Below are positions 1-64,000 of a DNA stretch of 64,000 nucleotides, one piece after another. The translations under genes were made by a program, and so were the position numbers. The notes beneath the pieces were generated by a model. That model saw only the letters and a list, made by a program, of their open reading frames with translations. It did no database searches and was not told the origin of the DNA. The DNA comes from Streptomyces sp. NBC_00569 (lineage in GTDB: Bacteria; Actinomycetota; Actinomycetes; Streptomycetales; Streptomycetaceae): NCBI RefSeq assembly GCF_036345255.1, contig NZ_CP107783.1, positions 1,922,001-1,986,000 on the forward strand, written 5' to 3'. Numbering within the stretch: the stretch's first letter is position 1; each line of letters starts with the position of its first letter.

Positions 1-2286
1 CATGTCCCCCCAGGGGAACAGCCGCCCGTCCGTGCCGCGTGCGGCAGCCTCCCATTCGATGACCGTCGGCAGACGTTTACCCTCGAACGAGGCGAAAGCG
101 TGGGCGCTCCACCAGCTGACGCAGATCGCCGGGTGGGCGTCGTAGTGCGGGTTCTCGTAGTAGTCGGGCCGTCGCAGCCGGTCGGTCCAGGGGTGGTGTG
201 TGACGTGGGCGGGCTGGTCGGGGTGGTCCCACCGTGAAGTACCGTCCGCGCCAAGGGCGTCGAGGAAGCGGCGATAGCGTGCGACAGTCACGGCATGGCG
301 GTCGAAACGTACAGGGCGCGGGACCCGCCGCATCAGCAGCCGTTCGGCCGGGCCGACCAGGTACGTCCCTGCGCGTAGCACGCAGTCGTCCGTCTTAGGA
401 CTGCCGGACATCTGGGCAAGGAAGGCACGCACTTGCTCGGTGAGGAAGGCGCCGCCGGGAATGTCTGCTGCAGTGTCACGGTGAACTGCCTCGGTAAGGT
501 ACCGGGCCGCCAGCAGCTCCTGGTACGCCGTGTGTACGAAGGCGACGTGATCCGGACCGGCGGGCCGCAGTAGCGGGGAGAGGACACACGTGTCGAGACC
601 GAAACTCCCGTCCGTGAAGGCGTCGGCCCCCAGTAGCCGGTGCACGTCGAGGAGGGAGAAGACCGTTCGATCGGTGAGGAAGGCCTGTCCGAACGCGGCG
701 GGTAACCGTTCTTCCAGACCAGGCCGCCCGCGCTCGGCCAAGGCCCGCGTGATGTGCGTGCCGAGGACGTCTGCGAGCGGCTGACCTGACGGCAGCGCGA
801 GTTCGGCGGCCAGGTGCCTTTCCAGGGGTGTGGCGCCGGGCTCGGCCAGGCGCACCACATGGAAGTGCGGAACGCGCGCCGGGTCGACGCCGTTCGCGTA
901 CATCTGCTCGACCAATTGCTCGGAACGCCCCGCGCCGCTGTCCAGCAGCTGACGCACTTGTGGCGAGTCAGCAAGGAAAGACACGCGGGAACTCATGATC
1001 ACCGCCGACTCGGCGGACAGCACGGCGGCGAGGTCGGTGAAGAGCCGCAGGAACCCGGCCGCGCTTGGTTCCTCGACCCCTTCGTCGACGGCGTCGAGCA
1101 CGCACAGTGCGACCCCGGAACGGATCAGGTAGAGAAAGAGGTCGTAGGCACGAGAGCGGTCGGTTGTCATGGCCGGCGCCAGCAGGCGCGCCGCGTACTC
1201 GGAGAACGGCTCGTCCTTCGGTTTGAGACCGAGGTCGAAGTAGAAACGGAAGCGGCGGATGCCCGGGCTCAGGGCGAGAGAGCGCAGAAGGGTGCTCTTC
1301 CCGCTGCCCGGACGACCGGTGACCAGAACGTTCGCACTCCCGCATGCCAAGCGCGTCAACAGCTCAGCCGCATCTTCGGACTGCACCACCTTCGACCCGC
1401 CGGTGTACGGGTCGGTGGTCATGACCGCCGCCGTCACGGCCATGCGTGGTTCGGCAGGGGCCGGGGTGGCCAGAGCGGCAAGGTGGGCTTCGAGATTGAC
1501 GATGGTGTCGACAAAGCCGTCGTAACGCACGATCCGGAAATCCACACCCAGCATCTGATGGAGCGGCCCCGTCGCCGTGCCGCCGCCGACATCGTCCAAG
1601 ATGACGAACCGGGTGAGCTTGGGCAGCCGGGTGCGCAGCAACTCACCCCCGCTGGAGGCAAGAACGGTACCCAGATCGTCCGCGTCCTTGGAGAGCATCA
1701 GCTCCACGTACTCCAGGCGCATCCCCGACTCACGGCAGAACAGCAAGTACACCGTGTCGGAGCTCAGGACGAACCGCTTGGCCTGGCGATAGCCGAGGGT
1801 GACGTACAGCCCGGCCAAAAACTCGCACCTGCGTGCCACCTCGAGCGCCATGTCCGGCTCACCACCGAGAAGCGCCGCGCTTCCGGTGTCGGTGAACCAG
1901 ACCAGTACGTCGACGAGCCGGCGGACCGCCAGCAGCCCGTCCTCGTCGCTGATGTCGTACCCGTCGTGTGTGGATCGGTTGCGCAGCCGCCGGATGTCTT
2001 CCAACGCGTCCACGACCGTGCTGCTCCGGATATGTGGACGGCAGCGCTTGACAAGGTCGTTCAGGGCCTTCGTCGACGGGTCGCCCTCAATGCCGTGATG
2101 GCGCCACAGCTGCTTGAGCAGCTTTTCCGTCAATTTCCCGATCAGAGCGACTGCATTCTCGGGGTAACCGTCGTTGAGGGACCGCAGCGGCCGTTCGAGA
2201 TCGAGCCCTAATCGGTCGGCGATCCGCGAGTGGTCGTCGAGTTCGCTCCGCAGCCGCCTCAGCCGCTCGTCGACCACGGTGCTCAC
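1..2286 (-). CDS. HEPN-NACHT-FGE-sulfatase domain protein (3' end beyond window)
   Basis: An uninterrupted minus-strand frame of 762 codons starts at GTG 2286 and runs off the left edge. The N-terminus has a HEPN-like helical region with an RNxxxH motif (R102-H107). A NACHT-type P-loop NTPase follows, with Walker A GRPGSGKS (324-331), Walker B LCVLDAVDEG (D398) and the NLR-like segment AYQELLAARYL near residue 583. From about residue 650 it matches the start of a formylglycine-generating-enzyme/sulfatase domain (GKRLPTVIEWEAAARGTDG, PWGD). The catalytic end of that domain lies outside the window. The GTG overlaps the TGA of the upstream methyltransferase (GTGA), so the two are probably co-translated. 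NACHT and HEPN domains are typical of bacterial NLR-like antiphage proteins; that role is inferred here. The middle section (130-300) is unassigned. Confidence 0.85.
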   Translation of the reverse strand, partial: MSTVVDERLRRLRSELDDHSRIADRLGLDLERPLRSLNDGYPENAVALIGKLTEKLLKQLWRHHGIEGDPSTKALNDLVKRCRPHIRSSTVVDALEDIRRLRNRSTHDGYDISDEDGLLAVRRLVDVLVWFTDTGSAALLGGEPDMALEVARRCEFLAGLYVTLGYRQAKRFVLSSDTVYLLFCRESGMRLEYVELMLSKDADDLGTVLASSGGELLRTRLPKLTRFVILDDVGGGTATGPLHQMLGVDFRIVRYDGFVDTIVNLEAHLAALATPAPAEPRMAVTAAVMTTDPYTGGSKVVQSEDAAELLTRLACGSANVLVTGRPGSGKSTLLRSLALSPGIRRFRFYFDLGLKPKDEPFSEYAARLLAPAMTTDRSRAYDLFLYLIRSGVALCVLDAVDEGVEEPSAAGFLRLFTDLAAVLSAESAVIMSSRVSFLADSPQVRQLLDSGAGRSEQLVEQMYANGVDPARVPHFHVVRLAEPGATPLERHLAAELALPSGQPLADVLGTHITRALAERGRPGLEERLPAAFGQAFLTDRTVFSLLDVHRLLGADAFTDGSFGLDTCVLSPLLRPAGPDHVAFVHTAYQELLAARYLTEAVHRDTAADIPGGAFLTEQVRAFLAQMSGSPKTDDCVLRAGTYLVGPAERLLMRRVPRPVRFDRHAVTVARYRRFLDALGADGTSRWDHPDQPAHVTHHPWTDRLRRPDYYENPHYDAHPAICVSWWSAHAFASFEGKRLPTVIEWEAAARGTDGRLFPWGDM

Positions 2287-3059
2287 ACTCCCTCCTCTCG
2301 CCGCCGCCCGAGGACGAACGCGAACCGGTCGGGAAACACCAGGACAGGCTCAGGATGAGCGACTCGTATCTCCTCGATGCCCTTCTCGATCTCACTGTCG
2401 CTGAACGTGGAGAGCAGGGACATGTAGCGGGCACGGACCATACCGAGGTATTTGTCCCGATCGATGCGCAGCTCGTGCTCGACGTGGGTCAGCGAGGCTT
2501 CCAGCCCGGCAGCACGCAGATGTCCCTCGATGGCGGCCGGATCCGGCTGCAGTTCCTCAAAGCGTGCGAGGGCCGCTTCGAACAGCGGGTACTGAATGGA
2601 TGCCGGAAGCATCACGACCAGTATCCGACCTCCGGGTGCCAGCGAGTCGGCGAGGCCCTGGAGCGTATGCCCAGGGTCCGTCACATGGTGCACAGACTCT
2701 TTCAGCCACATCGCATCAAACTGTCCGTACGGCAAGTCGACGCGCTTCTCCGCGATGTCTTCAGCCGAAGCGACGACCGGGGTCAAACCTGGAGACGGCG
2801 GTGTGCCGAGTCGGCTGAGCATCGCTTCTGACGGGTCGACGCACAGAAGGGGGTGATGTGGCCGGATCTGCCTGACAACTTCCCGGGCGAACAGTCCGGT
2901 GCCTGACCCGATGTCGGCGATGCGGTCGTTGGGGCTCAGCTGCAATGCCTCCGCGATCTGGCTGGCCATCCAGGGCACATAGTCGGAGTCGTAGACCCAG
3001 TGCTCGTCATACTCGGCTGCCAGCCCCGCGTAGTGCCCTCGCATGTCGCGCTGCTCCAC
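2283..3059 (-). CDS. class I SAM-dependent methyltransferase
   Basis: 258 aa. The Rossmann SAM-binding motif I is clear (IADIGSGTGLFAREV, about residues 47-61), followed by an acidic motif II (CVDPSEAML) and a post-motif region (APGGRILVVMLPAS). This fits small-molecule or ubiE-like methyltransferases more than DNA methylases, since no NPPY/DPPY motif is visible. The substrate cannot be read from the sequence. It overlaps the downstream HEPN-NACHT gene by four bases, so the pair is likely one transcription unit. Confidence 0.85.
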   Translation of the reverse strand: MEQRDMRGHYAGLAAEYDEHWVYDSDYVPWMASQIAEALQLSPNDRIADIGSGTGLFAREVVRQIRPHHPLLCVDPSEAMLSRLGTPPSPGLTPVVASAEDIAEKRVDLPYGQFDAMWLKESVHHVTDPGHTLQGLADSLAPGGRILVVMLPASIQYPLFEAALARFEELQPDPAAIEGHLRAAGLEASLTHVEHELRIDRDKYLGMVRARYMSLLSTFSDSEIEKGIEEIRVAHPEPVLVFPDRFAFVLGRRREEGV

Positions 3060-3190
3060 GATCCCCCTCGCGTCCTGCCCGTATCCCCGGTGGCGCCGTG
3101 ACGGCCCTCCGCAGGCTATCGCGGGTACCTATACAGCAACAGTGCGTAATCGGCCGGGGGTTGTGTCACAAACAACAGATGCGAGGCTCT

Positions 3191-3412
3191 CTACGCCTGG
3201 TGTGACAGGTCGGCCACCAGGAAGTCGACGGTGGCTTCGTCGTGGAGCGCGACGCCGAGGGCATTCATAGCAGGGGCGAGATCCGGGTCCCAGTCTGCGC
3301 TGACCGGCTGGCCATCGAGCGCCAGTTGGGGGATGCCCTCAGCTTGACTGCGCGGCCAGGTGCTCGTAGTCCGCGGCGCCACTGCAGGGCGCGCCTTATG
3401 GCGCACCGTCAC
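3191..3412 (-). CDS. small hypothetical protein, end of five-gene operon
   Basis: 73 aa. No family recognised. The C-terminal part (DEATVDFLVADLSHQA) has protein-like composition and the frame overlaps the end of the preceding operon gene by 17 bases. It could instead be the frameshifted tail of that gene. The start is uncertain. Confidence 0.35.
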   Translation of the reverse strand: MTVRHKARPAVAPRTTSTWPRSQAEGIPQLALDGQPVSADWDPDLAPAMNALGVALHDEATVDFLVADLSHQA

Positions 3413-3836
3413 CGTTGGGGTCGAAGGCGCCGGGCGTGGCCGCCAGGACGAACTGGACGCTGCCGTCGCAGACTACGAACGCGTAGGTAATCCCGCGAAC
3501 GAGCTGTCCGATCGCCCGTTGATGCTCGGCGTGGTCTTGAATCCATGCGCGCACCGGGCGGGCCAGATGGTCATCTAGCTGGTCAGCAACGTGTCCGGCT
3601 CGCCATCCGATCCAGGCCAGCGCCTGCTCAGGCGTCCAGCAAGCCTGTCCGCCCATCCAGAGCATGCGGCTGTCGCAGAGATGAGCGGCAGCAACGCACC
3701 AGAAGGAGCCCGGAACAGGCGCTTGAGGAGAGTGCCGGTCGTGAGTTCCCTGCGGCGGGGCCCGGTCCACGACCAAGGGGCGGTCCGCCCGCGGCGCGCG
3801 GAGGGCAGGTACGTGAGGAGCCTCTCGCCCTGTCAC
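3396..3836 (-). CDS. hypothetical protein coupled to HATPase gene
   Basis: 146 aa from GTG 3836, which overlaps the TGA of the HATPase gene (GTGA). The C-terminal two thirds (WIGWRAGHVADQLDDHLARP onwards, then GSVQFVLAATPGAF) look like a real soluble domain. The N-terminal 50 residues are low-complexity, so a downstream start is possible. No family recognised; position suggests a role with the anti-sigma-type ATPase. Confidence 0.5.
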   Translation of the reverse strand: MTGREAPHVPALRAPRADRPLVVDRAPPQGTHDRHSPQAPVPGSFWCVAAAHLCDSRMLWMGGQACWTPEQALAWIGWRAGHVADQLDDHLARPVRAWIQDHAEHQRAIGQLVRGITYAFVVCDGSVQFVLAATPGAFDPNGDGAP

Positions 3837-4345
3837 AGCGCGCCTGCCGTTTGCTCAGGCAGAGCGACCGCGGCCTCAACTCGGGTCCCGTCGGAGAGCG
3901 GTGTGGACTCCCATCGGGTGGTCAGGGCCTCGACGAGGGCCAGGCCTCGTCCGTGTTCTTCCTCGGAACGCGCCTTTCGTGCGACGGGCGTTCCGCACAG
4001 TCCCTGGTCAGTGACGGTCACGCTGGCCTCAGTGTCGGTGACGGACACAGTGATCTCGATGGTCCGACTCGCTGTATGGACCACGGCGTTGGTGACGAGC
4101 TCACTGACGATGAGCCGGAGCACCTCGACGGTGTCGTCGGCGATCTGCCACTCGCGCAGAGCATCGACCGTGTGCGCGCGGGCGTGGGCCACGCTGGAAC
4201 GCGAAGCTCCAGGCAAGGCCACCCTGCGCCGGCGCGGAGGACAAGGGCCGACTTGAGGGTGAGCTGTGGGAAGGCCTACCGGCTGGACCGGTTCGAGGTC
4301 ACGTGGTGCGGTGGCGTCGTAGCGCGCAGGAGGAGTCGGTTTCAT
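3833..4345 (-). CDS. HATPase (anti-sigma factor-type) regulatory protein
   Basis: 170 aa from the ATG at 4345, which overlaps the upstream stop (ATGA). The RsbW/SpoIIAB-like GHKL ATPase motifs are present: N box IVSELVTNAVVHT, G1 VTDQG, and G2-like EEHGRGLALVEALTTRW. Streptomyces has many such short kinases, often next to WhiJ-type regulators. They are thought to bind sigma factors or other partners and phosphorylate antagonists. The frame is open further upstream, but the coupled start at 4345 fits the family length. Confidence 0.8.
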   Translation of the reverse strand: MKPTPPARYDATAPRDLEPVQPVGLPTAHPQVGPCPPRRRRVALPGASRSSVAHARAHTVDALREWQIADDTVEVLRLIVSELVTNAVVHTASRTIEITVSVTDTEASVTVTDQGLCGTPVARKARSEEEHGRGLALVEALTTRWESTPLSDGTRVEAAVALPEQTAGAL

Positions 4346-4842
4346 GTGAGGCGCGCCCCTCCCGAGCATGTCGGTCGCGTGGGGGAGAGCCAAGGCGCCG
4401 CCAGCGTGACCAGTGCGGTGGTGATGGCCTCGCACAACACATCGCTGTCGGTAGTGGCCGGCCTTTCGGGGGCGGGGGCGCAGATCCACGTTCGACCGCC
4501 CGTGTGGCGACGGCTGGCGGCCGTGAATTCCGGTGCAGGGCACCACATCTCGGCATCTTCAACGCAATTTGTGCCGGGCAGCGCAGGCCAGGTAGCCCGT
4601 GTGCCCGCTGCGACGACAATCTCGGCCGCGTAGCGGGCGCAGTTGGCCAGGATCGGTCCCAGCGGTGTTCCGCTCGCCTCAAGCACAGCCAGAGCTGCGA
4701 CGGCCACGGTGCCACTGACGCGTAAGACTTCCGCGCCGGTAATCCGTACGGTGCCGCAGCGGCCCAAGAGCCAGGCCCGTTGGAGCCCCTCCCCCGGTTC
4801 GGCGCCGGGCGTCCAGCTCTCAGCCCTGCCATAGGCGGCCAT
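4342..4842 (-). CDS. hypothetical protein, WhiJ-type cassette
   Basis: 166 aa from ATG 4842, which shares a base with the stop of the upstream gene (TGATG) and overlaps the HATPase start at its own end. It is rich in alanine and has scattered cysteines, with a central segment (VAVAALAVLEASGTPLGPIL) that could be a buried helix. No family recognised. The couplings on both sides argue that it is a real operon member. Confidence 0.6.
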   Translation of the reverse strand: MAAYGRAESWTPGAEPGEGLQRAWLLGRCGTVRITGAEVLRVSGTVAVAALAVLEASGTPLGPILANCARYAAEIVVAAGTRATWPALPGTNCVEDAEMWCPAPEFTAASRRHTGGRTWICAPAPERPATTDSDVLCEAITTALVTLAAPWLSPTRPTCSGGARLT

Positions 4843-5099
4843 CACTGCGCGCCCCCTACAGATTGGGGGCAGTTGGAGCAGACCCGCACCGCGTAGCCGA
4901 GCAATCCGCGAGCCCTGACGTAGGCGAATCCACCGGGCTGCAGGTCCTTCGTACTCCCGCAGCTTGCACAAGCGTTGCCTCGAATCCGTTCCCAAACCTC
5001 AGCTGACGTGCCCAGGCCGTCGTGCTCGCGGGCGCGAACGTCGCCTGAGATATCTGGCTTGTCGGGCTGCTGGCCCCTGACCTGCGAGGACGGTGACAT
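4842..5099 (-). CDS. small zinc-ribbon-like protein, first gene of the minus operon
   Basis: 85 aa. Two CxxC knuckles (CASC and CSNC), about 28 residues apart, suggest one structural zinc site. It is the promoter-proximal gene of the minus operon and is divergent from the XRE regulator, so the roughly 250-bp gap probably holds both promoters. The function is unknown. Confidence 0.6.
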   Translation of the reverse strand: MSPSSQVRGQQPDKPDISGDVRAREHDGLGTSAEVWERIRGNACASCGSTKDLQPGGFAYVRARGLLGYAVRVCSNCPQSVGGAQ

Positions 5100-5186
5100 G
5101 AAGTACTCCCGATCGCCCGCGGCCTGGTCGACTTAGTGCGACCGGACCGCTACCTGACGTATCCATCTGCCTCTACAGTGACGCCA

Positions 5187-5322
5187 TGCGCACCTGCTGC
5201 GCAAGTGCGCAGCAAGTTCGCGGCAAGTTTGCACATGCGTGAGGAATATTCAGCGATGGGAGATGGCTCATGGGTGCAGCTCGTAGGGGTAGTGGGGCAG
5301 ACTGTGCGCAAGAAGGTGCGCA
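5187..5322. promoter_or_regulatory. divergent promoter region with five TGCGCA boxes
   Basis: TGCGCA occurs at 5187, 5198, 5206, 5305 and 5317. Four of the five continue as TGCGCA followed by A or G, giving near-direct repeats such as GTGCGCAAG. They lie between the minus operon and the XRE start at 5354 and are good candidates for operators of the XRE protein. The same hexamer is the core of the two iteron-like fields at 9839-10399 and 14156-14894. Confidence 0.4.
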
Positions 5323-5353
5323 AGTTCAGCGGCGACGAAAGGGGCGGCGACGC

Positions 5354-6220
5354 ATGGCTCCACCCCAGTCAGCGACAGCAAAGCGCCGGTCGCTTGGCGC
5401 GGAGATCAAGCGACTGCGCAAGGCCCGCGGCCTGAAGGCTTCGGATCTTGCCGAGCGGTTGAAGTGCAGCGAAACCCGTATCAGCCGACTGGAGACTGGC
5501 ACGGGGCGCGTGCGTCTCCTGGAGAACGAGGTGCTGTCACTCTGCTCACTGCTCGGCGTCGAGGACGAGCAGCAAGTACAGACGATGCTCGACCTAGCCT
5601 CCGAGTCGGAGCAGTCCTCGGCCTGGTGGGACACGTACCGCGGCGTGCTGCCGAGCGGTCTAGGCGCGCTTCTCGCCTTTGAGACTGACGCCCTGTCGGA
5701 GCGCGCTTGGGAATCCAGCCTGATCCATGGGCTATTGCAGACCGCGGACTATGCCCACGCCATCTTGTCGGCATGGCCGGATAACCGGCCGATCGATGTG
5801 GACGATCTCGTGAGCGTGCGAATGCGTCGAGCTGAACTCCTCACGACAGAGGACAAGCCTCCACTGGACTTCTGGGCGATCCTGGACGAAACGGTGATCC
5901 GCAGGCCCGTCGGCAGCGAGGCCGTCATGCAGGGCCAGATTCGTCATCTGCTCAAGATGGCGGATCTACCGAACGTGACGCTTCAGATCATGCCGATGAG
6001 CAAGGGGGCTCACCCCGGCCTCGGCGGCGCCTTCTCCATCCTCGACTTCGAAGAGGCTGCTCCAGTCGTCTACGTCGACAGCCCGGCAGGAAACCTCTAC
6101 CTCAACAAGCGGGTCGACCTCAGAAGGTTCTCGGCGTCCTTCGATCTGCTACGAGCGCGGTCACTTGATCCCGACGATTCAGCCGCACTACTCAGGGACG
6201 CCACAAGGGAGAAGCAATGA
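5354..6220 (+). CDS. XRE-family regulator with DUF5753 domain (WhiJ-like)
   Basis: 288 aa from ATG 5354; the frame is open upstream but that part is arginine-rich junk. An N-terminal Cro/CI helix-turn-helix spans about residues 17-70 (LGAEIKRLRKARGLKASDLA, SETRISRLETG). It is followed by the DUF5753 domain, including the typical WESSLIHGLLQTADYA and QIMPMSKGAHPG segments. In Streptomyces such proteins are paralogues of the sporulation regulator WhiJ and work with a small DUF397 protein, encoded here by the overlapping next gene (ATGA). Confidence 0.92.
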   Translation: MAPPQSATAKRRSLGAEIKRLRKARGLKASDLAERLKCSETRISRLETGTGRVRLLENEVLSLCSLLGVEDEQQVQTMLDLASESEQSSAWWDTYRGVLPSGLGALLAFETDALSERAWESSLIHGLLQTADYAHAILSAWPDNRPIDVDDLVSVRMRRAELLTTEDKPPLDFWAILDETVIRRPVGSEAVMQGQIRHLLKMADLPNVTLQIMPMSKGAHPGLGGAFSILDFEEAAPVVYVDSPAGNLYLNKRVDLRRFSASFDLLRARSLDPDDSAALLRDATREKQ

Positions 6221-6441
6221 ACAACAACTCTCAACCCGACTACCTGCAGGGCCTCAACTGGTTCAAGGCCTCGGCATCCTCCGGACAGGGCGGTTGCCTC
6301 GAGGTGGCCTTCACCGGCGACGGCCGGATCGCCCTCCGAGACAACGAGGACCTGGACAACCCCCCGTTCGTCGTCACTGAGCATGTGTGGAATTGCTTCC
6401 TCGACGGTGCAGGCAAAGGCGAATTCGACATCAAGGCCTGA
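6217..6441 (+). CDS. DUF397 small protein
   Basis: 74 aa. It contains the hallmark WFKASASSGQGGCLEVA and the ALRDNED segment of DUF397 proteins. In the WhiJ system these small partners are thought to counteract or co-act with the adjacent XRE protein. Start ATG 6217 overlaps the regulator's stop (ATGA). Confidence 0.92.
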   Translation: MNNNSQPDYLQGLNWFKASASSGQGGCLEVAFTGDGRIALRDNEDLDNPPFVVTEHVWNCFLDGAGKGEFDIKA

Positions 6442-6475
6442 CCGCTCGAGAGCCGTTGGGGAGGCCCCGCCTTCT

Positions 6476-6684
6476 GGGGTCCGCCGCGGGCGCGGGGGCA
6501 TATCGACACCGGGTACGGCCGCAGCGCGTCCCAGGGAAAATCCCTTCGGGTGCGGGGAATACGAACTCGACCCCACGGTCGCGGAGTTCCTGGAGGGGAC
6601 CACCCCGCACCTGCAGGGATGATCCCGCAGCCGCCGGCGTATTGGAGGCACCCGTCGGAGTGTTCCCCAACCATCAGTCGCCCC
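6476..6684. CRISPR. eroded type I-E-like repeat remnants
   Basis: Three imperfect units begin near 6476, 6534 and 6596, about 58-62 bases apart, with a weaker fourth near 6656. Unit 2 (6534-6562) has the GGGA..ATCCC...GGGTGCGGGG core. Unit 3 (6596-6626) has GGGACCACCCCGC and then TGCAGGGATGATC. This resembles the palindromic 29-bp type I-E repeats common in Streptomyces, but the copies are far too diverged for an active array. No cas gene is in the window. Confidence 0.3.
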
Positions 6685-7073
6685 GCCTAGATCTCCGTCC
6701 AGGCAGCGCGCGATGCACCCCGCCTCTGGCCCTCTTCCCGCTCGCGGCCCGTCTCATCGGGCCGCGAGCGCGAGGCCCCCGGCCGACGCGCAACAAGACA
6801 AATCGCGGCTCCGAACCCCGAGCACGCACGCGCCGGCCCGGTCCTGCCGTCTGCTCTTTCTCTTCCTTCTTCCTTCCCCACTTCTGTTGCCAGGCCGGAG
6901 TGTGCGTGAGAGGGGTTGTCGGCAGGACTGGTACGCCCGCACCGGCCTATCTGACCTGCCGTTTCCCTGTTTCGAGTAACGGGAGGTGCACTAGGGGCTT
7001 TGAGGCCCGTTTTGCGGGTGACTTTGCCAGTGGCTTTGAGGGTTAGTTTGTCGACAGTGCAGGTGCAGCGGAT

Positions 7074-7127
7074 GTGGTGCCCGGGCGGGTCGTCACAGGC
7101 CTTGGGCCTCCCTCGCCCGGGCACTAC
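7074..7127. terminator. bidirectional hairpin terminator
   Basis: GTGCCCGGGCG (7077-7087) pairs perfectly with CGCCCGGGCAC (7114-7124). The stem extends to about 16 bp with two wobble pairs, and a small inner hairpin (AGGCCTTGGGCCT) sits in the loop. It lies between the convergent DUF397 gene and the replication-relaxation gene. No U-tract is present, as is usual in Streptomyces. Confidence 0.65.
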
Positions 7128-7256
7128 CACTCCTTTGTGAACCGCTCGATCATGGCCATCACCGGTTTCTGGTCGGCCGCCTGGTCCCTTAGCCTTCCGT
7201 CCAGCTGCACGACCAACGCGGGCAGTTGGGTTGTTCATCTGGCTTGCAGACCGCCG

Positions 7257-8237
7257 TCACATGGCCAGCGATGCAGGCGGGTCCAGTGCCTGGTCCAGGG
7301 ACTGAGGACTGCCGCCGCGAGCTGCGTTCCACCACGTCTTGCCCCACGGACCACGCTCATGCAGCCGAGTCAGGGTGGTACCGACGACCGGGAACGACGG
7401 ATCGAGACTGTCGACCAGGTTCATCACGACCGCAGCCCGGTTGAGGACGCTGGATTCGCTGCGTCCACTCAGCACGAAGGCGACCACTGGCTGCTGATCC
7501 TCGGGCACGTGCCAGCGAGCGCGCCACCACAGGCGCCCCTGCTTGTCGCGGCGCTCGACGTACTGCTGGTAGCGGCGGATCTTCGCCACGACGCGTTCGG
7601 GCACCATCGTGGAGCGGTCGACCTCCACGAACATCAGCGGCAACTGGTGCCCGTGGTCGCAGACGACCAAGTCGGACTGCACCGAGCCGTATCCCGGCTC
7701 CGCGTCGGTGCCGGTGACCGGCAGACCGACCTCGGTGCTCATCGCCTCCAGACTGCCAAGACCTTGCGGCCGGCTGTCCACCACGGCCTGATCGGCAGGG
7801 CTGAGGCGATCGTAGGCACTTTGCGTGGGTCGGGGCTGCAGCAGTCCCAGCACGGTGGCGTTGACGTCGAGAGCGTGCGCGGCGCCGTGGGAGGCAGCGC
7901 CCCGCGCGATGGAGCCCATCTCCGCTATCGGCCGCTCCAGCGCGAGGGCGGCCGCCTCCAGCCCGCTGGGAGTCAGCCCGTACAGCTTGGTGCCGGCTCG
8001 GCTGCGGCCCTCGGAGATCACGAGGCCGTGACGCGCCAGGTCCAGGGCGGCGTTGCGGTGTGCGGCCGTGCGGCTGCCCCGATTGCTCGGGGCCGGGTGG
8101 CGGTAGGTCAGGTGTGGACGCGTGAGTTCCTGGATCTGCTCCGCTGTGGCCACCTTCAACACCCCTAGCACTCGCAGGATGTCCTCGCGCAACGGAGCCG
8201 TCGACCCGTAGGGCCACAGCGCATTTTTTGATGCCAT
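7257..8237 (-). CDS. replication-relaxation family protein
   Basis: 326 aa from ATG 8237, which overlaps the stop of the small upstream gene (TGATG); a TTG lies just before. An N-terminal winged-helix-like part (ILRVLGVLKVATAEQIQELT) is followed by the conserved SDLVV...MFVEVDRSTM core and RRYQQYVERRD helix seen in the actinobacterial plasmid replication-relaxation (MobC-like) family. Members are found beside plasmid rep genes and are linked to replication or relaxosome function. Third gene of the Rep operon. Confidence 0.8.
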   Translation of the reverse strand: MASKNALWPYGSTAPLREDILRVLGVLKVATAEQIQELTRPHLTYRHPAPSNRGSRTAAHRNAALDLARHGLVISEGRSRAGTKLYGLTPSGLEAAALALERPIAEMGSIARGAASHGAAHALDVNATVLGLLQPRPTQSAYDRLSPADQAVVDSRPQGLGSLEAMSTEVGLPVTGTDAEPGYGSVQSDLVVCDHGHQLPLMFVEVDRSTMVPERVVAKIRRYQQYVERRDKQGRLWWRARWHVPEDQQPVVAFVLSGRSESSVLNRAAVVMNLVDSLDPSFPVVGTTLTRLHERGPWGKTWWNAARGGSPQSLDQALDPPASLAM

Positions 8238-8497
8238 CAACGCCTCCCCGACATGGCCATTTGATCGGCGATCCGTGTGTCAGGGGTGGCGGGTTCAAGT
8301 CGATCTGGCCGGCCGGGCGGGCGGCCCTGCCACTGCTGTACATGGGTTGGTCGCCTCGAAGGTGTCGGCAGTTGATGCCTGTCGGGGTACGTTGTGCGCC
8401 ACGGAATCTGGCAGCACGGCGAGCCGGTGCAGCGCGGCGCCGATGCACCACCCTGCTGCTGCGTCCCACACGGCGGCCGCCCGATCGTCGCCACCAT
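8237..8497 (-). CDS. small plasmid protein between Rep and relaxation genes
   Basis: 86 aa from ATG 8497, preceded by a strong ribosome-binding site (GGGGAGGG). The frame is also open back to a GTG at 8539 that overlaps the Rep stop. Its own stop overlaps the start of the replication-relaxation gene. The composition is basic and proline-rich and no family is recognised. The translational couplings are the main support. Confidence 0.45.
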   Translation of the reverse strand: MVATIGRPPCGTQQQGGASAPRCTGSPCCQIPWRTTYPDRHQLPTPSRRPTHVQQWQGRPPGRPDRLEPATPDTRIADQMAMSGRR

Positions 8498-8535
8498 GAG
8501 CCCTCCCCTAGCCTCGATTCCTGCCTCATTGTTGA

Positions 8536-9639
8536 TCACGCGGTTAGGCCCGCGTTTGCAGCGAAGCGGGCGCATGGCGTGCACAGATCTCCTGGAGCGT
8601 CCACGGGACGCCCGCACAGGCCGTCCTGGCCCGGGCACTCAGGTTTTGGCACGATCAGGTCCACCGTCGCTGCGCCCAGGGCCGGTGCTCCAGTTGGCTT
8701 CTGCGGCGGCTTCCAGTTGTCGCGGGCTCGGTCGGCGGCCACAGCAAGGAGTTTGAGCTGCTGCAGGCGCGCTGCGACGAGGGCGGCCAGTGAATGGGTT
8801 CGCTGCTCGGGCGCGGGATATGGGCGGCCCACGAGGGCTTCGCGGATGTGCTCGCGGCTCACGCCGCCCTCCAAAAGGCGGCCGGCCAGCGGCGCCTGGT
8901 CGGCGAGGGTGGTGCCGGTCGCCAGCGCGGCGTGCAGCTCTGGGTGGTGACGGGCGATCGACAACAACACCTTCTCACCCCGCCGAGTTGTCGTCGCGTT
9001 CTTCCCTCCTCTGTTCTCGCGTGGTCTCGACGCGGAGGGAAGGAAGGGGCTGGTGTTCTCCTCATTGGTCTTCTTGAGGTTGTTCTTCTTAGGGGGCAGG
9101 TTTTCCTGCGGAGGCTCAGCCTGCGCAGGAAAACCCGACTTAGGTTCTGAACTGGGGGTTTGCAGGCCGTCATCCAGGTGTGGAATTTCCGGCTTAGGGT
9201 GTGACCTGCGAGAACGTGAGACCAGGGTCGCGCCTCCCCCGGCGCCCCCGTCTGTGTCGCTCGGTCGCGTCGTCCACGGTGCCTGCGCGACGATCTCGAC
9301 CCCCGCTGGCATGTCCGTCAGGTAGTAGCGGGCCTCCCCAAGACGCCCGCGTGCATCGCGCTCCCGCTCGCGGTGCAGGTAGCCGTGGGCCTCAAGTTCG
9401 CGCAGTGCGACCGTCAACGCGTCCTTACCCTCCGGGCCGTTCCTGAGAAGCATGGCGAGCGAGACGCCGAACCCGTCGCGATGACTGAGCAATTCCACCA
9501 AGAGGCCCCGCGCGCGACGGGACAGTCGCCGGTCGCGCACGGCCAGGTTGAAGACCGTGGTGTACTGCGCACCAATCACGTCGCAGGCCATCGGGCCGCG
9601 CTGGATCGTTCCTCCGAATCCCCCATGTTTTTCGCTCAC
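8536..9639 (-). CDS. helix-turn-helix plasmid replication protein (Rep-like)
   Basis: 367 aa from GTG 9639, chosen because the paralogous copy has the same GTG-AGC start and a GGAG precedes it. The N-terminal 100 residues form a winged helix (RDRRLSRRARGLLVELLSHR, then DALTVALRELEAHGYLHRER). A low-complexity linker (KKNNLKKTNEENTS) follows. The C-terminus is a second helical domain with a zinc-ribbon-like CxxxxxxC...CTPC end. Such proteins are encoded beside iterons in Streptomyces plasmids. The iteron-like field lies directly upstream, and an incomplete paralogue lies at 13243-13970. Initiator function is inferred from this context. Confidence 0.7.
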   Translation of the reverse strand: MSEKHGGFGGTIQRGPMACDVIGAQYTTVFNLAVRDRRLSRRARGLLVELLSHRDGFGVSLAMLLRNGPEGKDALTVALRELEAHGYLHRERERDARGRLGEARYYLTDMPAGVEIVAQAPWTTRPSDTDGGAGGGATLVSRSRRSHPKPEIPHLDDGLQTPSSEPKSGFPAQAEPPQENLPPKKNNLKKTNEENTSPFLPSASRPRENRGGKNATTTRRGEKVLLSIARHHPELHAALATGTTLADQAPLAGRLLEGGVSREHIREALVGRPYPAPEQRTHSLAALVAARLQQLKLLAVAADRARDNWKPPQKPTGAPALGAATVDLIVPKPECPGQDGLCGRPVDAPGDLCTPCARFAANAGLTA

Positions 9640-9779
9640 TGTTCGCTCCGTCCGTCCGGGAATCCGCATTCCCGGACGGGGCTGCGGAGCATTGGTCGTT
9701 GTCGGAGTTGATCCGGCTGGGCGCACCGAAAGGCGTACCGAGAGGGGGGTCCCGCGATCACGGCTGAATCACAGTCCGT

Positions 9780-10405
9780 CACAACCGACCGGTACGCACA
9801 CCGGTACGCGTCTCGGCTGGCGCGCTGCCGGACACCACTGCGCAGCCGTTGCGCACCTTCGCCTGTCTCCGCCTGCGCAAAGGGTCGCGGATGGTTGCGC
9901 AGCACGACCTGATCGTCCGCTGCGCAGCGGGGACCCCGGGGTGCGCAGTCAGGGTGCGCTGCGGCTGCGCAGCGGAGGTTGCGCAGCGCCGCGGGTGCTC
10001 TTTCGCGGTAACTGCGCACTCCCTGCGCCGGTACGCGTTTGGTTTTCCAACGCGTACCGGCGGTCGCGACCCGATTTCGCGCCGCCCGGCTTCGAGGGCG
10101 CCGCAGCGACTGCCGCGCCCGATGCCATCTGGCGACCAGTACGCGTTTTGCGGGGGCAGAGAAGCGCGTACTGAAACGCGTACCGGTCTTTGGAACACCC
10201 AGGTGACAGGCTGGTCAGACGTACCCATGGTCAGCAGGACGCAACCGGTCGCTCAGGTCCTGGTACGCGTTTTGCCCCACCGCCCTGGCCGCTCGGTACG
10301 CGTTTTCCCGGTGGCCGCAAGGGCGCTCGGGTCGCTCAGAGTCGACCGGCAAAGGTTGCGCAGCACTCGGTGGGCAATGCCCCTCGGCGGCAGTGCGCAG
10401 TCGGA
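9780..10405. repeat. iteron-like field 1 (TGCGCA and GTACGCG boxes), probable origin
   Basis: Eleven perfect TGCGCA hexamers occur at 9839, 9850, 9874, 9896, 9921, 9942, 9966, 9980, 10013, 10357 and 10394, nine of them within 180 bp. They are interleaved with GGTACGCG boxes and their inverses (about 9803, 10030, 10050, 10138, 10166, 10177, 10262, 10295), several followed by TTTT. The field sits upstream of the Rep-like gene. This arrangement suits a plasmid replication origin or Rep-autoregulated promoter. Confidence 0.6.
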
Positions 10406-10575
10406 GTCGGGGCCGCCGCTGTCTCCTCCAGCGCGACGCACACCCGGTACATGTGGCTCGCGCCCTTGTCGTAGATGTGGGCCAGTTCGGCGCCTGCGGC
10501 CGCACGGTCCCCGTTCACCGCGTAGGCCGTCGCCGCCTCGAGATGCCGCTGCTCTTGGTCGTGCTCGGTCGTCAT
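10336..10575 (-). CDS. small hypothetical protein beside the origin
   Basis: 79 aa from ATG 10575. It begins MTTEHDQEQRHLEAATAYAV and has a helical, acidic first half and a cysteine-containing tail running into the iteron field. No family recognised. The IS630-type transposon ends 12 bp upstream of its start, so its native promoter has probably been displaced. Confidence 0.5.
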   Translation of the reverse strand: MTTEHDQEQRHLEAATAYAVNGDRAAAGAELAHIYDKGASHMYRVCVALEETAAAPTPTAHCRRGALPTECCATFAGRL

Positions 10576-10672
10576 GGCGTCATCCCTAGTGCTCTGACCG
10601 CCTATGTTCGCCGGGTTGGTGGTCGTGGCGGTTGGATGTGCGGTGACGTCCGTTCCGACCGCTGGAGGCGCG

Positions 10673-11794
10673 GTGGCTGAGCCTGTCCGTGTGCGCAGAC
10701 TGACTGACCAGGAGGGGCAGCGGCTGCAGCAGATCGTGCGCCGGGGCAGCACGAGTTCGGTGCGCTACCGGCGGGCGATGATGCTGCTGGCCTCTGCCGG
10801 CGGCAACCGGGTGCCAGTGATTGCCCAGTTGGTGCAGGCCGACGAGGACACCGTGCGCGATGTGATCCACCGGTTCAACGAGATCGGCCTGGCCTGTCTG
10901 GACCCTCGGTGGGCGGGAGGCCGTCCCCGCCTACTCAGCTCTGACGACGAGGACTTCGTCGTGCAGACGGCCACCACCCGCCCCGCCAAGCTCGGCCAGC
11001 CGTTCACCCGGTGGTCACTGCGCAAACTCGTCGCCTACCTGCGGAAAAAGCACGGTCGGATGATCCGCATCGGCCGAGAGGCGTTACGCAGCCTGCTCGC
11101 CCGCCGCGGTGTCACCTTCCAGCGCACCAAGACGGGGAAGGAATCCCCCGACCCGGACCGTGAAGCGAAGCTGGACCGGATCGAGGAGGTCCTGGACCGT
11201 TTCCCCGACCGAGTGTTCGCCTTCGATGAGTTCGGACCACTCGGAATCCGGCCCACCGCAGGCTCGGGTTGGGCCGAACGGAAACGTCCCGACCGGGTGC
11301 CGGCCACCTACCACCGCACTCACGGAGTCCGGTACTTCCACGGCTGCTACTCGGTCGGTGACGACCGCCTGTGGGGCGTCAACCGCCGCAGGAAAGGTGC
11401 CGCGAACACGCTGGCCGCGCTGAAGTCGATCCGCGCCGCCCGGCCCGACGGCGCCCCGATCTACCTGATCATGGACAACTTGTCCGCCCACAAGGGCGCC
11501 GACATCCGGCGCTGGGCGAAGAAGCACAAGGTCGAGTTGTGCTTCACCCCGACCTACGCCTCGTGGGCAAACCCGATCGAGGCGCACTTCGGACCGTTGA
11601 GACAGTTCACCATCGCCAACTCGAACTATCCCAACCACCCCGTGCAGACCCGAGCCCTGCACGCCTACCTGCGCTGGCGCAACGCGAACGCCCGCCACCA
11701 CGACGTCCTTGCCGCCGAACGCAAGGAACGCACCCGCATCCGAAGCGAGAAGGGCATCCGCTGGGGCGGACGCCCACTCACGACGGCAGCCTGA
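10673..11794 (+). CDS. IS630-family transposase
   Basis: 373 aa from GTG 10673; an ATG at 10604 lies inside the terminal repeat and is less likely. An N-terminal helix-turn-helix (VIAQLVQADEDTVRDVIHRF) precedes the DDE domain, with catalytic residues in FAFDEFGPL, IYLIMDNLSAHK and SWANPIEAHF. The frame is complete, so the element may still be active. Confidence 0.93.
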   Translation: MAEPVRVRRLTDQEGQRLQQIVRRGSTSSVRYRRAMMLLASAGGNRVPVIAQLVQADEDTVRDVIHRFNEIGLACLDPRWAGGRPRLLSSDDEDFVVQTATTRPAKLGQPFTRWSLRKLVAYLRKKHGRMIRIGREALRSLLARRGVTFQRTKTGKESPDPDREAKLDRIEEVLDRFPDRVFAFDEFGPLGIRPTAGSGWAERKRPDRVPATYHRTHGVRYFHGCYSVGDDRLWGVNRRRKGAANTLAALKSIRAARPDGAPIYLIMDNLSAHKGADIRRWAKKHKVELCFTPTYASWANPIEAHFGPLRQFTIANSNYPNHPVQTRALHAYLRWRNANARHHDVLAAERKERTRIRSEKGIRWGGRPLTTAA

Positions 11795-11811
11795 CCAAGA
11801 GGCCTCGGGGG

Positions 11812-12210
11812 TCAGACCACCAGCGCCCCGTGCAGCGCACTGAACGTCTCGCGAAGTTCCAACGTGGCGATCGGATCGATCTCCATCTGCAAATGACACA
11901 CGTCGTCGTCGCCATTGGGAGTCAGGCGCACGAAAAAGGCGAAACCGTCCCCGACGGGCTCCGCCTTCAACGTCAGCGGATTGTTCCGACCGGGAGTCAC
12001 CGCCGCCGAAAAGCGTCCACCCGCCGACGAGCGCAGGTGAGAGACCATGCGGGCCGCGAAGTCCACGACCTCCGCAGCGCTGAGATCCGCGGTGAAGTCA
12101 GCTGACAGCCACGAGCACCAATCTGCGGTGACCTGCCAGCTGTCGCCACCGATTCGAGCCAGTTCCAGCCACACGTCATCGTTGCCGAGGCGTATCCGCG
12201 GTTCTTCCAT
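11812..12210 (-). CDS. passenger gene: DUF6228-like hypothetical protein
   Basis: 132 aa. Alternating beta-strand-like segments (RIRLGNDDVWLELARIGGDS, DGFAFFVRLTPNGDDDVCHL) resemble the small DUF6228-like family common in Streptomyces; the family call is tentative. It lies wholly within the IS630-type ends and converges on the transposase 18 bp away. No transposition role is apparent. Confidence 0.65.
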   Translation of the reverse strand: MEEPRIRLGNDDVWLELARIGGDSWQVTADWCSWLSADFTADLSAAEVVDFAARMVSHLRSSAGGRFSAAVTPGRNNPLTLKAEPVGDGFAFFVRLTPNGDDDVCHLQMEIDPIATLELRETFSALHGALVV

Positions 12211-12591
12211 CGTTGCCCTCCGACATCCGTGCCTGGGCTCAAGATCCTATGAGTCGGATCTCCGTCGGAAGTCGTCGTACGTCATCCACCCTCCCAGCAA
12301 CCCGGCGAACCTTCCCGGTCAGAGCACTAGTTGGCCTACGAGGCTTTCCCCAGCAAAGTGGCCGGGGCGACCGTGCCCGCACCGAACCGCCTGTTGGTGC
12401 GGTCGACGGCCTTCTCCACCTTCAGTCCGGACTCCCGCATGCAACGCCCTTCGCTAACCGAGCACATGTTCCTGTGGATGCCGCGACCCTCCCAGCAGTA
12501 GCGTCCTATCTCACAGTGCGGGATTTGAAGTAACCGATGCGACGCAAGACCCGCCTCAAACACCCAAAGAGTGAGAGCGAAACGTCACCAG
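12211..12591. other. transposon right end and flanking non-coding DNA
   Basis: Contains the right terminal repeat (12294-12329) and a short relic of a Y-family polymerase-like reading frame on the minus strand (12336-12425). Otherwise no gene or clear regulatory signal is seen. Confidence 0.5.
12336..12425 (-). pseudogene. possible Y-family DNA polymerase (UmuC/DinB) C-terminal relic
   Basis: The minus frame reads VEKAVDRTNRRFGAGTVAPA followed by TLL, similar to the C-terminal 'D.iN.rfGrGTv..A' segment of UmuC/DinB polymerases. Only about 30 codons are recognisable, and they abut the transposon right end. The match is short and could be chance. Confidence 0.25.
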
Positions 12592-13137
12592 ATGAATAAT
12601 TCTCAGGCTCAGCAGCGTCCAGCGGACCGACTCATGCCCTCGAAGGACGGCATGCCGAGTAACTGGCTCCCGCCGGCCGAGTACGTCCAGACGATCGAGC
12701 AGGCCACCATGTATGGGTGCCTCTACATCACGGACACCCGCGGTTTCCCCGTGCAGATGCTGTCCGTGTGCAGGGAGGAAGAGTGGCAATTCCCGGGCGG
12801 TAACACGGACGTCGGCGAGAACCCGTGGGACACGGCTGTCCGGGAGTTCCACGAGGAGACCGGGCTGACGTACGAGGGAGAACAGCGGCTCCTGGTGAGT
12901 CTTTTCGGGGCCCGGAGCGGCTCGTGGCCGCTGGCGAGGGTCGGATTCGTCTTCGACGGCGGCATGCTCACCGACGAGCAGATCGCGGCGATCAGACTTC
13001 AGCCGGAGGAGCACACGGAGCTGCGAGTCGCGCCCATGCGCGAGTGGCAGACGCTCATGAGTCCACGCACGTTCAAGCGCCTGGAGGCGGTGCACGCGGC
13101 ACGGGAGACCGGTACGGCCACGTTCTTGCCCTGGTAA
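12592..13137 (+). CDS. NUDIX hydrolase
   Basis: 181 aa. The Nudix box is intact (GGNTDVGENPWDTAVREFHE followed by ETGL), giving the GX5EX7REUXEEXGU pattern needed for metal-dependent hydrolysis of nucleoside-diphosphate-linked substrates. Start ATG 12592 is chosen; GTG 12571 and ATG 12634 are alternatives, and none has a good ribosome-binding site. The substrate is unknown. Confidence 0.85.
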   Translation: MNNSQAQQRPADRLMPSKDGMPSNWLPPAEYVQTIEQATMYGCLYITDTRGFPVQMLSVCREEEWQFPGGNTDVGENPWDTAVREFHEETGLTYEGEQRLLVSLFGARSGSWPLARVGFVFDGGMLTDEQIAAIRLQPEEHTELRVAPMREWQTLMSPRTFKRLEAVHAARETGTATFLPW

Positions 13138-13150
13138 CAACCGAGACGCA

Positions 13151-13325
13151 TCAACGGGTCCGCTCGGCCAGGTGCTCGCGGACGGCCTGGAGGCTGGCCA
13201 GGGCTATGTCCCACTCCCCGAGGTCGTCGGTCAGGTTCTCACTCAGCTGCTCGGCGGTGCGCATGCCGTAGGCCCACACGCTGACGGCGTACTCGCGGGC
13301 CGCGTCGGGGCCCGCCCGACCGTCT
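13151..13325 (-). pseudogene. C-terminal fragment of an unidentified protein
   Basis: The minus frame reads GPDAAREYAVSVWAYGMRTA then EQLSENLTDDLGEWDIALAS and ends AERTR-stop. It has good coding character but no start codon. It joins the Rep-like pseudogene in another frame, so it is either the shifted tail of that gene or the remnant of another gene fused by deletion. Confidence 0.4.
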
Positions 13326-13970
13326 TTGCGTCCGTCCCTCCCCTGCTTTCGCGCGCCCGGTGCGCGGAGGGAGGGAGGGAGTTGGTGTTCTGCTGGTTGG
13401 TCTTCTTGAACTTGTTCTTCTTATGTGGCGGATTTCCCTGCGCAGGCTGAGCCTGCGCAGGGAAATCCGACTTAGGTTCTGACCTGGGCGTTTGCGGACC
13501 GCTGTCCAGGGGCGGGTTTTCCGCCTTTGGTTGTGACCTGCGCGAATACGGGCGTGCTGTCTCCCCGCTCTCCCATCGGTCGCCAGGGTGCCTCGATGGG
13601 GAGGCCCACGGCGCCTGAGCAACGATCTCGACGCCGTTCGGCATGTCGGTCAGTAGTAGCGGGCCTCCCCCAGACGCCCCCGTGCGTCGCGCTCACGTTC
13701 CCGGTGGAGATAGCCGTGCCTCTCCAGCTCGCGCAGCGCCACCGTCACCGCGTCCTTCCCTTCGGGGCCGGCCTTTAGGAGCATCCCGAACGAGACGCCG
13801 TAGCCGTCACGATGGCTGAGCAGTTCCACCAGCAGACCGCGTGCACGACGGGACAGGCGACGGTCGCGGACTGCTTGGTTGAACACAGTCGTGTAGTGGC
13901 TGCCGATCACGTCGACGGCCATCGGGCCCCGCTGGATCAGTCCGCCGAACCCATTCCTCGCTCCGCTCAC
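13243..13970 (-). pseudogene. second Rep-like gene copy, frameshifted
   Basis: From GTG 13970 it closely parallels the Rep-like gene at 8536-9639 (RDRRLSRRARGLLVELLSHR is identical). At the RYYLTDMP segment one base is missing (CTACTACTGACC against CTACTACCTGACG), creating a stop. The rest continues in another frame (MPNGVEIVAQAPWA, then KKNKFKKTNQQNTNS) until homology fades near 13330. It is a degraded duplicate that kept its own upstream repeat field. Confidence 0.8.
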
Positions 13971-15045
13971 TGCGCACTCCGTCCGTCCGGGACCGGCAGC
14001 CATGACCGGCCGCAGATCTTGTGTCCATGCCGGAGTTGACCCGCCAGGGCGTACCGAAAGGCGCACCGGTCCAGGCGTACTGGGATCAGGCTTCCATCAC
14101 GTTCTGTCACGAGGGGGCGGTACGGCCGTACTGGCGACTGGGTACCGCCCGTTGTTGCGCAGTCGATTGCGCAGCGGCTGGCGACATACTGCGCAGCGGC
14201 TCGGTCAGTTGCGCAGTCGAGGGACACCACGGGCTGTGCAGTCGCCTGCGCAGTGATGGTGCGCAGCTAGCCCCGGTCTCCGGCGAGGCAACTGCGCAGG
14301 CCGAGCACCGGAAGCGGATTGGGGTCTCCAACTCCCGCTTACAGGCCGGTCCGACGGGGAGTCTGCGCCGAGCAGTGCCGGGCACAGGTGGCGCGCGACG
14401 GTGCGCGAGGTGCAGGGCCCTGGAGCGGGACGGGCTTGTGGCGTGGGCGCGAGATTGGGTGTACCGGTCGCGCTGGTACGCCCATACTGGGCAGGTCAGA
14501 GGCCTGTTGCCTAGGCGAGGCCGAACGGCGGCGCATTGGTGCTCCGCGCACTGGTACGCCCTTCCTCGACGTGTGGAGCGGCCCGGTACGCCTTGTCGGT
14601 CAACGAGTTCTGATGCTGCACGGGAGCCGTGTGGGTTTTGCGCACCACGGTGTGCGCGGCCTCCCGCGCGGCGACTGCGCAGCCTCACCGGGACCGTCGC
14701 GGCCACTGCGCATCGTCACTCGCCGGGCTGCGCAGTGCGCTCAGGCGGGGCGCCAACTGCGCAACTGGAGGTGGTCCGCCTACCCTGCTGCGCAGTGGTT
14801 CGAGCCTTCGAGTGAACCGGGTGCGCAGCGGGCCTGCGACGCGGTGCGCAGTTGCGTCAGCTGTGTTGCGCAGCCGGCCAGGCTTCGGTGCGCAGCACGG
14901 GTGTTGTCACACGCGGTGAGCGGGTGGAGGGCGCTAACTGCGCGGGTGGTCCCGGCGACCGGTACGGGCGTACCGGTGCATCGTGACTGACTCGCAACTC
15001 CGGACTGCCCGAACCGGTACGCCTTTCGGTACGCCCTGCTGGGTT
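13971..15045. repeat. iteron-like field 2 (TGCGCA and GTACGCC boxes)
   Basis: At least 17 perfect TGCGCA hexamers lie in two clusters (14156-14298 and 14639-14894), plus one at 13971 against the pseudogene start. Interleaved GTACGCC boxes or their inverses occur near 14049, 14074, 14475, 14552, 14585, 14966, 15017 and 15029. The second box differs from field 1 in its last base (GTACGCC against GTACGCG). The whole 1.1-kb stretch lacks a credible gene and precedes the conjugation operon. Confidence 0.6.
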
Positions 15046-15092
15046 GAGTCATGGCATCAACCGCTTCCCCCTCTCTCCACGGGAGATCGAAG

Positions 15093-15998
15093 ATGCCAGC
15101 ACCCGCCCTCGAGGCGCCGCCGACGGCGGCCGGTCTCGACCTCGAACGCACCCGCCGCACCATCCGTCTCGGGCGGGCCGGGGTGTGGGCCTGCCTGTTG
15201 GCCGGGCCCGCCGCTCTGGCTCTGGCGCTCACCCAGCCGGCCGTGACCGTGGTCCCCCCGGATGCGCCGGCGCCTTCCCCCAACGCCGACTCTGCGGTGG
15301 CGGCGGCCGACCCTTCCGGGTACGTCGCAGAGTTCGCTGACGCCTGGCTGCGATCCGATGCCGACGCCCCTGACAGCGCCAGCGCCATGCGGGCGCTTCG
15401 CCTCGGTCCCGGTGTCGCGCTGCCCGAGCCGGCCGACGGTGCGAAGGCGCCGCAGGAGGTGAGGTCGGTACGCAGCGTGCAGCGCAGCGGGAGCCAGTGG
15501 TCGGTCACCGTGGCCGCCCAGTACGCCGACGGCGTCCGCTACTTCGCCGTACCCGTCACCGCATCGAAATCCGACGGTGCGGTCGCTGTCACAGGCACTC
15601 CTGCTCTGGTGGCCGCGCCTGCTGCTGCGAAGGCCGAGCCGTCGGTGTACCGGGTCGAGGTGCCGGATGGGCCGCTGGCCGACACGGTCGGGGACTTCCT
15701 GACGGCGTACTTGGGCGGTAGCGGCGACGTCGACCGCTACCTTGCCCCGCGGACTTCTCTGGACGCTGTCGCTCCCGCCCTCGCCGACAAGGTCGACGTC
15801 GATGTGGTCAGCGCGCGGGAGGAGGCGGCGGCCGGTGAGCAGGTCGCTTCCGACGGCACCCGCGTGCACGTCGAGGCGAGCGTGAGCGCGCACACGAAGT
15901 CGGGGACGTGGCCGCTGTCCTATGAGCTCACCCTGGCGGCGCGTGGCGGTCGTTGGGAGATCGCCGCGCTTACCTCGGGCGGGGGTGCGACCAAGTGA
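15093..15998 (+). CDS. TcpC/VirB8-like conjugal transfer protein
   Basis: 301 aa from ATG 15093, preceded by GGGAGA; an ATG at 15051 lacks a ribosome-binding site. A short cytoplasmic N-terminus and one membrane segment (GVWACLLAGPAALALALTQP) are followed by two exported NTF2-like domains (about 75-165 and 190-300). This is the TcpC architecture of Gram-positive T4SSs, where the protein links membrane and wall. First gene of the operon; its stop overlaps the next start. Confidence 0.75.
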   Translation: MPAPALEAPPTAAGLDLERTRRTIRLGRAGVWACLLAGPAALALALTQPAVTVVPPDAPAPSPNADSAVAAADPSGYVAEFADAWLRSDADAPDSASAMRALRLGPGVALPEPADGAKAPQEVRSVRSVQRSGSQWSVTVAAQYADGVRYFAVPVTASKSDGAVAVTGTPALVAAPAAAKAEPSVYRVEVPDGPLADTVGDFLTAYLGGSGDVDRYLAPRTSLDAVAPALADKVDVDVVSAREEAAAGEQVASDGTRVHVEASVSAHTKSGTWPLSYELTLAARGGRWEIAALTSGGGATK

Positions 15999-16327
15999 AC
16001 ACGCTGCACTCGGTGGTGCTCGCCGGAGAGCTCGACGACTTGGGCAACAGCTGGATCGGCATGCTCAAGGGCTGGGCCACGCAGGGCCTGGCCGTCGTAC
16101 TGCTCCTGATCGTCCTCTACGTGCTGATCACCCGGTTCAGTCTCAAGGCCGGGGTCGGAGCCTTGCTGTTGATGGTGCTCGCGCTGGGCATCTACCAGGC
16201 CCGCCAGGACCTCGCGGACAAGGTTGAGGACGAGGTCAAGAACCCGGCTAAGGGAGCAGCCCAGCTCCAGGTGCCTTACCAGCCGGGCGCCGAGACGCCG
16301 CCCGGGCCGGGTCGGGTGGCGTCGTGA
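15995..16327 (+). CDS. small membrane protein of the T4SS
   Basis: 110 aa from GTG 15995 (GTGA overlap). Two hydrophobic helices (GLAVVLLLIVLYVLIT and GVGALLLMVLALGIY) are followed by a charged, proline-rich tail. The size, topology and position between TcpC-like and TcpE-like genes suit a VirB2/VirB3-class or TcpD-like component. Sequence alone does not decide. Confidence 0.7.
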   Translation: MNTLHSVVLAGELDDLGNSWIGMLKGWATQGLAVVLLLIVLYVLITRFSLKAGVGALLLMVLALGIYQARQDLADKVEDEVKNPAKGAAQLQVPYQPGAETPPGPGRVAS

Positions 16328-16869
16328 GCGCGGCCGAGCCGGTGCGCACGGCCCGGTTCTACACGAGCGCGCGTCGTCTGCCGTGGGTGATCGGGAAGTT
16401 CGCCGACTGGAAGATCTGGTTCGGCCCCTACAACGCCGTGCAGATCGGCGTCATGTCGATCGGTGGCCTGGCTCTGGTGCGCACCGCCTCGTACTGGTGG
16501 TCGCTGCTGGGCCCCGTACCGGTCGTCCTGTGGGTGGTGGCAATCTTCGTGTGCCGCCGCCACAAGATCGCAGGTCGCACCCCGGTGGGCGCAGCCCTCG
16601 GCGTGGGGCTCCGGCTGCTGCAGCCGGCAGGCGGGCGGATCGGCGGCCGCGCCGCCCGCGGGCCTCGCCCCCAGGCATTCTCCGGCGCCTTCACCCTGCA
16701 GGCCCTCACCAAGGCCGAGCCCTCGGCCGTCACTGAACGGGTCACCGTCGCCCGGCCTCAGCGGCGCACCGCCCGCCGCCCGGCACCACGGCAGTCCGCG
16801 TCGGCCGCCGTGCGCCGTCCGCTCTCTCCGGTCCAGGCCGCTCTCCTCGCAGCGAAGGAGCAGAACTGA
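16324..16869 (+). CDS. TcpE/PrgI-like membrane protein
   Basis: 181 aa from GTG 16324. The N-terminal part (FADWKIWFGPYNAVQIGVMS) and two adjacent membrane helices (PVPVVLWVVAIFVCRRHKI) match the TcpE family, VirB3-like proteins that partner the VirB4 ATPase. The C-terminal 80 residues are basic and proline/alanine-rich, likely cytoplasmic and disordered. Confidence 0.75.
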   Translation: MSAAEPVRTARFYTSARRLPWVIGKFADWKIWFGPYNAVQIGVMSIGGLALVRTASYWWSLLGPVPVVLWVVAIFVCRRHKIAGRTPVGAALGVGLRLLQPAGGRIGGRAARGPRPQAFSGAFTLQALTKAEPSAVTERVTVARPQRRTARRPAPRQSASAAVRRPLSPVQAALLAAKEQN

Positions 16870-19565
16870 TGCGTGTTCCCATCCGCCACATAGCCGGGCA
16901 TCTGCTGTGGTCGGCCGAGGACCACACATGGGCCGTGTACCGCCTGCACCCTGGCGCGGACGAGCCCGGCCACAGCGGCGAGGCGGTCACCGGTGCCTAC
17001 CTTCCCGCCGCGGTCCGCGAGGAGCAATTGCAGCGCATCACGCAGCTGGTGCGTTCCCTGTCGGGTGAGCCGCGGCTGTTCGGGGTGTGCGCGCAAGTCG
17101 ACCCGTCCGAGGTCGCGTGGCTCATGCTCGAAGGCCTCCACGACGAGACCGGGGACTTGATGCCCGAAGCCGGTCCGTGGGTCGAGCACGTCGAGGCCGC
17201 GTTGGACCTTCTGGACGGGCAGGAGATGCACCGCCGCACGCTGTGGCTGGCCGTGCCTCTCTCGCGTGACGCCAGGGGCGGGCGCGGGATGGTCGCACGC
17301 GGCCTGGGAATCGGCGCGCTGGGTGAACTGTCCGACTCTCTGGGGCTGAAGCCGTCGCCGGTCAGTGACACCAATGTGGCCCGGGCGGGTGAGAAGGCCG
17401 CACAGATCGAGGCGCAGATGGCTGGTGCGGTTTCCTTCCGGCCGGCGCGTCCAGCGGAGATCGTCTGGCTCATCCAGCACGCACTGCACCGCGGCATCAG
17501 TGAGCCCCTGTTGTCCGAGGCGGCCTCGAGTGCACTGTATGCGGGACGGGTGCGGGACGGACTGCTGTTCTCCCCGAGCTACGCGGACCTCGGCCAGGTC
17601 CGCCTCGAGGAAGGCGGCGCACCGCGCGCGGCGACAGCAGGAGCCAGCGCCCGGCACGCACTGTTCGGGGGACTCCTTAAGCGGGGCAGCGGCTCTTCAA
17701 GTGTGACGGGCCGGCAGTGGGTCAAGGACGCGACGTCGCCGATCCAGCGCCGGTGGCTGCAGGTCGAGACGCCGCAGGGAACCGGGTATCAGGCGCATCT
17801 GGTGCTGGCCGAATGCCCGCCCGCGCTGTCCGCGCAGGCCGCTGACCTGTTCGCGCAGCTCGACGTCCTTGATTTTCCGGTCGACTTCACCGTCAGTCTC
17901 ACCCTGGTGGAGGCCGCCGAGGCGCGGCGCAAGATCCAGCGCAAGCGCACCGAGCTGGTCGACCAGGTCGACCAGTACGACGCCCGCCCCACCGGTCTGC
18001 CTTCCGACATCCCGGAAGCGGCCCGGGACCTGAGCGAGATGGACGCGCGCCTCGCGCGGACGTCAGCCGAGGTAGAGGTGCAGTCCATCACGGTGCTCAC
18101 CGTGTGGGCACCGACATCGGCCCTGTGTGATGCCCGGGCACGTGCGCTGGAGAAGCTGCTGGCCGGTGTCGACTACCGGATTGTGCGGCCAGTCGGCTTG
18201 CAGAGCGATCTGTTCGCTCTTGGGCTGCCCGGCAGTGTCTGTCCGCTCACGGTAAGGGAATTCACCCAGCACCAGGTGGCGGAGGACTGGGCGATGTCCG
18301 GTGCTTTCGCCCGCAGCGAGGTGGGGGACCCGAACGGTGTCCTGCTCGGCTTCGACCTGGACTGCGGCACTCCCCGGCCCGTGATGATCAACGTCGCTGA
18401 CGCACCCAAGCAGGATGCGAGTGCCTCACTCGCCGTCATCGGGGATCTCGGTGGCGGCAAGAGCGTCCTGCAGAAGAGCCTGGAAAGCGCGGTGGTCGAC
18501 CGAGGGGCGCGGGCCATTTGCATCGACCGGACCCCGGTGCGCGAGTGGGCGACCTTCGCCAAGGGGGCGGCTGCGGGGCGGTGTCAGGTCATCGACGCTG
18601 CGCAGGCCGAGTTGTCCATCGACCCACTCCGTCTGTTCCCCGGCCCCGAGGGACGCCAGTACGCGCTCAACTACTTGACCCTTCAGCTCGGCATCGGCGC
18701 CATGAGCGTCCAGGGCGAAGTCCTGCACCACGCCGTCGAGCAGGCCGCGAGCATGCCCGACGCCTCAATGGCCAAGGTCATACAGGTCCTAGTGCAGACG
18801 GCCGCGGCCGCAACCGGCAAGCGCAGCGATGCGGCCGCGTCGGTCGCGGGGATGCTGAGCCTGGTCACCAGCAGCCCGCTCGCAGCCATGGTGTTCGACC
18901 CGAGCCTGCCGATTGCCCGCCTGAACGGCTCCACAACAGCTGACCTGATCGTCATCACCACGGCCGGGCTGACACTGCCGCCTAAGCAGGCCTTCGAGAA
19001 CCCGGAGATCCTCCACCAGCAGCCCCTCGAAGCGCTGATCGGCCGCGCGGTGCTGTATCTGATCGCAGCGATGGCACGGCAGGCGGCGTTCGCTGACCCG
19101 TCCCGCTTCTGCGCCGTGGTCACCGACGAGCTGTACTGGCTGACCAGCTCCGCCGAAGGCACCGCGCTCGTGCACGAGATCCTGCACGACGGCCGCAAGC
19201 ACAACGCCGGGCTGTTCGCCGGGTCCCACGACGAGAGGGAACTCGGCCCCGACCGCGGGCTGTTTGCCTACAAGGCCCTCGCTCGCACCGCGGATCGTGA
19301 GCGCGCCCGCCGCGGCCTGGACTTCATCGGTCTGGACGGCCGCGACGAGGACCTGGTCCGTCTGGTGACCACCGACCTGTCCCCCGTCGGTGTCACCGAA
19401 CGTGCCGGCGAAATCCTCCTCACGGGGCCGCGACAGAACACCGGCCGCATCAAGGTCCGTATCCCCGCCGTGAAGCGCATCGCCGACCACATCACCACCA
19501 CCCCCGGCAAGAGCCCGCGCACCGCGGTCGCCACGCCGCGAGCGACGAAGGAGGTGTCGGCATGA
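16869..19565 (+). CDS. virB4: VirB4-like T4SS ATPase
   Basis: 898 aa. It has an N-terminal domain of about 450 residues followed by a RecA-like ATPase core, with Walker A GDLGGGKS (525-532) and Walker B VVTDELYW (D753-E754). The HDGRKHNAGLFAGSHDERE stretch after Walker B is typical of VirB4/TraC. It would energise channel assembly and transport at the inner face of the membrane. ATG 16869 shares a base with the preceding stop (TGATG). Confidence 0.9.
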   Translation: MRVPIRHIAGHLLWSAEDHTWAVYRLHPGADEPGHSGEAVTGAYLPAAVREEQLQRITQLVRSLSGEPRLFGVCAQVDPSEVAWLMLEGLHDETGDLMPEAGPWVEHVEAALDLLDGQEMHRRTLWLAVPLSRDARGGRGMVARGLGIGALGELSDSLGLKPSPVSDTNVARAGEKAAQIEAQMAGAVSFRPARPAEIVWLIQHALHRGISEPLLSEAASSALYAGRVRDGLLFSPSYADLGQVRLEEGGAPRAATAGASARHALFGGLLKRGSGSSSVTGRQWVKDATSPIQRRWLQVETPQGTGYQAHLVLAECPPALSAQAADLFAQLDVLDFPVDFTVSLTLVEAAEARRKIQRKRTELVDQVDQYDARPTGLPSDIPEAARDLSEMDARLARTSAEVEVQSITVLTVWAPTSALCDARARALEKLLAGVDYRIVRPVGLQSDLFALGLPGSVCPLTVREFTQHQVAEDWAMSGAFARSEVGDPNGVLLGFDLDCGTPRPVMINVADAPKQDASASLAVIGDLGGGKSVLQKSLESAVVDRGARAICIDRTPVREWATFAKGAAAGRCQVIDAAQAELSIDPLRLFPGPEGRQYALNYLTLQLGIGAMSVQGEVLHHAVEQAASMPDASMAKVIQVLVQTAAAATGKRSDAAASVAGMLSLVTSSPLAAMVFDPSLPIARLNGSTTADLIVITTAGLTLPPKQAFENPEILHQQPLEALIGRAVLYLIAAMARQAAFADPSRFCAVVTDELYWLTSSAEGTALVHEILHDGRKHNAGLFAGSHDERELGPDRGLFAYKALARTADRERARRGLDFIGLDGRDEDLVRLVTTDLSPVGVTERAGEILLTGPRQNTGRIKVRIPAVKRIADHITTTPGKSPRTAVATPRATKEVSA

Positions 19566-19966
19566 CAACGGGCCTGTGGGCGCGCCGCCGCGCGGCTGCC
19601 AGCTGCACCGCGACCGGCATCGTGATCGCCCTGCTGATTGCCGCGATCATTTGCGTCATCGTCGAGCCCGGTGTCCCCTCCGGCTGGTGGCCGCAGACCG
19701 GGAACGCGTTCGCCGCCTCCCCCAGCGACCGCGTCACGACGCCGGCTCAAGGTGCTGCACACGGAAAGGCTCCCGCCCCCACGCCGTCCAAGGGATCAGA
19801 GGTGTGTGACGTGATCGTGGGGCCGGCACACGACTACTGCCTGCGTGCTCCGGGCCCGCAGAGCGCCAGCGGCACGTTCACGCGGGGCGTCCTGTGGCCG
19901 CTGGGTGTTCTGGCGGTCGGCATCACAGCCCTTTTCGTCCTCCGCCGCCGTCGTCGGGGGTTGTGA
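19562..19966 (+). CDS. two-helix membrane protein of the T4SS
   Basis: 134 aa. A first membrane helix (IVIALLIAAIICVIVEPGVP), a roughly 70-residue external loop with two cysteines (EVCDVI, DYCLRA), and a second helix (WPLGVLAVGITALFVLRRRR) ending in an arginine stop-transfer patch. No family recognised. It overlaps both neighbours (ATGA before, TGATG after), so it is likely a stoichiometric channel partner. Confidence 0.7.
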   Translation: MTTGLWARRRAAASCTATGIVIALLIAAIICVIVEPGVPSGWWPQTGNAFAASPSDRVTTPAQGAAHGKAPAPTPSKGSEVCDVIVGPAHDYCLRAPGPQSASGTFTRGVLWPLGVLAVGITALFVLRRRRRGL

Positions 19967-22785
19967 TGTGGCGCCCGGATCGCGGCACGCTGCGTGCCGC
20001 CGGCTTCGTCGCGCTGCTGGTGACGGTGTTCCTCACGGTGAACACGTCCGTCGCCTACGCCGCCAACAGTGCGAGCGCGCAGGGCGGGCTGCTGTCCCCG
20101 CTCGAGCTGGACACCTCCGAAGGCGTCTCCCTCAAGGGCTACGAACTCGGCGCGCAGGGCGGCAGCATTTTCTCGTTCACGTCGAACTGGCAGGCGCTGA
20201 TCCTCAGCGGCTTGTTCACCGTGGTCCGGGTCTTTGTCGGGCTGGCGTGCTGGGCTATTCAGGTCGCCTACCGCTTCCCGCTGCTGAAGCTGCTGACGAA
20301 GCCGGCGCAGCATCTGTCGGACGTCTACACCGAGACGGTGGTCGACGATCTCGGTCTGAAGAGCATGTTGCTTGCGTGGGCGTTCGTGTTCGGGCTGGTG
20401 CTGGTGGTGCGCGGCAAGCACGCCAAGGGGATCGGTGAGATCGCACTCACGCTCGTCATCGGTGCGCTGGCCGCCTCGGTGTTCGTCACGCCGAACTTCC
20501 TCCTCGGCAAGGACGGTCCGATCTTGCAGACCCAGTCGGCCGCAGCTGACATCGCCGAGAAGACCGTCAACGCCCACTCCTGGGGCGGGAAGATCTCCTC
20601 GGACGACCCGTGCGCGACCGTGTCCGGGCCCGCGTATCAGACCTGCTACGACGCCCAGGACGCCAAGACCCCTGAGGCGCGGAAGATCGCCAAGCCGATC
20701 CAGGACGCAGTGACCAACTCCCTCGTGGTCAAGCCCTTCATGCTCCTCGAATACGGGCGGATCCTCGACCCGTCCAACCCTGCCGACCGCAAGGCCTACC
20801 AGGTGCACCTGATGTGGGTGTCCGGCGCCTACAAACCCAAGCCATTGGAGCCGGCACAAAGCAGCGACACGGACGACATCTGCAAGAAGATCAAGGGCCC
20901 TGGCCGGAAGTACTGCGAGCGCCGCGAGGGTGATGACGCGATCCCGCCTCACTCCGACTTGCCCAGCCTCACCGTCGGCGAGCAGCTACTGGACGCCACC
21001 ACAAGTCCGGTGGTCTCCCAGGAGGATCAGGAGTTCGCCGCGTTCCTCGGAGACTTGAGGAAGGCCGGGCCGGTCGGCAAGGAGTGTGCCGATTACGCAA
21101 GGCAGCCCACCTGGTGGCGCGTCGCCTCCGTCGTCATGGTGCTCATCGCAGCCCTACTGATCTGTGCGCTGCTGCTGTCGGCCGCCATGGTGCTCGTGGG
21201 GATCACGGCGGTGTGCGCGGCGGCCGCCGCGAGTGGCGGGGTGTGCTTCGTGTGGGGCATGCTGCCCGGCCCGAGCAGGTCAGCGGTGTGGAAATGGCTG
21301 GCCCTGTTCGGAATCTCGATGGCCGCGATCCTCGCCATCTCCACGTTCATCCCGGCCGTCGGGATCACCATCGACGTCATCCTGACCAACGGACCGGACC
21401 TATTGGCCGAGCGCCTCCTGCTCATCGATGTCGTAGCCATCGTCGGCCTCGCCTTCCACCGGCGCCTCCTGATGGTGATCACGTCGTTCAGCCAGCGCCT
21501 CACGCTGCGGATGCGGTACGCGAAGATCGGCGGCAGCCACATGGCCGGCGACTCCCAGCTGGGTGCCGCGCTCGCCATGAGCGGCGTAGGCGGCGGTGGC
21601 TATCTCGCCGCAGGGTCACTGCGCGGGCGCGGCAGGACGGGCCTCAGCACGGCCGGACTCGTGCAGGGCGTGCTCGGTGGCTTCACCGACGGGTCTGGGA
21701 TGCCGGGCGAACCGGCACGACTGCTGGCCGACGCGAACGCGGAGGCCTCCCGCGGCCTGGCGCCGATCGGTGCGGCCGTCGTCGGGGCCCGGCTCGCTGC
21801 GGGTGGCGCGTTCTCGCTGCTGGTCGGCAAGAAGCCCGACGAGGCGACGTTCGCCAAGCTCCGCAAGCCGACCGCTGAAGGCGACGACCCCAACGCGGCG
21901 CAAAACGGCGGAGGCCAGAAGCAGGCAGGCTCGGGCAGGCTTGGCGGCGGGCCGAAGGACCGCTATCGCGACGACGACGGCACGGTCATCGACCCCGACA
22001 CCGGGGAGGTCCTGCACGACCAGAAGACCGACCGCACGCTGCTTTCCACCCGGGCTCACAACCGGCTGGTCAGGCTGCGCGGATACCGGCTCGCCCACCG
22101 AGGCGGACGGTTCGCCTACGCCTCCACGATGGGCCTGCCCACAACCGTCCGCACGACGCAGGCAGGTGCCAGCCGTGCCACCCACGACACCCGTCAGCAG
22201 CTGCGCGTGTGGGGCAATACCGTGCGCCAGGACCGCCGCGGCTGGGCCAGCTCAGCCCAGGGCGCCAAGAACCTCATCAACCAGGCAGGCGTTCAGAACG
22301 CGTCGGCGAGCAGCCGGCGTCTCCCCCCTCCCGCCGCGTCCGCGTCGACAGCACGCGGCACGCTGCAGCCGACTGGCGGCTCCACGCCGCCCGCGTCGTC
22401 CGGAGCGTCCGGGAGCGGCTGGCAGCCAGGCAGTCCGCGACCCACGTCCTGGCCCATGGCCGGTCCGCGCCCAGGCACAGGCCCCGGTGCCGCCGGTGCC
22501 GGGCAGGGGTCGGGGGCGCGGCCTTCGGCGGGTCCTCGATCCGCTGCACCTAGCGCGACCTCTCCGGCTCACTCACCCGCAGCGCCTCCGCCCGCGGCGC
22601 CTTCGGGCGGTAGCGGCACCTTGCCGCCGAGTACACAGTCCCGGCCGCGCCTCAGTGGCGGAGCAGGTTCCTCCAATTCCTCCCGGCAGGCACAGGAGAT
22701 GTTCCGCCGAATCCAGGAGCGCAACGCCCAAAACCCGCGCCCGCCGGCAGACGACAGCGATGACGAGGACGGAGAGAATTCGTGA
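19966..22785 (+). CDS. VirB6/TrbL-like polytopic conjugation protein
   Basis: 939 aa from ATG 19966. A cleavable-type signal region (FVALLVTVFLTVNTSVAYA) is followed by hydrophobic clusters near residues 75-100, 125-145, 155-175, 385-425, 440-475 and 485-510. The last 430 residues are hydrophilic and then proline/serine-rich, a long cytoplasmic or wall-spanning tail. Size, topology and place after VirB4 fit the VirB6/TrbL (TcpH-like) inner-membrane channel subunit. Confidence 0.8.
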   Translation: MWRPDRGTLRAAGFVALLVTVFLTVNTSVAYAANSASAQGGLLSPLELDTSEGVSLKGYELGAQGGSIFSFTSNWQALILSGLFTVVRVFVGLACWAIQVAYRFPLLKLLTKPAQHLSDVYTETVVDDLGLKSMLLAWAFVFGLVLVVRGKHAKGIGEIALTLVIGALAASVFVTPNFLLGKDGPILQTQSAAADIAEKTVNAHSWGGKISSDDPCATVSGPAYQTCYDAQDAKTPEARKIAKPIQDAVTNSLVVKPFMLLEYGRILDPSNPADRKAYQVHLMWVSGAYKPKPLEPAQSSDTDDICKKIKGPGRKYCERREGDDAIPPHSDLPSLTVGEQLLDATTSPVVSQEDQEFAAFLGDLRKAGPVGKECADYARQPTWWRVASVVMVLIAALLICALLLSAAMVLVGITAVCAAAAASGGVCFVWGMLPGPSRSAVWKWLALFGISMAAILAISTFIPAVGITIDVILTNGPDLLAERLLLIDVVAIVGLAFHRRLLMVITSFSQRLTLRMRYAKIGGSHMAGDSQLGAALAMSGVGGGGYLAAGSLRGRGRTGLSTAGLVQGVLGGFTDGSGMPGEPARLLADANAEASRGLAPIGAAVVGARLAAGGAFSLLVGKKPDEATFAKLRKPTAEGDDPNAAQNGGGQKQAGSGRLGGGPKDRYRDDDGTVIDPDTGEVLHDQKTDRTLLSTRAHNRLVRLRGYRLAHRGGRFAYASTMGLPTTVRTTQAGASRATHDTRQQLRVWGNTVRQDRRGWASSAQGAKNLINQAGVQNASASSRRLPPPAASASTARGTLQPTGGSTPPASSGASGSGWQPGSPRPTSWPMAGPRPGTGPGAAGAGQGSGARPSAGPRSAAPSATSPAHSPAAPPPAAPSGGSGTLPPSTQSRPRLSGGAGSSNSSRQAQEMFRRIQERNAQNPRPPADDSDDEDGENS

Positions 22786-23960
22786 ACGGGACACTTTCCA
22801 GGCGGCGTTCACGCCGATGGATCAAGTGGGGTTGTGTCACCGGCGTGCTGCTGGGGCTGGCCGTGTGCTGCACGGCCCCGGTCTCGGGCGCGGCCAGCAC
22901 CCTGGCGGCCCTCACCCAGCAACAGGAGAAAAGCGACATCGGGCTGGCGGGGGCAGGCGGCAGTGCGGACATCCCGCCCCGCATGCTCGACGCCTACAAG
23001 AACGCCGTCCGGTTGATCGGGACGAAGGTTCCCCGATGCCGGGGCGTGCGCTGGCCCGTCCTGGCCGGGATCGCAAAGGTCGAGTCCAACCACGCCGCCG
23101 GACGCGCCATCGCGAGGGGCGGGGACATCCGACCGCGGATCTACGGAGTCCTGCTCAACGGCTCCGGGGCCGGTGGCAACACGAGCGTGTTCACCGACAC
23201 CGATGGCGGCAAGTGGGATGGCACCGCCGAGGGCGAACGCGCTGTGGGTCCCTTCCAGTTCATGCCCGCCACTTGGGAGTCAACCGGGCAGGACGGCAAC
23301 AAGGACGGCGTGCGCGATCCGCACAACGCGGACGATGCCGCCCTCGGGGCCGCGACCTATCTGTGTGGGCGCGGCCGCGATCTGGGCAAGGCCGGTCAGC
23401 TGCGGGCTGCGATCTTTCAGTACAACCACAGCAATGAGTACGTAGCCAACGTCACGAAGTGGATCGACCAGTACGCGGATGCCGCCCGTTCCGGCGGAGG
23501 TGCCAGCCTGACGGGTCTGAAGGGGAAGGCCCGCGCGGCGCTTCGGGCCGCGCTCGCCCAGCGTGGGGTGCCGTATTCGTGGGGTGGCGGCACCGTGTCG
23601 GGGCCCTCGAGGGGGTTGTGCTGTTCACCGAGTGGAAAGTCGGGCTCTTCGATCACTGGTTTCGACTGTTCGGGACTCACTACCTACGCGTTCGCGCGAG
23701 CTGGGATCAGCTTGCCGCGGACTGCCGCTGCGCAGGCCGGCCGTGGGCGGCGTATCCCTGCCTCGGCCGGTCAAGGTGCGCTCCAGCCGGGTGACTTGGT
23801 GTTCTTCGGCTATATCCCGGGTCGGGATTCGACCATCGATCACGTGGGGATTTACGTCGGTGGCGGCCGCATGATCAACGCTGCCAGGCCGGGCACTGTC
23901 GTGCGTTTCGACCCTGTGGACGCGATGCCTGGGTATGCCGGGGGTGCGAGGCTCCTGTGA
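22782..23960 (+). CDS. lytic transglycosylase / NlpC-P60 cell-wall hydrolase
   Basis: 392 aa from GTG 22782. After a membrane or signal helix (WGCVTGVLLGLAVCCTAPVS) comes a soluble lytic transglycosylase domain (IAKVESNHAAG holds the catalytic Glu; AVGPFQFMPATW, FQYNHSNEYV). An NlpC/P60 peptidase domain follows, with Cys in FDCSGL, His in IDHVGIYVG and a polar residue in MINAARPG. It is the VirB1/TcpG-type enzyme expected to open peptidoglycan for the transfer apparatus. Confidence 0.93.
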   Translation: MNGTLSRRRSRRWIKWGCVTGVLLGLAVCCTAPVSGAASTLAALTQQQEKSDIGLAGAGGSADIPPRMLDAYKNAVRLIGTKVPRCRGVRWPVLAGIAKVESNHAAGRAIARGGDIRPRIYGVLLNGSGAGGNTSVFTDTDGGKWDGTAEGERAVGPFQFMPATWESTGQDGNKDGVRDPHNADDAALGAATYLCGRGRDLGKAGQLRAAIFQYNHSNEYVANVTKWIDQYADAARSGGGASLTGLKGKARAALRAALAQRGVPYSWGGGTVSGPSRGLCCSPSGKSGSSITGFDCSGLTTYAFARAGISLPRTAAAQAGRGRRIPASAGQGALQPGDLVFFGYIPGRDSTIDHVGIYVGGGRMINAARPGTVVRFDPVDAMPGYAGGARLL

Positions 23961-24628
23961 CTCCTGACGACGTCCCGAGTCCGCGCGGCGCCTGGCTGCT
24001 GCTTGCCGTGGCTGTAGCACTGGGTGTGGTCGGCTGGCTGCTCCTGTCTTCTGCAGCCACCACTCCCTCCGCTGGCCCGCGCCACGCGGCGGACGTGCCC
24101 AGTCTCGGCGCCTCGACTGCGGGCAGGCCCGGTGCAGCGTCCCCACCCTCTGGCGTCCAGCCTGCCGGCGGGCCCTCGGGCTCCGTCTCTGCGTCGGGGG
24201 CAGCCTCCAGGTCGGCCGGTGAGTTGCTGCCTCGGGGCGAGGGGGTGGCCGGTGACCGGGCTATCCAGCAGCTGCTGGAGCGTTCCTGGCCTGCCGACCT
24301 CCCTGGCGAGGAGGAGACGATCCTTCGCGCCATGGGCAGGAAGGTGTTGCTCGCCGACGTCACCGGTCTCGGTCGCGGCCAGTTCCCTGCTGCCTTCCCT
24401 CAGAAGGCCGGGCGTGCGGGCGTGGTGGCGCCGGCGTTCACTCGGATCCGTATCCAGGCTGTCATCGCCCGCCAGGGCAGGCGTGCGGGCCGGGCGGTGG
24501 TGCATCTGGTGTGGGCCGGGGCGGACCGCGGCGGGACCTACACGGCCGGCCGTGTCACGGACATCGTCTTCCACCATGCTCGAGGAGATGGCACATGGAC
24601 TCCCCTGCCCCTCACCACCACGTCATGA
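23957..24628 (+). CDS. single-pass membrane protein of the T4SS, unknown family
   Basis: 223 aa from GTG 23957 (GTGA overlap). One membrane helix (GAWLLLAVAVALGVVGWLLL), a Gly/Pro/Ser-rich external linker of about 60 residues, and a folded C-terminal domain (about 100-223) with a beta-rich stretch (TRIRIQAVIARQGRRAGRAV). No family recognised. Its place between wall hydrolase and coupling protein suggests an extracytoplasmic scaffold. Confidence 0.65.
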   Translation: MTPDDVPSPRGAWLLLAVAVALGVVGWLLLSSAATTPSAGPRHAADVPSLGASTAGRPGAASPPSGVQPAGGPSGSVSASGAASRSAGELLPRGEGVAGDRAIQQLLERSWPADLPGEEETILRAMGRKVLLADVTGLGRGQFPAAFPQKAGRAGVVAPAFTRIRIQAVIARQGRRAGRAVVHLVWAGADRGGTYTAGRVTDIVFHHARGDGTWTPLPLTTTS

Positions 24629-27237
24629 CAGGCCTCGCTTTGCCCGACGCCGTCGATGTCACCTTCTGGCTCGTCCACGGCTTGTGGTGGTTGTTCGTGC
24701 ACTGGTACGCGCTGTTTGCCGTGGTCCTGGCGGGGTGGGCCGGGTGGGAGGTGATCGTGCGCAAGGTGGCGGCGAAGGCCTCGCGCGAGCGGTGCGTGCT
24801 GCAGGTGACACCCGCCCCGTACTTCGATCCGGATGAGGAACGGGTGCTGCGGCAGGGGATGGCGGTCTTGCAGGCCGCGAACACGCTGCCTTGGTGGGCG
24901 CCCAAGCGCAGCCGCACGATACGCATCCGGCTGCGTTCGGACGAACACCATCCGCTGGCCTACCAGTTGGAAGGGCCTGCGGGTGCGCAGAAGTTTCTGC
25001 GCACCAGTTCTTTCGGTGACGCGGTGACGATCAGTGCCCTGGATCGGGCGGCCGGCGTCCCGGATGACAGTCGCAAGTTCGAGGTGCGTTCGGAGATGGT
25101 GCTGCGCGGTAATCCGGCGGCCTACCTGCGCAAGGTGCCCCTTGACCCTGATCCGCTGCAGCCGATCGTGGACGCCGTGTCCGCGCTGAAGGCGGAGCTC
25201 GGTGACCTGGTGGAGATCTGTGTCGATGTGCAGCCCGCTCCGCGGTGGGCGCTGCGTTTGCAGCGGCTGCAGCTGGTTCGGCGGGCGCGCGGTGAGGAGC
25301 AGAGGGAGGCCGGTGTCGTCTCTCGGTGGTCGCGCCGGGAGGCCACTGCGGCCGCTGATTCCCTGCGTGCTCTCGCGCGCGGCGACATGAGGACCGCTCC
25401 TGTGGTGGTGCCGCAGGTCCGGCGTATTGACCGGGACAAAGCCCTCGGCAAGCTCGCTAGCGATGCTCCCCTGGCCAGGGTGCAGGTCCTGATTCGCTGC
25501 GCGTCCGATCAGGAAGGCCGTGCCAGGGCGCTGGCGTCCCAAGTTGGGGCAGGCTTGCAGGTGTTCACGAGTGAGGTGCGACTTGTGCCGCGCGGGATCC
25601 GTCTGCTGGGCTGGTGCTGGGGGCCCGATCAGTGGCCGTTCAAGTCGGGCTGGCAGCGCCGGTGGGACTGCGGTCATTGTCGCCCGCCGCGCGCGAACCT
25701 GGCCCGGCTGCCGGAACTCGCCGGGTTGCTCAAGCCGCCCACGGTGCATTGCCGTCTGCCGCTGCTGCCCGCCCAGCTTCCCACGTTCGAGGCCGACAAG
25801 ATGAGCGAACTGCTGCTGCAGGGCGCCGTCGTAGAGGCGGATGGCACGCGGCGTCTGATCGCTACCTACGAGGAGGAGACGCTGTTCGAGACTGGGCTGG
25901 GCAAGGCCGGCGGTGGGAAGACGGAACGCGCGCTCGCGCAGGCCATCATGGTCGCTCACGCGGGTGGCGGGCTGCTGTATGTGGACCCGCACCGCGACTC
26001 CTGGGACCGCGCCGCGCCCTACCTCGCCCACCTAGACATCATGGACCGTATCCAGCTCATCGACCTCAATCCTGGCGTCGGCGCGGGTCTTGTGGGCAGC
26101 TGGAATCTGCTCGACATGAGTCACACCCGGTCCCGGCACGATGTCGTCGCCTCCGTCGTCGACGGCCTGGCCGCAGGCATGAGCTGGGACGACACCCAGA
26201 CCCCTCGCGGCATCACCATTCTCACCGCTTGCGTCCAGGTCCTGGCCGCCCTCAACAGCCGCGCCTGCCGCAACGGGAAGCCTCAGGCCCAGGCCACTGT
26301 GTTCCACATCCGGGCCCTGCTCACCGACAACAACTTCCGCGCCCAGGCTCTTCGCACCGTGCTCGGCGACCTCGGCGAGGAAACGACCAGCTGGTGGACC
26401 ACGGTGTTCCCCACCCTGTCCTTCGACGCGTTCGGCATCATCCTCAACCCGCTCGCCCGCCTTGCAGCAAACCCCGTCTACTACGCCTTCCTCGGTCAGC
26501 CCATCAGTCACTTCGACCTGCGCACCGCCATGGACCACAGGCGGATCGTGTGGGTCTGCACGGCCGGCAACAGCCCCACCGACCGCCTCCTGTCCTCCCT
26601 GATCGCACACGAACTGCTCCGTGCCGGCCGTTCCCGAAGAGACACCCCGACCGGTGACCGCGTCCCCTTCCGCGCCTACCTGGACGAACTGATCACCATC
26701 GCCGGCAGCGCGCCCGAGTCACTGGCTGCCATGTTCGAAGACCTCCGCAAGTTCAAGGTGCGCATCCACGGCATGACCCAGGCCCTTGGACGCCTGCCGC
26801 AGGCGGTACGCGACGCACTCCTGCAGAACTCCTCATCCCTCGCCACGACCACCGGTTCCCGCAAGGTCATCGCCTCGATCACCGCAGAGTGGGGCGACAA
26901 GCCCAGCCCCGAGCAGGTGATCGCGCTGCCCCGCTACCAGCACTACGCCTCGTTCACCGTCAACGGCCAACGCATCGGCCCGCTGCGCCTGCACGGCATC
27001 CACCTCGACGACGACTTCAAGAACCTGGCCCGCCCCAGGGCCGTCCCCGCTCTGGTCAACGCCGCACACAGAGGCGCCGGCAGTCGCCCACTGACCGAAC
27101 AGAGCACCCGCGCTGCGGCCCAGACCGACCACGTGCGCGCTCAGCTCGGCCAGACCACGCCCCCAGCCTGCGCCACACCGGGTACCAGGGCGACGCCGGC
27201 CACAGGCGTCACTGCCCTCAGCAAACCGTTCAACTGA
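24625..27237 (+). CDS. virD4: VirD4-like type IV coupling ATPase
   Basis: 870 aa from ATG 24625 (ATGA overlap). One N-terminal membrane region (FWLVHGLWWLFVHWYALFAV) precedes a large cytoplasmic part. Walker A is GKAGGGKT (426-433) and Walker B lies in FRAYLDEL (D687-E688). The late HGMTQALGRLPQAVRDALLQ and NSSSLATTTGS motifs are typical of TraG/VirD4-class conjugation ATPases. It would bring DNA or protein substrates to the channel. Last gene of the coupled operon. Confidence 0.88.
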   Translation: MTGLALPDAVDVTFWLVHGLWWLFVHWYALFAVVLAGWAGWEVIVRKVAAKASRERCVLQVTPAPYFDPDEERVLRQGMAVLQAANTLPWWAPKRSRTIRIRLRSDEHHPLAYQLEGPAGAQKFLRTSSFGDAVTISALDRAAGVPDDSRKFEVRSEMVLRGNPAAYLRKVPLDPDPLQPIVDAVSALKAELGDLVEICVDVQPAPRWALRLQRLQLVRRARGEEQREAGVVSRWSRREATAAADSLRALARGDMRTAPVVVPQVRRIDRDKALGKLASDAPLARVQVLIRCASDQEGRARALASQVGAGLQVFTSEVRLVPRGIRLLGWCWGPDQWPFKSGWQRRWDCGHCRPPRANLARLPELAGLLKPPTVHCRLPLLPAQLPTFEADKMSELLLQGAVVEADGTRRLIATYEEETLFETGLGKAGGGKTERALAQAIMVAHAGGGLLYVDPHRDSWDRAAPYLAHLDIMDRIQLIDLNPGVGAGLVGSWNLLDMSHTRSRHDVVASVVDGLAAGMSWDDTQTPRGITILTACVQVLAALNSRACRNGKPQAQATVFHIRALLTDNNFRAQALRTVLGDLGEETTSWWTTVFPTLSFDAFGIILNPLARLAANPVYYAFLGQPISHFDLRTAMDHRRIVWVCTAGNSPTDRLLSSLIAHELLRAGRSRRDTPTGDRVPFRAYLDELITIAGSAPESLAAMFEDLRKFKVRIHGMTQALGRLPQAVRDALLQNSSSLATTTGSRKVIASITAEWGDKPSPEQVIALPRYQHYASFTVNGQRIGPLRLHGIHLDDDFKNLARPRAVPALVNAAHRGAGSRPLTEQSTRAAAQTDHVRAQLGQTTPPACATPGTRATPATGVTALSKPFN

Positions 27238-27517
27238 AGAACCAGACAGCCGCACAAGGTTGACAAAGCCGCTGGTTGGGTCCGCCGGCGTCAGCGTCCC
27301 GTCTGCGGGCTCTGCCACGCCGTTTGACTGTGACGTTGTCCAGCGGCCCCGTCATGGCGTCTTCCAGCGGCCCCAGTAGATGAAGATCCTGTGCCTCCTG
27401 GACGTCTTCAAGTGGCCCCGGGGATGGCCTGCGCTGGGACCACTTGAGGGGTTCTTCGGGCTCCTCTCCGGGGGGGCTCGGGGCGTCTGAGACCGCGTTA
27501 GAGATCTGCCGTATCCC

Positions 27518-28402
27518 TTGGCTGGAGAGGCCGTTGAGCCTTGGGTGAGTGGTTCTGAGGGCGGGTATCCGTCAGATCTGTCGGATGCGCAGTGGGTGTT
27601 GATCGAGCCGTTACTGCCAGCGGCGAGGGTGGGACCGAAGGGCGGGCGGCGAGAGAAGCACCCGCGGCGGCGGATCGTGGACGCGATCTCCTACGTGGTG
27701 CGGACCGGGTGTGCCTGGCGGCAGCTGGCGAAGGACTTTCCGCCCTGGCCGACGGTGTACTGGTATTTCACCTGGTGGCACGACGACGGCACTGTCGAGC
27801 GCATCCACGACGCCCTGCGAGACAAAGTGCGCGATGCCGTCGGGCGCGACACCGAGCCAAGCGCGGGCCTGATCGATTCACAGTCGGTTCGGTCTGCCGA
27901 CACAGTGCCCATGGGAACCAGAGGGTTCGATGCGGGGAAGAAAGTGAAGGGCCGCAAACGGTTCATCGTCACGGACACCCTCGGCTTGCTTCTGGCGGTG
28001 CACGTGGTCGCAGCGAACATCCAGGACCGTGACGGCGCGAAGCGTTCATTGCTGTGGATCCGCCTGGAACACCCGGGCGTGCAGAAGATCTGGGCCGACC
28101 AAGGCTTCGCCGGACGCCTCGTGGAGTGGACCAGTACCGTCCTCGGCCGCGAGCTAGAGATCGTGCGCAAGGCCCCGGGCCAGCGCGGTTTCCAGGTCCA
28201 GCCGAAGCGGTGGGCCGTCGAGCGCACACTCTCGTGGATCACCTCCCATCGGCGCCTGGCCCGCGACTACGAAACCAGTCCGGCCCGGTCCGAGACCATG
28301 ATTCGCTGGGCGATGATCGGCATCATGGTCCGTCGACTCACTCGAGGCCGGCCAGCCTCACGCCCAGGACCCCGTCCCCTCTCGTCCAAGCCTGGCCTGT
28401 GA
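27518..28402 (+). CDS. IS5-family transposase
   Basis: 294 aa. It has the N-terminal YPSDLSDAQWVLIEPLLP and the DDE core: DSQSVRSAD, WADQGFAG and a RWAVERTLSWI (Y/RxxE) region. The frame is intact. I could not define its terminal repeats. The start may be the GTG at 27518 or a later codon before YPSDLSD. Confidence 0.9.
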   Translation: MAGEAVEPWVSGSEGGYPSDLSDAQWVLIEPLLPAARVGPKGGRREKHPRRRIVDAISYVVRTGCAWRQLAKDFPPWPTVYWYFTWWHDDGTVERIHDALRDKVRDAVGRDTEPSAGLIDSQSVRSADTVPMGTRGFDAGKKVKGRKRFIVTDTLGLLLAVHVVAANIQDRDGAKRSLLWIRLEHPGVQKIWADQGFAGRLVEWTSTVLGRELEIVRKAPGQRGFQVQPKRWAVERTLSWITSHRRLARDYETSPARSETMIRWAMIGIMVRRLTRGRPASRPGPRPLSSKPGL

Positions 28403-28436
28403 GTGCTTCCGTTGAGGTGTCTGGTTGGATTCGGAC

Positions 28437-28940
28437 ATGGGCAACGGTAGCCACGAGGATTCAGGTCTCTCCAAGAGCACATGGAGCGACACAGATTTCG
28501 AAGACATGGGGTGGCATGACGCCACCATCCACGGCTTGTCCGTCCAACCGACCAAAGACATCCTGCCGCGTCTTCTCCTCGACCTCGACTACATCGTCCG
28601 CTGGGTCCACCCGGTCCCGCCCGCAACACACTTTTCGTTCTGGGTCTCTCCGGCGACACTCGTCTTCGAAGATGTCTTCGACCTTGAGGGCGACCTCGAC
28701 TTTAAGGGGCTAGCCCTGGACTTGGAGGTCGACAGGGTGCACCGGCTGGTGCCGAATGATGCCCGCCCGGACTTTGCACACTGTCCGCTCTGGCACATCG
28801 ACGGCCACACGTTTGACTTGAAGTTCCGGGCTTCGGGCTTCCAGCAGTACTTCCGGCAGATTCCGAGGCTCATATCCCGGCAGGCATTGCCCTACGTCGA
28901 ACGCGGGGGTTGCGCCTTCACCGAACTTGGCTTCAGCTGA
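28437..28940 (+). CDS. hypothetical protein, IS21-bounded passenger
   Basis: 167 aa from ATG 28437. Recognisable segments are STWSDTDFEDMGWHDATIHG and VHPVPPATHFSFWVSPATLV, typical of a widespread family of small soluble proteins that have the look of immunity or antitoxin-like proteins. I cannot name the family. It lies between two IS5-type elements. Confidence 0.7.
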   Translation: MGNGSHEDSGLSKSTWSDTDFEDMGWHDATIHGLSVQPTKDILPRLLLDLDYIVRWVHPVPPATHFSFWVSPATLVFEDVFDLEGDLDFKGLALDLEVDRVHRLVPNDARPDFAHCPLWHIDGHTFDLKFRASGFQQYFRQIPRLISRQALPYVERGGCAFTELGFS

Positions 28941-29027
28941 CTGGTGACCTGCCGAGGCATCTGCCAACAGTGAGCACAACAAACGCGTCGACACAACCTG
29001 GGCTGGCCAGATCTCAAACGCGGTCTG

Positions 29028-30124
29028 AAAGAGTGTTTTGTCCTGGTGAGGTTGTTTGGTGGCGCTTTGGGGTGCGGGCTGGCTAGGGATGTGCGAGGTA
29101 GACGAGTTCAACGCGGCGTATGGGGCTAGCGTCATCTTCCGAAGGGCCGACTCTCACTGGTCGCTCCCGTCTGATCCCAACGCGCCCCCGCTTGACGTTG
29201 TTTGCGCCCTGTGGAGACGACCTGCTCGCCGGTACTACCGAAACATGACACGACACCGCCCGTATCCCAGCGACCTCTCCGATGCCCGCTGGGAACTGAT
29301 CGGGCCCACACTCACCACCTGGCGGACCAACCGGAAAAGCAAGGGCCTGACCATCGGCCGACCACCCGAGCATGACCTGCGCCGCATCATGGATGCCGTC
29401 CTCTACGTCGACCGCACCGGCATTCCATGGCGTTACCTGCCGCATGACTTCGCACCCTGGGAAACGGTCTACGGCTACTTCGCCGCCTGGCAGAAAGAAG
29501 GCGTCTTCGACCAACTCAACGGTCTCCTGCGGCGTCTCGTGCGCGAGGCCGATGGCCGCGACAGAGAGCCGACTGCATGCGTACTGGACGCACAGAGTGT
29601 GAAGACCTCCGCGAACGTGCCCGCGGCCGGCCAGGGCATTGATGCCGGCAAGAAAATCGCAGGCCGCAAGCGCCATATCGGAGTGGACACCCTCGGCCTG
29701 CTCCTGGCTGTGTGGGTCACCGCGGCGAGCGTTTCCGACAACGTCGGAGGCATGCACCTGATGTCCCACATCGCCACCACCAACCCCCGCGTGACCAAGG
29801 CATGGGCCGACTCCGGCTACCGCACCAAAGCCATCGACCACGGCGCCACACTCGGCATCGACGTCGAGGTCGTCCAACGCAACCCCGGCGTCAAAGGATT
29901 CAAAGTCATCCCCCGACGCTGGGTTGTTGAGCGGACATTCGGCTGGCTGATGCACCACCGCCGCCTCGCCCGCGACTACGAAACCCACCCCCACCGCTCC
30001 GAAGCCATAATCCACGTCGCGATGATCGACCTCATGAGCCGACGCCTCACCCGCGAATCCACCCCGAACTGGCGCAACACCTGAACCTCGAACCAAACAA
30101 CCTCACCAGGACAAAACACTCTTT
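29028..30124 (+). mobile_element. IS5-type insertion sequence with 33-bp perfect inverted repeats
   Basis: 29028-29060 and 30092-30124 are perfect 33-bp inverted repeats beginning AAAGAGTGTTTTGTCC. They enclose one transposase gene. The element is 1,097 bp and looks intact and recent. No clear target duplication was recognised. Confidence 0.92.
29245..30084 (+). CDS. IS5-family transposase
   Basis: 279 aa from ATG 29245; the frame is open back to 29056 but the family begins RPYPSDLSDARWELI. DDE residues lie in VLDAQSVKTSA, AWADSGYRTK and RRWVVERTFGWL. It ends eight bases before the right inverted repeat. The element interrupts the segment between the hypothetical gene and the PPOX-type gene. 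Confidence 0.93.
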   Translation: MTRHRPYPSDLSDARWELIGPTLTTWRTNRKSKGLTIGRPPEHDLRRIMDAVLYVDRTGIPWRYLPHDFAPWETVYGYFAAWQKEGVFDQLNGLLRRLVREADGRDREPTACVLDAQSVKTSANVPAAGQGIDAGKKIAGRKRHIGVDTLGLLLAVWVTAASVSDNVGGMHLMSHIATTNPRVTKAWADSGYRTKAIDHGATLGIDVEVVQRNPGVKGFKVIPRRWVVERTFGWLMHHRRLARDYETHPHRSEAIIHVAMIDLMSRRLTRESTPNWRNT

Positions 30125-30188
30125 GAGGCTTTGGTCGTAGGTCGTAGGTCGGTGGTGAAGTGACCGGCGGAAGCGGAAGATTGGCGAT

Positions 30189-30626
30189 GTGGAATCTTCT
30201 GGTTTTGATGTGGACGCTTTCCTGCAGCGGCCGCTCACCGCTCGTATCGCGACGAGCGGGCCGACGGTGCGTCCTGTCTGGTTTCTCTGGGAAGAGGGAG
30301 CCTTCTGGACCTTGACGGGCCCGTGGGCCCGGCTGTTCGACCGGGTGAAGGGTGACCCGAACGTCGCCCTCGTGGTGGACGAGTGCGATCTCGTGACGGG
30401 GCGTGTCCGGCAGGTGATCGCTCGGGGCCAGGCCGAGCTTGTGCCCTTCGATGTGCCGCGGGGGCGGCGCAAGCTTGTTCGCTATCTGGGGGCGGACGAG
30501 GCTCTGTGGGACGAGCGTTTCGTGCACTACCTGCACGGTGATCCGGGCGAACGAGGCACGATGTGGCTGCGTTTGATGCCTGCCTCGCTTACCGCGACGG
30601 ACCTCAGCTACTCCGTGGCGTCGTGA
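30189..30626 (+). CDS. pyridoxamine 5'-phosphate oxidase-like (PPOX) family protein
   Basis: 145 aa from GTG 30189. The split-barrel flavin-binding pattern is visible (TARIATSGPTVRPVWFLWEE, FDRVKGDPNVALVVDE). Such proteins bind FMN, F420 or haem and act on unknown small molecules. Its 3' end overlaps the convergent istB remnant, showing that the junction with the IS21 remnant is recent. Confidence 0.8.
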   Translation: MESSGFDVDAFLQRPLTARIATSGPTVRPVWFLWEEGAFWTLTGPWARLFDRVKGDPNVALVVDECDLVTGRVRQVIARGQAELVPFDVPRGRRKLVRYLGADEALWDERFVHYLHGDPGERGTMWLRLMPASLTATDLSYSVAS

Positions 30627-31036
30627 CGGTGTGCTTCGCGGCGTCGTTCTTCTGCGCCTTGGTGCGGGCCAGGCGGTAGGACTCGGTTCCGGTCTCGATG
30701 ATGGTGGCGTTGAACGTGAGTCGGTCCACCATCGCTGCGCAGAGCCGTGGGTCGGTGAAGGTCCGGCTCCAGCCGGTGAACGCCTCGTTGGAAGCGATGC
30801 TTGCGCGGGGCCTCCAGATCAGCCCGCAGCCAGGCGTCGACCGTCTTCTTGTACGGCTCCATCCGAGGTGACGTCCGCACTGTCCGACGGCGCGGAGTGG
30901 GCACCGGCGAGGACAGAGCCTCGCGTACGAGCCGACGGTGGACGCCGTACTTCCGCGACAGAGCCCGGATCGACATCTGCCGCTGCCAGCTGTCCCGCCG
31001 GATCCGGGCGAACAGCTCTTGCTTGGACATAGACAT
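30604..31036 (-). pseudogene. istA-istB deletion remnant of an IS21 element
   Basis: From ATG 31036 the frame encodes the IstA N-terminus (MSKQELFARIRRDSWQRQMS, ALSRKYGVHRRLVREALSSP) to about 30800. There it is joined in a different frame to the C-terminal 60 residues of the IstB helper ATPase (ASNEAFTGWSRTFTDPRLCA, DRLTFNATIIETGTESYRLA) ending at 30604. The catalytic core of IstA and the P-loop of IstB are gone, so the element cannot move by itself. Confidence 0.85.
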
Positions 31037-31193
31037 CCACAGCACGGCCCCTGCCGGAGACCACAGGAACCGTCTCACCGCAAGAGCCGGGGTGGGGACA
31101 CTTCGCCCCGTCACCACCCCTCAATGCACCCGCGAGCCCCATCTACTGGGGCCGCTGGAAGACGTCATGCCGGGGCCGCTGGACAACGTCACA

Positions 31194-31405
31194 GGTACGT
31201 TGTTCGTGCAGCGCCGACTCCCGCGCCGCCTGCCACCGGGGGCGCGTGTTTTTTGGAGCAGCTCGCCGAAGTGTGCCGAGAGATGCCGGACAGCGCAGGA
31301 TGGGAACGGGCCGCACGGTCCCGGGCTTACGTCACAACTCACAGGCCTCGTATGGCTGTTCTCGTGTCACGGGCCGACGGCATGACGCTCTTGATCGTCT
31401 GCTGA
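31194..31405 (+). pseudogene. C-terminal gene fragment cut by the IS21 end
   Basis: The frame reads FLEQLAEVCREMPDSAGWER then RMAVLVSRADGMTLLIVC and stops at 31405. It has good coding character but no start after the IS end at 31193. Probably the stump of a gene interrupted by the IS21-type element. Confidence 0.35.
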
Positions 31406-31428
31406 ACGGCGCCTAGGCTCTCGTGCCC

Positions 31429-32592
31429 ATGGGGATGGGGGAGCCGGATCGCGTGCGGCGGGCATGGCGCGATGGATTGGTCAGGCATCGTGTAGTCGCA
31501 GCTCTGCTGGCCGGGGCGGCGGGGCTGGTCATTTTGGGCACGGTGTTCGTCGTACTGCCGGGTGTGGTGGTCGACCACGATCTCGCCGGGGCGAGCGTTG
31601 CCGCGCAGGATCGGCTGAAGGCGGTGAACGATGTCCGTACGACGCTTTTGCAGGTGGTCGGTGGCCTGGTCGTGCTCTTCGGCGCGTACGCCACGTGGCG
31701 GCAACTGCGGGTGAGTCAGGACAGTTTGCGCGCCACCCAGGAGGGCTACGTCACCGACCGATTCAGCCGGGCCGTCGACCAGCTGGGCAGCGACAAGCTG
31801 GATGTGCGCATCGGCGGGTTGCACGCGCTGTGGCGGATCGCGGAGCAGTCCGCCCGCGACCGGGAAGCCATCATCTCCATCCAGGCTGCGTATCTGCGTA
31901 CACATCTGCCCTGGCCACCCGTCGGGCCGGAATCACCGGCGGCAGACGTGCCCATCAATGCAATCGCGCCCTTGGAGACTCGCGCCGCCGACGCCCAGGT
32001 GGCGCTGACCGCGCTCGGCGTGTTGTGCCAGCATCGGGAGCAGTCCTGGGTCAATCTCAGCATCACCGACTTGCGGCGGGCCGACTGCGACGGGCTGTGG
32101 TTCCCAGAGGTCAACTTCGACCGCGCTTGCATGGAGGCGGCGGGCCTTTACCACGCCAATCTGACCCAGGCGTCGCTGGTCTCGGTCAACCTGCGGCACG
32201 CCGACCTCACGACTGCAATTCTCCGCCGGGCTCGCTGCATTCTGGCCGACCTGCGGGGCGCGAAGCTGGTCGAAACCGACTTGCGTGACGCCGACTTCAC
32301 CGAGACCGACCTGCGCGAGGCAAACCTGCGCAAGGCCGACGCCCACGGCGCGGTCTTCCACCGGGCCGACCTGCGCATGGCTGACTTGCGCGGCTGTGAC
32401 TTGAGGACCGCCAACCTTGCCGAAGCACGCCTGAGGGGCGCCCTGGCCAGCGAGCACACCCGCTGGCCCGCCGACTTCGACCATACGGCTGCCGGGGTCG
32501 TCGACACCGATGAACCCGGCCCCGAGCCCTCGCCCCTGCTCCAGCCGCCGGGGATGACGTGGCAGGCACCGCCGCTGCGTTCCACTCCCTGA
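31429..32592 (+). CDS. pentapeptide-repeat membrane protein
   Basis: 387 aa from ATG 31429 (GTG 31423 is an alternative). Two N-terminal membrane helices (VVAALLAGAAGLVILGTVFV and LLQVVGGLVVLFGAYATWRQ) are followed by a linker and roughly 25 pentapeptide units of A(D/N)Lxx type from about residue 205 to 345 (for example ADLTTAILRRARCILADLRG). Such proteins are common in Streptomyces with no known specific role. Confidence 0.85.
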   Translation: MGMGEPDRVRRAWRDGLVRHRVVAALLAGAAGLVILGTVFVVLPGVVVDHDLAGASVAAQDRLKAVNDVRTTLLQVVGGLVVLFGAYATWRQLRVSQDSLRATQEGYVTDRFSRAVDQLGSDKLDVRIGGLHALWRIAEQSARDREAIISIQAAYLRTHLPWPPVGPESPAADVPINAIAPLETRAADAQVALTALGVLCQHREQSWVNLSITDLRRADCDGLWFPEVNFDRACMEAAGLYHANLTQASLVSVNLRHADLTTAILRRARCILADLRGAKLVETDLRDADFTETDLREANLRKADAHGAVFHRADLRMADLRGCDLRTANLAEARLRGALASEHTRWPADFDHTAAGVVDTDEPGPEPSPLLQPPGMTWQAPPLRSTP

Positions 32593-32601
32593 CCCAGACG
32601 C

Positions 32602-32643
32602 GCCGGTCAAGTCTGCGGCGACCGTGATCCGCCTGACCGGCGT
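32602..32643. terminator. hairpin between convergent genes
   Basis: CGCCGGTCA (32602-32610) pairs with TGACCGGCG (32635-32643), nine perfect base pairs with a 24-base loop. It lies 10 bp after the pentapeptide gene and before the convergent MerR gene. Confidence 0.45.
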
Positions 32644-32738
32644 CACTTCTCCCACGGGCGTCCTGATCGCACAGGGGCCCAGGCCGCCGGACGGGTACGG
32701 GAGTTGATATCGCTCCCGAGGTCGTCAGTTGCATGCGG

Positions 32739-33503
32739 TCAGCTCAGCCGGGCATCGGCGTACACGGTCATCGCATCACGTTGGTAGACGGCGAGACCGT
32801 CGGCGATCTTGTCGAAGTTGGCCCGCATCTGCGGGTCATCGACATAGGTCTGACCCACTCCCTTGTACGCGGCCGCCGTCGGGGTCCAGAACCGGCAGAT
32901 GCCCTGGTAGTTGGCGCCCACCTCGGCCTGTACCGCTGGATCGGATACCGGCGTGCCGGCCACCATGAACTCCGCCATACGGATCATCTGCGCCGTCACC
33001 TCACGCTGCCAGCGCTCCGTGTCCTCGGAGGTCATCGCCTCGACGGCCTGCCGGGACTGCTCCCACTCCTGCGGCCACCGCTCCCGTACCTCGGCCTCTG
33101 CCTCGGAGGGGGGCTGGAACCCCTCGAACAGGTTCGCCGGCCTGTTGATCTTCGTCATATGGCCCTTGTCCTTGCCTTCTTCCAGTTCGGCGATGGTGCG
33201 GCCGACCGTACGGGCCAGCGTCTCCAGCCGGTCCCGTTGCGCGAGCAGCCGTTGGTGATGCTCACGGAGCACGGCCACCTGGTCGAGCTGACTGTCCAGG
33301 ACCGCCTGGATCTCGCGCAGCCCCAGGTCCAGTTCCCGCATCAGCAGGATCTGCTGCAACCGCAGCAGATCGGCCTCCTCGTAATAGCGGTGACCGTTGC
33401 TCCCGATCCATGCCGGCGGCAGCAGGCCGATCTCGTCGTAATGCCGCAGCGTCCGCGATGTCACCTTGGACATCCGCGCCACCTCCGCGATCGACCAGGC
33501 CAT
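32739..33503 (-). CDS. TipA-like MerR-family regulator with TipAS domain
   Basis: 254 aa from ATG 33503. The N-terminal MerR winged helix (SIAEVARMSKVTSRTLRHYD) and coiled-coil dimer helix are followed by a TipAS antibiotic-sensing domain (EVRERWPQEWEQSRQAVEAM, GICRFWTPTAAAYKGVGQTY). TipAL proteins covalently bind thiopeptide-type drugs and activate their own promoter. The ligand here is unknown. Confidence 0.9.
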   Translation of the reverse strand: MAWSIAEVARMSKVTSRTLRHYDEIGLLPPAWIGSNGHRYYEEADLLRLQQILLMRELDLGLREIQAVLDSQLDQVAVLREHHQRLLAQRDRLETLARTVGRTIAELEEGKDKGHMTKINRPANLFEGFQPPSEAEAEVRERWPQEWEQSRQAVEAMTSEDTERWQREVTAQMIRMAEFMVAGTPVSDPAVQAEVGANYQGICRFWTPTAAAYKGVGQTYVDDPQMRANFDKIADGLAVYQRDAMTVYADARLS

Positions 33504-33523
33504 TGCCGGTGCCTCCCTCGCCG

Positions 33524-33540
33524 GGCCGGTCTCTCCGGCC
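33524..33540. promoter_or_regulatory. palindromic operator candidate for the TipA-like regulator
   Basis: GGCCGG-TCTCT-CCGGCC is a perfect 6-bp dyad with a 5-bp spacer, 21 bp upstream of the regulator start. MerR proteins bind such dyads in the promoter spacer, so autoregulation is plausible. Confidence 0.4.
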
Positions 33541-33861
33541 ACACACACGACCGTAGAAGTTGCCGCAACGGAAAGCACAAGCCCGAAGCCCTGTTGGACA
33601 GAAGGTACCCAGAGACACGAGACCGAGGCAGACGTCCGTCAGCGCCGAGGCGATGGCATTCTCTGGCGGCGTGTAGTCACCGATCGGTCGCTGGCCCCGT
33701 CTTGGCGCGGGCCGGTTACCGAACCGAGTGATCAAGTTCGACCCGTCATTCGACGACGGACGTTAAAGATCAAGTTAACGGAAGGCTATCCGGATCCGGT
33801 TTCGCGACATTTCGACCGTGCCCCTATGCATCAAAGGTCAGCCAGAGGATCATGCGGGGCC

Positions 33862-34263
33862 ATGACTGACATCATGAACGAACGTCCGTGGCCCGGTGGC
33901 ATCACCGCTATCACTCTGTTCACCGAAGATCTTGAAGCGACCAAGGTGTTCTATCGAGAGGTCTTCGACCTTCCGGTGGACTTCGAGAACGCCAATTCCG
34001 CCGTCTTCCGCTTCGGCGACACCCTGATCAATCTCCTCAAGAGCGCTGAGGCGCCAGGGTTGATTGACCCTGCGTCAGTTGGAGCCCCCGACGCCGGTTC
34101 CCGGTTCCAACTCACTTTGACTGTCGGTGATGTGGACGCGACGTGCGAGAGGCTGGCAGCGCGCGGTGTGAAGCTGCTGAACGGCCCGATGGATCGGCCC
34201 TGGGGCATACGCACCGCCTCATTCCGTGACCCCGGCGGACACATCTGGGAGATCGCCAAATGA
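33862..34263 (+). CDS. VOC (glyoxalase/bleomycin-resistance) family protein
   Basis: 133 aa from ATG 33862. Two beta-alpha-beta-beta-beta modules are visible (ITLFTEDLEATKVFYREVFD at the start, FRDPGGHIWEIAK at the end). The terminal DPGGHIWEI motif carries the usual metal-ligand Glu. Substrate not predictable. The frame is open upstream, but the start follows a poorly coding stretch. Confidence 0.85.
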   Translation: MTDIMNERPWPGGITAITLFTEDLEATKVFYREVFDLPVDFENANSAVFRFGDTLINLLKSAEAPGLIDPASVGAPDAGSRFQLTLTVGDVDATCERLAARGVKLLNGPMDRPWGIRTASFRDPGGHIWEIAK

Positions 34264-34295
34264 CGATACGGACGGAAACTGAGCGTTTTCCAATC

Positions 34296-35113
34296 TCACG
34301 CTGATGCGAAGTGAAGGACGAGGACGGCCTTCACGACATCGGGGATTCGGTTGGTGCTGCAGCGGAGCTTCCGCAGGAGGCGCCGGCCCTTCAGGGTGGC
34401 CATGGCCTGCTCGCCGACGCAGCGGATCTTGGCATGGGTGGTGTTGTGGCGGCGCTTCCATTTCTTGAGGCGACGGCCCCGAAACGGTACCCGTACGAGT
34501 CCGCCGGCTCCTTGATACGCCTTGTCCGCCCAGCATTTGAGTCCCGCCTTGGCGAGGGCTTCGATGATGCCGTGCTGTCGGGCTGCGGTCAGATCGTGAG
34601 TCGAGCCGGGCAGCGCCGACGAGGCCCGGAGCAGCCGTCCGAACGGGTCGGTGAGGGCCTGGAGGTTCAGCGGTGTCGTTGATGCTTCCCGGAGTAGTAC
34701 GGGGTGTCGGCGGCGATGCGGTCGATAGGCAGCAGTGTGCCGTCGAGGATGACGAACGCCTCCTCCCGTATTGTTCGCCTCGGCGAGGGACGGGGCGAGC
34801 AGGGACAGCACGGCGACGGCCTCGCGCATGAGCGGTACACGGTCGCGATCCCGATCCCGATGCCGAACCCGGCGGCGAGTTGGGCGGAGGTGTCACCGCA
34901 CCTCAGGTGCGCCAGAGCGAGCAGGGCCTGGCGGCCCGCGGTCAGCCGTCTCCATCGTGTGTCGATCTGCCGTCTGCGAGCGGCGAGTTGACCGGTCGGG
35001 TACCGCAAGGTGCGGGTGGACAGATCGATCGCCGACGGATAGACAAGCAAGCGAAGCTCCTGGCGGGGAACGTGGATCTTGGTCGTGACACCGTCTACCA
35101 GGAGCTTTTTCAT
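34296..35113 (-). pseudogene. decayed IS5-type (DDE_Tnp_4-like) transposase
   Basis: The N-terminal part (DLSTRTLRYPTGQLAARRRQ) and C-terminal part (LPGSTHDLTAARQHGIIEAL, CWADKAYQGAGG) belong to one transposase but lie in different frames. A frameshift near 34830 is apparently compensated near 34790. A third near 34680 ends the first frame after SGKHQRHR. It is non-functional. Confidence 0.8.
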
Positions 35114-35182
35114 GCTGCAGGGCGGGCCAACTGGCGGACCTCACCGCGAGGTTGGAAGAGGCTCAATGACCCGCAACGGGTG

Positions 35183-35662
35183 CTAGACGTGCTCGTTGGG
35201 GCTCATCGCGTGGTAGGTGTCGTCGCTCTCTGGCGCGCGCCGATTCCGCACAGAGGTCCAGACGGTGCGGCCGATCAGGGCCAGCACGATTGCGGCGGAT
35301 GCGTACTGGACGGTGGTCCAGGTGGCGATGACAACGGGGCCTTGCCCGTCTGCCTCGGCGCGGAGACGCATGTTGGTCTCAAAGAAGGCGATCAAGGGGA
35401 CGGAGATTCGGCACAGGAGGCCGAAAAAGTCATGCCGTCGGGCAAGGTAGCCTGCGAGACCCATCGGTGCGCCAAGAATAAGGGCGAACAGTACCCAGAG
35501 GAAAATCCCCGAGGAAAATCCTTCACCAACCGTACCGTGAGTTCCCGGTGGAACGGTCGGGTAGAGGTGCTTGAACGTGTAATACGCTACGACGGCGACC
35601 GTTAGTCCTGTGAAAGACAGTAGGGCGGACATTCTTTTAGCGAGGCTAAAATAGCCCACCAA
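35183..35662 (-). CDS. multi-pass membrane protein, start uncertain
   Basis: 159 aa from GTG 35662. At least four hydrophobic helices are visible (LLSFTGLTVAVVAYYTFKHL, GIFLWVLFALILGAPMGLAG). The same frame stays open and strongly hydrophobic back to about 35835 (VIPIAASLGTGLLLGLIGPA) without ATG or GTG. The true start may therefore be an unusual codon, or the 5' end may be damaged. The composition resembles DUF6518-like Streptomyces membrane proteins; tentative. Confidence 0.6.
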   Translation of the reverse strand: MVGYFSLAKRMSALLSFTGLTVAVVAYYTFKHLYPTVPPGTHGTVGEGFSSGIFLWVLFALILGAPMGLAGYLARRHDFFGLLCRISVPLIAFFETNMRLRAEADGQGPVVIATWTTVQYASAAIVLALIGRTVWTSVRNRRAPESDDTYHAMSPNEHV

Positions 35663-35876
35663 AAATGCGTAGCAGGCCCAGGGCCACCCACCGGAAAAGA
35701 TGAGGCTCAGGGCAATGCAGAGGCCGTTGCCTCCCTTGCCGGCGGCGGGGCCGATGAGGCCAAGCAGCAGCCCGGTCCCGAGAGATGCCGCGATTGGTAT
35801 GACGTAGGTGCGCAGAAGGCTGGCGATTTCAGACCCTCATTCCGTGGGGGGTTCGATACCGAGGATCGCGACGCGC

Positions 35877-35937
35877 GGTCGCTCATGGGCCGTGTGGCTC
35901 CACGGCCTACGTGTGGCTCCACGGCCTATGAGCGACC
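35877..35937. terminator. long hairpin with internal 19-bp tandem repeat
   Basis: GGTCGCTCATGGGCCGTG (35877-35894) pairs with 35920-35937 with one mismatch over 18 bp. Inside, CGTGTGGCTCCACGGCCTA is directly repeated (35891-35909 and 35910-35928). It lies 50 bp after the secreted-peptide gene on the minus strand and probably terminates it. Confidence 0.6.
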
Positions 35938-35987
35938 ACTCTTGATCCGGTCAACGGTCCCCGCTGGAACGGATCAGTGAACCGCTA

Positions 35988-36467
35988 CTACTTGGTAGCG
36001 TAGTACGTCTTGCAGGTGTACGCGGCGCCCGTGGTCCGGTGGGCGTTGGATGTCGAGCCCTTGGACACCCACCCGCTGGAAACCGTCACATTGGCGATGT
36101 TCACCGAAGACTTGTGGGTCTTCGTCTGGTGAGCGTAGTTCGAGTAGCAGTACTTATCGGTTGCGGCCGCGCCCGTGAGGTACCAGCCGTAGCACCACTT
36201 GCCGCCGCTGTCCGGGTTGGTGCACGCCTCGACCTGCGGGCGGATGACCGAGGGGTCCATCTCGAACTCCGCCACACCCCATTCCTTCGGGTCACCCAGC
36301 TCTGCGGGCGGCTGCGTGCCATCGCCACGCGTGTGGTACTCGATGGTGGCGTTATAGGGATTCCCCGTCGCCTCGGGCGCCTCCGCGGCCGAAGACATTG
36401 TGGAGCCGCTCACCGCAAGGGCGAGACCCGCGAAACCGAGGGCTATTGACTTGGCAAACTTCTTCAC
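35988..36467 (-). CDS. secreted lactococcin 972-like protein
   Basis: 159 aa. A Sec signal peptide (KSIALGFAGLALAVSGSTMS, then SAAEA) is followed by a roughly 55-residue acidic pro-like region and a C-terminal domain of about 70 residues. That domain has the pattern GGKWCYGW, YSNYAHQTKTHKSSV, SGWVSKG seen in the lactococcin 972 bacteriocin family. Four cysteines in the mature part may form disulfides, which the classic peptide lacks. The family target is lipid II in dividing cells; activity here is untested. The usual ABC immunity genes are absent nearby. Confidence 0.65.
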   Translation of the reverse strand: MKKFAKSIALGFAGLALAVSGSTMSSAAEAPEATGNPYNATIEYHTRGDGTQPPAELGDPKEWGVAEFEMDPSVIRPQVEACTNPDSGGKWCYGWYLTGAAATDKYCYSNYAHQTKTHKSSVNIANVTVSSGWVSKGSTSNAHRTTGAAYTCKTYYATK

Positions 36468-36757
36468 TATGGATCCCCCTCATGAAACTCCCCGTGTGGA
36501 AGTTCGAGCTTGATCATGAGTGAAGCTCCAGTGAAAGTCAATGTCACATTAAAGATGGCGTAAATCTTCCCTGCGTCCGCTACGTACGCTTTGGAGCGTA
36601 GCGAGGGTCGATAATTGTTGAGCTCGCAACTTTCGGCCTCTGTGGGCTTGATTGGTGTTGTTGGCTTGAAATGGCCCTCGCGTATTGCCGTCGGCGTTCG
36701 CGTGCTTAACCCGTGCATTTGAGGTCACAGCGCTACTGGATCTCGATTTCGTGGCCT
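36468..36757. other. upstream region of the secreted-peptide gene
   Basis: Noticeably more AT-rich than its surroundings, with no convincing gene. A GGGGGATCC purine run at 36471-36479 (plus-strand ATCCCCCT) is the ribosome-binding site region. The promoter is probably here, but no clear -10/-35 pair can be assigned. Confidence 0.4.
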
Positions 36758-37000
36758 TCAGCTGAGTACCTTGGCGTACCAGCGATCCGCCCTGCCATGC
36801 CCTTCGTATGGCGCGATCTCCTCGTAGACGTGCCTGATGAACAAACCGGGGCGGGGGATCCGACACAGCTGCGGTGACCCACGCCGGATCAATGCTCGGG
36901 CCACCGTCTGAAGAGCCTCTTTGTCAGTGCTGCCGGATACGGTCAGCACCACGACTACGTCCTCCCGTACGGCCTCACCCCGGTGGCTTCTGGAGGCCAC
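36758..37000 (-). CDS. small hypothetical protein
   Basis: 80 aa with reasonable coding character (VVVVLTVSGSTDKEALQTVA, RPGLFIRHVYEEIAPYEGHG). No family recognised. It may be a shortened remnant, since it abuts a degraded plus-strand frame. Confidence 0.4.
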   Translation of the reverse strand: MASRSHRGEAVREDVVVVLTVSGSTDKEALQTVARALIRRGSPQLCRIPRPGLFIRHVYEEIAPYEGHGRADRWYAKVLS

Positions 37001-37605
37001 CTGTCATGCCGCACCCGCCGACGGACCAGCCTGGCACGCACAGCTCGAACTCCTGCGTTCCGTCGGCTTCTTTGACCCGGGCCGCGATGTGTGGCTGGTG
37101 CGCATTGGCGCCCTCAATGTCGGTGCACTGACTGCGCTGAACACCCTGTACGGAGCCGCGTCCCGCTACCGCACCCAGATTAGCTTCACCTCCGTCGCAG
37201 CCCCTCCCGGCTGGAAGGGCCCGGACCTTCGAGGGCGACGGCGAACTGGCCCAGCTCGTGGCAGCTGCCGCCGACCGCGGACGCCGCCTGGGCCAGTTGC
37301 CGGCCTCCTGATCCGGGACCCCGACCAACGCTGTGCGGGGCGGCCTGCCGAATGTGCAACGCCCCTCGCCGGACAAGCGAAGGGCGAAGTGACGGCGATC
37401 TACGAACAGCGCTTTGCCTGGGCTCTCGCTCAGCAGAGCGGCATCGCTGGCCGTGCTGCTCGTAGTGACTCGCGCAGCGCTCGCACTGCCGCGGCGATCT
37501 CATCATCAGCGCGGTGGCACCGAAGGCCGATGCCGCGGCACGGCCCTCCATTTTGAGCTGTGCCCGTCCCGCGGCCTCTGCCCCGCCAACTGGCCGCTAG
37601 AAGGA
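37001..37605. other. degraded coding remnants without an intact gene
   Basis: Plus-strand pieces WHAQLELLRSVGFFDPGRDV and WLVRIGALNVGALTALNTLY (about 37035-37155), and in another frame FEGDGELAQLVAAAADRGRR (about 37220-37310), look like one frameshifted protein of unknown family. The rest shows nothing clear. Confidence 0.35.
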
Positions 37606-39084
37606 TCAGTTCCTGCTCAGGGTGCGGGTGATACCGGCAAGTACCGCAGTCGTCAGGATCCAGCCGGCGGCGATGAGGGCGTAAGACAGCCAAGCAGTCG
37701 CTCCTCCCATCCAGTACCAGGAAGTGCGTTGGCCGAGACCACCGATGGGGATCAACAGGTCGAGGGTGTAGACGAACGGGTTGAAGGGTGGAACTTGGCC
37801 GGGTTGAGTCGGCCGGGGTGCGTGGGCGGCGAAGATCGTGGTCCCGAGCAGTACGAGAGCGGCGAGCCACACGCCTGCCAACCAGGGGCGGTAGCCGTAG
37901 CCGACGGTGGCGTCGATGAGGTGGCCCCACAGGCGGGAGGGCAGGCCGAGGGTCCCTCTGCGTTGGCGCTGCTTGGCCAACAGGACTCGTCGGGCGTCGT
38001 CGTCGTGGCCGATCACCCGGTACCAAGCGGCAAGTTGCTCGTAGGGCTGGGCGGCGTAGTTGGGTTGCCGTCGTATCCATGCCAGGCGGCGCTCCACCGA
38101 CACCGCGTGGACATCACCGCTCTCATGGAAGGAACCGTAGGTGAACCCCTGCAGTCGCACAGTCTCCGGCCAGGAGCTTTCTTGGTCGTGGACGGTCACG
38201 GCCTGGGCATTCTGCAGGTCGACCTGTCCGGACGGCGGCTCGGCCGGGGTGAAGACGAAGATTCCTGCCTGCATTCGGGCGCAGTCCAGCGCCGTACCGC
38301 GGGCCCGTAAGGTGGCGCCGTCGAGGGTGAGCTGGTCGGTTATCTGCGTGCCCCGCAGGCTGACCGTTCCCTCGGCCGTGAAGCCCTGGGACAGCGCCAT
38401 GCTGCTCACCACTGCTTGGTCGGCGAGGAGCGCCACGCCATCGGGGTGGTGTAGTTGCGCTTGTTCCATGTGTAGGCCGCCGGGCAGTTGAGCGCCCGGG
38501 AGACGTATACCGCCGTGCACGGTGGTTCCACGGCAGAACAGTCCGGCCTCCATGACGAGCCCGCCGGCGAAGACAGCCCAGTCGCCGGGGTGTGAGACGA
38601 CCGCGTCTCTGAGCTTCAGCTCGCCGGACAGGCGCGCGTTCATCAACGAGAGTCTGCCGTTCAGGACCGTGCGGCGAAGGACGACCCTGCCTGCCACACG
38701 GGCCATGGTCAGGGTGAGTCCCGCAAGCCTGCTGTCCGTGATCTCGATCGTCCGGGTTTCGGCTCCGAACAGATTGAGGTCCTGCTCGAACCAGCACCCC
38801 TCGAACCACATCCCGTGCCCGATCTCGGCTTCGCTCAGGTCGAGCGCGCCACTGATTCGGGCACCCGCGAGCCGCAACGCAGGAACATTTCCAGGTTGTC
38901 CTGGATTTCCGCCGAGGAGCAGGGTGGCTACGACGGTAGCCCTGATCGTCCGCTCGACGCCCCAATCTTCGCCGTTGTCGGGGGCGTCCTGCGCACCACC
39001 CGTCCGGAAGTCCACCAGGTGCCCAGCGGGGTAGGCATCCCACACCTGGCGCTCTGACGACGTGAGTTCCTCGTACGTGTACAT
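37606..39084 (-). CDS. pentapeptide-like repeat membrane protein ('membrane-associated oxidoreductase' type)
   Basis: 492 aa. The region 65-330 is a chain of irregular beta-helix repeats (LRLAGARISGALDLSEAEIG, LSGELKLRDAV). The last 120 residues have two or three membrane helices (WLAGVWLAALVLLGTTIFAA, TAWLSYALIAAGWILTTAVL). Streptomyces homologues are often labelled membrane-associated oxidoreductase, but no catalytic motif is visible. Role unknown. Confidence 0.75.
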   Translation of the reverse strand: MYTYEELTSSERQVWDAYPAGHLVDFRTGGAQDAPDNGEDWGVERTIRATVVATLLLGGNPGQPGNVPALRLAGARISGALDLSEAEIGHGMWFEGCWFEQDLNLFGAETRTIEITDSRLAGLTLTMARVAGRVVLRRTVLNGRLSLMNARLSGELKLRDAVVSHPGDWAVFAGGLVMEAGLFCRGTTVHGGIRLPGAQLPGGLHMEQAQLHHPDGVALLADQAVVSSMALSQGFTAEGTVSLRGTQITDQLTLDGATLRARGTALDCARMQAGIFVFTPAEPPSGQVDLQNAQAVTVHDQESSWPETVRLQGFTYGSFHESGDVHAVSVERRLAWIRRQPNYAAQPYEQLAAWYRVIGHDDDARRVLLAKQRQRRGTLGLPSRLWGHLIDATVGYGYRPWLAGVWLAALVLLGTTIFAAHAPRPTQPGQVPPFNPFVYTLDLLIPIGGLGQRTSWYWMGGATAWLSYALIAAGWILTTAVLAGITRTLSRN

Positions 39085-39117
39085 CCCAGAAGGCTAAGCT
39101 CGAGTAACCTCTGTGAT

Positions 39118-39690
39118 TCATCTGCCTCGAACGTCCCATTCGTGGGAGAGGATCGACATCACTACCTCATCGAGCCATGCACCGTCACGCAGCTGTACCT
39201 GCCGTCGCGTGCCTTCCTCAACAAAGCCCACCTTCTCGTAGACCCGCCGTGCTCTGTGGTTGTGGGAGTACACGTCCAGCTGAATTCTGTGCAGGCCAAT
39301 CTGCTCGAAGGCGTAGCCCACGATGAGACGTGTGGCTTCGGTGCCCAGCCCTCTGCCCCGCCCGCCAGGGCCGATCAGGGTCCGGAAGACGCAGCTGCGG
39401 TGAGCCGGATTCCAGTCATAGAGGACGACCTCGCCGACTACAGCTCCCGTCTCGCGGTCGGTAACTGCGAGATCAAGCCGGTCGGCTTGCTCACCACGTG
39501 ATCCGTACCAGGCCCGCAGTCGCTCCACAGTGAGCTCAGCGGAGGGTTCAAAGGTGTAGCGGATGACCTCAGGGTCTTCGATGATCTCGGCGATGGCGGT
39601 CGCGTCGGCCTCGGTGAAGGGGCGCAACAGAGCCTTCTCGCCAGTGAGAACTGGCTTGTGGGAAAGGTCGGCGAACGTGCTGCTGCTCAT
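39118..39690 (-). CDS. GNAT-family N-acetyltransferase (RimJ/RimL-like)
   Basis: 190 aa from ATG 39690. It shows the acetyl-CoA binding core GPGGRGRGLGTEATRLIVGY and the RimJ/RimL-type ending (LHRIQLDVYSHNHRARRVYE, KVGFVEEG). The frame is open upstream but overlaps a transposase relic. Substrate unknown. Confidence 0.9.
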   Translation of the reverse strand: MSSSTFADLSHKPVLTGEKALLRPFTEADATAIAEIIEDPEVIRYTFEPSAELTVERLRAWYGSRGEQADRLDLAVTDRETGAVVGEVVLYDWNPAHRSCVFRTLIGPGGRGRGLGTEATRLIVGYAFEQIGLHRIQLDVYSHNHRARRVYEKVGFVEEGTRRQVQLRDGAWLDEVVMSILSHEWDVRGR

Positions 39691-39771
39691 CCAGGGATCT
39701 TCGGTGTAGTGCCGGCATCCACGCAACGGCCTTTGCACACCATCTGGTCCGCAGAATGATCCGTCAGGGAC

Positions 39772-40017
39772 GACTGGGTGCATCTGCGCACGACCGATCC
39801 GATCGAATCCACTTTCAAAACCGTCGAGTTGAGGGGCTGGGTCACCCGCGGCGCCGGCAGCTCGGCTGCCGCCCTGGCGATGGTCTTCGAGCTCACCGGG
39901 TCCGCACAGGCCCGCCGGCGGGCGATCACCACACCCCGCCTCGCCGCCCTCGTCCGCAGCGGCGCCCGCTTCGAACGCGGCGTCCTGGTCGAGCGTGAAC
40001 AGGTCGTCGTGGCATGA
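39772..40017 (+). pseudogene. IS256-family transposase C-terminal remnant
   Basis: The frame reads HLRTTDPIESTFKTVELRGW and VLVEREQVVVA at the end, matching the last 75-80 residues of IS256-family transposases (TTNPIEST...RARFERG). The catalytic part is missing. It overlaps the next fragment's ATG (ATGA). Confidence 0.8.
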
Positions 40018-40142
40018 GCGAGTCAAGGGAACGCCCGCTGCTGGTCCTGGATGTCGACGGACGTCTCCTGCCGTTCGGCGACGGCCCGCAGTACGAGCCG
40101 ACCGTGACGTTCGTCAACGCCTGCTACCTGCAAAGGCGTTGA
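40014..40142 (+). pseudogene. N-terminal fragment of a HAD-type hydrolase
   Basis: 42 codons beginning MSESRERPLLVLDVDGRLLP. This is the DxDG nucleophile motif of HAD phosphatases, with Arg where Thr is usual, and a stop soon after. The catalytic domain is absent, so it is a stump. Confidence 0.6.
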
Positions 40143-40160
40143 CCGGGCCATGCTGCTGCG

Positions 40161-40859
40161 GTGAACCGCTATCTGCTCGACGACCGTCGCCCGGAGGCCG
40201 GCGAACGGTTCGCGGCGCTCGCCGAGATGTTCGACCCGTGGACCTTTCGTCACCTCGACGACCTGGGGCTCGGTGAAGGATGGCGGTGCTGGGAGGTCGG
40301 TGCCGGCGGCGTCTCGGTGCCACGCGACTTGGCGGAGCGCGTGGGGCCCAGCGGCCGGGTGCTGGCCACGGACATCGACGTGTCGTGGGCCGAGCCCGCG
40401 GCCGGGCGCGCGCTCGAGGTACGCCGGCACGACGTGATCCGCGACCCACCGCCGGCGGAGACGTTCGACCTGGTCCACGCCCGGCTGGTTCTGATCCACC
40501 TGAAGGATCGCGCGGCCGCGATGCGTGTCATGATCGGTGCGCTCCGGCCGGGCGGACGGCTGGTGATCGAGGACGGGGACCCAGGCCTGCAGCCACTCGC
40601 CTGCCCGGACGAGCGCGGCCCCGAGGAAGCCCTGGCGAACCGGTTGCGCACCCGGATCCGAACGCTGATGGCCGAGCGCGGGGCGGACCTCGCATACGGT
40701 CGTACGCTGCCCCGGCTGCTGCGTGAGTCAGGCCCGACGGACGTTGGCGCCGAGGCCTACTTCCCTATGGCGTCACGCGCGTGCGCGGTCCTGGAGGCGG
40801 CTACCGTCCAGCACGTCCGCGACCGGCTCCTGGCCGCGGAACTGGCGACGGCCGAATAA
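40161..40859 (+). CDS. SAM-dependent methyltransferase, truncated by an in-frame stop
   Basis: 232 aa from GTG 40161. The SAM motif is altered (CWEVGAGGVSVPRDLAE) but recognisable, with LATDIDVSWAE and the later HARLVLIHLKDRAAAM. After the TAA at 40857 the same frame continues with IETHLANLAHGDLDLMLAPL and ends ITAWGRKAA-TGA at 40949, which is the normal C-terminus of this family. It is either a recent nonsense mutation or a slightly shortened but active protein. Confidence 0.75.
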   Translation: MNRYLLDDRRPEAGERFAALAEMFDPWTFRHLDDLGLGEGWRCWEVGAGGVSVPRDLAERVGPSGRVLATDIDVSWAEPAAGRALEVRRHDVIRDPPPAETFDLVHARLVLIHLKDRAAAMRVMIGALRPGGRLVIEDGDPGLQPLACPDERGPEEALANRLRTRIRTLMAERGADLAYGRTLPRLLRESGPTDVGAEAYFPMASRACAVLEAATVQHVRDRLLAAELATAE

Positions 40860-41036
40860 ATCGAGACGCATCTCGCGAACCTCGCGCACGGCGACCTGGA
40901 CCTCATGCTCGCACCGCTGATCACCGCATGGGGCCGCAAGGCGGCCTGACACTCCATGCCACCGGCCGCTCGGGCCTCGTTCGATGAAGCGTCGGCGCAG
41001 TCCCTGCGACTCTCCCGGCTGCGCTTGCGCCGGATC

Positions 41037-41063
41037 GCCCCGCGGCGCGTGTCTGCGGGGCGC
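41037..41063. terminator. hairpin after the small secreted peptide gene
   Basis: CGCCCCGC (41037-41044) pairs with GCGGGGCG (41056-41063) with an 11-base loop, just downstream of the minus-strand gene ending at 41075. On that strand a T-poor tail follows. Confidence 0.45.
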
Positions 41064-41074
41064 CTTGTGGGGTT

Positions 41075-41281
41075 TTAGTCGACCGCCTCCCCGTTGTGCA
41101 TACCGCCCTTGCAGAGGTTGTCCGTCAGATCGGGCATCCCGCCGGCCTGCTTGCACTCAGAAGGCGTGACGGCGGTTGGGGCACCCTGTGCGGCGGCGCT
41201 GGCGCTGGCGACGCCCGTGAGGCCGAGTCCGGCGAGGGCTGCCGTGGCGACGACGGCGGGAAGGATTCGTCGAATGCGCAT
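41075..41281 (-). CDS. small secreted protein
   Basis: 68 aa. A Sec signal peptide (RILPAVVATAALAGLGLTGV, ASA cleavage) leaves a mature peptide of about 38 residues with two cysteines (ECKQAGG and NLCKGG). It lacks the chaplin motif. A ribosome-binding site (AAGGGGAAC) precedes the ATG. Function unknown. Confidence 0.75.
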   Translation of the reverse strand: MRIRRILPAVVATAALAGLGLTGVASASAAAQGAPTAVTPSECKQAGGMPDLTDNLCKGGMHNGEAVD

Positions 41282-41538
41282 TTAGTTCCCCTTTCACGGA
41301 TTGTCCCGGTTGGGGCACTAATCAGCTTAATCGCCATGCAGGTGGCACGTCATGTTGCGCCATTCAGGTGACAGCACTGTCGGATGCGGGGCCGGCGGCG
41401 CGACCCGTCGGACAGGCCCTGGCTCGAGTTTCAACCTCTGCCTGGTTCGCCAGCCGTGCGGAGCTGCTCCCTGCAACTACCAGGCTCCTCAGGCGTGGTC
41501 ACGGCCGGATACATGCGGTGTCGGTGGCGGCTGCCAGG

Positions 41539-42474
41539 ATGTCGCTCATGACGATCAAGAACGTAGCCCGGCATGACGTGAGTGAGCCGCGGATCGAACA
41601 GGCACTGGAGAACATCTGGCGGCGGGCCCGCGGCCGCTGGCACACGATGCAATACGACTGCTACTCCGATGAGGAGCTGCAGGGAATGCGCGACGAGCTC
41701 CTCGACCACATAGCCGCCCGCACGGTGACGGAACCCGAGCCCGGCACTGCCCCGTCACACATCGTCCTGCGCACCACGGCCGAGTGCGCTCTGGGACTCC
41801 TGAGCCTGGGCTGCTACCCCAACGGCGACCAAGAGATCTCCTTCACTCTCATTGACGAGAAGCTCAGCAGCGAGGACACCGACTTCGAGGCTGTGGTGGA
41901 GCAGGCGGCGACCGCGAGGACCTGGCTGGACGCGTTCGCTTTGTCTGTGATCAGCGGCATGATCTGGGAACAGCACCTGGTCATCGGACTGCTGCTGCGC
42001 GGCGACTATGCGCCTGACATCCGTAACGGTGTGCCGCACTCGAAGCGGGCATCGAAGTCGGACCCGGGCGAGCTGGCGGAGATGGACGCCTTGTGCGGCT
42101 ACCTCACGCAGGCCGAAGGGCATCTGCCCCGTCACTGGCCGTCGGTGACGCTGTGCAAGCCGAATGCCGGCGTGCGCGCCGATGCACAGCGGCAGCTGGA
42201 TACTCTCGATGCGCTGACGCCAGATCAGCGCCTCCTGCATGTGCTTTTGGAGGATGACCAGTTGGCCTTCGAACAGGCCCTGGAGCATCGTCTTGTCCAG
42301 CACCGGGAGAGCGCACCCTGCGATGCGGCGCCCCGCAGCCTCCTGCCGCACAAGACCATCGCCCTGGCCGCCCTGGCAGTCCAAGTACACAGCTGGGACT
42401 TGCGCGTCCAATCTGCTTACCTGCCGCAGGCCATGCTGAGCGCCCCCGAAAGCGCGCCGTCGACCAGTGACTGA
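41539..42474 (+). CDS. Imm49-like immunity protein
   Basis: 311 aa from ATG 41539 (ATG 41548 also possible). Segments ATARTWLDAFALSVISGMIW and GLLLRGDYAPDIRNGVPHSK, plus ELAEMDALCGYLTQAEGH, match the Imm49 family of polymorphic-toxin immunity proteins, abundant as solo genes in Streptomyces. No cognate toxin is adjacent. Confidence 0.75.
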   Translation: MSLMTIKNVARHDVSEPRIEQALENIWRRARGRWHTMQYDCYSDEELQGMRDELLDHIAARTVTEPEPGTAPSHIVLRTTAECALGLLSLGCYPNGDQEISFTLIDEKLSSEDTDFEAVVEQAATARTWLDAFALSVISGMIWEQHLVIGLLLRGDYAPDIRNGVPHSKRASKSDPGELAEMDALCGYLTQAEGHLPRHWPSVTLCKPNAGVRADAQRQLDTLDALTPDQRLLHVLLEDDQLAFEQALEHRLVQHRESAPCDAAPRSLLPHKTIALAALAVQVHSWDLRVQSAYLPQAMLSAPESAPSTSD

Positions 42475-42623
42475 ACCTGCGCTCTCACCACTGTCTGGGG
42501 TGCTGCCTCAGCATGAGTCTTGACGCCCGACCGCCGGCTCCCCTCCCGGCCGTGTTCATGCGTGCTCACGGACATCCATCCATCACTATGCAAGGAAACA
42601 TCCGATTTGCCTGGAGGCCTTGC

Positions 42624-43076
42624 ATGCAACGTGACGGTTTTCCTGCCCCGGATTCCGGGCTCCTCCTCACTCACTTTCTGACAGTGGCCGACGTAGCCCG
42701 ATCTCGCGCCTTCTACGCCGACGTTCTCGGCGGTGAGGTCGTGCTCGAGGAGAACCCCTGCACCATCAAGCTCGCCAATGGATGGATCATCATGAATCCG
42801 GGCGGCGGCCCCACCCCGGACAAGCCAGACGTCACCCTGCGCCCGCCCACCGACCCGAGCACGGTCAGCAGCTTCCTCAACCTCCGTGTCGCCGACATCG
42901 AGGCATGTCACCGAGAGTGGAGTGCGAAGGGCGCCGAGTTCCTCACGCCACCCATCGATCGCAAGGCCGAGCTGCGGTGCTACTTGCGCGATCCGGACGG
43001 CTATCTCATTGAAGTCGGGCAGGCCACCGGCATGCTGCAGGGCGTTTACGCCGACCCGCCCGCCGGTACAAGCTAG
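42624..43076 (+). CDS. VOC (glyoxalase-like) family protein
   Basis: 150 aa from ATG 42624 with a strong GGAGG ribosome-binding site 7 bases upstream. It shows LTVADVARSRAFYADVLGGE and the C-terminal YLRDPDGYLIEVGQATGML typical of VOC proteins. Substrate unknown. A strong hairpin terminator follows. Confidence 0.9.
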   Translation: MQRDGFPAPDSGLLLTHFLTVADVARSRAFYADVLGGEVVLEENPCTIKLANGWIIMNPGGGPTPDKPDVTLRPPTDPSTVSSFLNLRVADIEACHREWSAKGAEFLTPPIDRKAELRCYLRDPDGYLIEVGQATGMLQGVYADPPAGTS

Positions 43077-43160
43077 TGGCCCCTGACACAGCCGTGTCCG
43101 GGCATTGAGGAGAAGCCCGTCCCAGCAAGCCGAGGGACCGCGGTTGACCTAACCTGACCA

Positions 43161-43200
43161 CGAGGCCCCGTCGTGCATCCCCCGTCGCGACGGGGCCTCG
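43161..43200. terminator. hairpin terminator after the VOC gene
   Basis: CGAGGCCCCGTCG (43161-43173) and CGACGGGGCCTCG (43188-43200) form a perfect 13-bp stem with a 14-base loop. Confidence 0.7.
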
Positions 43201-43362
43201 CTACACCTCGAACAGGGTTGCCCAACTCGTCACGCGACCAGCGCACGCCAACGCAACGATCCGCCGTCGCCTCGGTCACAGCGAGCACCCCAAACCACCC
43301 GTGAATCAGATCAGTTGCCCTCTTCAGTGTCGACGCCAGGACGTCCGCCCCCGACGTACCCA

Positions 43363-43400
43363 ACGGCCCCGCGCACCCACGCAACCGCGCGCGGGGCCGT
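43363..43400. terminator. second strong hairpin, orientation unclear
   Basis: ACGGCCCCGCGC (43363-43374) pairs perfectly with GCGCGGGGCCGT (43389-43400), loop 14 bases. No gene ends immediately beside it. Confidence 0.45.
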
Positions 43401-44037
43401 CCTTCGTTCACCGGGCCGGGCACTCCACAGCCCAGTGCCATACCTGTACAGGCTCACGCCCGGTGCTCCGGGCACTCCCGCCGCTGGTCGTCGCCGGCGA
43501 CGCCGCCACAGGGCTGCTTGCGGCACACGCACTCGGCGAAGGTGCCGCCCAGTGATTGATGCCGTGCTTCACGTACCCGGAAGCCCGGGCGATGGCCTCA
43601 ACATCACGAGGTGCAGACACGGCCAGCCTTCATGAGCGGGGATGCGATCCAGGTGGGCAACGGCGGTATGGGCACGTCCAGTTCGATGACATACCGTACG
43701 CCGTCAGCAACGGATCCGAGGCCGATGAGATAGCAGCCCCTGCGGCGGCCGGGTCCGCGTACGCCGATGCCCTGCCCCTGCGGGCTCCGCCGTCAGACGT
43801 ACGTGCTCGCCGGGCGACCTCAGCGCGGATGCCCGCGTCGCCCCCGGCGTGGATCTCAGGTTCGGCTATGTACCGTCACGTCGAAAGGAGCTGTGGGAGC
43901 CACTACGGGTCTTAAGCGGCTGCCACGGTGATCCGATTTACCCCTCGCACGAGTGACATACGCGCCGTGTACGGCACGTCGCGTGCCACGAACTCGCTAC
44001 GAAGATCACGTTCTGTTCGCGATCTTCAAGGAGTCTC

Positions 44038-44718
44038 GTGCGCACCTTCGCCCTCACCGCGACACTGCTCGCCGCCGTCACGGCGCTCGCCATCCCCACC
44101 GCTGCCGCGCAGGCGGCGCCCGGCCCGTTCGGCAGCCCCGGTGATGTCATCACCACCCCGATCCGGTTCGCCCTTAAGGCGCTGCCGGTCAAGGATGAGG
44201 ACCGCACCGGCTACCAGCGCACCAGCTTCAAGCACTGGATCGATGCCGACAAGGACGGCTGCAACACCCGGGCGGAAGTCCTCAAGGCTGAGGCGTTCAT
44301 GACCCCTGAGCAGGGCCCGAAGTGCAAGCTCACCGGCGGGCGCTGGTACTCGGAGTACGACGACCACTACATCGACGGAGCCAGTGGCCTCGATGTCGAC
44401 CACCGGGTGCCGCTCGCCGAAGCGTGGGACTCGGGCGCCTCACAGTGGAGCGCGGCAGAGCGCCAGGCCTACGCCAACGACCTGGGTGACGATCGTTCCC
44501 TGATCGCCGTGTCGGCGAAGTCGAACCGGAGCAAGGCCGACCAGGACCCCTCGACGTGGATGCCGCCGGCTGAGGGCGACCGCTGCGCGTACGTGCGGGA
44601 CTGGATTGTCGTGAAGGTGCGCTGGCAGCTCGCCATCGACCCTGCAGAGCAAGCGGCGCTTGCAGAGAACGCTGCCCGCTGCCCGAACGCGCCGGTGAAG
44701 GTGACACTCGCCAGGTAG
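44038..44718 (+). CDS. secreted HNH-type nuclease (DUF1524-like)
   Basis: 226 aa from GTG 44038 with AAGGAG just upstream. A Sec signal peptide (LTATLLAAVTALAIPTAAAQ) precedes a domain with the His-metal motif GLDVDHRVPLAEAWDSGASQ and the later NRSKADQDPSTWMPP. This is typical of extracellular Streptomyces nucleases, which release nutrients from DNA. Catalytic His sits in the DVDHRVP motif. Confidence 0.88.
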   Translation: MRTFALTATLLAAVTALAIPTAAAQAAPGPFGSPGDVITTPIRFALKALPVKDEDRTGYQRTSFKHWIDADKDGCNTRAEVLKAEAFMTPEQGPKCKLTGGRWYSEYDDHYIDGASGLDVDHRVPLAEAWDSGASQWSAAERQAYANDLGDDRSLIAVSAKSNRSKADQDPSTWMPPAEGDRCAYVRDWIVVKVRWQLAIDPAEQAALAENAARCPNAPVKVTLAR

Positions 44719-44744
44719 CACCGCGCGCAACTGCGCCGTTCGGC

Positions 44745-44772
44745 TGAGCCCTCGCCATGAGTCGGGGGCTCA
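44745..44772. terminator. hairpin terminator after the nuclease gene
   Basis: TGAGCCCTCG (44745-44754) pairs with CGGGGGCTCA (44763-44772), ten pairs including one wobble, with an 8-base loop. Confidence 0.6.
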
Positions 44773-44903
44773 TTGGCGTCCGCGATGAACCAGCCGCCTG
44801 AGCTCACCCCTGGCCGGCGCACCCCGCTTTGCGCTCTTCCGCGGCCGCCGTGGAGGGAAGGACACTGCAGACCACGAACCAATCGGTATGGGAGGTGGCG
44901 TGC

Positions 44904-46610
44904 GTGCCTCAAGACCAGCGCCTTGTGCAGACCGCGGTGATGGGCAGTGCGGAATCGGAGATACCCGTCCTGCTGCCGATGCAAGGTGGCCAGGCGATCC
45001 TGTTCCGCCAGGCCCACGCCGGGGACACGTTCTGGTGCGGGCAGTGGCTGGGCGGATGCAAGGGTCGTCTGACCATCAAGACCTACGCTGACCGCGTCGC
45101 CCATTTCGCCCATGTCCCTGGCCCCGGACGTCTCCCATGCAGCAGGGCGTCGGTGGGCGTCTCCGGCGCCGATCACCTCTACATCAAGCAGCAGATCCTC
45201 GCCTGGCTGGGCAGCCACGGCATCGGCGCCAGCGCGCACCTGCCCCAGGACACCGAACGGCTGGGCAGCGAGGTGCTGTTCGAGCCGGACGGTCACGGCT
45301 GCCTGCGGGTTCTGCTGGACCAGGACTCCGTGCTTGACGCACCCGGGGACGGCACTCAGCTGATACTCGGCCCGCACGTCGCGCACGATCCGCGGCGGCT
45401 CACCCTCGACGGCTATGTGCTGCGCATCCGCTGCGACACGGACAGCACCGGACGCCGCGTCATGATCGGCACTCAACTGCACGGCCACACCGAGTGGTTC
45501 AGCCTGGATGCCTGCCGCCTCACGCCGTGGGGTCTGTCCACGCCCGCGGTCGAGGAGGTCCGCCGCCTGCGCAGCAGCACTCGCCCGCTTGCTGTCTTCC
45601 CGCACCGCCTCGTGCCGGCCCAGAGCACAGCCGTCCGGCCGGTGGCCGCGCCGCAGGCGTCGGATGACCGCCAGGCCGCGTTCAGCGCCCTGCACCAGGC
45701 AGTCGAGGGCGAGCACACCAGCAGCGAACTGCGCCACTGCCTCACCCGCGCCGAGACAGTCACCCGCGGCGGCGCGAGCGCCGAGGAGAACGCCCTGCTG
45801 CGCCGCGCCTCGGACGTGCTCCTGCGCAGGGAACGCGGTGTTGGCGTCAGTGCCCCGCCGCCTCCCGCGTCGCGGCGCGGCCATGTCTCCCACACCGGCC
45901 GGCGCCGCAAGAGCCGCGCAGGGCAGGCGGCCGAGGCGGTCGCCGACCTCCTGGACACTCTCGACCGGCGGCGCAGCCACCTGCGTCCCGGCGAGCAACA
46001 GCGTCTGGTGAACCAACTGCAGGACAAGGCCCGTGTCGCCGGGCCCTGGCTGACCCAGACGCAGCGCAAACAGATCAGCGTCTGGAGAAAGCGCACCAAT
46101 CCTGCGACTGCAGCACCCACCAAGCCGCCGACTGCGCCTGCCGCGCAAGCCTCCCAGCCTCCCGCACACGCCGCCTCACAGCCCTCCGCACGCCCTTCGG
46201 TCACAGGGCAGCGAAAGAGCGGCGGCCCGCGCCCCGCGTCTGCCCCGGTGGCCATCCCCAGCGATATCGACGCCGTGGCGGACGCGGCACGCGATGTCCT
46301 CGAACACACTGCCCGGCTCGGCGCGACCATCGACTGGAACCGTCTGTGCTCCCAGGTCAAGGGGCTGTCCGAGCTGACCAAGGAACAGCAGCGGCACGCT
46401 CTTGAGGTCGCGTCCGCCCGCTCACGCTCCACCCACTCGCTGACCGCCTTGGTCACTGACGACGGTGGGAAGCCGGACCCCTGCTACCAGCACGCCGGCG
46501 ACGGCTCGGCCGCCCAGTCGGCCTGGCGCAAAGCCGTGGCGGACGTTCACGCCTCCTACCGTCCCGTCGTTCCCCCACCCGGTGCTCGCCCGGACGGGTT
46601 CAGGGCGTGA
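44904..46610 (+). CDS. CoiA-like competence/nuclease-related protein
   Basis: 568 aa from GTG 44904, chosen for the GGGAGGTGG just upstream. The N-terminal part (FWCGQWLGGCKGRLTIKTYA, HFAHVPG, LPCSRAS, HLYIKQQILAWL) resembles the cysteine-containing region and nuclease start of CoiA-like proteins, which act on incoming DNA. A long helical middle and a Pro/Ala-rich linker lead to a separate C-terminal domain (ARLGATIDWNRLCSQVKGLS). The role is uncertain. Confidence 0.55.
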   Translation: MPQDQRLVQTAVMGSAESEIPVLLPMQGGQAILFRQAHAGDTFWCGQWLGGCKGRLTIKTYADRVAHFAHVPGPGRLPCSRASVGVSGADHLYIKQQILAWLGSHGIGASAHLPQDTERLGSEVLFEPDGHGCLRVLLDQDSVLDAPGDGTQLILGPHVAHDPRRLTLDGYVLRIRCDTDSTGRRVMIGTQLHGHTEWFSLDACRLTPWGLSTPAVEEVRRLRSSTRPLAVFPHRLVPAQSTAVRPVAAPQASDDRQAAFSALHQAVEGEHTSSELRHCLTRAETVTRGGASAEENALLRRASDVLLRRERGVGVSAPPPPASRRGHVSHTGRRRKSRAGQAAEAVADLLDTLDRRRSHLRPGEQQRLVNQLQDKARVAGPWLTQTQRKQISVWRKRTNPATAAPTKPPTAPAAQASQPPAHAASQPSARPSVTGQRKSGGPRPASAPVAIPSDIDAVADAARDVLEHTARLGATIDWNRLCSQVKGLSELTKEQQRHALEVASARSRSTHSLTALVTDDGGKPDPCYQHAGDGSAAQSAWRKAVADVHASYRPVVPPPGARPDGFRA

Positions 46611-46807
46611 CGCGTACCGAGTGCCAGGGCCCGCTACTTGGCCGGCGGTGACACCGGGACCAGGAGCGCCCGGGGACGAGTGGCCCCAGCAGATCTCGCC
46701 TCAGGAGAGAGGTTTGCTTAACGTGATCTTGGCCGGGACACGACCACCGAAAACATGCACGCCCAACAGCCCTGCGTGCTGCAGAAGGTGGCCTCATGAC
46801 TGCCCTC

Positions 46808-47314
46808 TCAGTGGTGCCAGGGCAGCATGACCGGCTCAGTCGGAATACGCCCAGCAACGAGCTCTGTAGCAAGCTCGGCCAGGCCGAACGGATAGATGGT
46901 GTCGCTGCTGACAGCCAGCTCATGAAGCGTCCACCAACGGTGCCCCGCATGGTATTTGCGCTCGTGGGCGTCCTGACCGCTGATATCGACCCGGTGAGCC
47001 GCGATCCGAAGGTGAAAGAAGTCGTCCCGAAAGATCCCTTCAGCCCATCCGAGGTCTGCATACCCGGAGGTCTCCGCCACCTTGGGCCCGAGAGCCTCCC
47101 GAGACACGGACAGGCCTGTCTCCTCGCGCAGTTCCCGAACCGCTGCCTCAGCCAGGGTCTCCCCGTCCTCAACACCCCCACCGGGGGTGATCCACCCGTG
47201 GCCGGCATCGGGGTCCTCGGAGTCGCGAAAGAACTTCAGCAGCAAGATTCGATCCGTCTCGTCGATCAGCAGTACACGAGCGGAACGACGGCGATAGCTC
47301 TCTTGATCGGGCAC
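46808..47314 (-). CDS. NUDIX hydrolase
   Basis: 168 aa with a canonical Nudix box (GGGVEDGETLAEAAVRELRE followed by ETGL). The WITPGGG lead and TSGYADLGWAEGIFRDDFFH insert suggest the ADP-sugar or (d)NTP pyrophosphohydrolase-like group. It is not closely similar to the NUDIX protein at 12592. Confidence 0.92.
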   Translation of the reverse strand: MPDQESYRRRSARVLLIDETDRILLLKFFRDSEDPDAGHGWITPGGGVEDGETLAEAAVRELREETGLSVSREALGPKVAETSGYADLGWAEGIFRDDFFHLRIAAHRVDISGQDAHERKYHAGHRWWTLHELAVSSDTIYPFGLAELATELVAGRIPTEPVMLPWHH

Positions 47315-47400
47315 TTGAGCAGGCTAGTCAGGCCGAGGCGAACGCGCCTGTGCGACGCCGGACCTCAAGCGCTGAGCTCCTTCGATGCTTTTGCAAGTGA

Positions 47401-47952
47401 TCAAGTCCCCTGCCGTTGCCCCAACAGTCGGGCCTGTTCTCTCTTCAGCGCGGAGAATCCCTGGAGCGCGTAGGCGGCGAGCTCCTCGCTGGGGAACGAC
47501 ACCACCGAGAGGTGCCGGTCGTGGTGTCCCTGCGCCCACCGGGCAGTTGCGATCTCATAGCCAGACACGTGGGCGCACAGTTGGAGCAGAAGCGGCGGCA
47601 TCGCTGGTTCGCTCAACAGGTCCGCGTGTTTGATGACCAGGTCGCGCATTGCCTGGATGTTCGGAAGAAAGACGGTAGTGACCCACAGCCGCCACTCGGT
47701 GAGCTCTTCAGGAGTGGGCGGGGGCTCATGAACGAATGGCGACTTTCCGCCGGGACGAGCGTGACGTTCCACGAACGCGCTGAACGTGCGGCTGTTCGCT
47801 TCCGTGAGGGCGAACAGCGGACCGTTGAAGTCGCTGAGCTGGCGATTCACGCGAGCAAGACGTTCCTGACGCTGCGATAAACGCAAGCTGTTGAGGTAGG
47901 TGACGACATAGCCGACGAACGCCAGCCCGATGGTGACGACCACTGCGATCAT
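47401..47952 (-). CDS. membrane-anchored hypothetical protein
   Basis: 183 aa. One N-terminal helix (IAVVVTIGLAFVGYVVTYLN), a basic coiled segment (LRLSQRQERLARVNRQLSDF) and a soluble helical domain containing TTVFLPNIQAMRDLVIKHAD. The same layout is common in Streptomyces proteins of unknown function. Confidence 0.75.
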   Translation of the reverse strand: MIAVVVTIGLAFVGYVVTYLNSLRLSQRQERLARVNRQLSDFNGPLFALTEANSRTFSAFVERHARPGGKSPFVHEPPPTPEELTEWRLWVTTVFLPNIQAMRDLVIKHADLLSEPAMPPLLLQLCAHVSGYEIATARWAQGHHDRHLSVVSFPSEELAAYALQGFSALKREQARLLGQRQGT

Positions 47953-48158
47953 GAGGGGCGATGCTAGCGAGCGGTGCGCCCCCTGGTCAGACGGCCGTAG
48001 CAGATACGGATTGCAGCGATACCCGCGAAGGCAGGAAGTGGTCGACCTTGCCTTCGTGGCGGCGGTGGAGTCTGCGGACGCCGCCGAGCCAGCTCACTGT
48101 CCGTTCGCCGGTCAGCGGTGTCGGCCGAGCCTGGCCGAGGAGTCGACGCCATTGCGGG

Positions 48159-49337
48159 CTATCCGAGGCGTGACGCGGCGGCTTTGGAGCCACAGCACCT
48201 TGGTTCCTCGGGCCGGAGCAATTGCTGGGCTACGAGCTCGGAGCGGGTCAGCTCGAGCAACCGCCCCATCCAGTTTCGTCCCCGAGCGTCGGGGATGTCT
48301 CTCCAGAAGGGTGAGTCCGAGAGGCCGGTGTAGCTGATCCTGGCGTCCCCTGTGGAAACGAGAACCTGGGCGAGTTCAGGGTGCTGAGTGAACTTCGCGC
48401 GAAGGAGCTCTGCCATGACCGCGAGCCGAACGTTGGGCCAGTCACTCCGGTGCGTTGCCTGGCCACCCAGGTCGTGTGCCTCTCTGCCGGAGGCCGCATC
48501 CCGGATTCTGCTTCTGTCAGAACCGTCGGCTGCCGACAGCGCCCAGTACCCGTGCAGCACGGACGCATAGGATTCGCCGGCGAACACGATCTGTGCAGGG
48601 AAGTCGTTGCGGAGCATGAACAGACCCGGCTGCTCAGGCCACCCCCGTGGGTAGACGGTTTCGTGCAGGATGAGAGCCGGTCGGCCGGGCCCTGAAGGAT
48701 CGTCGGCATGCTGGATGGCTCGCCGCTCCTGCTCGCTCTGGACTCCCTGATTTCCGTGGCTGAAGTAGTCCAGGACGTCCTGATGCATCTCCGCTGTCGC
48801 TACCGGGCCATCGCCGTCGACGGCCTCACCAATGTTCGTGAGCAGGATCCGCAAGGGACGGTCCTGAAGGTCCATATCTCCGAGGACATAGATCCGAAGA
48901 TATGATGGAACCGCAAGATATGCCGCTCGGAGAAGTGCTCGGGTGGACTCGGCTGGCTCCTGCTGAAAGCGTCGGATCGCATCCCAGCAGCGTTGCCCGG
49001 CAGTTGGTCGCTCATTGAGTGCTTCGATGCGGTCAGTGACTTCCAGAAGAAATCCCTCTGGTGTCAGCGGTTCGCCGTGACGGGAGGCCCACTTCGATGG
49101 TTCGTCGGGAAGCGTTGGAGTCTCAGGGTTGGTCACTGCCAATCGGCCCGTTGCCAGCATCTTCTCGAGGCCGGCCAGGTCAGTACGTTCTCCGCAGGTG
49201 ATCGCTCCGTCCGCGAAGACAATCAAGTCGTCGAGGTAGTACTCACTGTCTGCTCGATAACGCCGCCAGATGTGGCACCAGGCCCCATCGATCCTCTCTC
49301 TGTCCACCATCCGATATGTCGGTCCCCGCCACGTCAT
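48159..49337 (-). CDS. NADAR-domain protein with N-terminal extension
   Basis: 392 aa. The C-terminal part (about 240-375) carries NADAR features: NDFPAQIVFAGESYASVLHG, HDLGGQATHRSDWPNVRLAV, ELLRAKFTQHPELAQVLVST and RGRNWMGRLLELTRSEL. NADAR proteins act on ADP-ribose or N-glycosidic nucleotide derivatives, and some remove ADP-ribose from guanine in toxin-antitoxin or antiphage settings. The N-terminal 230 residues are an unassigned domain. No DarT-like toxin is adjacent. Confidence 0.8.
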   Translation of the reverse strand: MTWRGPTYRMVDRERIDGAWCHIWRRYRADSEYYLDDLIVFADGAITCGERTDLAGLEKMLATGRLAVTNPETPTLPDEPSKWASRHGEPLTPEGFLLEVTDRIEALNERPTAGQRCWDAIRRFQQEPAESTRALLRAAYLAVPSYLRIYVLGDMDLQDRPLRILLTNIGEAVDGDGPVATAEMHQDVLDYFSHGNQGVQSEQERRAIQHADDPSGPGRPALILHETVYPRGWPEQPGLFMLRNDFPAQIVFAGESYASVLHGYWALSAADGSDRSRIRDAASGREAHDLGGQATHRSDWPNVRLAVMAELLRAKFTQHPELAQVLVSTGDARISYTGLSDSPFWRDIPDARGRNWMGRLLELTRSELVAQQLLRPEEPRCCGSKAAASRLG

Positions 49338-49775
49338 GGGCGCACGCTATCGCCTGCGAGACGATCACGGGAGTGGCGCGGGAGTCCCCAGGTCGCTGCT
49401 TCTTGCCCGGTCAGGGACTGAGGTGGAACGTTCGAGGACGGCCAGAGTGGTGCGAGGGTTCTTGGCGAATGCTCTGCCAGCGTCGGCCCCCTCTGGTATG
49501 TCCCAGCAACAACAGCCGCCAGAACTTCGAGCTGAACGCGCCCTGCGGAACTCGCGCCGTGCGGCGGCGCCGACCAACACCGCCGCACGCCGCTCAGAGC
49601 CAGCGCGAAATGCTGCCGCCGGCGCCATCGTCCAGGCCCGCTTCCTGCTCGGTCGAGAGACGGAGCAAGTGAGGCGACGAGCAGCACTGGCCGATCCGCC
49701 TGCTGCGGGCCTCGCCCGCGCTGCCAGGCTCCACCCACGATCTGATGGCCACCCGCACTCACGGCAGACCCAGTC
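49338..49775. other. non-coding stretch with IS remnant
   Basis: No intact gene. It includes an IS5-type transposase fragment near 49688-49765, in which the plus strand reads RLLRASPALPGSTHDLMATR. This is the same family as the pseudogene at 34296-35113. Confidence 0.5.
49688..49765 (+). pseudogene. IS5-type transposase fragment
   Basis: About 25 codons (RLLRASPALPGSTHDLMATR, then THG) matching the 'LRASPALPGSTHDLTAAR' core of IS5-type transposases. No start or end remains. Confidence 0.55.
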
Positions 49776-50084
49776 TCACCCGCGTCGAGCGTCGCCCGCG
49801 CACCGTTCGGCCGCCGCGTGGATCGCGTGGACGTAGGCGGCGTCCAACGCCTGCACCTCACCGGAGAGTTTTTCGAAGGGAACGAGGCTCCGGTGGTCGC
49901 TGCCACGGCTCAGCATCCAGGCCGTCCACGCGTCGTGGACGTCTGAGGCGGTCGTCCGGGTGCCCTTGGCTCGCATCAGCACCGCGTACCCAAGGAACAA
50001 CGACTCGTCGTCGCCCGGGGGTTCGGCGGTGGGAGGTAGGAGGCTCCGGATGAGCTTGGCCGCTTCGGTGAGGTATGTGGTCAT
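49776..50084 (-). CDS. small soluble hypothetical protein, third gene of the membrane operon
   Basis: 102 aa from ATG 50084, which overlaps the stop of the upstream gene (ATGA). It is helical (TEAAKLIRSLLPPTAEPPGD, KLSGEVQALDAAYVHAIHAA), like the DUF7701-type proteins in actinobacteria. It would be translated in a fixed ratio with the membrane proteins. Function unknown. Confidence 0.65.
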   Translation of the reverse strand: MTTYLTEAAKLIRSLLPPTAEPPGDDESLFLGYAVLMRAKGTRTTASDVHDAWTAWMLSRGSDHRSLVPFEKLSGEVQALDAAYVHAIHAAAERCAGDARRG

Positions 50085-50629
50085 CCGCTCAGTCTGCCCG
50101 CGAGAAGCAGAACATGCAGGGCCGCCAGGAGAAGGGGGATGAGACGTTCGGTCTCGCCCAGTTCGAGGTACCTGAACCGGCGTAGTCTCCGGCGCTGCTT
50201 CAGGCTCGTCCACTCGTCGGTGTAGATCTTGGCTGGCAGTTGCTCCTCCAGCTTGTTGATGACTTCGAACTTTGCCTGGTTGAGCAGCTGGTAGCTGCGG
50301 AGTTGCAGCCACCAGAAGGCGGAGAGGGTGCAGCCAGTCAGGGCGATGGTCAGCGCCGCGTACCAACTGACGCGGTGGGCGGTTGAGTCCACCAGGCCGA
50401 CACCGGCCAGCAGCGTGGTCTGGATGCCCAAGAAGAAGCTGTTGGCGGCACCGCGTCGGGCCGAGACTCGGTCCGCCATTTCGACGGCCAGTGCGTAACC
50501 CGCCATGAAATCACCGTTCCTGACGGTGGGTGAGGTGGGCTGTGGGGTGGAGGCGGGGTCCGACTGCCCGGGGACGGTGGGGCCGGTCCGGCGCAGGGCT
50601 GCTCGGCGCCCCGGATCGTCAATGGTCAT
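50081..50629 (-). CDS. RipA-family/SLATT-like membrane protein
   Basis: 182 aa from ATG 50629 (ATGA overlap with the upstream stop). Two helices (GAANSFFLGIQTTLLAGVGL and YAALTIALTGCTLSAFWWLQ) are followed by an amphipathic helix bundle (LLNQAKFEVINKLEEQLPAK) and a terminal hydrophobic helix (LIPLLLAALHVLLLAGRLSG). This matches the RipA-type octameric membrane protein and the SLATT pore-forming effector topology. In known defence systems such proteins are proposed to permeabilise the membrane once activated. Confidence 0.7.
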   Translation of the reverse strand: MTIDDPGRRAALRRTGPTVPGQSDPASTPQPTSPTVRNGDFMAGYALAVEMADRVSARRGAANSFFLGIQTTLLAGVGLVDSTAHRVSWYAALTIALTGCTLSAFWWLQLRSYQLLNQAKFEVINKLEEQLPAKIYTDEWTSLKQRRRLRRFRYLELGETERLIPLLLAALHVLLLAGRLSG

Positions 50630-52764
50630 TTCTGACCCGGCATCGTCGATGAGGCGCCCGACAGGATGCTTCGTAAATGGTTCATGAGTGGAGTGAGGCG
50701 ACTCTTGGCGACAAAACTGTCCATCCGGAAATTTCCGCTCACTGTAGAGGTGTCCAGGGAAACCAGTTGAGGTTCGCAATCACTGGTGAAATAGACCATG
50801 GACTTGAACCAGAACGCCCGATCGGCTGGAGAGGAAAGGTAGTCCGGCAGTTCAGGAAGGAGGGGCGTCTCCCAGGACTCGCCGTATCGGCTCTTGAGTT
50901 CGTACAGCACGCCTTCCGCCTCCGCGACACTCGAAGCCTTGAAGCGTCGGTATTCAATCGGGTCCGTCACCAGCAGGACGAGCCGTGTGGGGTGTCTGCG
51001 GCGGAGGACCTCGGCGTATTCCCAGAGCGTTCCCGGTCCGGGGCCGGTCCCCATGACGATCACACCCGCGTTCTCGATGAGCCGGCCGACGGTGCCTTTC
51101 CAGTCGTCGAGCGGTAGGTACATACGCGCCGCCCCCGCGCCGCCCGGCACCTGCTCACCGGGGCTGCCGACCGCCAGCAGCGGCCCGAATTCGGCGAACA
51201 GGGCGCTGATGCGTTCCTCGTGGCTGCGGTGGGACTGCATGATCCACGTGCCCGGGTTGTTGAAGAAGTTCAGGTTCTTGCCGAGGGGCGTTGCCTCGGA
51301 GGCACCGGCGTCCTGGTCGAACGGCCGGAGATAGAGGACGTACGACCCGCTGGAAATGTGCTCCGGGGACGTGACGATATTGGCCAGGTACCGGTTCGCC
51401 TTCATCGTCGGGACGGAGGCGAATACCAGGACCGCGGCACCGCCCGTTCCGACCAGCAGGAAAATCACGAGAAGGATGTACCAGGGAGGCCCGTGGTATC
51501 CGGGCAGGTCGGGAATCGTGGATACCGATTTCATTCCCAGGACGGCGAGGATCAGTACGGCCGTTCCCGCAAGGCGCATCGCCCAACTCGCTGTCCGCAG
51601 GGCCCAGCCATAGACCCGGCGGCGTCGAGGGAGAGGTGCGCCATTGCCTGCGCCCGTCCCGAGCAATCGCTGGGCTACGCGCCAGCCGGCCAGCGCTACC
51701 CAGATGTCCGAGCCGCCGACGCACAGGCTCATGAGGTCGAGGAGAAGGGTGTGCGGTGAGGACAGGTGCGACACCATCGCCACGAGGTCGCCCACCGCGA
51801 GACGCAGGCCCACGAGCACGACGGCGAGCCCGGCTGTTCCGGTCGCCAGGCTCGTGAGCTGAATGGAGCCCACGCGCAGCTTCTGCGCAGTCGACAGGCG
51901 CCTCGACGGTCCAGACGTCGCCAGCCCGAACTGCCGCCTGGCGGCATTCCCGGCGACCGCTCCGAGCCGGAAGGCGACGACACCGACGGCTGCGGCGGAC
52001 ACACTGAGCGCGAGAACGAGGAGGAATGCCAGGCGGTCCGCTCCCGGCCGGGCCAGGGTGACCGAGGCCGCGTACACGGAGAGGGCAACCAGACCGGCGC
52101 CGGCCATTCTGCAGAGCCAGTGGGCCAGGTGCAGCGTCCACCCGGTCCAGAGCGCGGCCCGCGTCACCGCTCGTCCCCGTCGGTCGGCCGTGCGACGCAA
52201 CTCCCGTCCTGCCAGGAACACCGGTACGGAACATAGGGCGATTCCGAGATTGACCAGCCACGTGAACCCGCCGCGCGCGGTAAGCAGGAACATCTGCCCG
52301 CCCAGGACGAAAAGCCAGGCGCTGAGCCAGACCAGAGCACCACCAGCTGTTCGAAGCGATCTCCGTCGGGGGTGTGGGGCGGGCTCCTCGGAGGCGGGTG
52401 GGGCGAGTGCGGCGTCAGGGCCGGGCAGGGCGGCGGGAACGGCCGCCCATGCCCCCAGGCCGAATACGAGCAGGGCCAGGACGATGCATGCGTGATCGAG
52501 AAGAAAGACGGAAAGATACGTGCGCGGTACGGAGCCACTGCCGGACGCCGGCCAGACGCCTGCGGGACGGGAGAGCGGCGCCGCCACGACCGCGAGGGTG
52601 AGGAAGAGGGTCCCCAACTTGAAGCAGCCCGACGCCACCATGTCGCGCGTCCATAACCATGCCCGTTGCCGGTATCCGCGGGCTTTGCTGCTGGCTCTAC
52701 TCACTGCGAGTAGCCCCCCTACCTCGACGAGTTCACGATAGAGGGCACTCGCGAACGCGGGCAA
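50626..52764 (-). CDS. polytopic membrane protein with C-terminal TIR/SLOG-like domain
   Basis: 712 aa. Around ten to twelve hydrophobic helices cover residues 45-440. From about residue 470 a soluble domain begins SGSYVLYLRPFDQD. It includes FGPLLAVGSPGEQVPGGAGA, RLIENAGVIVMGTGPGPGTL and WEYAEVLRRRHPTRLVLLVT. The Rossmann-like alternation, glycine-rich loops and conserved WE recall TIR-like or SLOG nucleotide-binding folds; this is an inference. First gene of the three-gene coupled operon. Confidence 0.7.
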   Translation of the reverse strand: MPAFASALYRELVEVGGLLAVSRASSKARGYRQRAWLWTRDMVASGCFKLGTLFLTLAVVAAPLSRPAGVWPASGSGSVPRTYLSVFLLDHACIVLALLVFGLGAWAAVPAALPGPDAALAPPASEEPAPHPRRRSLRTAGGALVWLSAWLFVLGGQMFLLTARGGFTWLVNLGIALCSVPVFLAGRELRRTADRRGRAVTRAALWTGWTLHLAHWLCRMAGAGLVALSVYAASVTLARPGADRLAFLLVLALSVSAAAVGVVAFRLGAVAGNAARRQFGLATSGPSRRLSTAQKLRVGSIQLTSLATGTAGLAVVLVGLRLAVGDLVAMVSHLSSPHTLLLDLMSLCVGGSDIWVALAGWRVAQRLLGTGAGNGAPLPRRRRVYGWALRTASWAMRLAGTAVLILAVLGMKSVSTIPDLPGYHGPPWYILLVIFLLVGTGGAAVLVFASVPTMKANRYLANIVTSPEHISSGSYVLYLRPFDQDAGASEATPLGKNLNFFNNPGTWIMQSHRSHEERISALFAEFGPLLAVGSPGEQVPGGAGAARMYLPLDDWKGTVGRLIENAGVIVMGTGPGPGTLWEYAEVLRRRHPTRLVLLVTDPIEYRRFKASSVAEAEGVLYELKSRYGESWETPLLPELPDYLSSPADRAFWFKSMVYFTSDCEPQLVSLDTSTVSGNFRMDSFVAKSRLTPLMNHLRSILSGASSTMPGQK

Positions 52765-53894
52765 TCGCTTCCCCGTTCATCGTCCGCATCGGTCCCGCGC
52801 CCTTGGCGGTGGCCGTCACTATCACCGAGTTACCGGCCGCCGAGCCGCCCCGTACCCAGATCATCGAACGGCCCCGGCAGCGTCACGCCGACGTCCACCG
52901 GCTCGTGGACGCCCGCTGGACCATCAGTGCCATCACTCGCCGTCTCCACTGGACCGCAAGACCGTGCGCCGCTTCCGGGACACCGGCCTCAACATCCTCC
53001 TGGCCTCTGCCCGAGCCCCCCACTGGCATCCTCAGCCCGTTCAAGGCATACGCCACCGCACGCTTCACCGACACCGGCGGCAGCGAGCGTCACCGCACCT
53101 CAGGTCCTCACCGAGATCCACGCGCAGGGCTATCTCGGCAGCGTCCAGGCCATCCGCAAACACTTCGCCGCCCTCCGCGACGGCACCGCCGAACCCGTCC
53201 GCGCCGACATACCCAGCCCCCGGAAGATCACCTTGTGGATCAGGTGCCGCCGGGAAGACCTCAGCACGAAAGACGACGAATGACTCGACCATGAGCTTCA
53301 CGGAACTGCGGCCAGAACCGATTCCGAAGATCGCCATCAGCGTTGATGGAACGCCGTGACCGCCCCGGACAGCTGACTCGGAGAGGCCTTCGAGGACAGC
53401 AGTGAACTGTCGCGGCTTGCGGCGGCAGCCACCGACCGGGGCCGCCCACTGGGAGTGCGGGCCGACGCCGGCATCACGAAGGGATATCGCTGACGACCGT
53501 CACCACACCGCGTTCCGGAGGCCGCCGCCGCACGGAATCTCGAGTTCGTACCCACAGTGCCGAAGGCCGACCCATGCGCCATGGCCCTGGACTCATCTGT
53601 GAAACCGCCACGCGACGGAACCAATGCCTCCGATCAGCCGCGCCAGCCCCACCCTTCGCAGACGTAACCGTGAAATTGCGCCAACTTGGCAAACTCACAG
53701 GCAAGTTGTGACCGATATTTCCCAATGTGCCATACACGCCAAACGATCCGAGGGGTGCACACACTGCTTACCCAGAAGTAGTCTTCCGTCACTCAACAGA
53801 ATCACCCCAGCTCCACCAACACCACCAGCCACACAGGAGACACCGATATCCCGCGACCAAGGTGTCCGGCACAGCACCACAACGGGGAGACGTC
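52765..53894. other. IS remnants and AT-richer promoter region
   Basis: Holds an ISL3-type transposase remnant (about 52797-53290), a short tail of an unknown protein near 53380-53494 (SRLAAAATDRGRPLGVRADA), and from 53670 an AT-richer stretch likely to contain the promoter for the lipoprotein gene. CAACTTG (53682) and CAAGTTG (53702) form a small dyad there. Confidence 0.45.
52797..53290 (+). pseudogene. ISL3-type transposase N-terminal remnant
   Basis: Fragments in three frames read PRQRHADVHRLVDARWTISA, KTVRRFRDTGLNILLASARA, and LTEIHAQGYLGSVQAIRKHF with AEPVRADIPSPRKITLWIRC. Together they form the helix-turn-helix half of a Streptomyces ISL3 transposase, broken by at least two frameshifts and lacking the catalytic domain. 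Confidence 0.75.
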
Positions 53895-54509
53895 ATGCAC
53901 CGACCAGCACGACGCCAGGCATATTCCAGCGTTCGCATCCGGAATCAAAACCGGATCCCCATTCTGTTTTTGGGGACAGCCGCACTCATCGCCGTGGCGG
54001 GCTGCAGCACCGCCGATGAGGGCGCAAACGGGGGTGGAACGACTGCCCCTTCCAGCCCAGCGCCCTCCAAGACGGTCAGCCCTGAGGAAGCCAAGGCACG
54101 CAAGGCCGTGGTCGCCGCCTACCAAGGGATGAACGACGAGCAAGTCCAGGCGTACGCAGCGGGATCACTCAAGGGCAGCCGCATCACCCAGTTCGCCACC
54201 GGCAACGCCCTGCGGGACACCAAAGACACGATCTTCGTAGACATGCAGAACGACATCGTCTTCAAAGGCAAGCCCAAGCTGACGATCGACCCGAATGACG
54301 TCGAGGTCGACCTGAAGGCCGATCCGAAGCGCGCCACGCTCCGCGTCTGTTTCGACATGAATACCTGGGAGCCCGTCAACAAGAAGACGGGCAAGAGCGT
54401 CGCTCCACCTGACCAGGCTAAGCGGTACACCTTGAATGCGAAGCTCCTCTCCCGCGGCGGCCTCTGGCTGGTATCGGATGACGTCGCGGACAAGGAGCGC
54501 AAGTGCTGA
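53895..54509 (+). CDS. lipoprotein of unknown function upstream of the Tad operon
   Basis: 204 aa from ATG 53895 with GGGGAG upstream. A lipobox is visible (LIAVAGCS), then a Ser/Thr/Pro linker and a beta-rich domain (DEQVQAYAAGSLKGSRITQF, KLTIDPNDVEVDLKADPKRA) reminiscent of SnoaL/NTF2-like folds. It is coupled to the next gene (start overlaps) and both precede the pilus genes, so a cell-surface accessory role is likely. Confidence 0.75.
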   Translation: MHRPARRQAYSSVRIRNQNRIPILFLGTAALIAVAGCSTADEGANGGGTTAPSSPAPSKTVSPEEAKARKAVVAAYQGMNDEQVQAYAAGSLKGSRITQFATGNALRDTKDTIFVDMQNDIVFKGKPKLTIDPNDVEVDLKADPKRATLRVCFDMNTWEPVNKKTGKSVAPPDQAKRYTLNAKLLSRGGLWLVSDDVADKERKC

Positions 54510-55432
54510 TGCGCCAGTTATGGACGGTCGCAGCCATCGGCGCCACGGTCTTTAGCTGGCTGGTGCAGAGTCCCGCGCTCGCCGACGGGGGCAAGGTCGT
54601 CTGCAACAGCAGGGGCCAGTGCCGGGTGGTCGCCTCGGATACGCAGGAGAGCGCGGGGCAGCCCGGCAGACACGGCAAGTCGGCTACATCCGGCGGCGGT
54701 TCATCGAAAGAGCCCAAGTGCCGCGACGGCTTGCAGAGCAACGTCGAGGTTCCCTGCTCACTCGACGGGCTCGGATCGTGGAGCGACGCGCACAACTGCT
54801 ACTTCAAGGCCGCCGTTCCTCAGCCGCAGAAAGGTGACCCGGCCCGCGAGGGGCATGCCGTCGATGATGGTGCCGTCTACAACGCCTACTGCCCCAACAA
54901 CCCCAACATGCAAAGCATGTGGTTCGCGCAGCCACCCACCGGCGAAGCTGCGGCCGTGGACCCGAAGGTGCTGGCGCTGCAGGCGGTGAAGGAGATGACG
55001 CTGCTCGGCCCGGACATCGGGATTGCACCCAAGCCTGGGGGCAAGGGTGTTGTCGGCATGCCGGTGTGGATGTGGGCCAACGACTCCCCCAATGCCTGGG
55101 GCCCCGTCGTCGCCTCCGCCTCTGCAGGGCAGGTCACCGTGACGGCGACGGCGAAGGTCAGCAAGGTCGCGTGGTCCATGGGGGACGGGTCCAAGGTTGT
55201 CTGCAACGGGCGCGGCACGGCCTACAAGGCGGCCTTCGGTAAGAGGGTGTCGCCGGACTGCGGTTACCGCTACGACCTCCCGTCCGCATCGGCGCCTTCC
55301 GGGAAGTACCACGTCACCGCGACCGCCACGTGGGCGATCGCCTGGGAGGGCGGCGGTCAGACCGGTCAGCTCACCGAGGTACGGGACAACGCCGTGGACA
55401 TCACGGTCGCTGAGGTCCAGGTCCTCAACTAG
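54503..55432 (+). CDS. secreted protein of unknown function (Tad-associated)
   Basis: 309 aa. A signal peptide (LWTVAAIGATVFSWLVQSPA) precedes a mature part with five or more cysteines (KVVCNSRGQCR, YNAYCPNN, PDCGYRYDL) and two beta-rich halves, the second of Ig-like appearance (GQVTVTATAKVSKVAWSMGD). Similar proteins are encoded beside Streptomyces tad/plasmid loci and are often mislabelled ATP/GTP-binding. The start is GTG 54503 or ATG 54512; the former overlaps the lipoprotein stop. Confidence 0.75.
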   Translation: MLMRQLWTVAAIGATVFSWLVQSPALADGGKVVCNSRGQCRVVASDTQESAGQPGRHGKSATSGGGSSKEPKCRDGLQSNVEVPCSLDGLGSWSDAHNCYFKAAVPQPQKGDPAREGHAVDDGAVYNAYCPNNPNMQSMWFAQPPTGEAAAVDPKVLALQAVKEMTLLGPDIGIAPKPGGKGVVGMPVWMWANDSPNAWGPVVASASAGQVTVTATAKVSKVAWSMGDGSKVVCNGRGTAYKAAFGKRVSPDCGYRYDLPSASAPSGKYHVTATATWAIAWEGGGQTGQLTEVRDNAVDITVAEVQVLN

Positions 55433-55470
55433 CCCCTGTTCGTACGGATTTTGAGAGGCACCGCTGCGTC

Positions 55471-56154
55471 ATGGAATCCTCTGTGCCGATTGCCCCACGC
55501 CCGGCGACCCCGGTTCGGCCCGACCTGCCCATCACGACCGCCCCGCCGGTGAAACGGGAGCGTCGGTGGTCGGTCGTCGCGCTATGCATCGTTCTTGCTG
55601 TGTTGTGCGCCCTGGGGGCGGCGGCTGCCGTCACCTCGGCCGGTGACCGGGCCAAGGTCCTTGCGGTGGCTCGTGATGTGCCGGCTGGGCAGGTGTTGAC
55701 GGCGGCCGATCTGACGGTGGCGGAGGTGTCTTCCGACGCCGCGCTGGCCCCGGTTTCGGCGGCGGACCGGGCCGGTGTGATCGGGAAGCGTCCCGCGGTC
55801 GGGCTACGCAAGGGCAGCCTGCTGGAGGCCTCGCAGTTGGATACCGGCACCGGGCTCGGGGACGACAAGCAGCTGGCCGGTGTGCAGGTCAAGCGCGGTC
55901 AGGCCCCGGTAGGCACGCTGACCCCGGGTGATGAGGTCCTCGCGGTGACCACGCCCGCCCAGGGCGCGGAGGAGGCCAAGCCAAGCGATGCCCCGCCGTC
56001 GTCCGTCGATGCTGTTGTCGTCTCTGTGTCGCGCCCGGACGCCACCGGAACGGTCGTCGTGAATCTGGCGGTTGCATCCGCCGACGGGCCACTGCTCGCC
56101 ACGCGCGCTGCACAGGGCCGGATCGCGCTGGTCCGTGAACCGCGGAGGAACTGA
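55471..56154 (+). CDS. cpaB: CpaB/RcpC-like pilus assembly protein (SAF domain)
   Basis: 227 aa. One membrane helix (WSVVALCIVLAVLCALGAAA) is followed by the SAF domain, VLAVARDVPAGQVLTAADLT and LRKGSLLEASQL, as in CpaB/RcpC of Tad systems. It is exported and thought to act in the envelope or wall path of the pilus. First clearly Tad-related gene; its stop overlaps the next ATG (TGATG). Confidence 0.85.
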   Translation: MESSVPIAPRPATPVRPDLPITTAPPVKRERRWSVVALCIVLAVLCALGAAAAVTSAGDRAKVLAVARDVPAGQVLTAADLTVAEVSSDAALAPVSAADRAGVIGKRPAVGLRKGSLLEASQLDTGTGLGDDKQLAGVQVKRGQAPVGTLTPGDEVLAVTTPAQGAEEAKPSDAPPSSVDAVVVSVSRPDATGTVVVNLAVASADGPLLATRAAQGRIALVREPRRN

Positions 56155-57044
56155 TGGCCGTCATTGCGCTCGCCTCCGCCGCGTCGTGCGGAGTCACCAG
56201 CTCCGCCCTCGCCCTCACCCTCTCTTCCCCACGTCCGAGTCTGCTCGCCGAGTGCGATCCCAAGGGCGGCACGCTGCGCGCAGGGTTTCTGCAGGGGCAG
56301 ATCACTGCCGGGATCGGGCTTTACCACCTGGCTGCGGCCGAGCGGGTCAGTTCAGAGGCGATGGCCAGCGCGTTCGCATCCCATCTGTGGCCGCTGGATG
56401 AGCCCGGGCATCGCAAGTTACTGGCCGGGCTGACTGATCCCGCGCAAGCTGCAGCATTGGGGCGTACTTGGTCCGCGCTGTCCGATGTACTCCATGTTCT
56501 TGCACAGGAGGCCGGGCACGACGTGTATGTCGATGCCGGGCGGGTGTCGTTCACGTCCGGCCTGCTGCATCAGACGCTCACGCCGGTTGCGCTGATCCAC
56601 CAGGCCGATCTGGTGGTCCTCGTGGTTCGCAATACCGAGCCGTCGTTGTCTTTGACCCGGCATGTCATCGACCCGCTGCGCGCCGAGCTCGACGAACACG
56701 GCGCCGGTTCAGCTGCGTTGGGACTGCTGGTGATCGAGCGGGAGACGTCCCGGGGCAGTCGCGGGTACACCACCCACCAGATCGCTGACGCCCTCAAGAC
56801 CCCGGTCCTCGCAGCCCTGCCGTGGGATGCGCCGGTGGCCGACTACTTCACCGAGGGCGGCACTCCGCCCCGGGGGTACGGGCGATGCGACCTGCTGCGT
56901 TACGCCCGCACCGCGGCCGAGCATCTCGCTGTGGTGGCGCAGCGCCGGCGAGTCCAGCAGCAGTTCCCGGCGCCGGCCGTTCATGGGCAGCTCGCGGGAC
57001 TTTTGCAGCGTCTGGGCCCGCAGCGGGGAGCAGCCCGTGGCTGA
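56154..57044 (+). CDS. TadZ/CpaE-like protein with degenerate P-loop
   Basis: 296 aa. It opens like a ParA/MinD ATPase (MAVIALASAASCGVTSSALA) and has the later VVLVVRNTEPSLSLTRHVID core, but the deviant Walker A lacks the lysines of KGGxGKT. Atypical TadZ proteins with weakened ATP binding mark the pole or assembly site in other bacteria. It sits between CpaB and TadA, the usual tadZ position. Confidence 0.75.
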   Translation: MAVIALASAASCGVTSSALALTLSSPRPSLLAECDPKGGTLRAGFLQGQITAGIGLYHLAAAERVSSEAMASAFASHLWPLDEPGHRKLLAGLTDPAQAAALGRTWSALSDVLHVLAQEAGHDVYVDAGRVSFTSGLLHQTLTPVALIHQADLVVLVVRNTEPSLSLTRHVIDPLRAELDEHGAGSAALGLLVIERETSRGSRGYTTHQIADALKTPVLAALPWDAPVADYFTEGGTPPRGYGRCDLLRYARTAAEHLAVVAQRRRVQQQFPAPAVHGQLAGLLQRLGPQRGAARG

Positions 57045-58587
57045 CACTCACCAGCGCCCGGGGGGCAACGGCGCTCCGCCAGCGGCCATGGGGCGCGACG
57101 ACATGGTGAACCTGCTGACCAATCGGATCGGGCAGCGTCGCCCGGCCGGGCGGCCGCCCCAGCTGCCGGCTGCACCAGTGGCCGCCGTCGCAGGCCCCGG
57201 TGTGGTGCCGCGGCTGGCGGAGCTGCCCGGTCAGCTTCGTGTGGGTTGGGACGTCATCGAAGCGTTGCAGGCCGATGTGTCGGCGCAGTTGAGCGAGCGC
57301 GATCCCGAGCGCACCTTGGCTGAGGAGGACCGGCGTGCGCTGGCCCGTTCGTTGGCCACCGAGGCGGTCGCTGACTGGTCGGCCAAGTATGCGCAGGGCA
57401 ACACTCCGCTGAGCGGGGACGACGAGGCGCGCATCGCTACCGCCGTCTATGACTCGATGTATCGGGGTGGGCGGCTGCAGTCGTTGCTGGACGAGGAGGG
57501 CGTCGAGGACGTCATGGTGGATGGCGTCCGGGCGCATGTGGAGTATTTCGACAAGCCGCGGCGCACGATCGAGAAGGTCGCTGATTCCCACGATGAGCTG
57601 ATCACTTGGGTCAATCGGATGGCGGGCCTGTCGGGGCACGGGGAGCGCGCCCTGACCCAGGCCACGCCGATGGTGGGCTTTCGGATGCCGGACGGTTCGC
57701 GTGTCACGTCTTCGCTGCTGACTGCGCGGCCTTCGGTCGTCATCCGCAAGCACCGCATCAAGGACGACGGCACCGGCGAGTTGGTCCAGTGGGGCGCGAT
57801 GAACCCGCTGCTGGAGCGGTTCCTGATCACGTGTGTGCAGGCTCGGCTGAATATCTTGGTTGTCGGGGATATGGGCGCGGGCAAGACGACGATGCTGCGG
57901 GCGTTGGGCCGCGAGATCCCTGCCGCTGAGCGGCTGGTGACCCTCGAGTCTGACCGGGAGCTCTACCTGGACGAGCTCGGGTCCAAGCCGGGTCCGGTGA
58001 CGTTCGCGTTCGAGGCGCGTCAGTCCAACGGTGAGCGGCACGACGGGCGGGCGGCCGGTGAGATCAGCATCGGTGACATGTTCGCCACGGCGCTGCGTTA
58101 CAACGCGTCGCGGGTGATTGTCGGCGAGGTCCGCTCCACGGAGATCGTGCCGATGCTGCAGGCCATGTCTGCGGGTGGCTCCGGGTCGATGTGCACCATG
58201 CATGTGCGGCGTCCGCACGCCATCGTCAGCCGACTGGTCCAGCTGTGCACCGAAGCGGGGATGGCCACCGACGCCGCGCACCATCTCATCGCCTCGTCCG
58301 TGGACGTCGTCGTCTATCTCACCTATCTCGACGAGACCGGGTTGGGCGGGCGCCGGCACCGCTTCGTCTCACACGTCTACGAAGTCCACGACGTCGTCGG
58401 TGAGGCCGGCCGGCCGACAACCACCGAGGTTTTCGCCCCGTCGGGCAGGGAGGTGCGGGCGGTGTTTCAGAACATGCCGAGCTTCATTGACGACCTGGAG
58501 CGCACGGGGAAGTTCCTGCGCACGTGGCTGACGGACAACCCACACGGTGCCTGGGGTCCGCCCCTGCAGATGGTGAGGCCGCGATGA
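57037..58587 (+). CDS. tadA: TadA/CpaF pilus secretion ATPase
   Basis: 516 aa from GTG 57037, overlapping the TadZ-like gene. N-terminal helices lead to the RecA-like core with Walker A GDMGAGKTT (277-285), the Asp box near LVTLESDREL, and the Walker B-region NASRVIVGEVRSTEIVPMLQ. The MSAGGSGSMCTMHVRRP motif is typical of CpaF. It powers pilin assembly with TadB and TadC. Confidence 0.95.
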   Translation: MADTHQRPGGNGAPPAAMGRDDMVNLLTNRIGQRRPAGRPPQLPAAPVAAVAGPGVVPRLAELPGQLRVGWDVIEALQADVSAQLSERDPERTLAEEDRRALARSLATEAVADWSAKYAQGNTPLSGDDEARIATAVYDSMYRGGRLQSLLDEEGVEDVMVDGVRAHVEYFDKPRRTIEKVADSHDELITWVNRMAGLSGHGERALTQATPMVGFRMPDGSRVTSSLLTARPSVVIRKHRIKDDGTGELVQWGAMNPLLERFLITCVQARLNILVVGDMGAGKTTMLRALGREIPAAERLVTLESDRELYLDELGSKPGPVTFAFEARQSNGERHDGRAAGEISIGDMFATALRYNASRVIVGEVRSTEIVPMLQAMSAGGSGSMCTMHVRRPHAIVSRLVQLCTEAGMATDAAHHLIASSVDVVVYLTYLDETGLGGRRHRFVSHVYEVHDVVGEAGRPTTTEVFAPSGREVRAVFQNMPSFIDDLERTGKFLRTWLTDNPHGAWGPPLQMVRPR

Positions 58588-59501
58588 CGACCAATCAACT
58601 CGCTCTAGCGGCTGCCTGCTGCTCTGTGTTGGCCGCACTTGCCGTGATGAGTGCGGTGCGTGAGGTGCGCGGCCGGGTCCCCGATCCGGTCAAGCCGCCG
58701 TCCCGGATGGCCGCGCGGGTCCAGCGTCTTCGCTCTGAACTCCCCGAGGCGTGGCGGCGGCGTTGGCGTCTGCTGGTCACGGTGGCGGGTGTCGTCGCGC
58801 TGATTGTGTGGGCGTACACGGGCTGGCCGGTGCAGGGGCTGCTTGCGGGGGCGGCGGTCATGGGATTGCCGTTCGTGCTGCACCCCGGTGGCCCGGCCCA
58901 GGCCCGTATCGAGCGTCTGGAGGCGCTCGGTCAGTGGCTCAATCACCTCGCGGGGGTGCACACCGCCGGTATCTCGCTGACCCAGACGATCCGCGCCTCT
59001 GTGAAGTCAGCGCCTGGGCCGATCGCCGCGAACGTGCAGGCCCTCGCGGAGCGCCTGCGTGCGGGCATGGACGCCCAGCTCGCGTTCGCGATGTTCGCCG
59101 ACGAGCTGGCGGACGGGGTGAGTGACCATGTGGTGCTGCTCATGCAGTCCCATGCGGTGTACAAGGGGCCGGGGCTGTCTGCGGCGCTTGAGACCCTCGC
59201 AGTGACCATTCATCAGCAGGGCGCGGATGCCCGCGATGTTGAGGCCGACCGGGCTTCGGTGCGCAAGTCCTCGCGACAGGTGTCGATCGTGATCTGCGTC
59301 GTGGTGATGGGCTGCATGCTCAACCAGGCCTGGTCGAGCTGGTATGCCTCGCCGCTGGGGCAGATCGTGCTCGCCGTCCTGGGGGGCCTGTTCGCGTGGA
59401 CGCTGGCGTGGCTGCGGCGCATCGCACGTACCCATCCCGACCCGCGTCTGCTCGAGCCGCTGCCTGCCCATCTGAGGGCCGCGAACGGAGTCGACTCGTG
59501 A
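58584..59501 (+). CDS. tadB: TadB-like inner-membrane pilus platform protein
   Basis: 305 aa from ATG 58584 (ATGA overlap). Hydrophobic helices near the N-terminus (LVTVAGVVALIVWAYTGWPV) and C-terminus (VSIVICVVVMGCMLNQAWSS; GQIVLAVLGGLFAWTLAWLR) flank the T2SSF cytoplasmic helix bundle (LNHLAGVHTAGISLTQTIRA). It forms the assembly platform with TadC. Confidence 0.93.
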   Translation: MTTNQLALAAACCSVLAALAVMSAVREVRGRVPDPVKPPSRMAARVQRLRSELPEAWRRRWRLLVTVAGVVALIVWAYTGWPVQGLLAGAAVMGLPFVLHPGGPAQARIERLEALGQWLNHLAGVHTAGISLTQTIRASVKSAPGPIAANVQALAERLRAGMDAQLAFAMFADELADGVSDHVVLLMQSHAVYKGPGLSAALETLAVTIHQQGADARDVEADRASVRKSSRQVSIVICVVVMGCMLNQAWSSWYASPLGQIVLAVLGGLFAWTLAWLRRIARTHPDPRLLEPLPAHLRAANGVDS

Positions 59502-60394
59502 TCCCGATGACTGCGGTGGTCCCTGCGGCCGCCGCTGGGGTGCTGATCGGGCTCGCCGTGCGCGCCGCCTGGCCGGCCAAGCCCCATCTGGCCAGCGCCC
59601 TGGACCGGCTCGATGCACGTAACTACCCTTCAGCGGTGCCTGGCACGAGTGCTCCCGGGGCGGCGGGTTCGCTCGCCGGGAAGGTCGGGGCGCAGCTGCT
59701 GGGCGAGTTCGGGGTCCGCGTCCACCTGCCGTACAAGGACCTCAATCTGCTGCGGATCTCTGCGGCCGAGCACCTGGGGCGGCGCGTCTTGTTGTGCCTG
59801 TACGGGCTGTTGCTGCCGCAGCTGCTGCAGGCCCTGCTCGCCGTTGCCGGTGCCTCACTTCCTTTCGCGATCCCGGCCGTGGTCTCCCTCGTTCTGGGTG
59901 CGCTGTTCTGGCTGGCCCCGGGACGCGACGTGAGGCGCGATGCGGCCGCTGCGCGCCTCGTCGTGCGGCATGCGGCCGCCAGCTACCTGGAGCGTGTGGC
60001 GCTCGCCAGGATCGCGAACTCGGGTGCCGGACAGGCCCTGACGCAGACCGCCGAGGTCGGAGACGGCTGGATCTTCCAGCGGATGCGCCAGGCCTTCGAC
60101 CATGCCGAACTCGCCGGCGTCACCCCGTGGGAGGCACTGCGCCAGCTCGGCGACGAGCTCGACATCCCCGAACTCACGCGCCCCGTCGACACCCTGGCAC
60201 TGGCCGGGGACGGTGCCGCTGTCTACACCACCTTGCAGGCACAAGCACGCCAGCTGCGGATCGCTTTGCTGACCGACACCAAGGCGCAGGCGAACGAGGC
60301 ATCCGCGGCGATGGTCCTGCCCGTCACGCTCGGCGTCATTCTCATGCTGACCTTCGTCATGATCCCGATCGTCAACACCATCCTCGCCAGTTGA
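59498..60394 (+). CDS. tadC: TadC-like inner-membrane pilus platform protein
   Basis: 298 aa from GTG 59498 (GTGA overlap). It has an N-terminal helix, a central hydrophobic pair near residues 105-140 (LLCLYGLLLPQLLQALLAVA), the T2SSF region (ELDIPELTRPVDTLALAGDG) and a C-terminal helix (VLPVTLGVILMLTFVMIPIV). Second half of the TadB/C platform. Confidence 0.92.
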   Translation: MIPMTAVVPAAAAGVLIGLAVRAAWPAKPHLASALDRLDARNYPSAVPGTSAPGAAGSLAGKVGAQLLGEFGVRVHLPYKDLNLLRISAAEHLGRRVLLCLYGLLLPQLLQALLAVAGASLPFAIPAVVSLVLGALFWLAPGRDVRRDAAAARLVVRHAAASYLERVALARIANSGAGQALTQTAEVGDGWIFQRMRQAFDHAELAGVTPWEALRQLGDELDIPELTRPVDTLALAGDGAAVYTTLQAQARQLRIALLTDTKAQANEASAAMVLPVTLGVILMLTFVMIPIVNTILAS

Positions 60395-60420
60395 GCCCCG
60401 AACAGGAGAAGCGGACACCT

Positions 60421-60609
60421 ATGGACATCCAGACGCTGACGGCATGGATACGCGGCCGCTACGCAATGCTGCGCGCCGCACAGGACAAGGGGTCCACCAG
60501 CGCCGAACTCGCGGTGATCGCCGGAGCCCTCCTGGTGGGCGCCGGCCTGCTGGTGGTGGCCATCCGGGCCAAGCTCATGGAGAAGATCGGCATCATCAAC
60601 GGCGGCTGA
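60421..60609 (+). CDS. Flp-type major pilin
   Basis: 62 aa. A 20-25-residue leader is followed by a Glu-containing hydrophobic segment, STSAELAVIAGALLVGAGLL, as in Flp/type IVb pilins. A prepilin peptidase would cut before the helix; none is seen in the window, so a host TadV-like enzyme must serve. It is the likely main pilus subunit. RBS AGGAGAAG lies upstream. Confidence 0.88.
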   Translation: MDIQTLTAWIRGRYAMLRAAQDKGSTSAELAVIAGALLVGAGLLVVAIRAKLMEKIGIINGG

Positions 60610-60638
60610 CCCGCCAACAGGGTGTGGGGACAGACGAG

Positions 60639-61079
60639 ATGACGTCGACGGGAAACGGTGAGAAAGTGCGCAGGGGGTGGCAGGGGCTGTGGGCCGCACT
60701 GATGAGGCGGCGCGAGGACCACGGTACGGGGAGTCTGGAGCTCGCCACCCTGGCGGTCGTGGTGCTGGCGCTGGCCTTCACCACCATTCAGGTCGGGTTC
60801 TACTACCACGCACGCAAGGTCGCCCAGTCCGCCGCCCGCCAGGGCGTGGACGCGGGACGGCAGTTCGGCGCCGGCCCAGGCGACGGCGCTGCGCAGGCCC
60901 AGCAGTACCTGGCCCGCTACGGCAACTCCGTTCGCGGCGCCCACATCTCGACCTCCGGCAGCAGCGCCCAGCAGATCCGCATCACCGTCACCGGGGACGT
61001 CGCCACCCTGGTCCCTGGTCTCGAGCTGCACGTCACGCAGCATGCGGACGGGCCCGTCGAGCGCTGGACCAACCCATGA
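60639..61079 (+). CDS. TadE-like pseudopilin
   Basis: 146 aa from ATG 60639. The TadE-type segment DHGTGSLELATLAVVVLALA is followed by a small exported domain (SVRGAHISTSGSSAQQIRIT). Minor pilins of this type are needed for Tad pilus assembly. Overlaps the next gene by four bases. Confidence 0.85.
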   Translation: MTSTGNGEKVRRGWQGLWAALMRRREDHGTGSLELATLAVVVLALAFTTIQVGFYYHARKVAQSAARQGVDAGRQFGAGPGDGAAQAQQYLARYGNSVRGAHISTSGSSAQQIRITVTGDVATLVPGLELHVTQHADGPVERWTNP

Positions 61080-61528
61080 TCCGTCGCCAGGAGTTACTGC
61101 GCGGGCTGCTCGGCGGCGACCGGGGCAGCTATGCGCTGGAGACCGCCGTCCTGGCCCCGGTCCTCATCGTGATCCTCGGCCTGATGATTGCGTTCGGGCG
61201 GGTCACCGATGCCGAGGGCGCCGTCGACTCCGCCGCACACGCTGCCGCCCGCGCAGCCTCCCTGGAACGCGACGCTGCGAACGCTCAGAGCCAGGCGCAG
61301 GATGCGGTCACTCGCAGCCTGGACGGGGAGGGCATCACGTGCCGCACGTCCAACGTCACCCTCAACACGGGCGGATACGCCGCAGGTGTCGGGGAGGCAT
61401 CTACTGTCACCGCGACGATCTCCTGCACGGCGAACCTGTCCGACATCGCCGTGCCGGGCCTGCCCGGGTCCAAGACGTTGACTGCCTCGTGGACCAGCCC
61501 CATCGACACCTATCGGGCCCGCCCATGA
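61076..61528 (+). CDS. TadE/F-like pseudopilin
   Basis: 150 aa from ATG 61076 (ATGA). The segment DRGSYALETAVLAPVLIVIL is the TadE consensus, followed by an AADAxA-rich helix and a small beta domain with two cysteines (GITCRTSN, TISCTANL). A minor pilus or tip subunit. Confidence 0.87.
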   Translation: MIRRQELLRGLLGGDRGSYALETAVLAPVLIVILGLMIAFGRVTDAEGAVDSAAHAAARAASLERDAANAQSQAQDAVTRSLDGEGITCRTSNVTLNTGGYAAGVGEASTVTATISCTANLSDIAVPGLPGSKTLTASWTSPIDTYRARP

Positions 61529-61983
61529 AGCTTCGCTTTCGGCTCAAGCCGCTGAGCAGCGCGCTGACCGAGCGGCGCTACCGTGATCGCGGTTCGATGT
61601 CGCTGTTCTTCGCCGTGACCACGGTGGCGCTCCTCATGGTGATGGGGCTTCTCGTGGATGGTGGCGGCGCCCTGAACGCCTCCAGCCGGGCCACCTCTTT
61701 GGCCCAGGAAGCCGCCCGCACTGCAGGCCAGCAGCTCGACCCCGCCCAGGCCATCGAGGGCACCGCCATCACTATCGACCCCGACGCTGCTCAGGCCGCA
61801 GCCCAGGACTACCTCGCTGCGGCGGGTGTCCAGGGTGACGTGACGATCGATGGCAACGGACGGACTCTGACCGTCACAGTTCACGACACCTACAACACGT
61901 ACTTCGCGCAGCTGGTCGGCAAGGGAACCATCAACGTCACCGGCACGGCGACCGCGCATCTGCAGACCCAGGCTGGAGGCTGA
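61525..61983 (+). CDS. TadG-like pseudopilin
   Basis: 152 aa from ATG 61525 (ATGA). The RDRGSMSLFFAVTTVALLMV segment and the following helix (LVDGGGALNASSRATSLAQE) match the Flp-pilus TadG/TadE N-terminus; here it lacks the large vWA domain of Gram-negative TadG. The C-terminal part is a small beta domain. Confidence 0.85.
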   Translation: MKLRFRLKPLSSALTERRYRDRGSMSLFFAVTTVALLMVMGLLVDGGGALNASSRATSLAQEAARTAGQQLDPAQAIEGTAITIDPDAAQAAAQDYLAAAGVQGDVTIDGNGRTLTVTVHDTYNTYFAQLVGKGTINVTGTATAHLQTQAGG

Positions 61984-61992
61984 GCCCGCACC

Positions 61993-64000
61993 ATGGCCCA
62001 CCGCACCCCCGCTCCCTTGCGCGGTTTCGGCGTCCTCGCCCGCGCGCTGCTCGGCCTGATCGCCCTGGTGGGTCTGACCGCCGGTGTTCCCTACCTCCTC
62101 ATACGGGTGGGCCGGCTGCCCGCCAGTTTGCCGGGGAGCCTTGGTGCGCTGGCGCAGCCCGACGACGGCACGCTCTTCCTTGCCGTCCTGACCGGCATCG
62201 GATGGCTCGCGTGGGCGGCGTTCACCTTCTCCGTCCTTGTCGAGGTCGTTGCCCTCGCACAGCGGCGTTCGGCTCCCCGCATCCGCGGCCTGGGCGGCCT
62301 GCAGTCCCTCGCCTCGCTCCTGGTCGGCGGGATCGTCTTGCTGGTCCCTACGGCCGCCTCGGCTGCCACCAGCGGACCTGCTGTCGCCGCCACCGCCGTA
62401 CACACCGCTGGGGAGAACAGTGGAGGCGCCACGCCGAGCGCACAAACGCACGCACCGCCTGCTCAAACCACTGGTCGGCAGCACACGGTGGCCACCTCCA
62501 CCGAGCTGCCATGGGATCTGGCCGAGGAGTATCTCGGCGACGGCAAGCGCTGGAAGGACATCGCCGCCCTCAACGACATCCCCCAGCTGACGGCCGGCGA
62601 CCAGTACCTGCCCAAGGGCGTCACCATCGTCCTGCCCCCAGACGCACACGCACGGTCGCAGGCCACGCGTGCCAGCTCCGAGAAACTCCAGAGCCCGGCG
62701 GCCCCACCGCAGCAGCCGACCGGTGCCCAGCACCACGATGAAGAGGAAGTGGAAGCGGAGGGGGATCTGCAGGCGCAGAGCGCAGGCGCCGAGCGCACCG
62801 CCCAGGTTCGCGTCGTGGCCCGTGGCGATTCCCTGTCCGGGATCGCACAGCAGGAGACCGGCAATGGCGCCAACTGGCCAGAGCTGTACGAGGCCAGCCG
62901 CGGCGCGCAGCCGCACGGGCTGCCCCGCATCACCGATCCGGACCTGATCCGCCCCGGCCAGCGCATCACGATCCCCGCCCCCACCACGCCGCACGACGAC
63001 CAGGATTCCGCCGCCGGCCAGCACAACGACGAGGGCCAGGCGTCCGACGCGCGCACGCAGCAGCCTCCTCGCACCGGAGGCGGGTCAGATCACGGCGAGC
63101 AGGACTCTGCCGACGAGTCGGATCGCGGCGGTGACTCCGGCGCGTCCGGCGTGACCAAGCCGCCGACATCCCGCCCCTCCCCACACCGCAGCGAGCCCCC
63201 GGCGTCTGCCTCGGCTCGGCCCGAGGAATCTGCCCGACCGTCAGCGCCTGTCACCGCCTCGCCGTCTGCTTCGACATCTGATCAGGAGCGCGCACCCGCT
63301 GCACCGCAGGGTGCCGACGACACCCAGACGTCTTCACTCGTCTCGACGCGGACGGCCATGGGGGCCTTCGCGTTGCTTGCCTCAGCCCTGACCGGCACGC
63401 TCGCCTTCAGGCGGCTGCGGCAGCGGCGCTCCCGCAAACCCGGACAGACACTGCCTGAGATCGTGCCGGCAGCAGCAGAGGCCGAGTTGGAACAGGCGGC
63501 CCACGATGGGGCCGACGGCGTCGAGCGTCTGCAGGCCGCGCTGGCTGCGCTCGCCCTCCACGGTCAGGGCACTCCCCCGCTGCTGCGCGCCGCACGCATC
63601 ACCGCAGACGGCATCGAGGTCCTGCCCGACGACGTTTCCGCCGCCCCACAAGCTCCGTTCACCACCGCGCACGCCGGCTGGTGGCACCTGCCCGACGACG
63701 TCGACCTTCCGGTGCCCGATGACGAGGCTGAACTGCCCTATCCGGCACTGGTCACACTCGGCACCGACACCGCGAACAGCCTGGTGCTGGCGAACCTGCC
63801 CGCCTGGGAAGTCGTCCTCGTCGACGGCGACCCCATCGCCCGCGCCGAGACGATCGCCTGCATGGCCACGGAGCTCGCGCTGGGGCCCCATGCGGATCAC
63901 GTCGAGGTCGTAGCATCCGGGCTGGGCTCCATGGGCGCCGAACTTCAAGCGTTCGGCGTCCAGTACCTGCCCGACGTTCCGCAGGCCGCCGGTGCGTTCG
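61993..64000 (+). CDS. membrane LysM/BTAD-type protein, 3' end beyond window
   Basis: At least 669 codons from ATG 61993. Three N-terminal hydrophobic helices (ALLGLIALVGLTAGVPYLLI; LFLAVLTGIGWLAWAAFTFS; LASLLVGGIVLLVPTAASAA) precede a LysM-like segment (LPWDLAEEYLGDGKRWKDIA) and a canonical LysM (RVVARGDSLSGIAQQETGNG; LIRPGQRITIP). A long Ser/Pro/acidic linker and another helix (AFALLASALTGTLAFRRLRQ) lead to a cytoplasmic domain. Homologues carry a C-terminal BTAD/SARP-like region, off-window here. It may couple cell-wall binding to control of the pilus. Confidence 0.8.
   Translation, partial: MAHRTPAPLRGFGVLARALLGLIALVGLTAGVPYLLIRVGRLPASLPGSLGALAQPDDGTLFLAVLTGIGWLAWAAFTFSVLVEVVALAQRRSAPRIRGLGGLQSLASLLVGGIVLLVPTAASAATSGPAVAATAVHTAGENSGGATPSAQTHAPPAQTTGRQHTVATSTELPWDLAEEYLGDGKRWKDIAALNDIPQLTAGDQYLPKGVTIVLPPDAHARSQATRASSEKLQSPAAPPQQPTGAQHHDEEEVEAEGDLQAQSAGAERTAQVRVVARGDSLSGIAQQETGNGANWPELYEASRGAQPHGLPRITDPDLIRPGQRITIPAPTTPHDDQDSAAGQHNDEGQASDARTQQPPRTGGGSDHGEQDSADESDRGGDSGASGVTKPPTSRPSPHRSEPPASASARPEESARPSAPVTASPSASTSDQERAPAAPQGADDTQTSSLVSTRTAMGAFALLASALTGTLAFRRLRQRRSRKPGQTLPEIVPAAAEAELEQAAHDGADGVERLQAALAALALHGQGTPPLLRAARITADGIEVLPDDVSAAPQAPFTTAHAGWWHLPDDVDLPVPDDEAELPYPALVTLGTDTANSLVLANLPAWEVVLVDGDPIARAETIACMATELALGPHADHVEVVASGLGSMGAELQAFGVQYLPDVPQAAGAF

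Follow-up and report, generated by a model that had tools for sequence, protein, structure and literature searches.

A four-gene Streptomyces operon built around a HEPN-NACHT-FGE fusion, a candidate NLR-like defence system

The window analysed here is the whole stretch of 64,000 nucleotides at positions 1922001-1986000 of the Streptomyces sp. NBC_00569 genome, which is a single contig of 10.3 Mb. A minus-strand frame at its left end stays open up to the window edge and, followed into the whole genome, runs to a 3' end at genome position 1921629 (window position -371; L006:629-3286), giving a fusion gene of 885 aa. The frame is a genuine gene, the second and large one of a four-gene Streptomyces operon that encodes, in order, a SAM methyltransferase, the HEPN-NACHT-FGE fusion, an 88-aa cold-shock-like protein and a 426-aa membrane protein (Table 1). 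The fusion gene is not a chance frame, since its median dN/dS over 25 copies is 0.138 for the whole gene and 0.046 for the HEPN part. The original prediction, made from the letters of the window, had placed a HEPN-like motif, a NACHT ATPase and an FGE-sulfatase domain in one protein, and all three parts were found in the full 885-aa product; the sequence left of position 1 completes that product and adds the two downstream operon genes. What had been presented as a single fusion protein is confirmed as a fusion, and is to be corrected in that it is one gene of an operon of four and that its FGE domain looks catalytically dead.

Table 1 Features of the fusion gene, its operon and their surroundings (window positions; negative positions lie left of the window)
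Feature	Position	Strand or orientation	Evidence or remark
HEPN-NACHT-FGE gene	1..2286	-	762 of 885 aa visible within the window
HEPN-like (DUF4145-like) domain, aa 1-135	1882..2286	-	profile matches; most conserved part
RNRSTH motif, R102-H107 (Rx4-6H)	1966..1983	-	sequence and alignment
Middle region, aa 136-295	1402..1881	-	without convincing profile match
NACHT/STAND NTPase core, aa 296-470	877..1401	-	Pfam
Walker A GRPGSGKST, aa 324-332	1291..1317	-	sequence and alignment
Walker B LCVLDAVDE, aa 394-402	1081..1107	-	sequence and alignment
AYQELLAARYL, aa 587-597	496..528	-	sequence and alignment
FGE-sulfatase (C-type-lectin-fold) domain, visible part	1..330	-	full domain aa 653-871; Cys pair absent
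Class I SAM methyltransferase, 258 aa, operon gene 1	2283..3059	-	4-nt overlap with fusion gene
Cold-shock-like gene, 88 aa	-631 to -368 (L005:17369-17632, without stop)	-	left of window
CorA-like gene, 426 aa	-1911 to -631 (L005:16089-17369)	-	left of window
DndF/DndG/DndH or SspFGH-like genes	-10773 to -2205 (L005:7227-15795)	convergent with operon	HTH gene in front
HATPase and HTH-DUF5753 regulators	3833-4546 and 5270-6220		adjoin operon
Replication-relaxation protein, AAA_10 ATPase, NlpC/P60-SLT protein	7257-8240 and 16869-23960
Transposases, DDE_3 and IS4/5 kinds	10604-11794, 27518-28402, 29056-30084

The N-terminal domain is HEPN-like by profile and is recognised only near threshold. In the own-genome copy the Pfam family DUF4145 matches aa 36-121 of the full protein (E 0.003, under the cut-off), scoring 22.8 bits for the stretch alone and 23.8 bits with its in-frame neighbours at a cut-off of 23.1; in a set of N-terminal fragments, one per copy, DUF4145 matches 14 of 14 at E<=1 (best 3e-5) and PF05168 HEPN matches five. 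DUF4145 is placed in the HEPN clan in PMC3710099, where the HEPN motif is given as Rx4-6H with a polar residue behind the R. RNRSTH fits this pattern, polar residue included, and R102, N103 and H107 are invariant across a 28-row alignment. The RNxxxH first read as HEPN-like lies in an N-terminus that also matches HEPN-clan profiles, near threshold, and the lack of a HEPN match that the original prediction had named as contrary to it did not occur. An AlphaFold model computed from 28 sequences, with a mean pLDDT of only 54.7 and a pTM of 0.46 for the whole, predicts helices at 42-63, 75-85, 89-105 and 114-139 in the HEPN region. Block means there are about 59-81 over residues 41-100 and fall below 50 near H107; the model's confidence is highest at about residues 491-600. 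For the middle region, no family was assigned by profile search, and the model gives an uncertain helix/strand alternation at 176-261 with low confidence. Searching PDB sequences with a profile of the HEPN and middle parts returned no HEPN chain and one weak, apparently unrelated chain.

The central part had been described as a NACHT ATPase with intact Walker A and B motifs, a description that holds: residues G327-T332, D398, D401 and E402 are invariant in 28 rows, and the Pfam NACHT cut-off is passed by two divergent orthologues scanned (L032, E 2.8e-8; L037, E 1.1e-9). In the own copy the NACHT, nSTAND1 and AAA models span about aa 305-465 with E-values of 2e-4 to 7e-4 (NACHT 7e-4, nSTAND1 2.5e-4), all under their cut-offs. 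The AYQELLAARYL sequence further along is one that we take to be a STAND winged-helix motif. No PADLOC model recognises the fusion well, the best (E 5.5e-5) being a P-loop match, and a PDB sequence search with the HEPN-NACHT profile gave weak matches only, most of them confined to the P-loop region.

At the C-terminus, the predicted FGE-sulfatase domain is matched by the Pfam model at aa 653-871 of the full protein with an E-value of 1.3e-33, over the cut-off. The closest PDB sequence is CalU17 (E 7e-17), followed by SUMF2 and SUMF1, and the NCBIfam models for EgtB and SenA score far under their cut-offs. The Cys pair of the FGE family is catalytic. Two paralogues in the same genome (L002 and L003) carry GGSYxCHxSYC where the fusion has GGSYDN; the fusion and four aligned orthologues read GGSYDN, GGAFDN or GGAYDN at this place, with no cysteine, and a third FGE-family paralogue of the genome (L004) is also without the pair. 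Judged from these residues the FGE part looks catalytically dead and, because the Cys pair of the two same-genome paralogues is missing, it is more likely a lectin-fold sensor than an enzyme. The FGE domain is described as having a C-type lectin fold (PMC8195603), and as a CLec subtype fused to STAND NTPases for which a sensor role is proposed (PMC10907252). A sensor diversified by a DGR is unsupported, as the C-terminal segment is largely conserved among orthologues and not hypervariable (dN/dS 0.155).

According to tblastn of the neighbours, most loci of sufficient extent have the methyltransferase upstream and the 426-aa protein downstream of the fusion. A 4-nt overlap joins genes 1 and 2 in 41 of the 42 rows in which both were called (rows that include repeats of the same copy), the exception being L026. 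Between gene 2 and the 426-aa gene there is a gap of 252-286 nt, L023 apart, and in the nine loci read it encodes a conserved protein of about 86-97 aa. The methyltransferase matches the PADLOC mads_2 model (E 6.5e-13); at L008:3921-6001 the methyltransferase match is split by a stretch of about 1.3 kb in which two genes, of 103 and 294 aa, are called. All 16 PDB matches of the small protein are cold-shock or related nucleic-acid-binding entries, weak ones (E 0.02-0.94), and the Pfam models CSD and CSDE1 match it below cut-off in two copies scanned, at best with E 2.4e-5. For the 426-aa protein no Pfam model passes its cut-off, and its profile matches nothing in a PDB sequence search; PADLOC CorA models match all 30 copies (best E 1.5e-11), the match being confined to the C-terminal half (about 190-390), and among four copies profiled two have two hydrophobic segments and two have one. 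CorA membrane effectors of type III CRISPR systems are described as activated by SAM-AMP (PMC10600005). PADLOC found no Cas match in the 16 proteins that it covered, 6 of them left of the window and 10 inside it from 16.3 kb onward; the nearest right-hand genes were scanned with Pfam only.

In 25 of 36 Streptomyces loci coverage reaches at least 90% for each of the four genes, a generous count in that it includes the rearranged L023, whose complete match to the CorA-like gene sits about 2.7 kb off on the other strand, with a fragment left in place; of the remaining 11 loci some are cut by contig ends and others decayed. Purifying selection within the fusion is strongest on the HEPN part (median NG86 dN/dS 0.046), with medians of 0.089 for the NTPase, 0.155 for the FGE part, 0.181 for the middle region and 0.206 for region 471-640; those of the partners are 0.163 (methyltransferase), 0.168 (CorA-like) and 0.170 (cold-shock-like). 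These values come from non-identical full-length copies, 25 of 40 for the fusion, 22 of 40 for the methyltransferase, 23 of 32 for the CorA-like gene and 15 for the cold-shock-like gene; the divergent L032, L033 and L037 and the genome-search copies except the own genome's were left out, and pairs with dS outside 0.05-1.2 were dropped. Pairwise distances of the HEPN, NTPase, FGE, methyltransferase and CorA-like parts correlate across 23 loci, L023 excluded (r 0.87-0.95; 0 of 999 permutations as high), and the correlation falls to r 0.36-0.86 without four divergent copies. The CorA-like profile has matches in 53 of 384 genus genomes at E<=0.001, fragments included, and in one of 296 genomes of a phylum sample, the own genome; the methyltransferase was found in 24 of 276 genus genomes at E<=1e-30, at some of them solo or distant. 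Because the CorA-like gene and the methyltransferase gene are each also found apart from the fusion, strict interdependence among the four is rejected. In 20 CorA-like loci chosen as not beside an intact fusion, the cold-shock-like gene was matched in three and not in 17. The CorA-like genes of L138-L152, 56-81% identical to the operon's and without an adjoining cold-shock-like or fusion match, are a separate family. An operon remnant at L184:5066-6136 consists of a methyltransferase part, the first 27 codons of the fusion and a CorA-like end, directly consecutive.

Among the genomes searched the fusion was found only in Streptomyces, where it is patchy and some copies are decayed. A protein search at E<=1e-30 found it in 22 of 392 genus genomes, own genome included; in 19 of the 22 the match spans most of the protein, and in one of the 19 it is interrupted by a stop. 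With a profile lacking the FGE part, 10 of 293 genomes of the order were matched, all Streptomyces (one of nine genera) and two of them by fragments, and a HEPN-middle profile matched one of 346 genomes of the phylum, again the own genome. Scanning of genome contigs gave 36 close loci (L007-L042), all in Streptomyces, and five others that match the FGE part only; the closest named relatives, 85-86% identical, are all Streptomyces. The operon is taken to be mobile because only 9 of 66 flanks (35 loci) have at least 800 of their nearest 2000 nt in common with the flank on the same side at a different locus, as scored by tblastx at over 55% identity; a few locus pairs share flanks on opposite sides. 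One plasmid record, of 1.03 Mb from Streptomyces mirabilis, carries a match. A phage origin was rejected, the fusion without its FGE part being unmatched in viral contigs (by a scan with two peptide patterns) and in phage records.

The surroundings of the operon suggest, without proving it, the company of defence genes, in a weak comparison whose control regions have PADLOC matches too. Beyond the CorA-like gene and facing it, PADLOC recognises DndF (E 7e-12), DndG (4e-6) and SspH/DndH (1e-59), with no DndABCDE match among the six proteins of this stretch. On the other side, the replication-relaxation, AAA_10 and NlpC/P60 genes suggest that a piece of a conjugative or integrative element adjoins the operon, and PADLOC matches none of the ten window proteins scanned from 16.3 kb onward. 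Several orthologous operons likewise have relatives of the HTH-DUF5753 gene nearby, a kind of gene that is common in Streptomyces. Across 33 loci, 113 neighbour proteins (up to two genes per side, at least 100 aa, complete within the locus) were searched at E<=1e-10, and the best 25 of 138 families matched include JetA2 (1.7e-221), Cas1e (1e-129), Cas6e, DruM/type II methyltransferase and PDC-M02, each in one of the 113 proteins. A control cut at 113 proteins, to which 19 of 20 hand-chosen regions in related genomes contributed (up to six genes nearest the middle, none over 1500 aa), has among the best 25 of 63 families mad3 (6), mad8 (5), RTasHel (2), GajB models (up to 2), C3a206, C3a187 and HEC-07; most of these are presumably broad ATPase, helicase or hydrolase families. 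The homologues do not form non-defence metabolic operons, the setting that the original prediction had named as contrary to it, and instead form a mobile cassette whose neighbours include defence genes.

By profiles the fusion has an NLR-like layout, with a HEPN-clan N-terminus as putative effector, a NACHT core, and an FGE C-terminus as putative sensor. The same order of N-terminal effector, central STAND NTPase and C-terminal sensor is described for bNACHT/Avs proteins (PMC12169576); bNACHT25/32 carry PD-(D/E)XK DNases, whereas here the effector is HEPN-like, the sensor has an FGE/lectin fold and there are three partner genes. Bacterial HEPN-STAND fusions, some with C-terminal cold-shock-like domains, are described in PMC3710099, and PMC8195603 mentions HEPN or GT4 effectors joined to a STAND module that is inactive; the present fusion differs in its intact Walker motifs and its FGE C-terminus, and the cold-shock-like protein is encoded by an overlapping gene of its own. 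STAND/NACHT-CLec proteins share the STAND NTPase and C-terminal FGE and are presented as putative antigen sensors, some of them DGR-diversified, with EAD8, peptidase and TIR as the effectors or adaptors named (PMC10907252); here it is HEPN, and the C-terminal segment is conserved. The 426-aa protein resembles the type III CRISPR CorA effectors in its matches to PADLOC CorA models, and differs in that only its C-terminal half matches and no Cas match accompanies it in the 16 locus proteins scanned. Formylglycine-generating enzyme/SUMF1 belongs to the same domain family by sequence, but the Cys pair is missing here. HEPN-STAND and STAND-FGE proteins are described separately in the open-licence full-text literature searched, in which no account of the three-part fusion or of its operon was found.

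On balance we think it reasonably likely that the operon is an NLR-like anti-phage system, and we infer each of its functional steps as follows. The NACHT NTPase would keep the protein inactive at rest, until a ligand, derived from an invader or induced by infection, is bound by the apparently dead lectin-fold FGE domain; ATP binding and oligomerisation of the NACHT core would then bring the HEPN domains together into an active RNase that may cut cellular and/or viral RNA and lead to dormancy or abortive death. The anti-phage action would probably be abortive. The cold-shock-like protein may present or guard RNA, the CorA-like protein may be a second, membrane-damaging arm or a membrane anchor, and the methyltransferase may modify RNA or a partner protein, by which the system is kept off or self is marked. 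Two killing arms are possible, the RNA-cutting domain and the membrane protein. The original call of a candidate NLR-like defence protein gains from the layout, the mobility and the defence neighbours, while the antiviral role itself is one that we infer. In a quite improbable variant, the activated assembly would both cut RNA and, with the SAM-using enzyme, make or release a messenger, derived from SAM or a nucleotide, by which the CorA-like effector is opened.

The tight gene overlaps, changing flanks and decayed copies would also suit a mobile toxin-antitoxin or addiction cassette, in which a conditional HEPN-NACHT RNase toxin is neutralised by the methyltransferase and/or the cold-shock-like protein and maintenance, not immunity, is the main role; HEPN domains are described as toxins (PMC3710099). 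A large STAND switch with a sensor is in our judgement unusual for a simple toxin, no small classical antitoxin was recognised and defence genes lie nearby, and we regard this reading as unlikely. The restriction of the fusion to Streptomyces in the searches made, the low dN/dS throughout and an FGE domain that is conserved and not variable would be expected of a signalling or developmental regulator, a STAND protein that senses a cellular ligand and tunes RNA turnover or the state of the membrane during growth or under stress, but the patchy occurrence (22/392), changing flanks and decayed copies are unlike a core regulator and make it quite doubtful. A metabolic operon, in which the FGE-like part acts alongside the methyltransferase as an FGE or EgtB/PvdO-type enzyme, can call on the FGE family match, the sub-cut-off EgtB and SenA models, the CalU17 resemblance and the position of the methyltransferase as first gene, but it is not favoured given the missing Cys pair, and with flanks that change between loci and HEPN and NACHT parts that in our judgement have no known place in such a pathway it is very improbable.

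NLR-like proteins of bacteria are regarded as related to the immune receptors of animals and plants. If the anti-phage reading is true, a CorA-like effector would be tied to a STAND switch instead of to CRISPR, and if the messenger variant is true, a membrane effector of the CRISPR type would be under the control of an NLR-type sensor. STAND-fused FGE/lectin sensors are described as not yet experimentally characterised (PMC10907252). As an anti-phage system, this small Streptomyces cassette would provide an experimentally tractable HEPN-armed NLR and a direct test of whether FGE/lectin folds on STAND NTPases sense infection.
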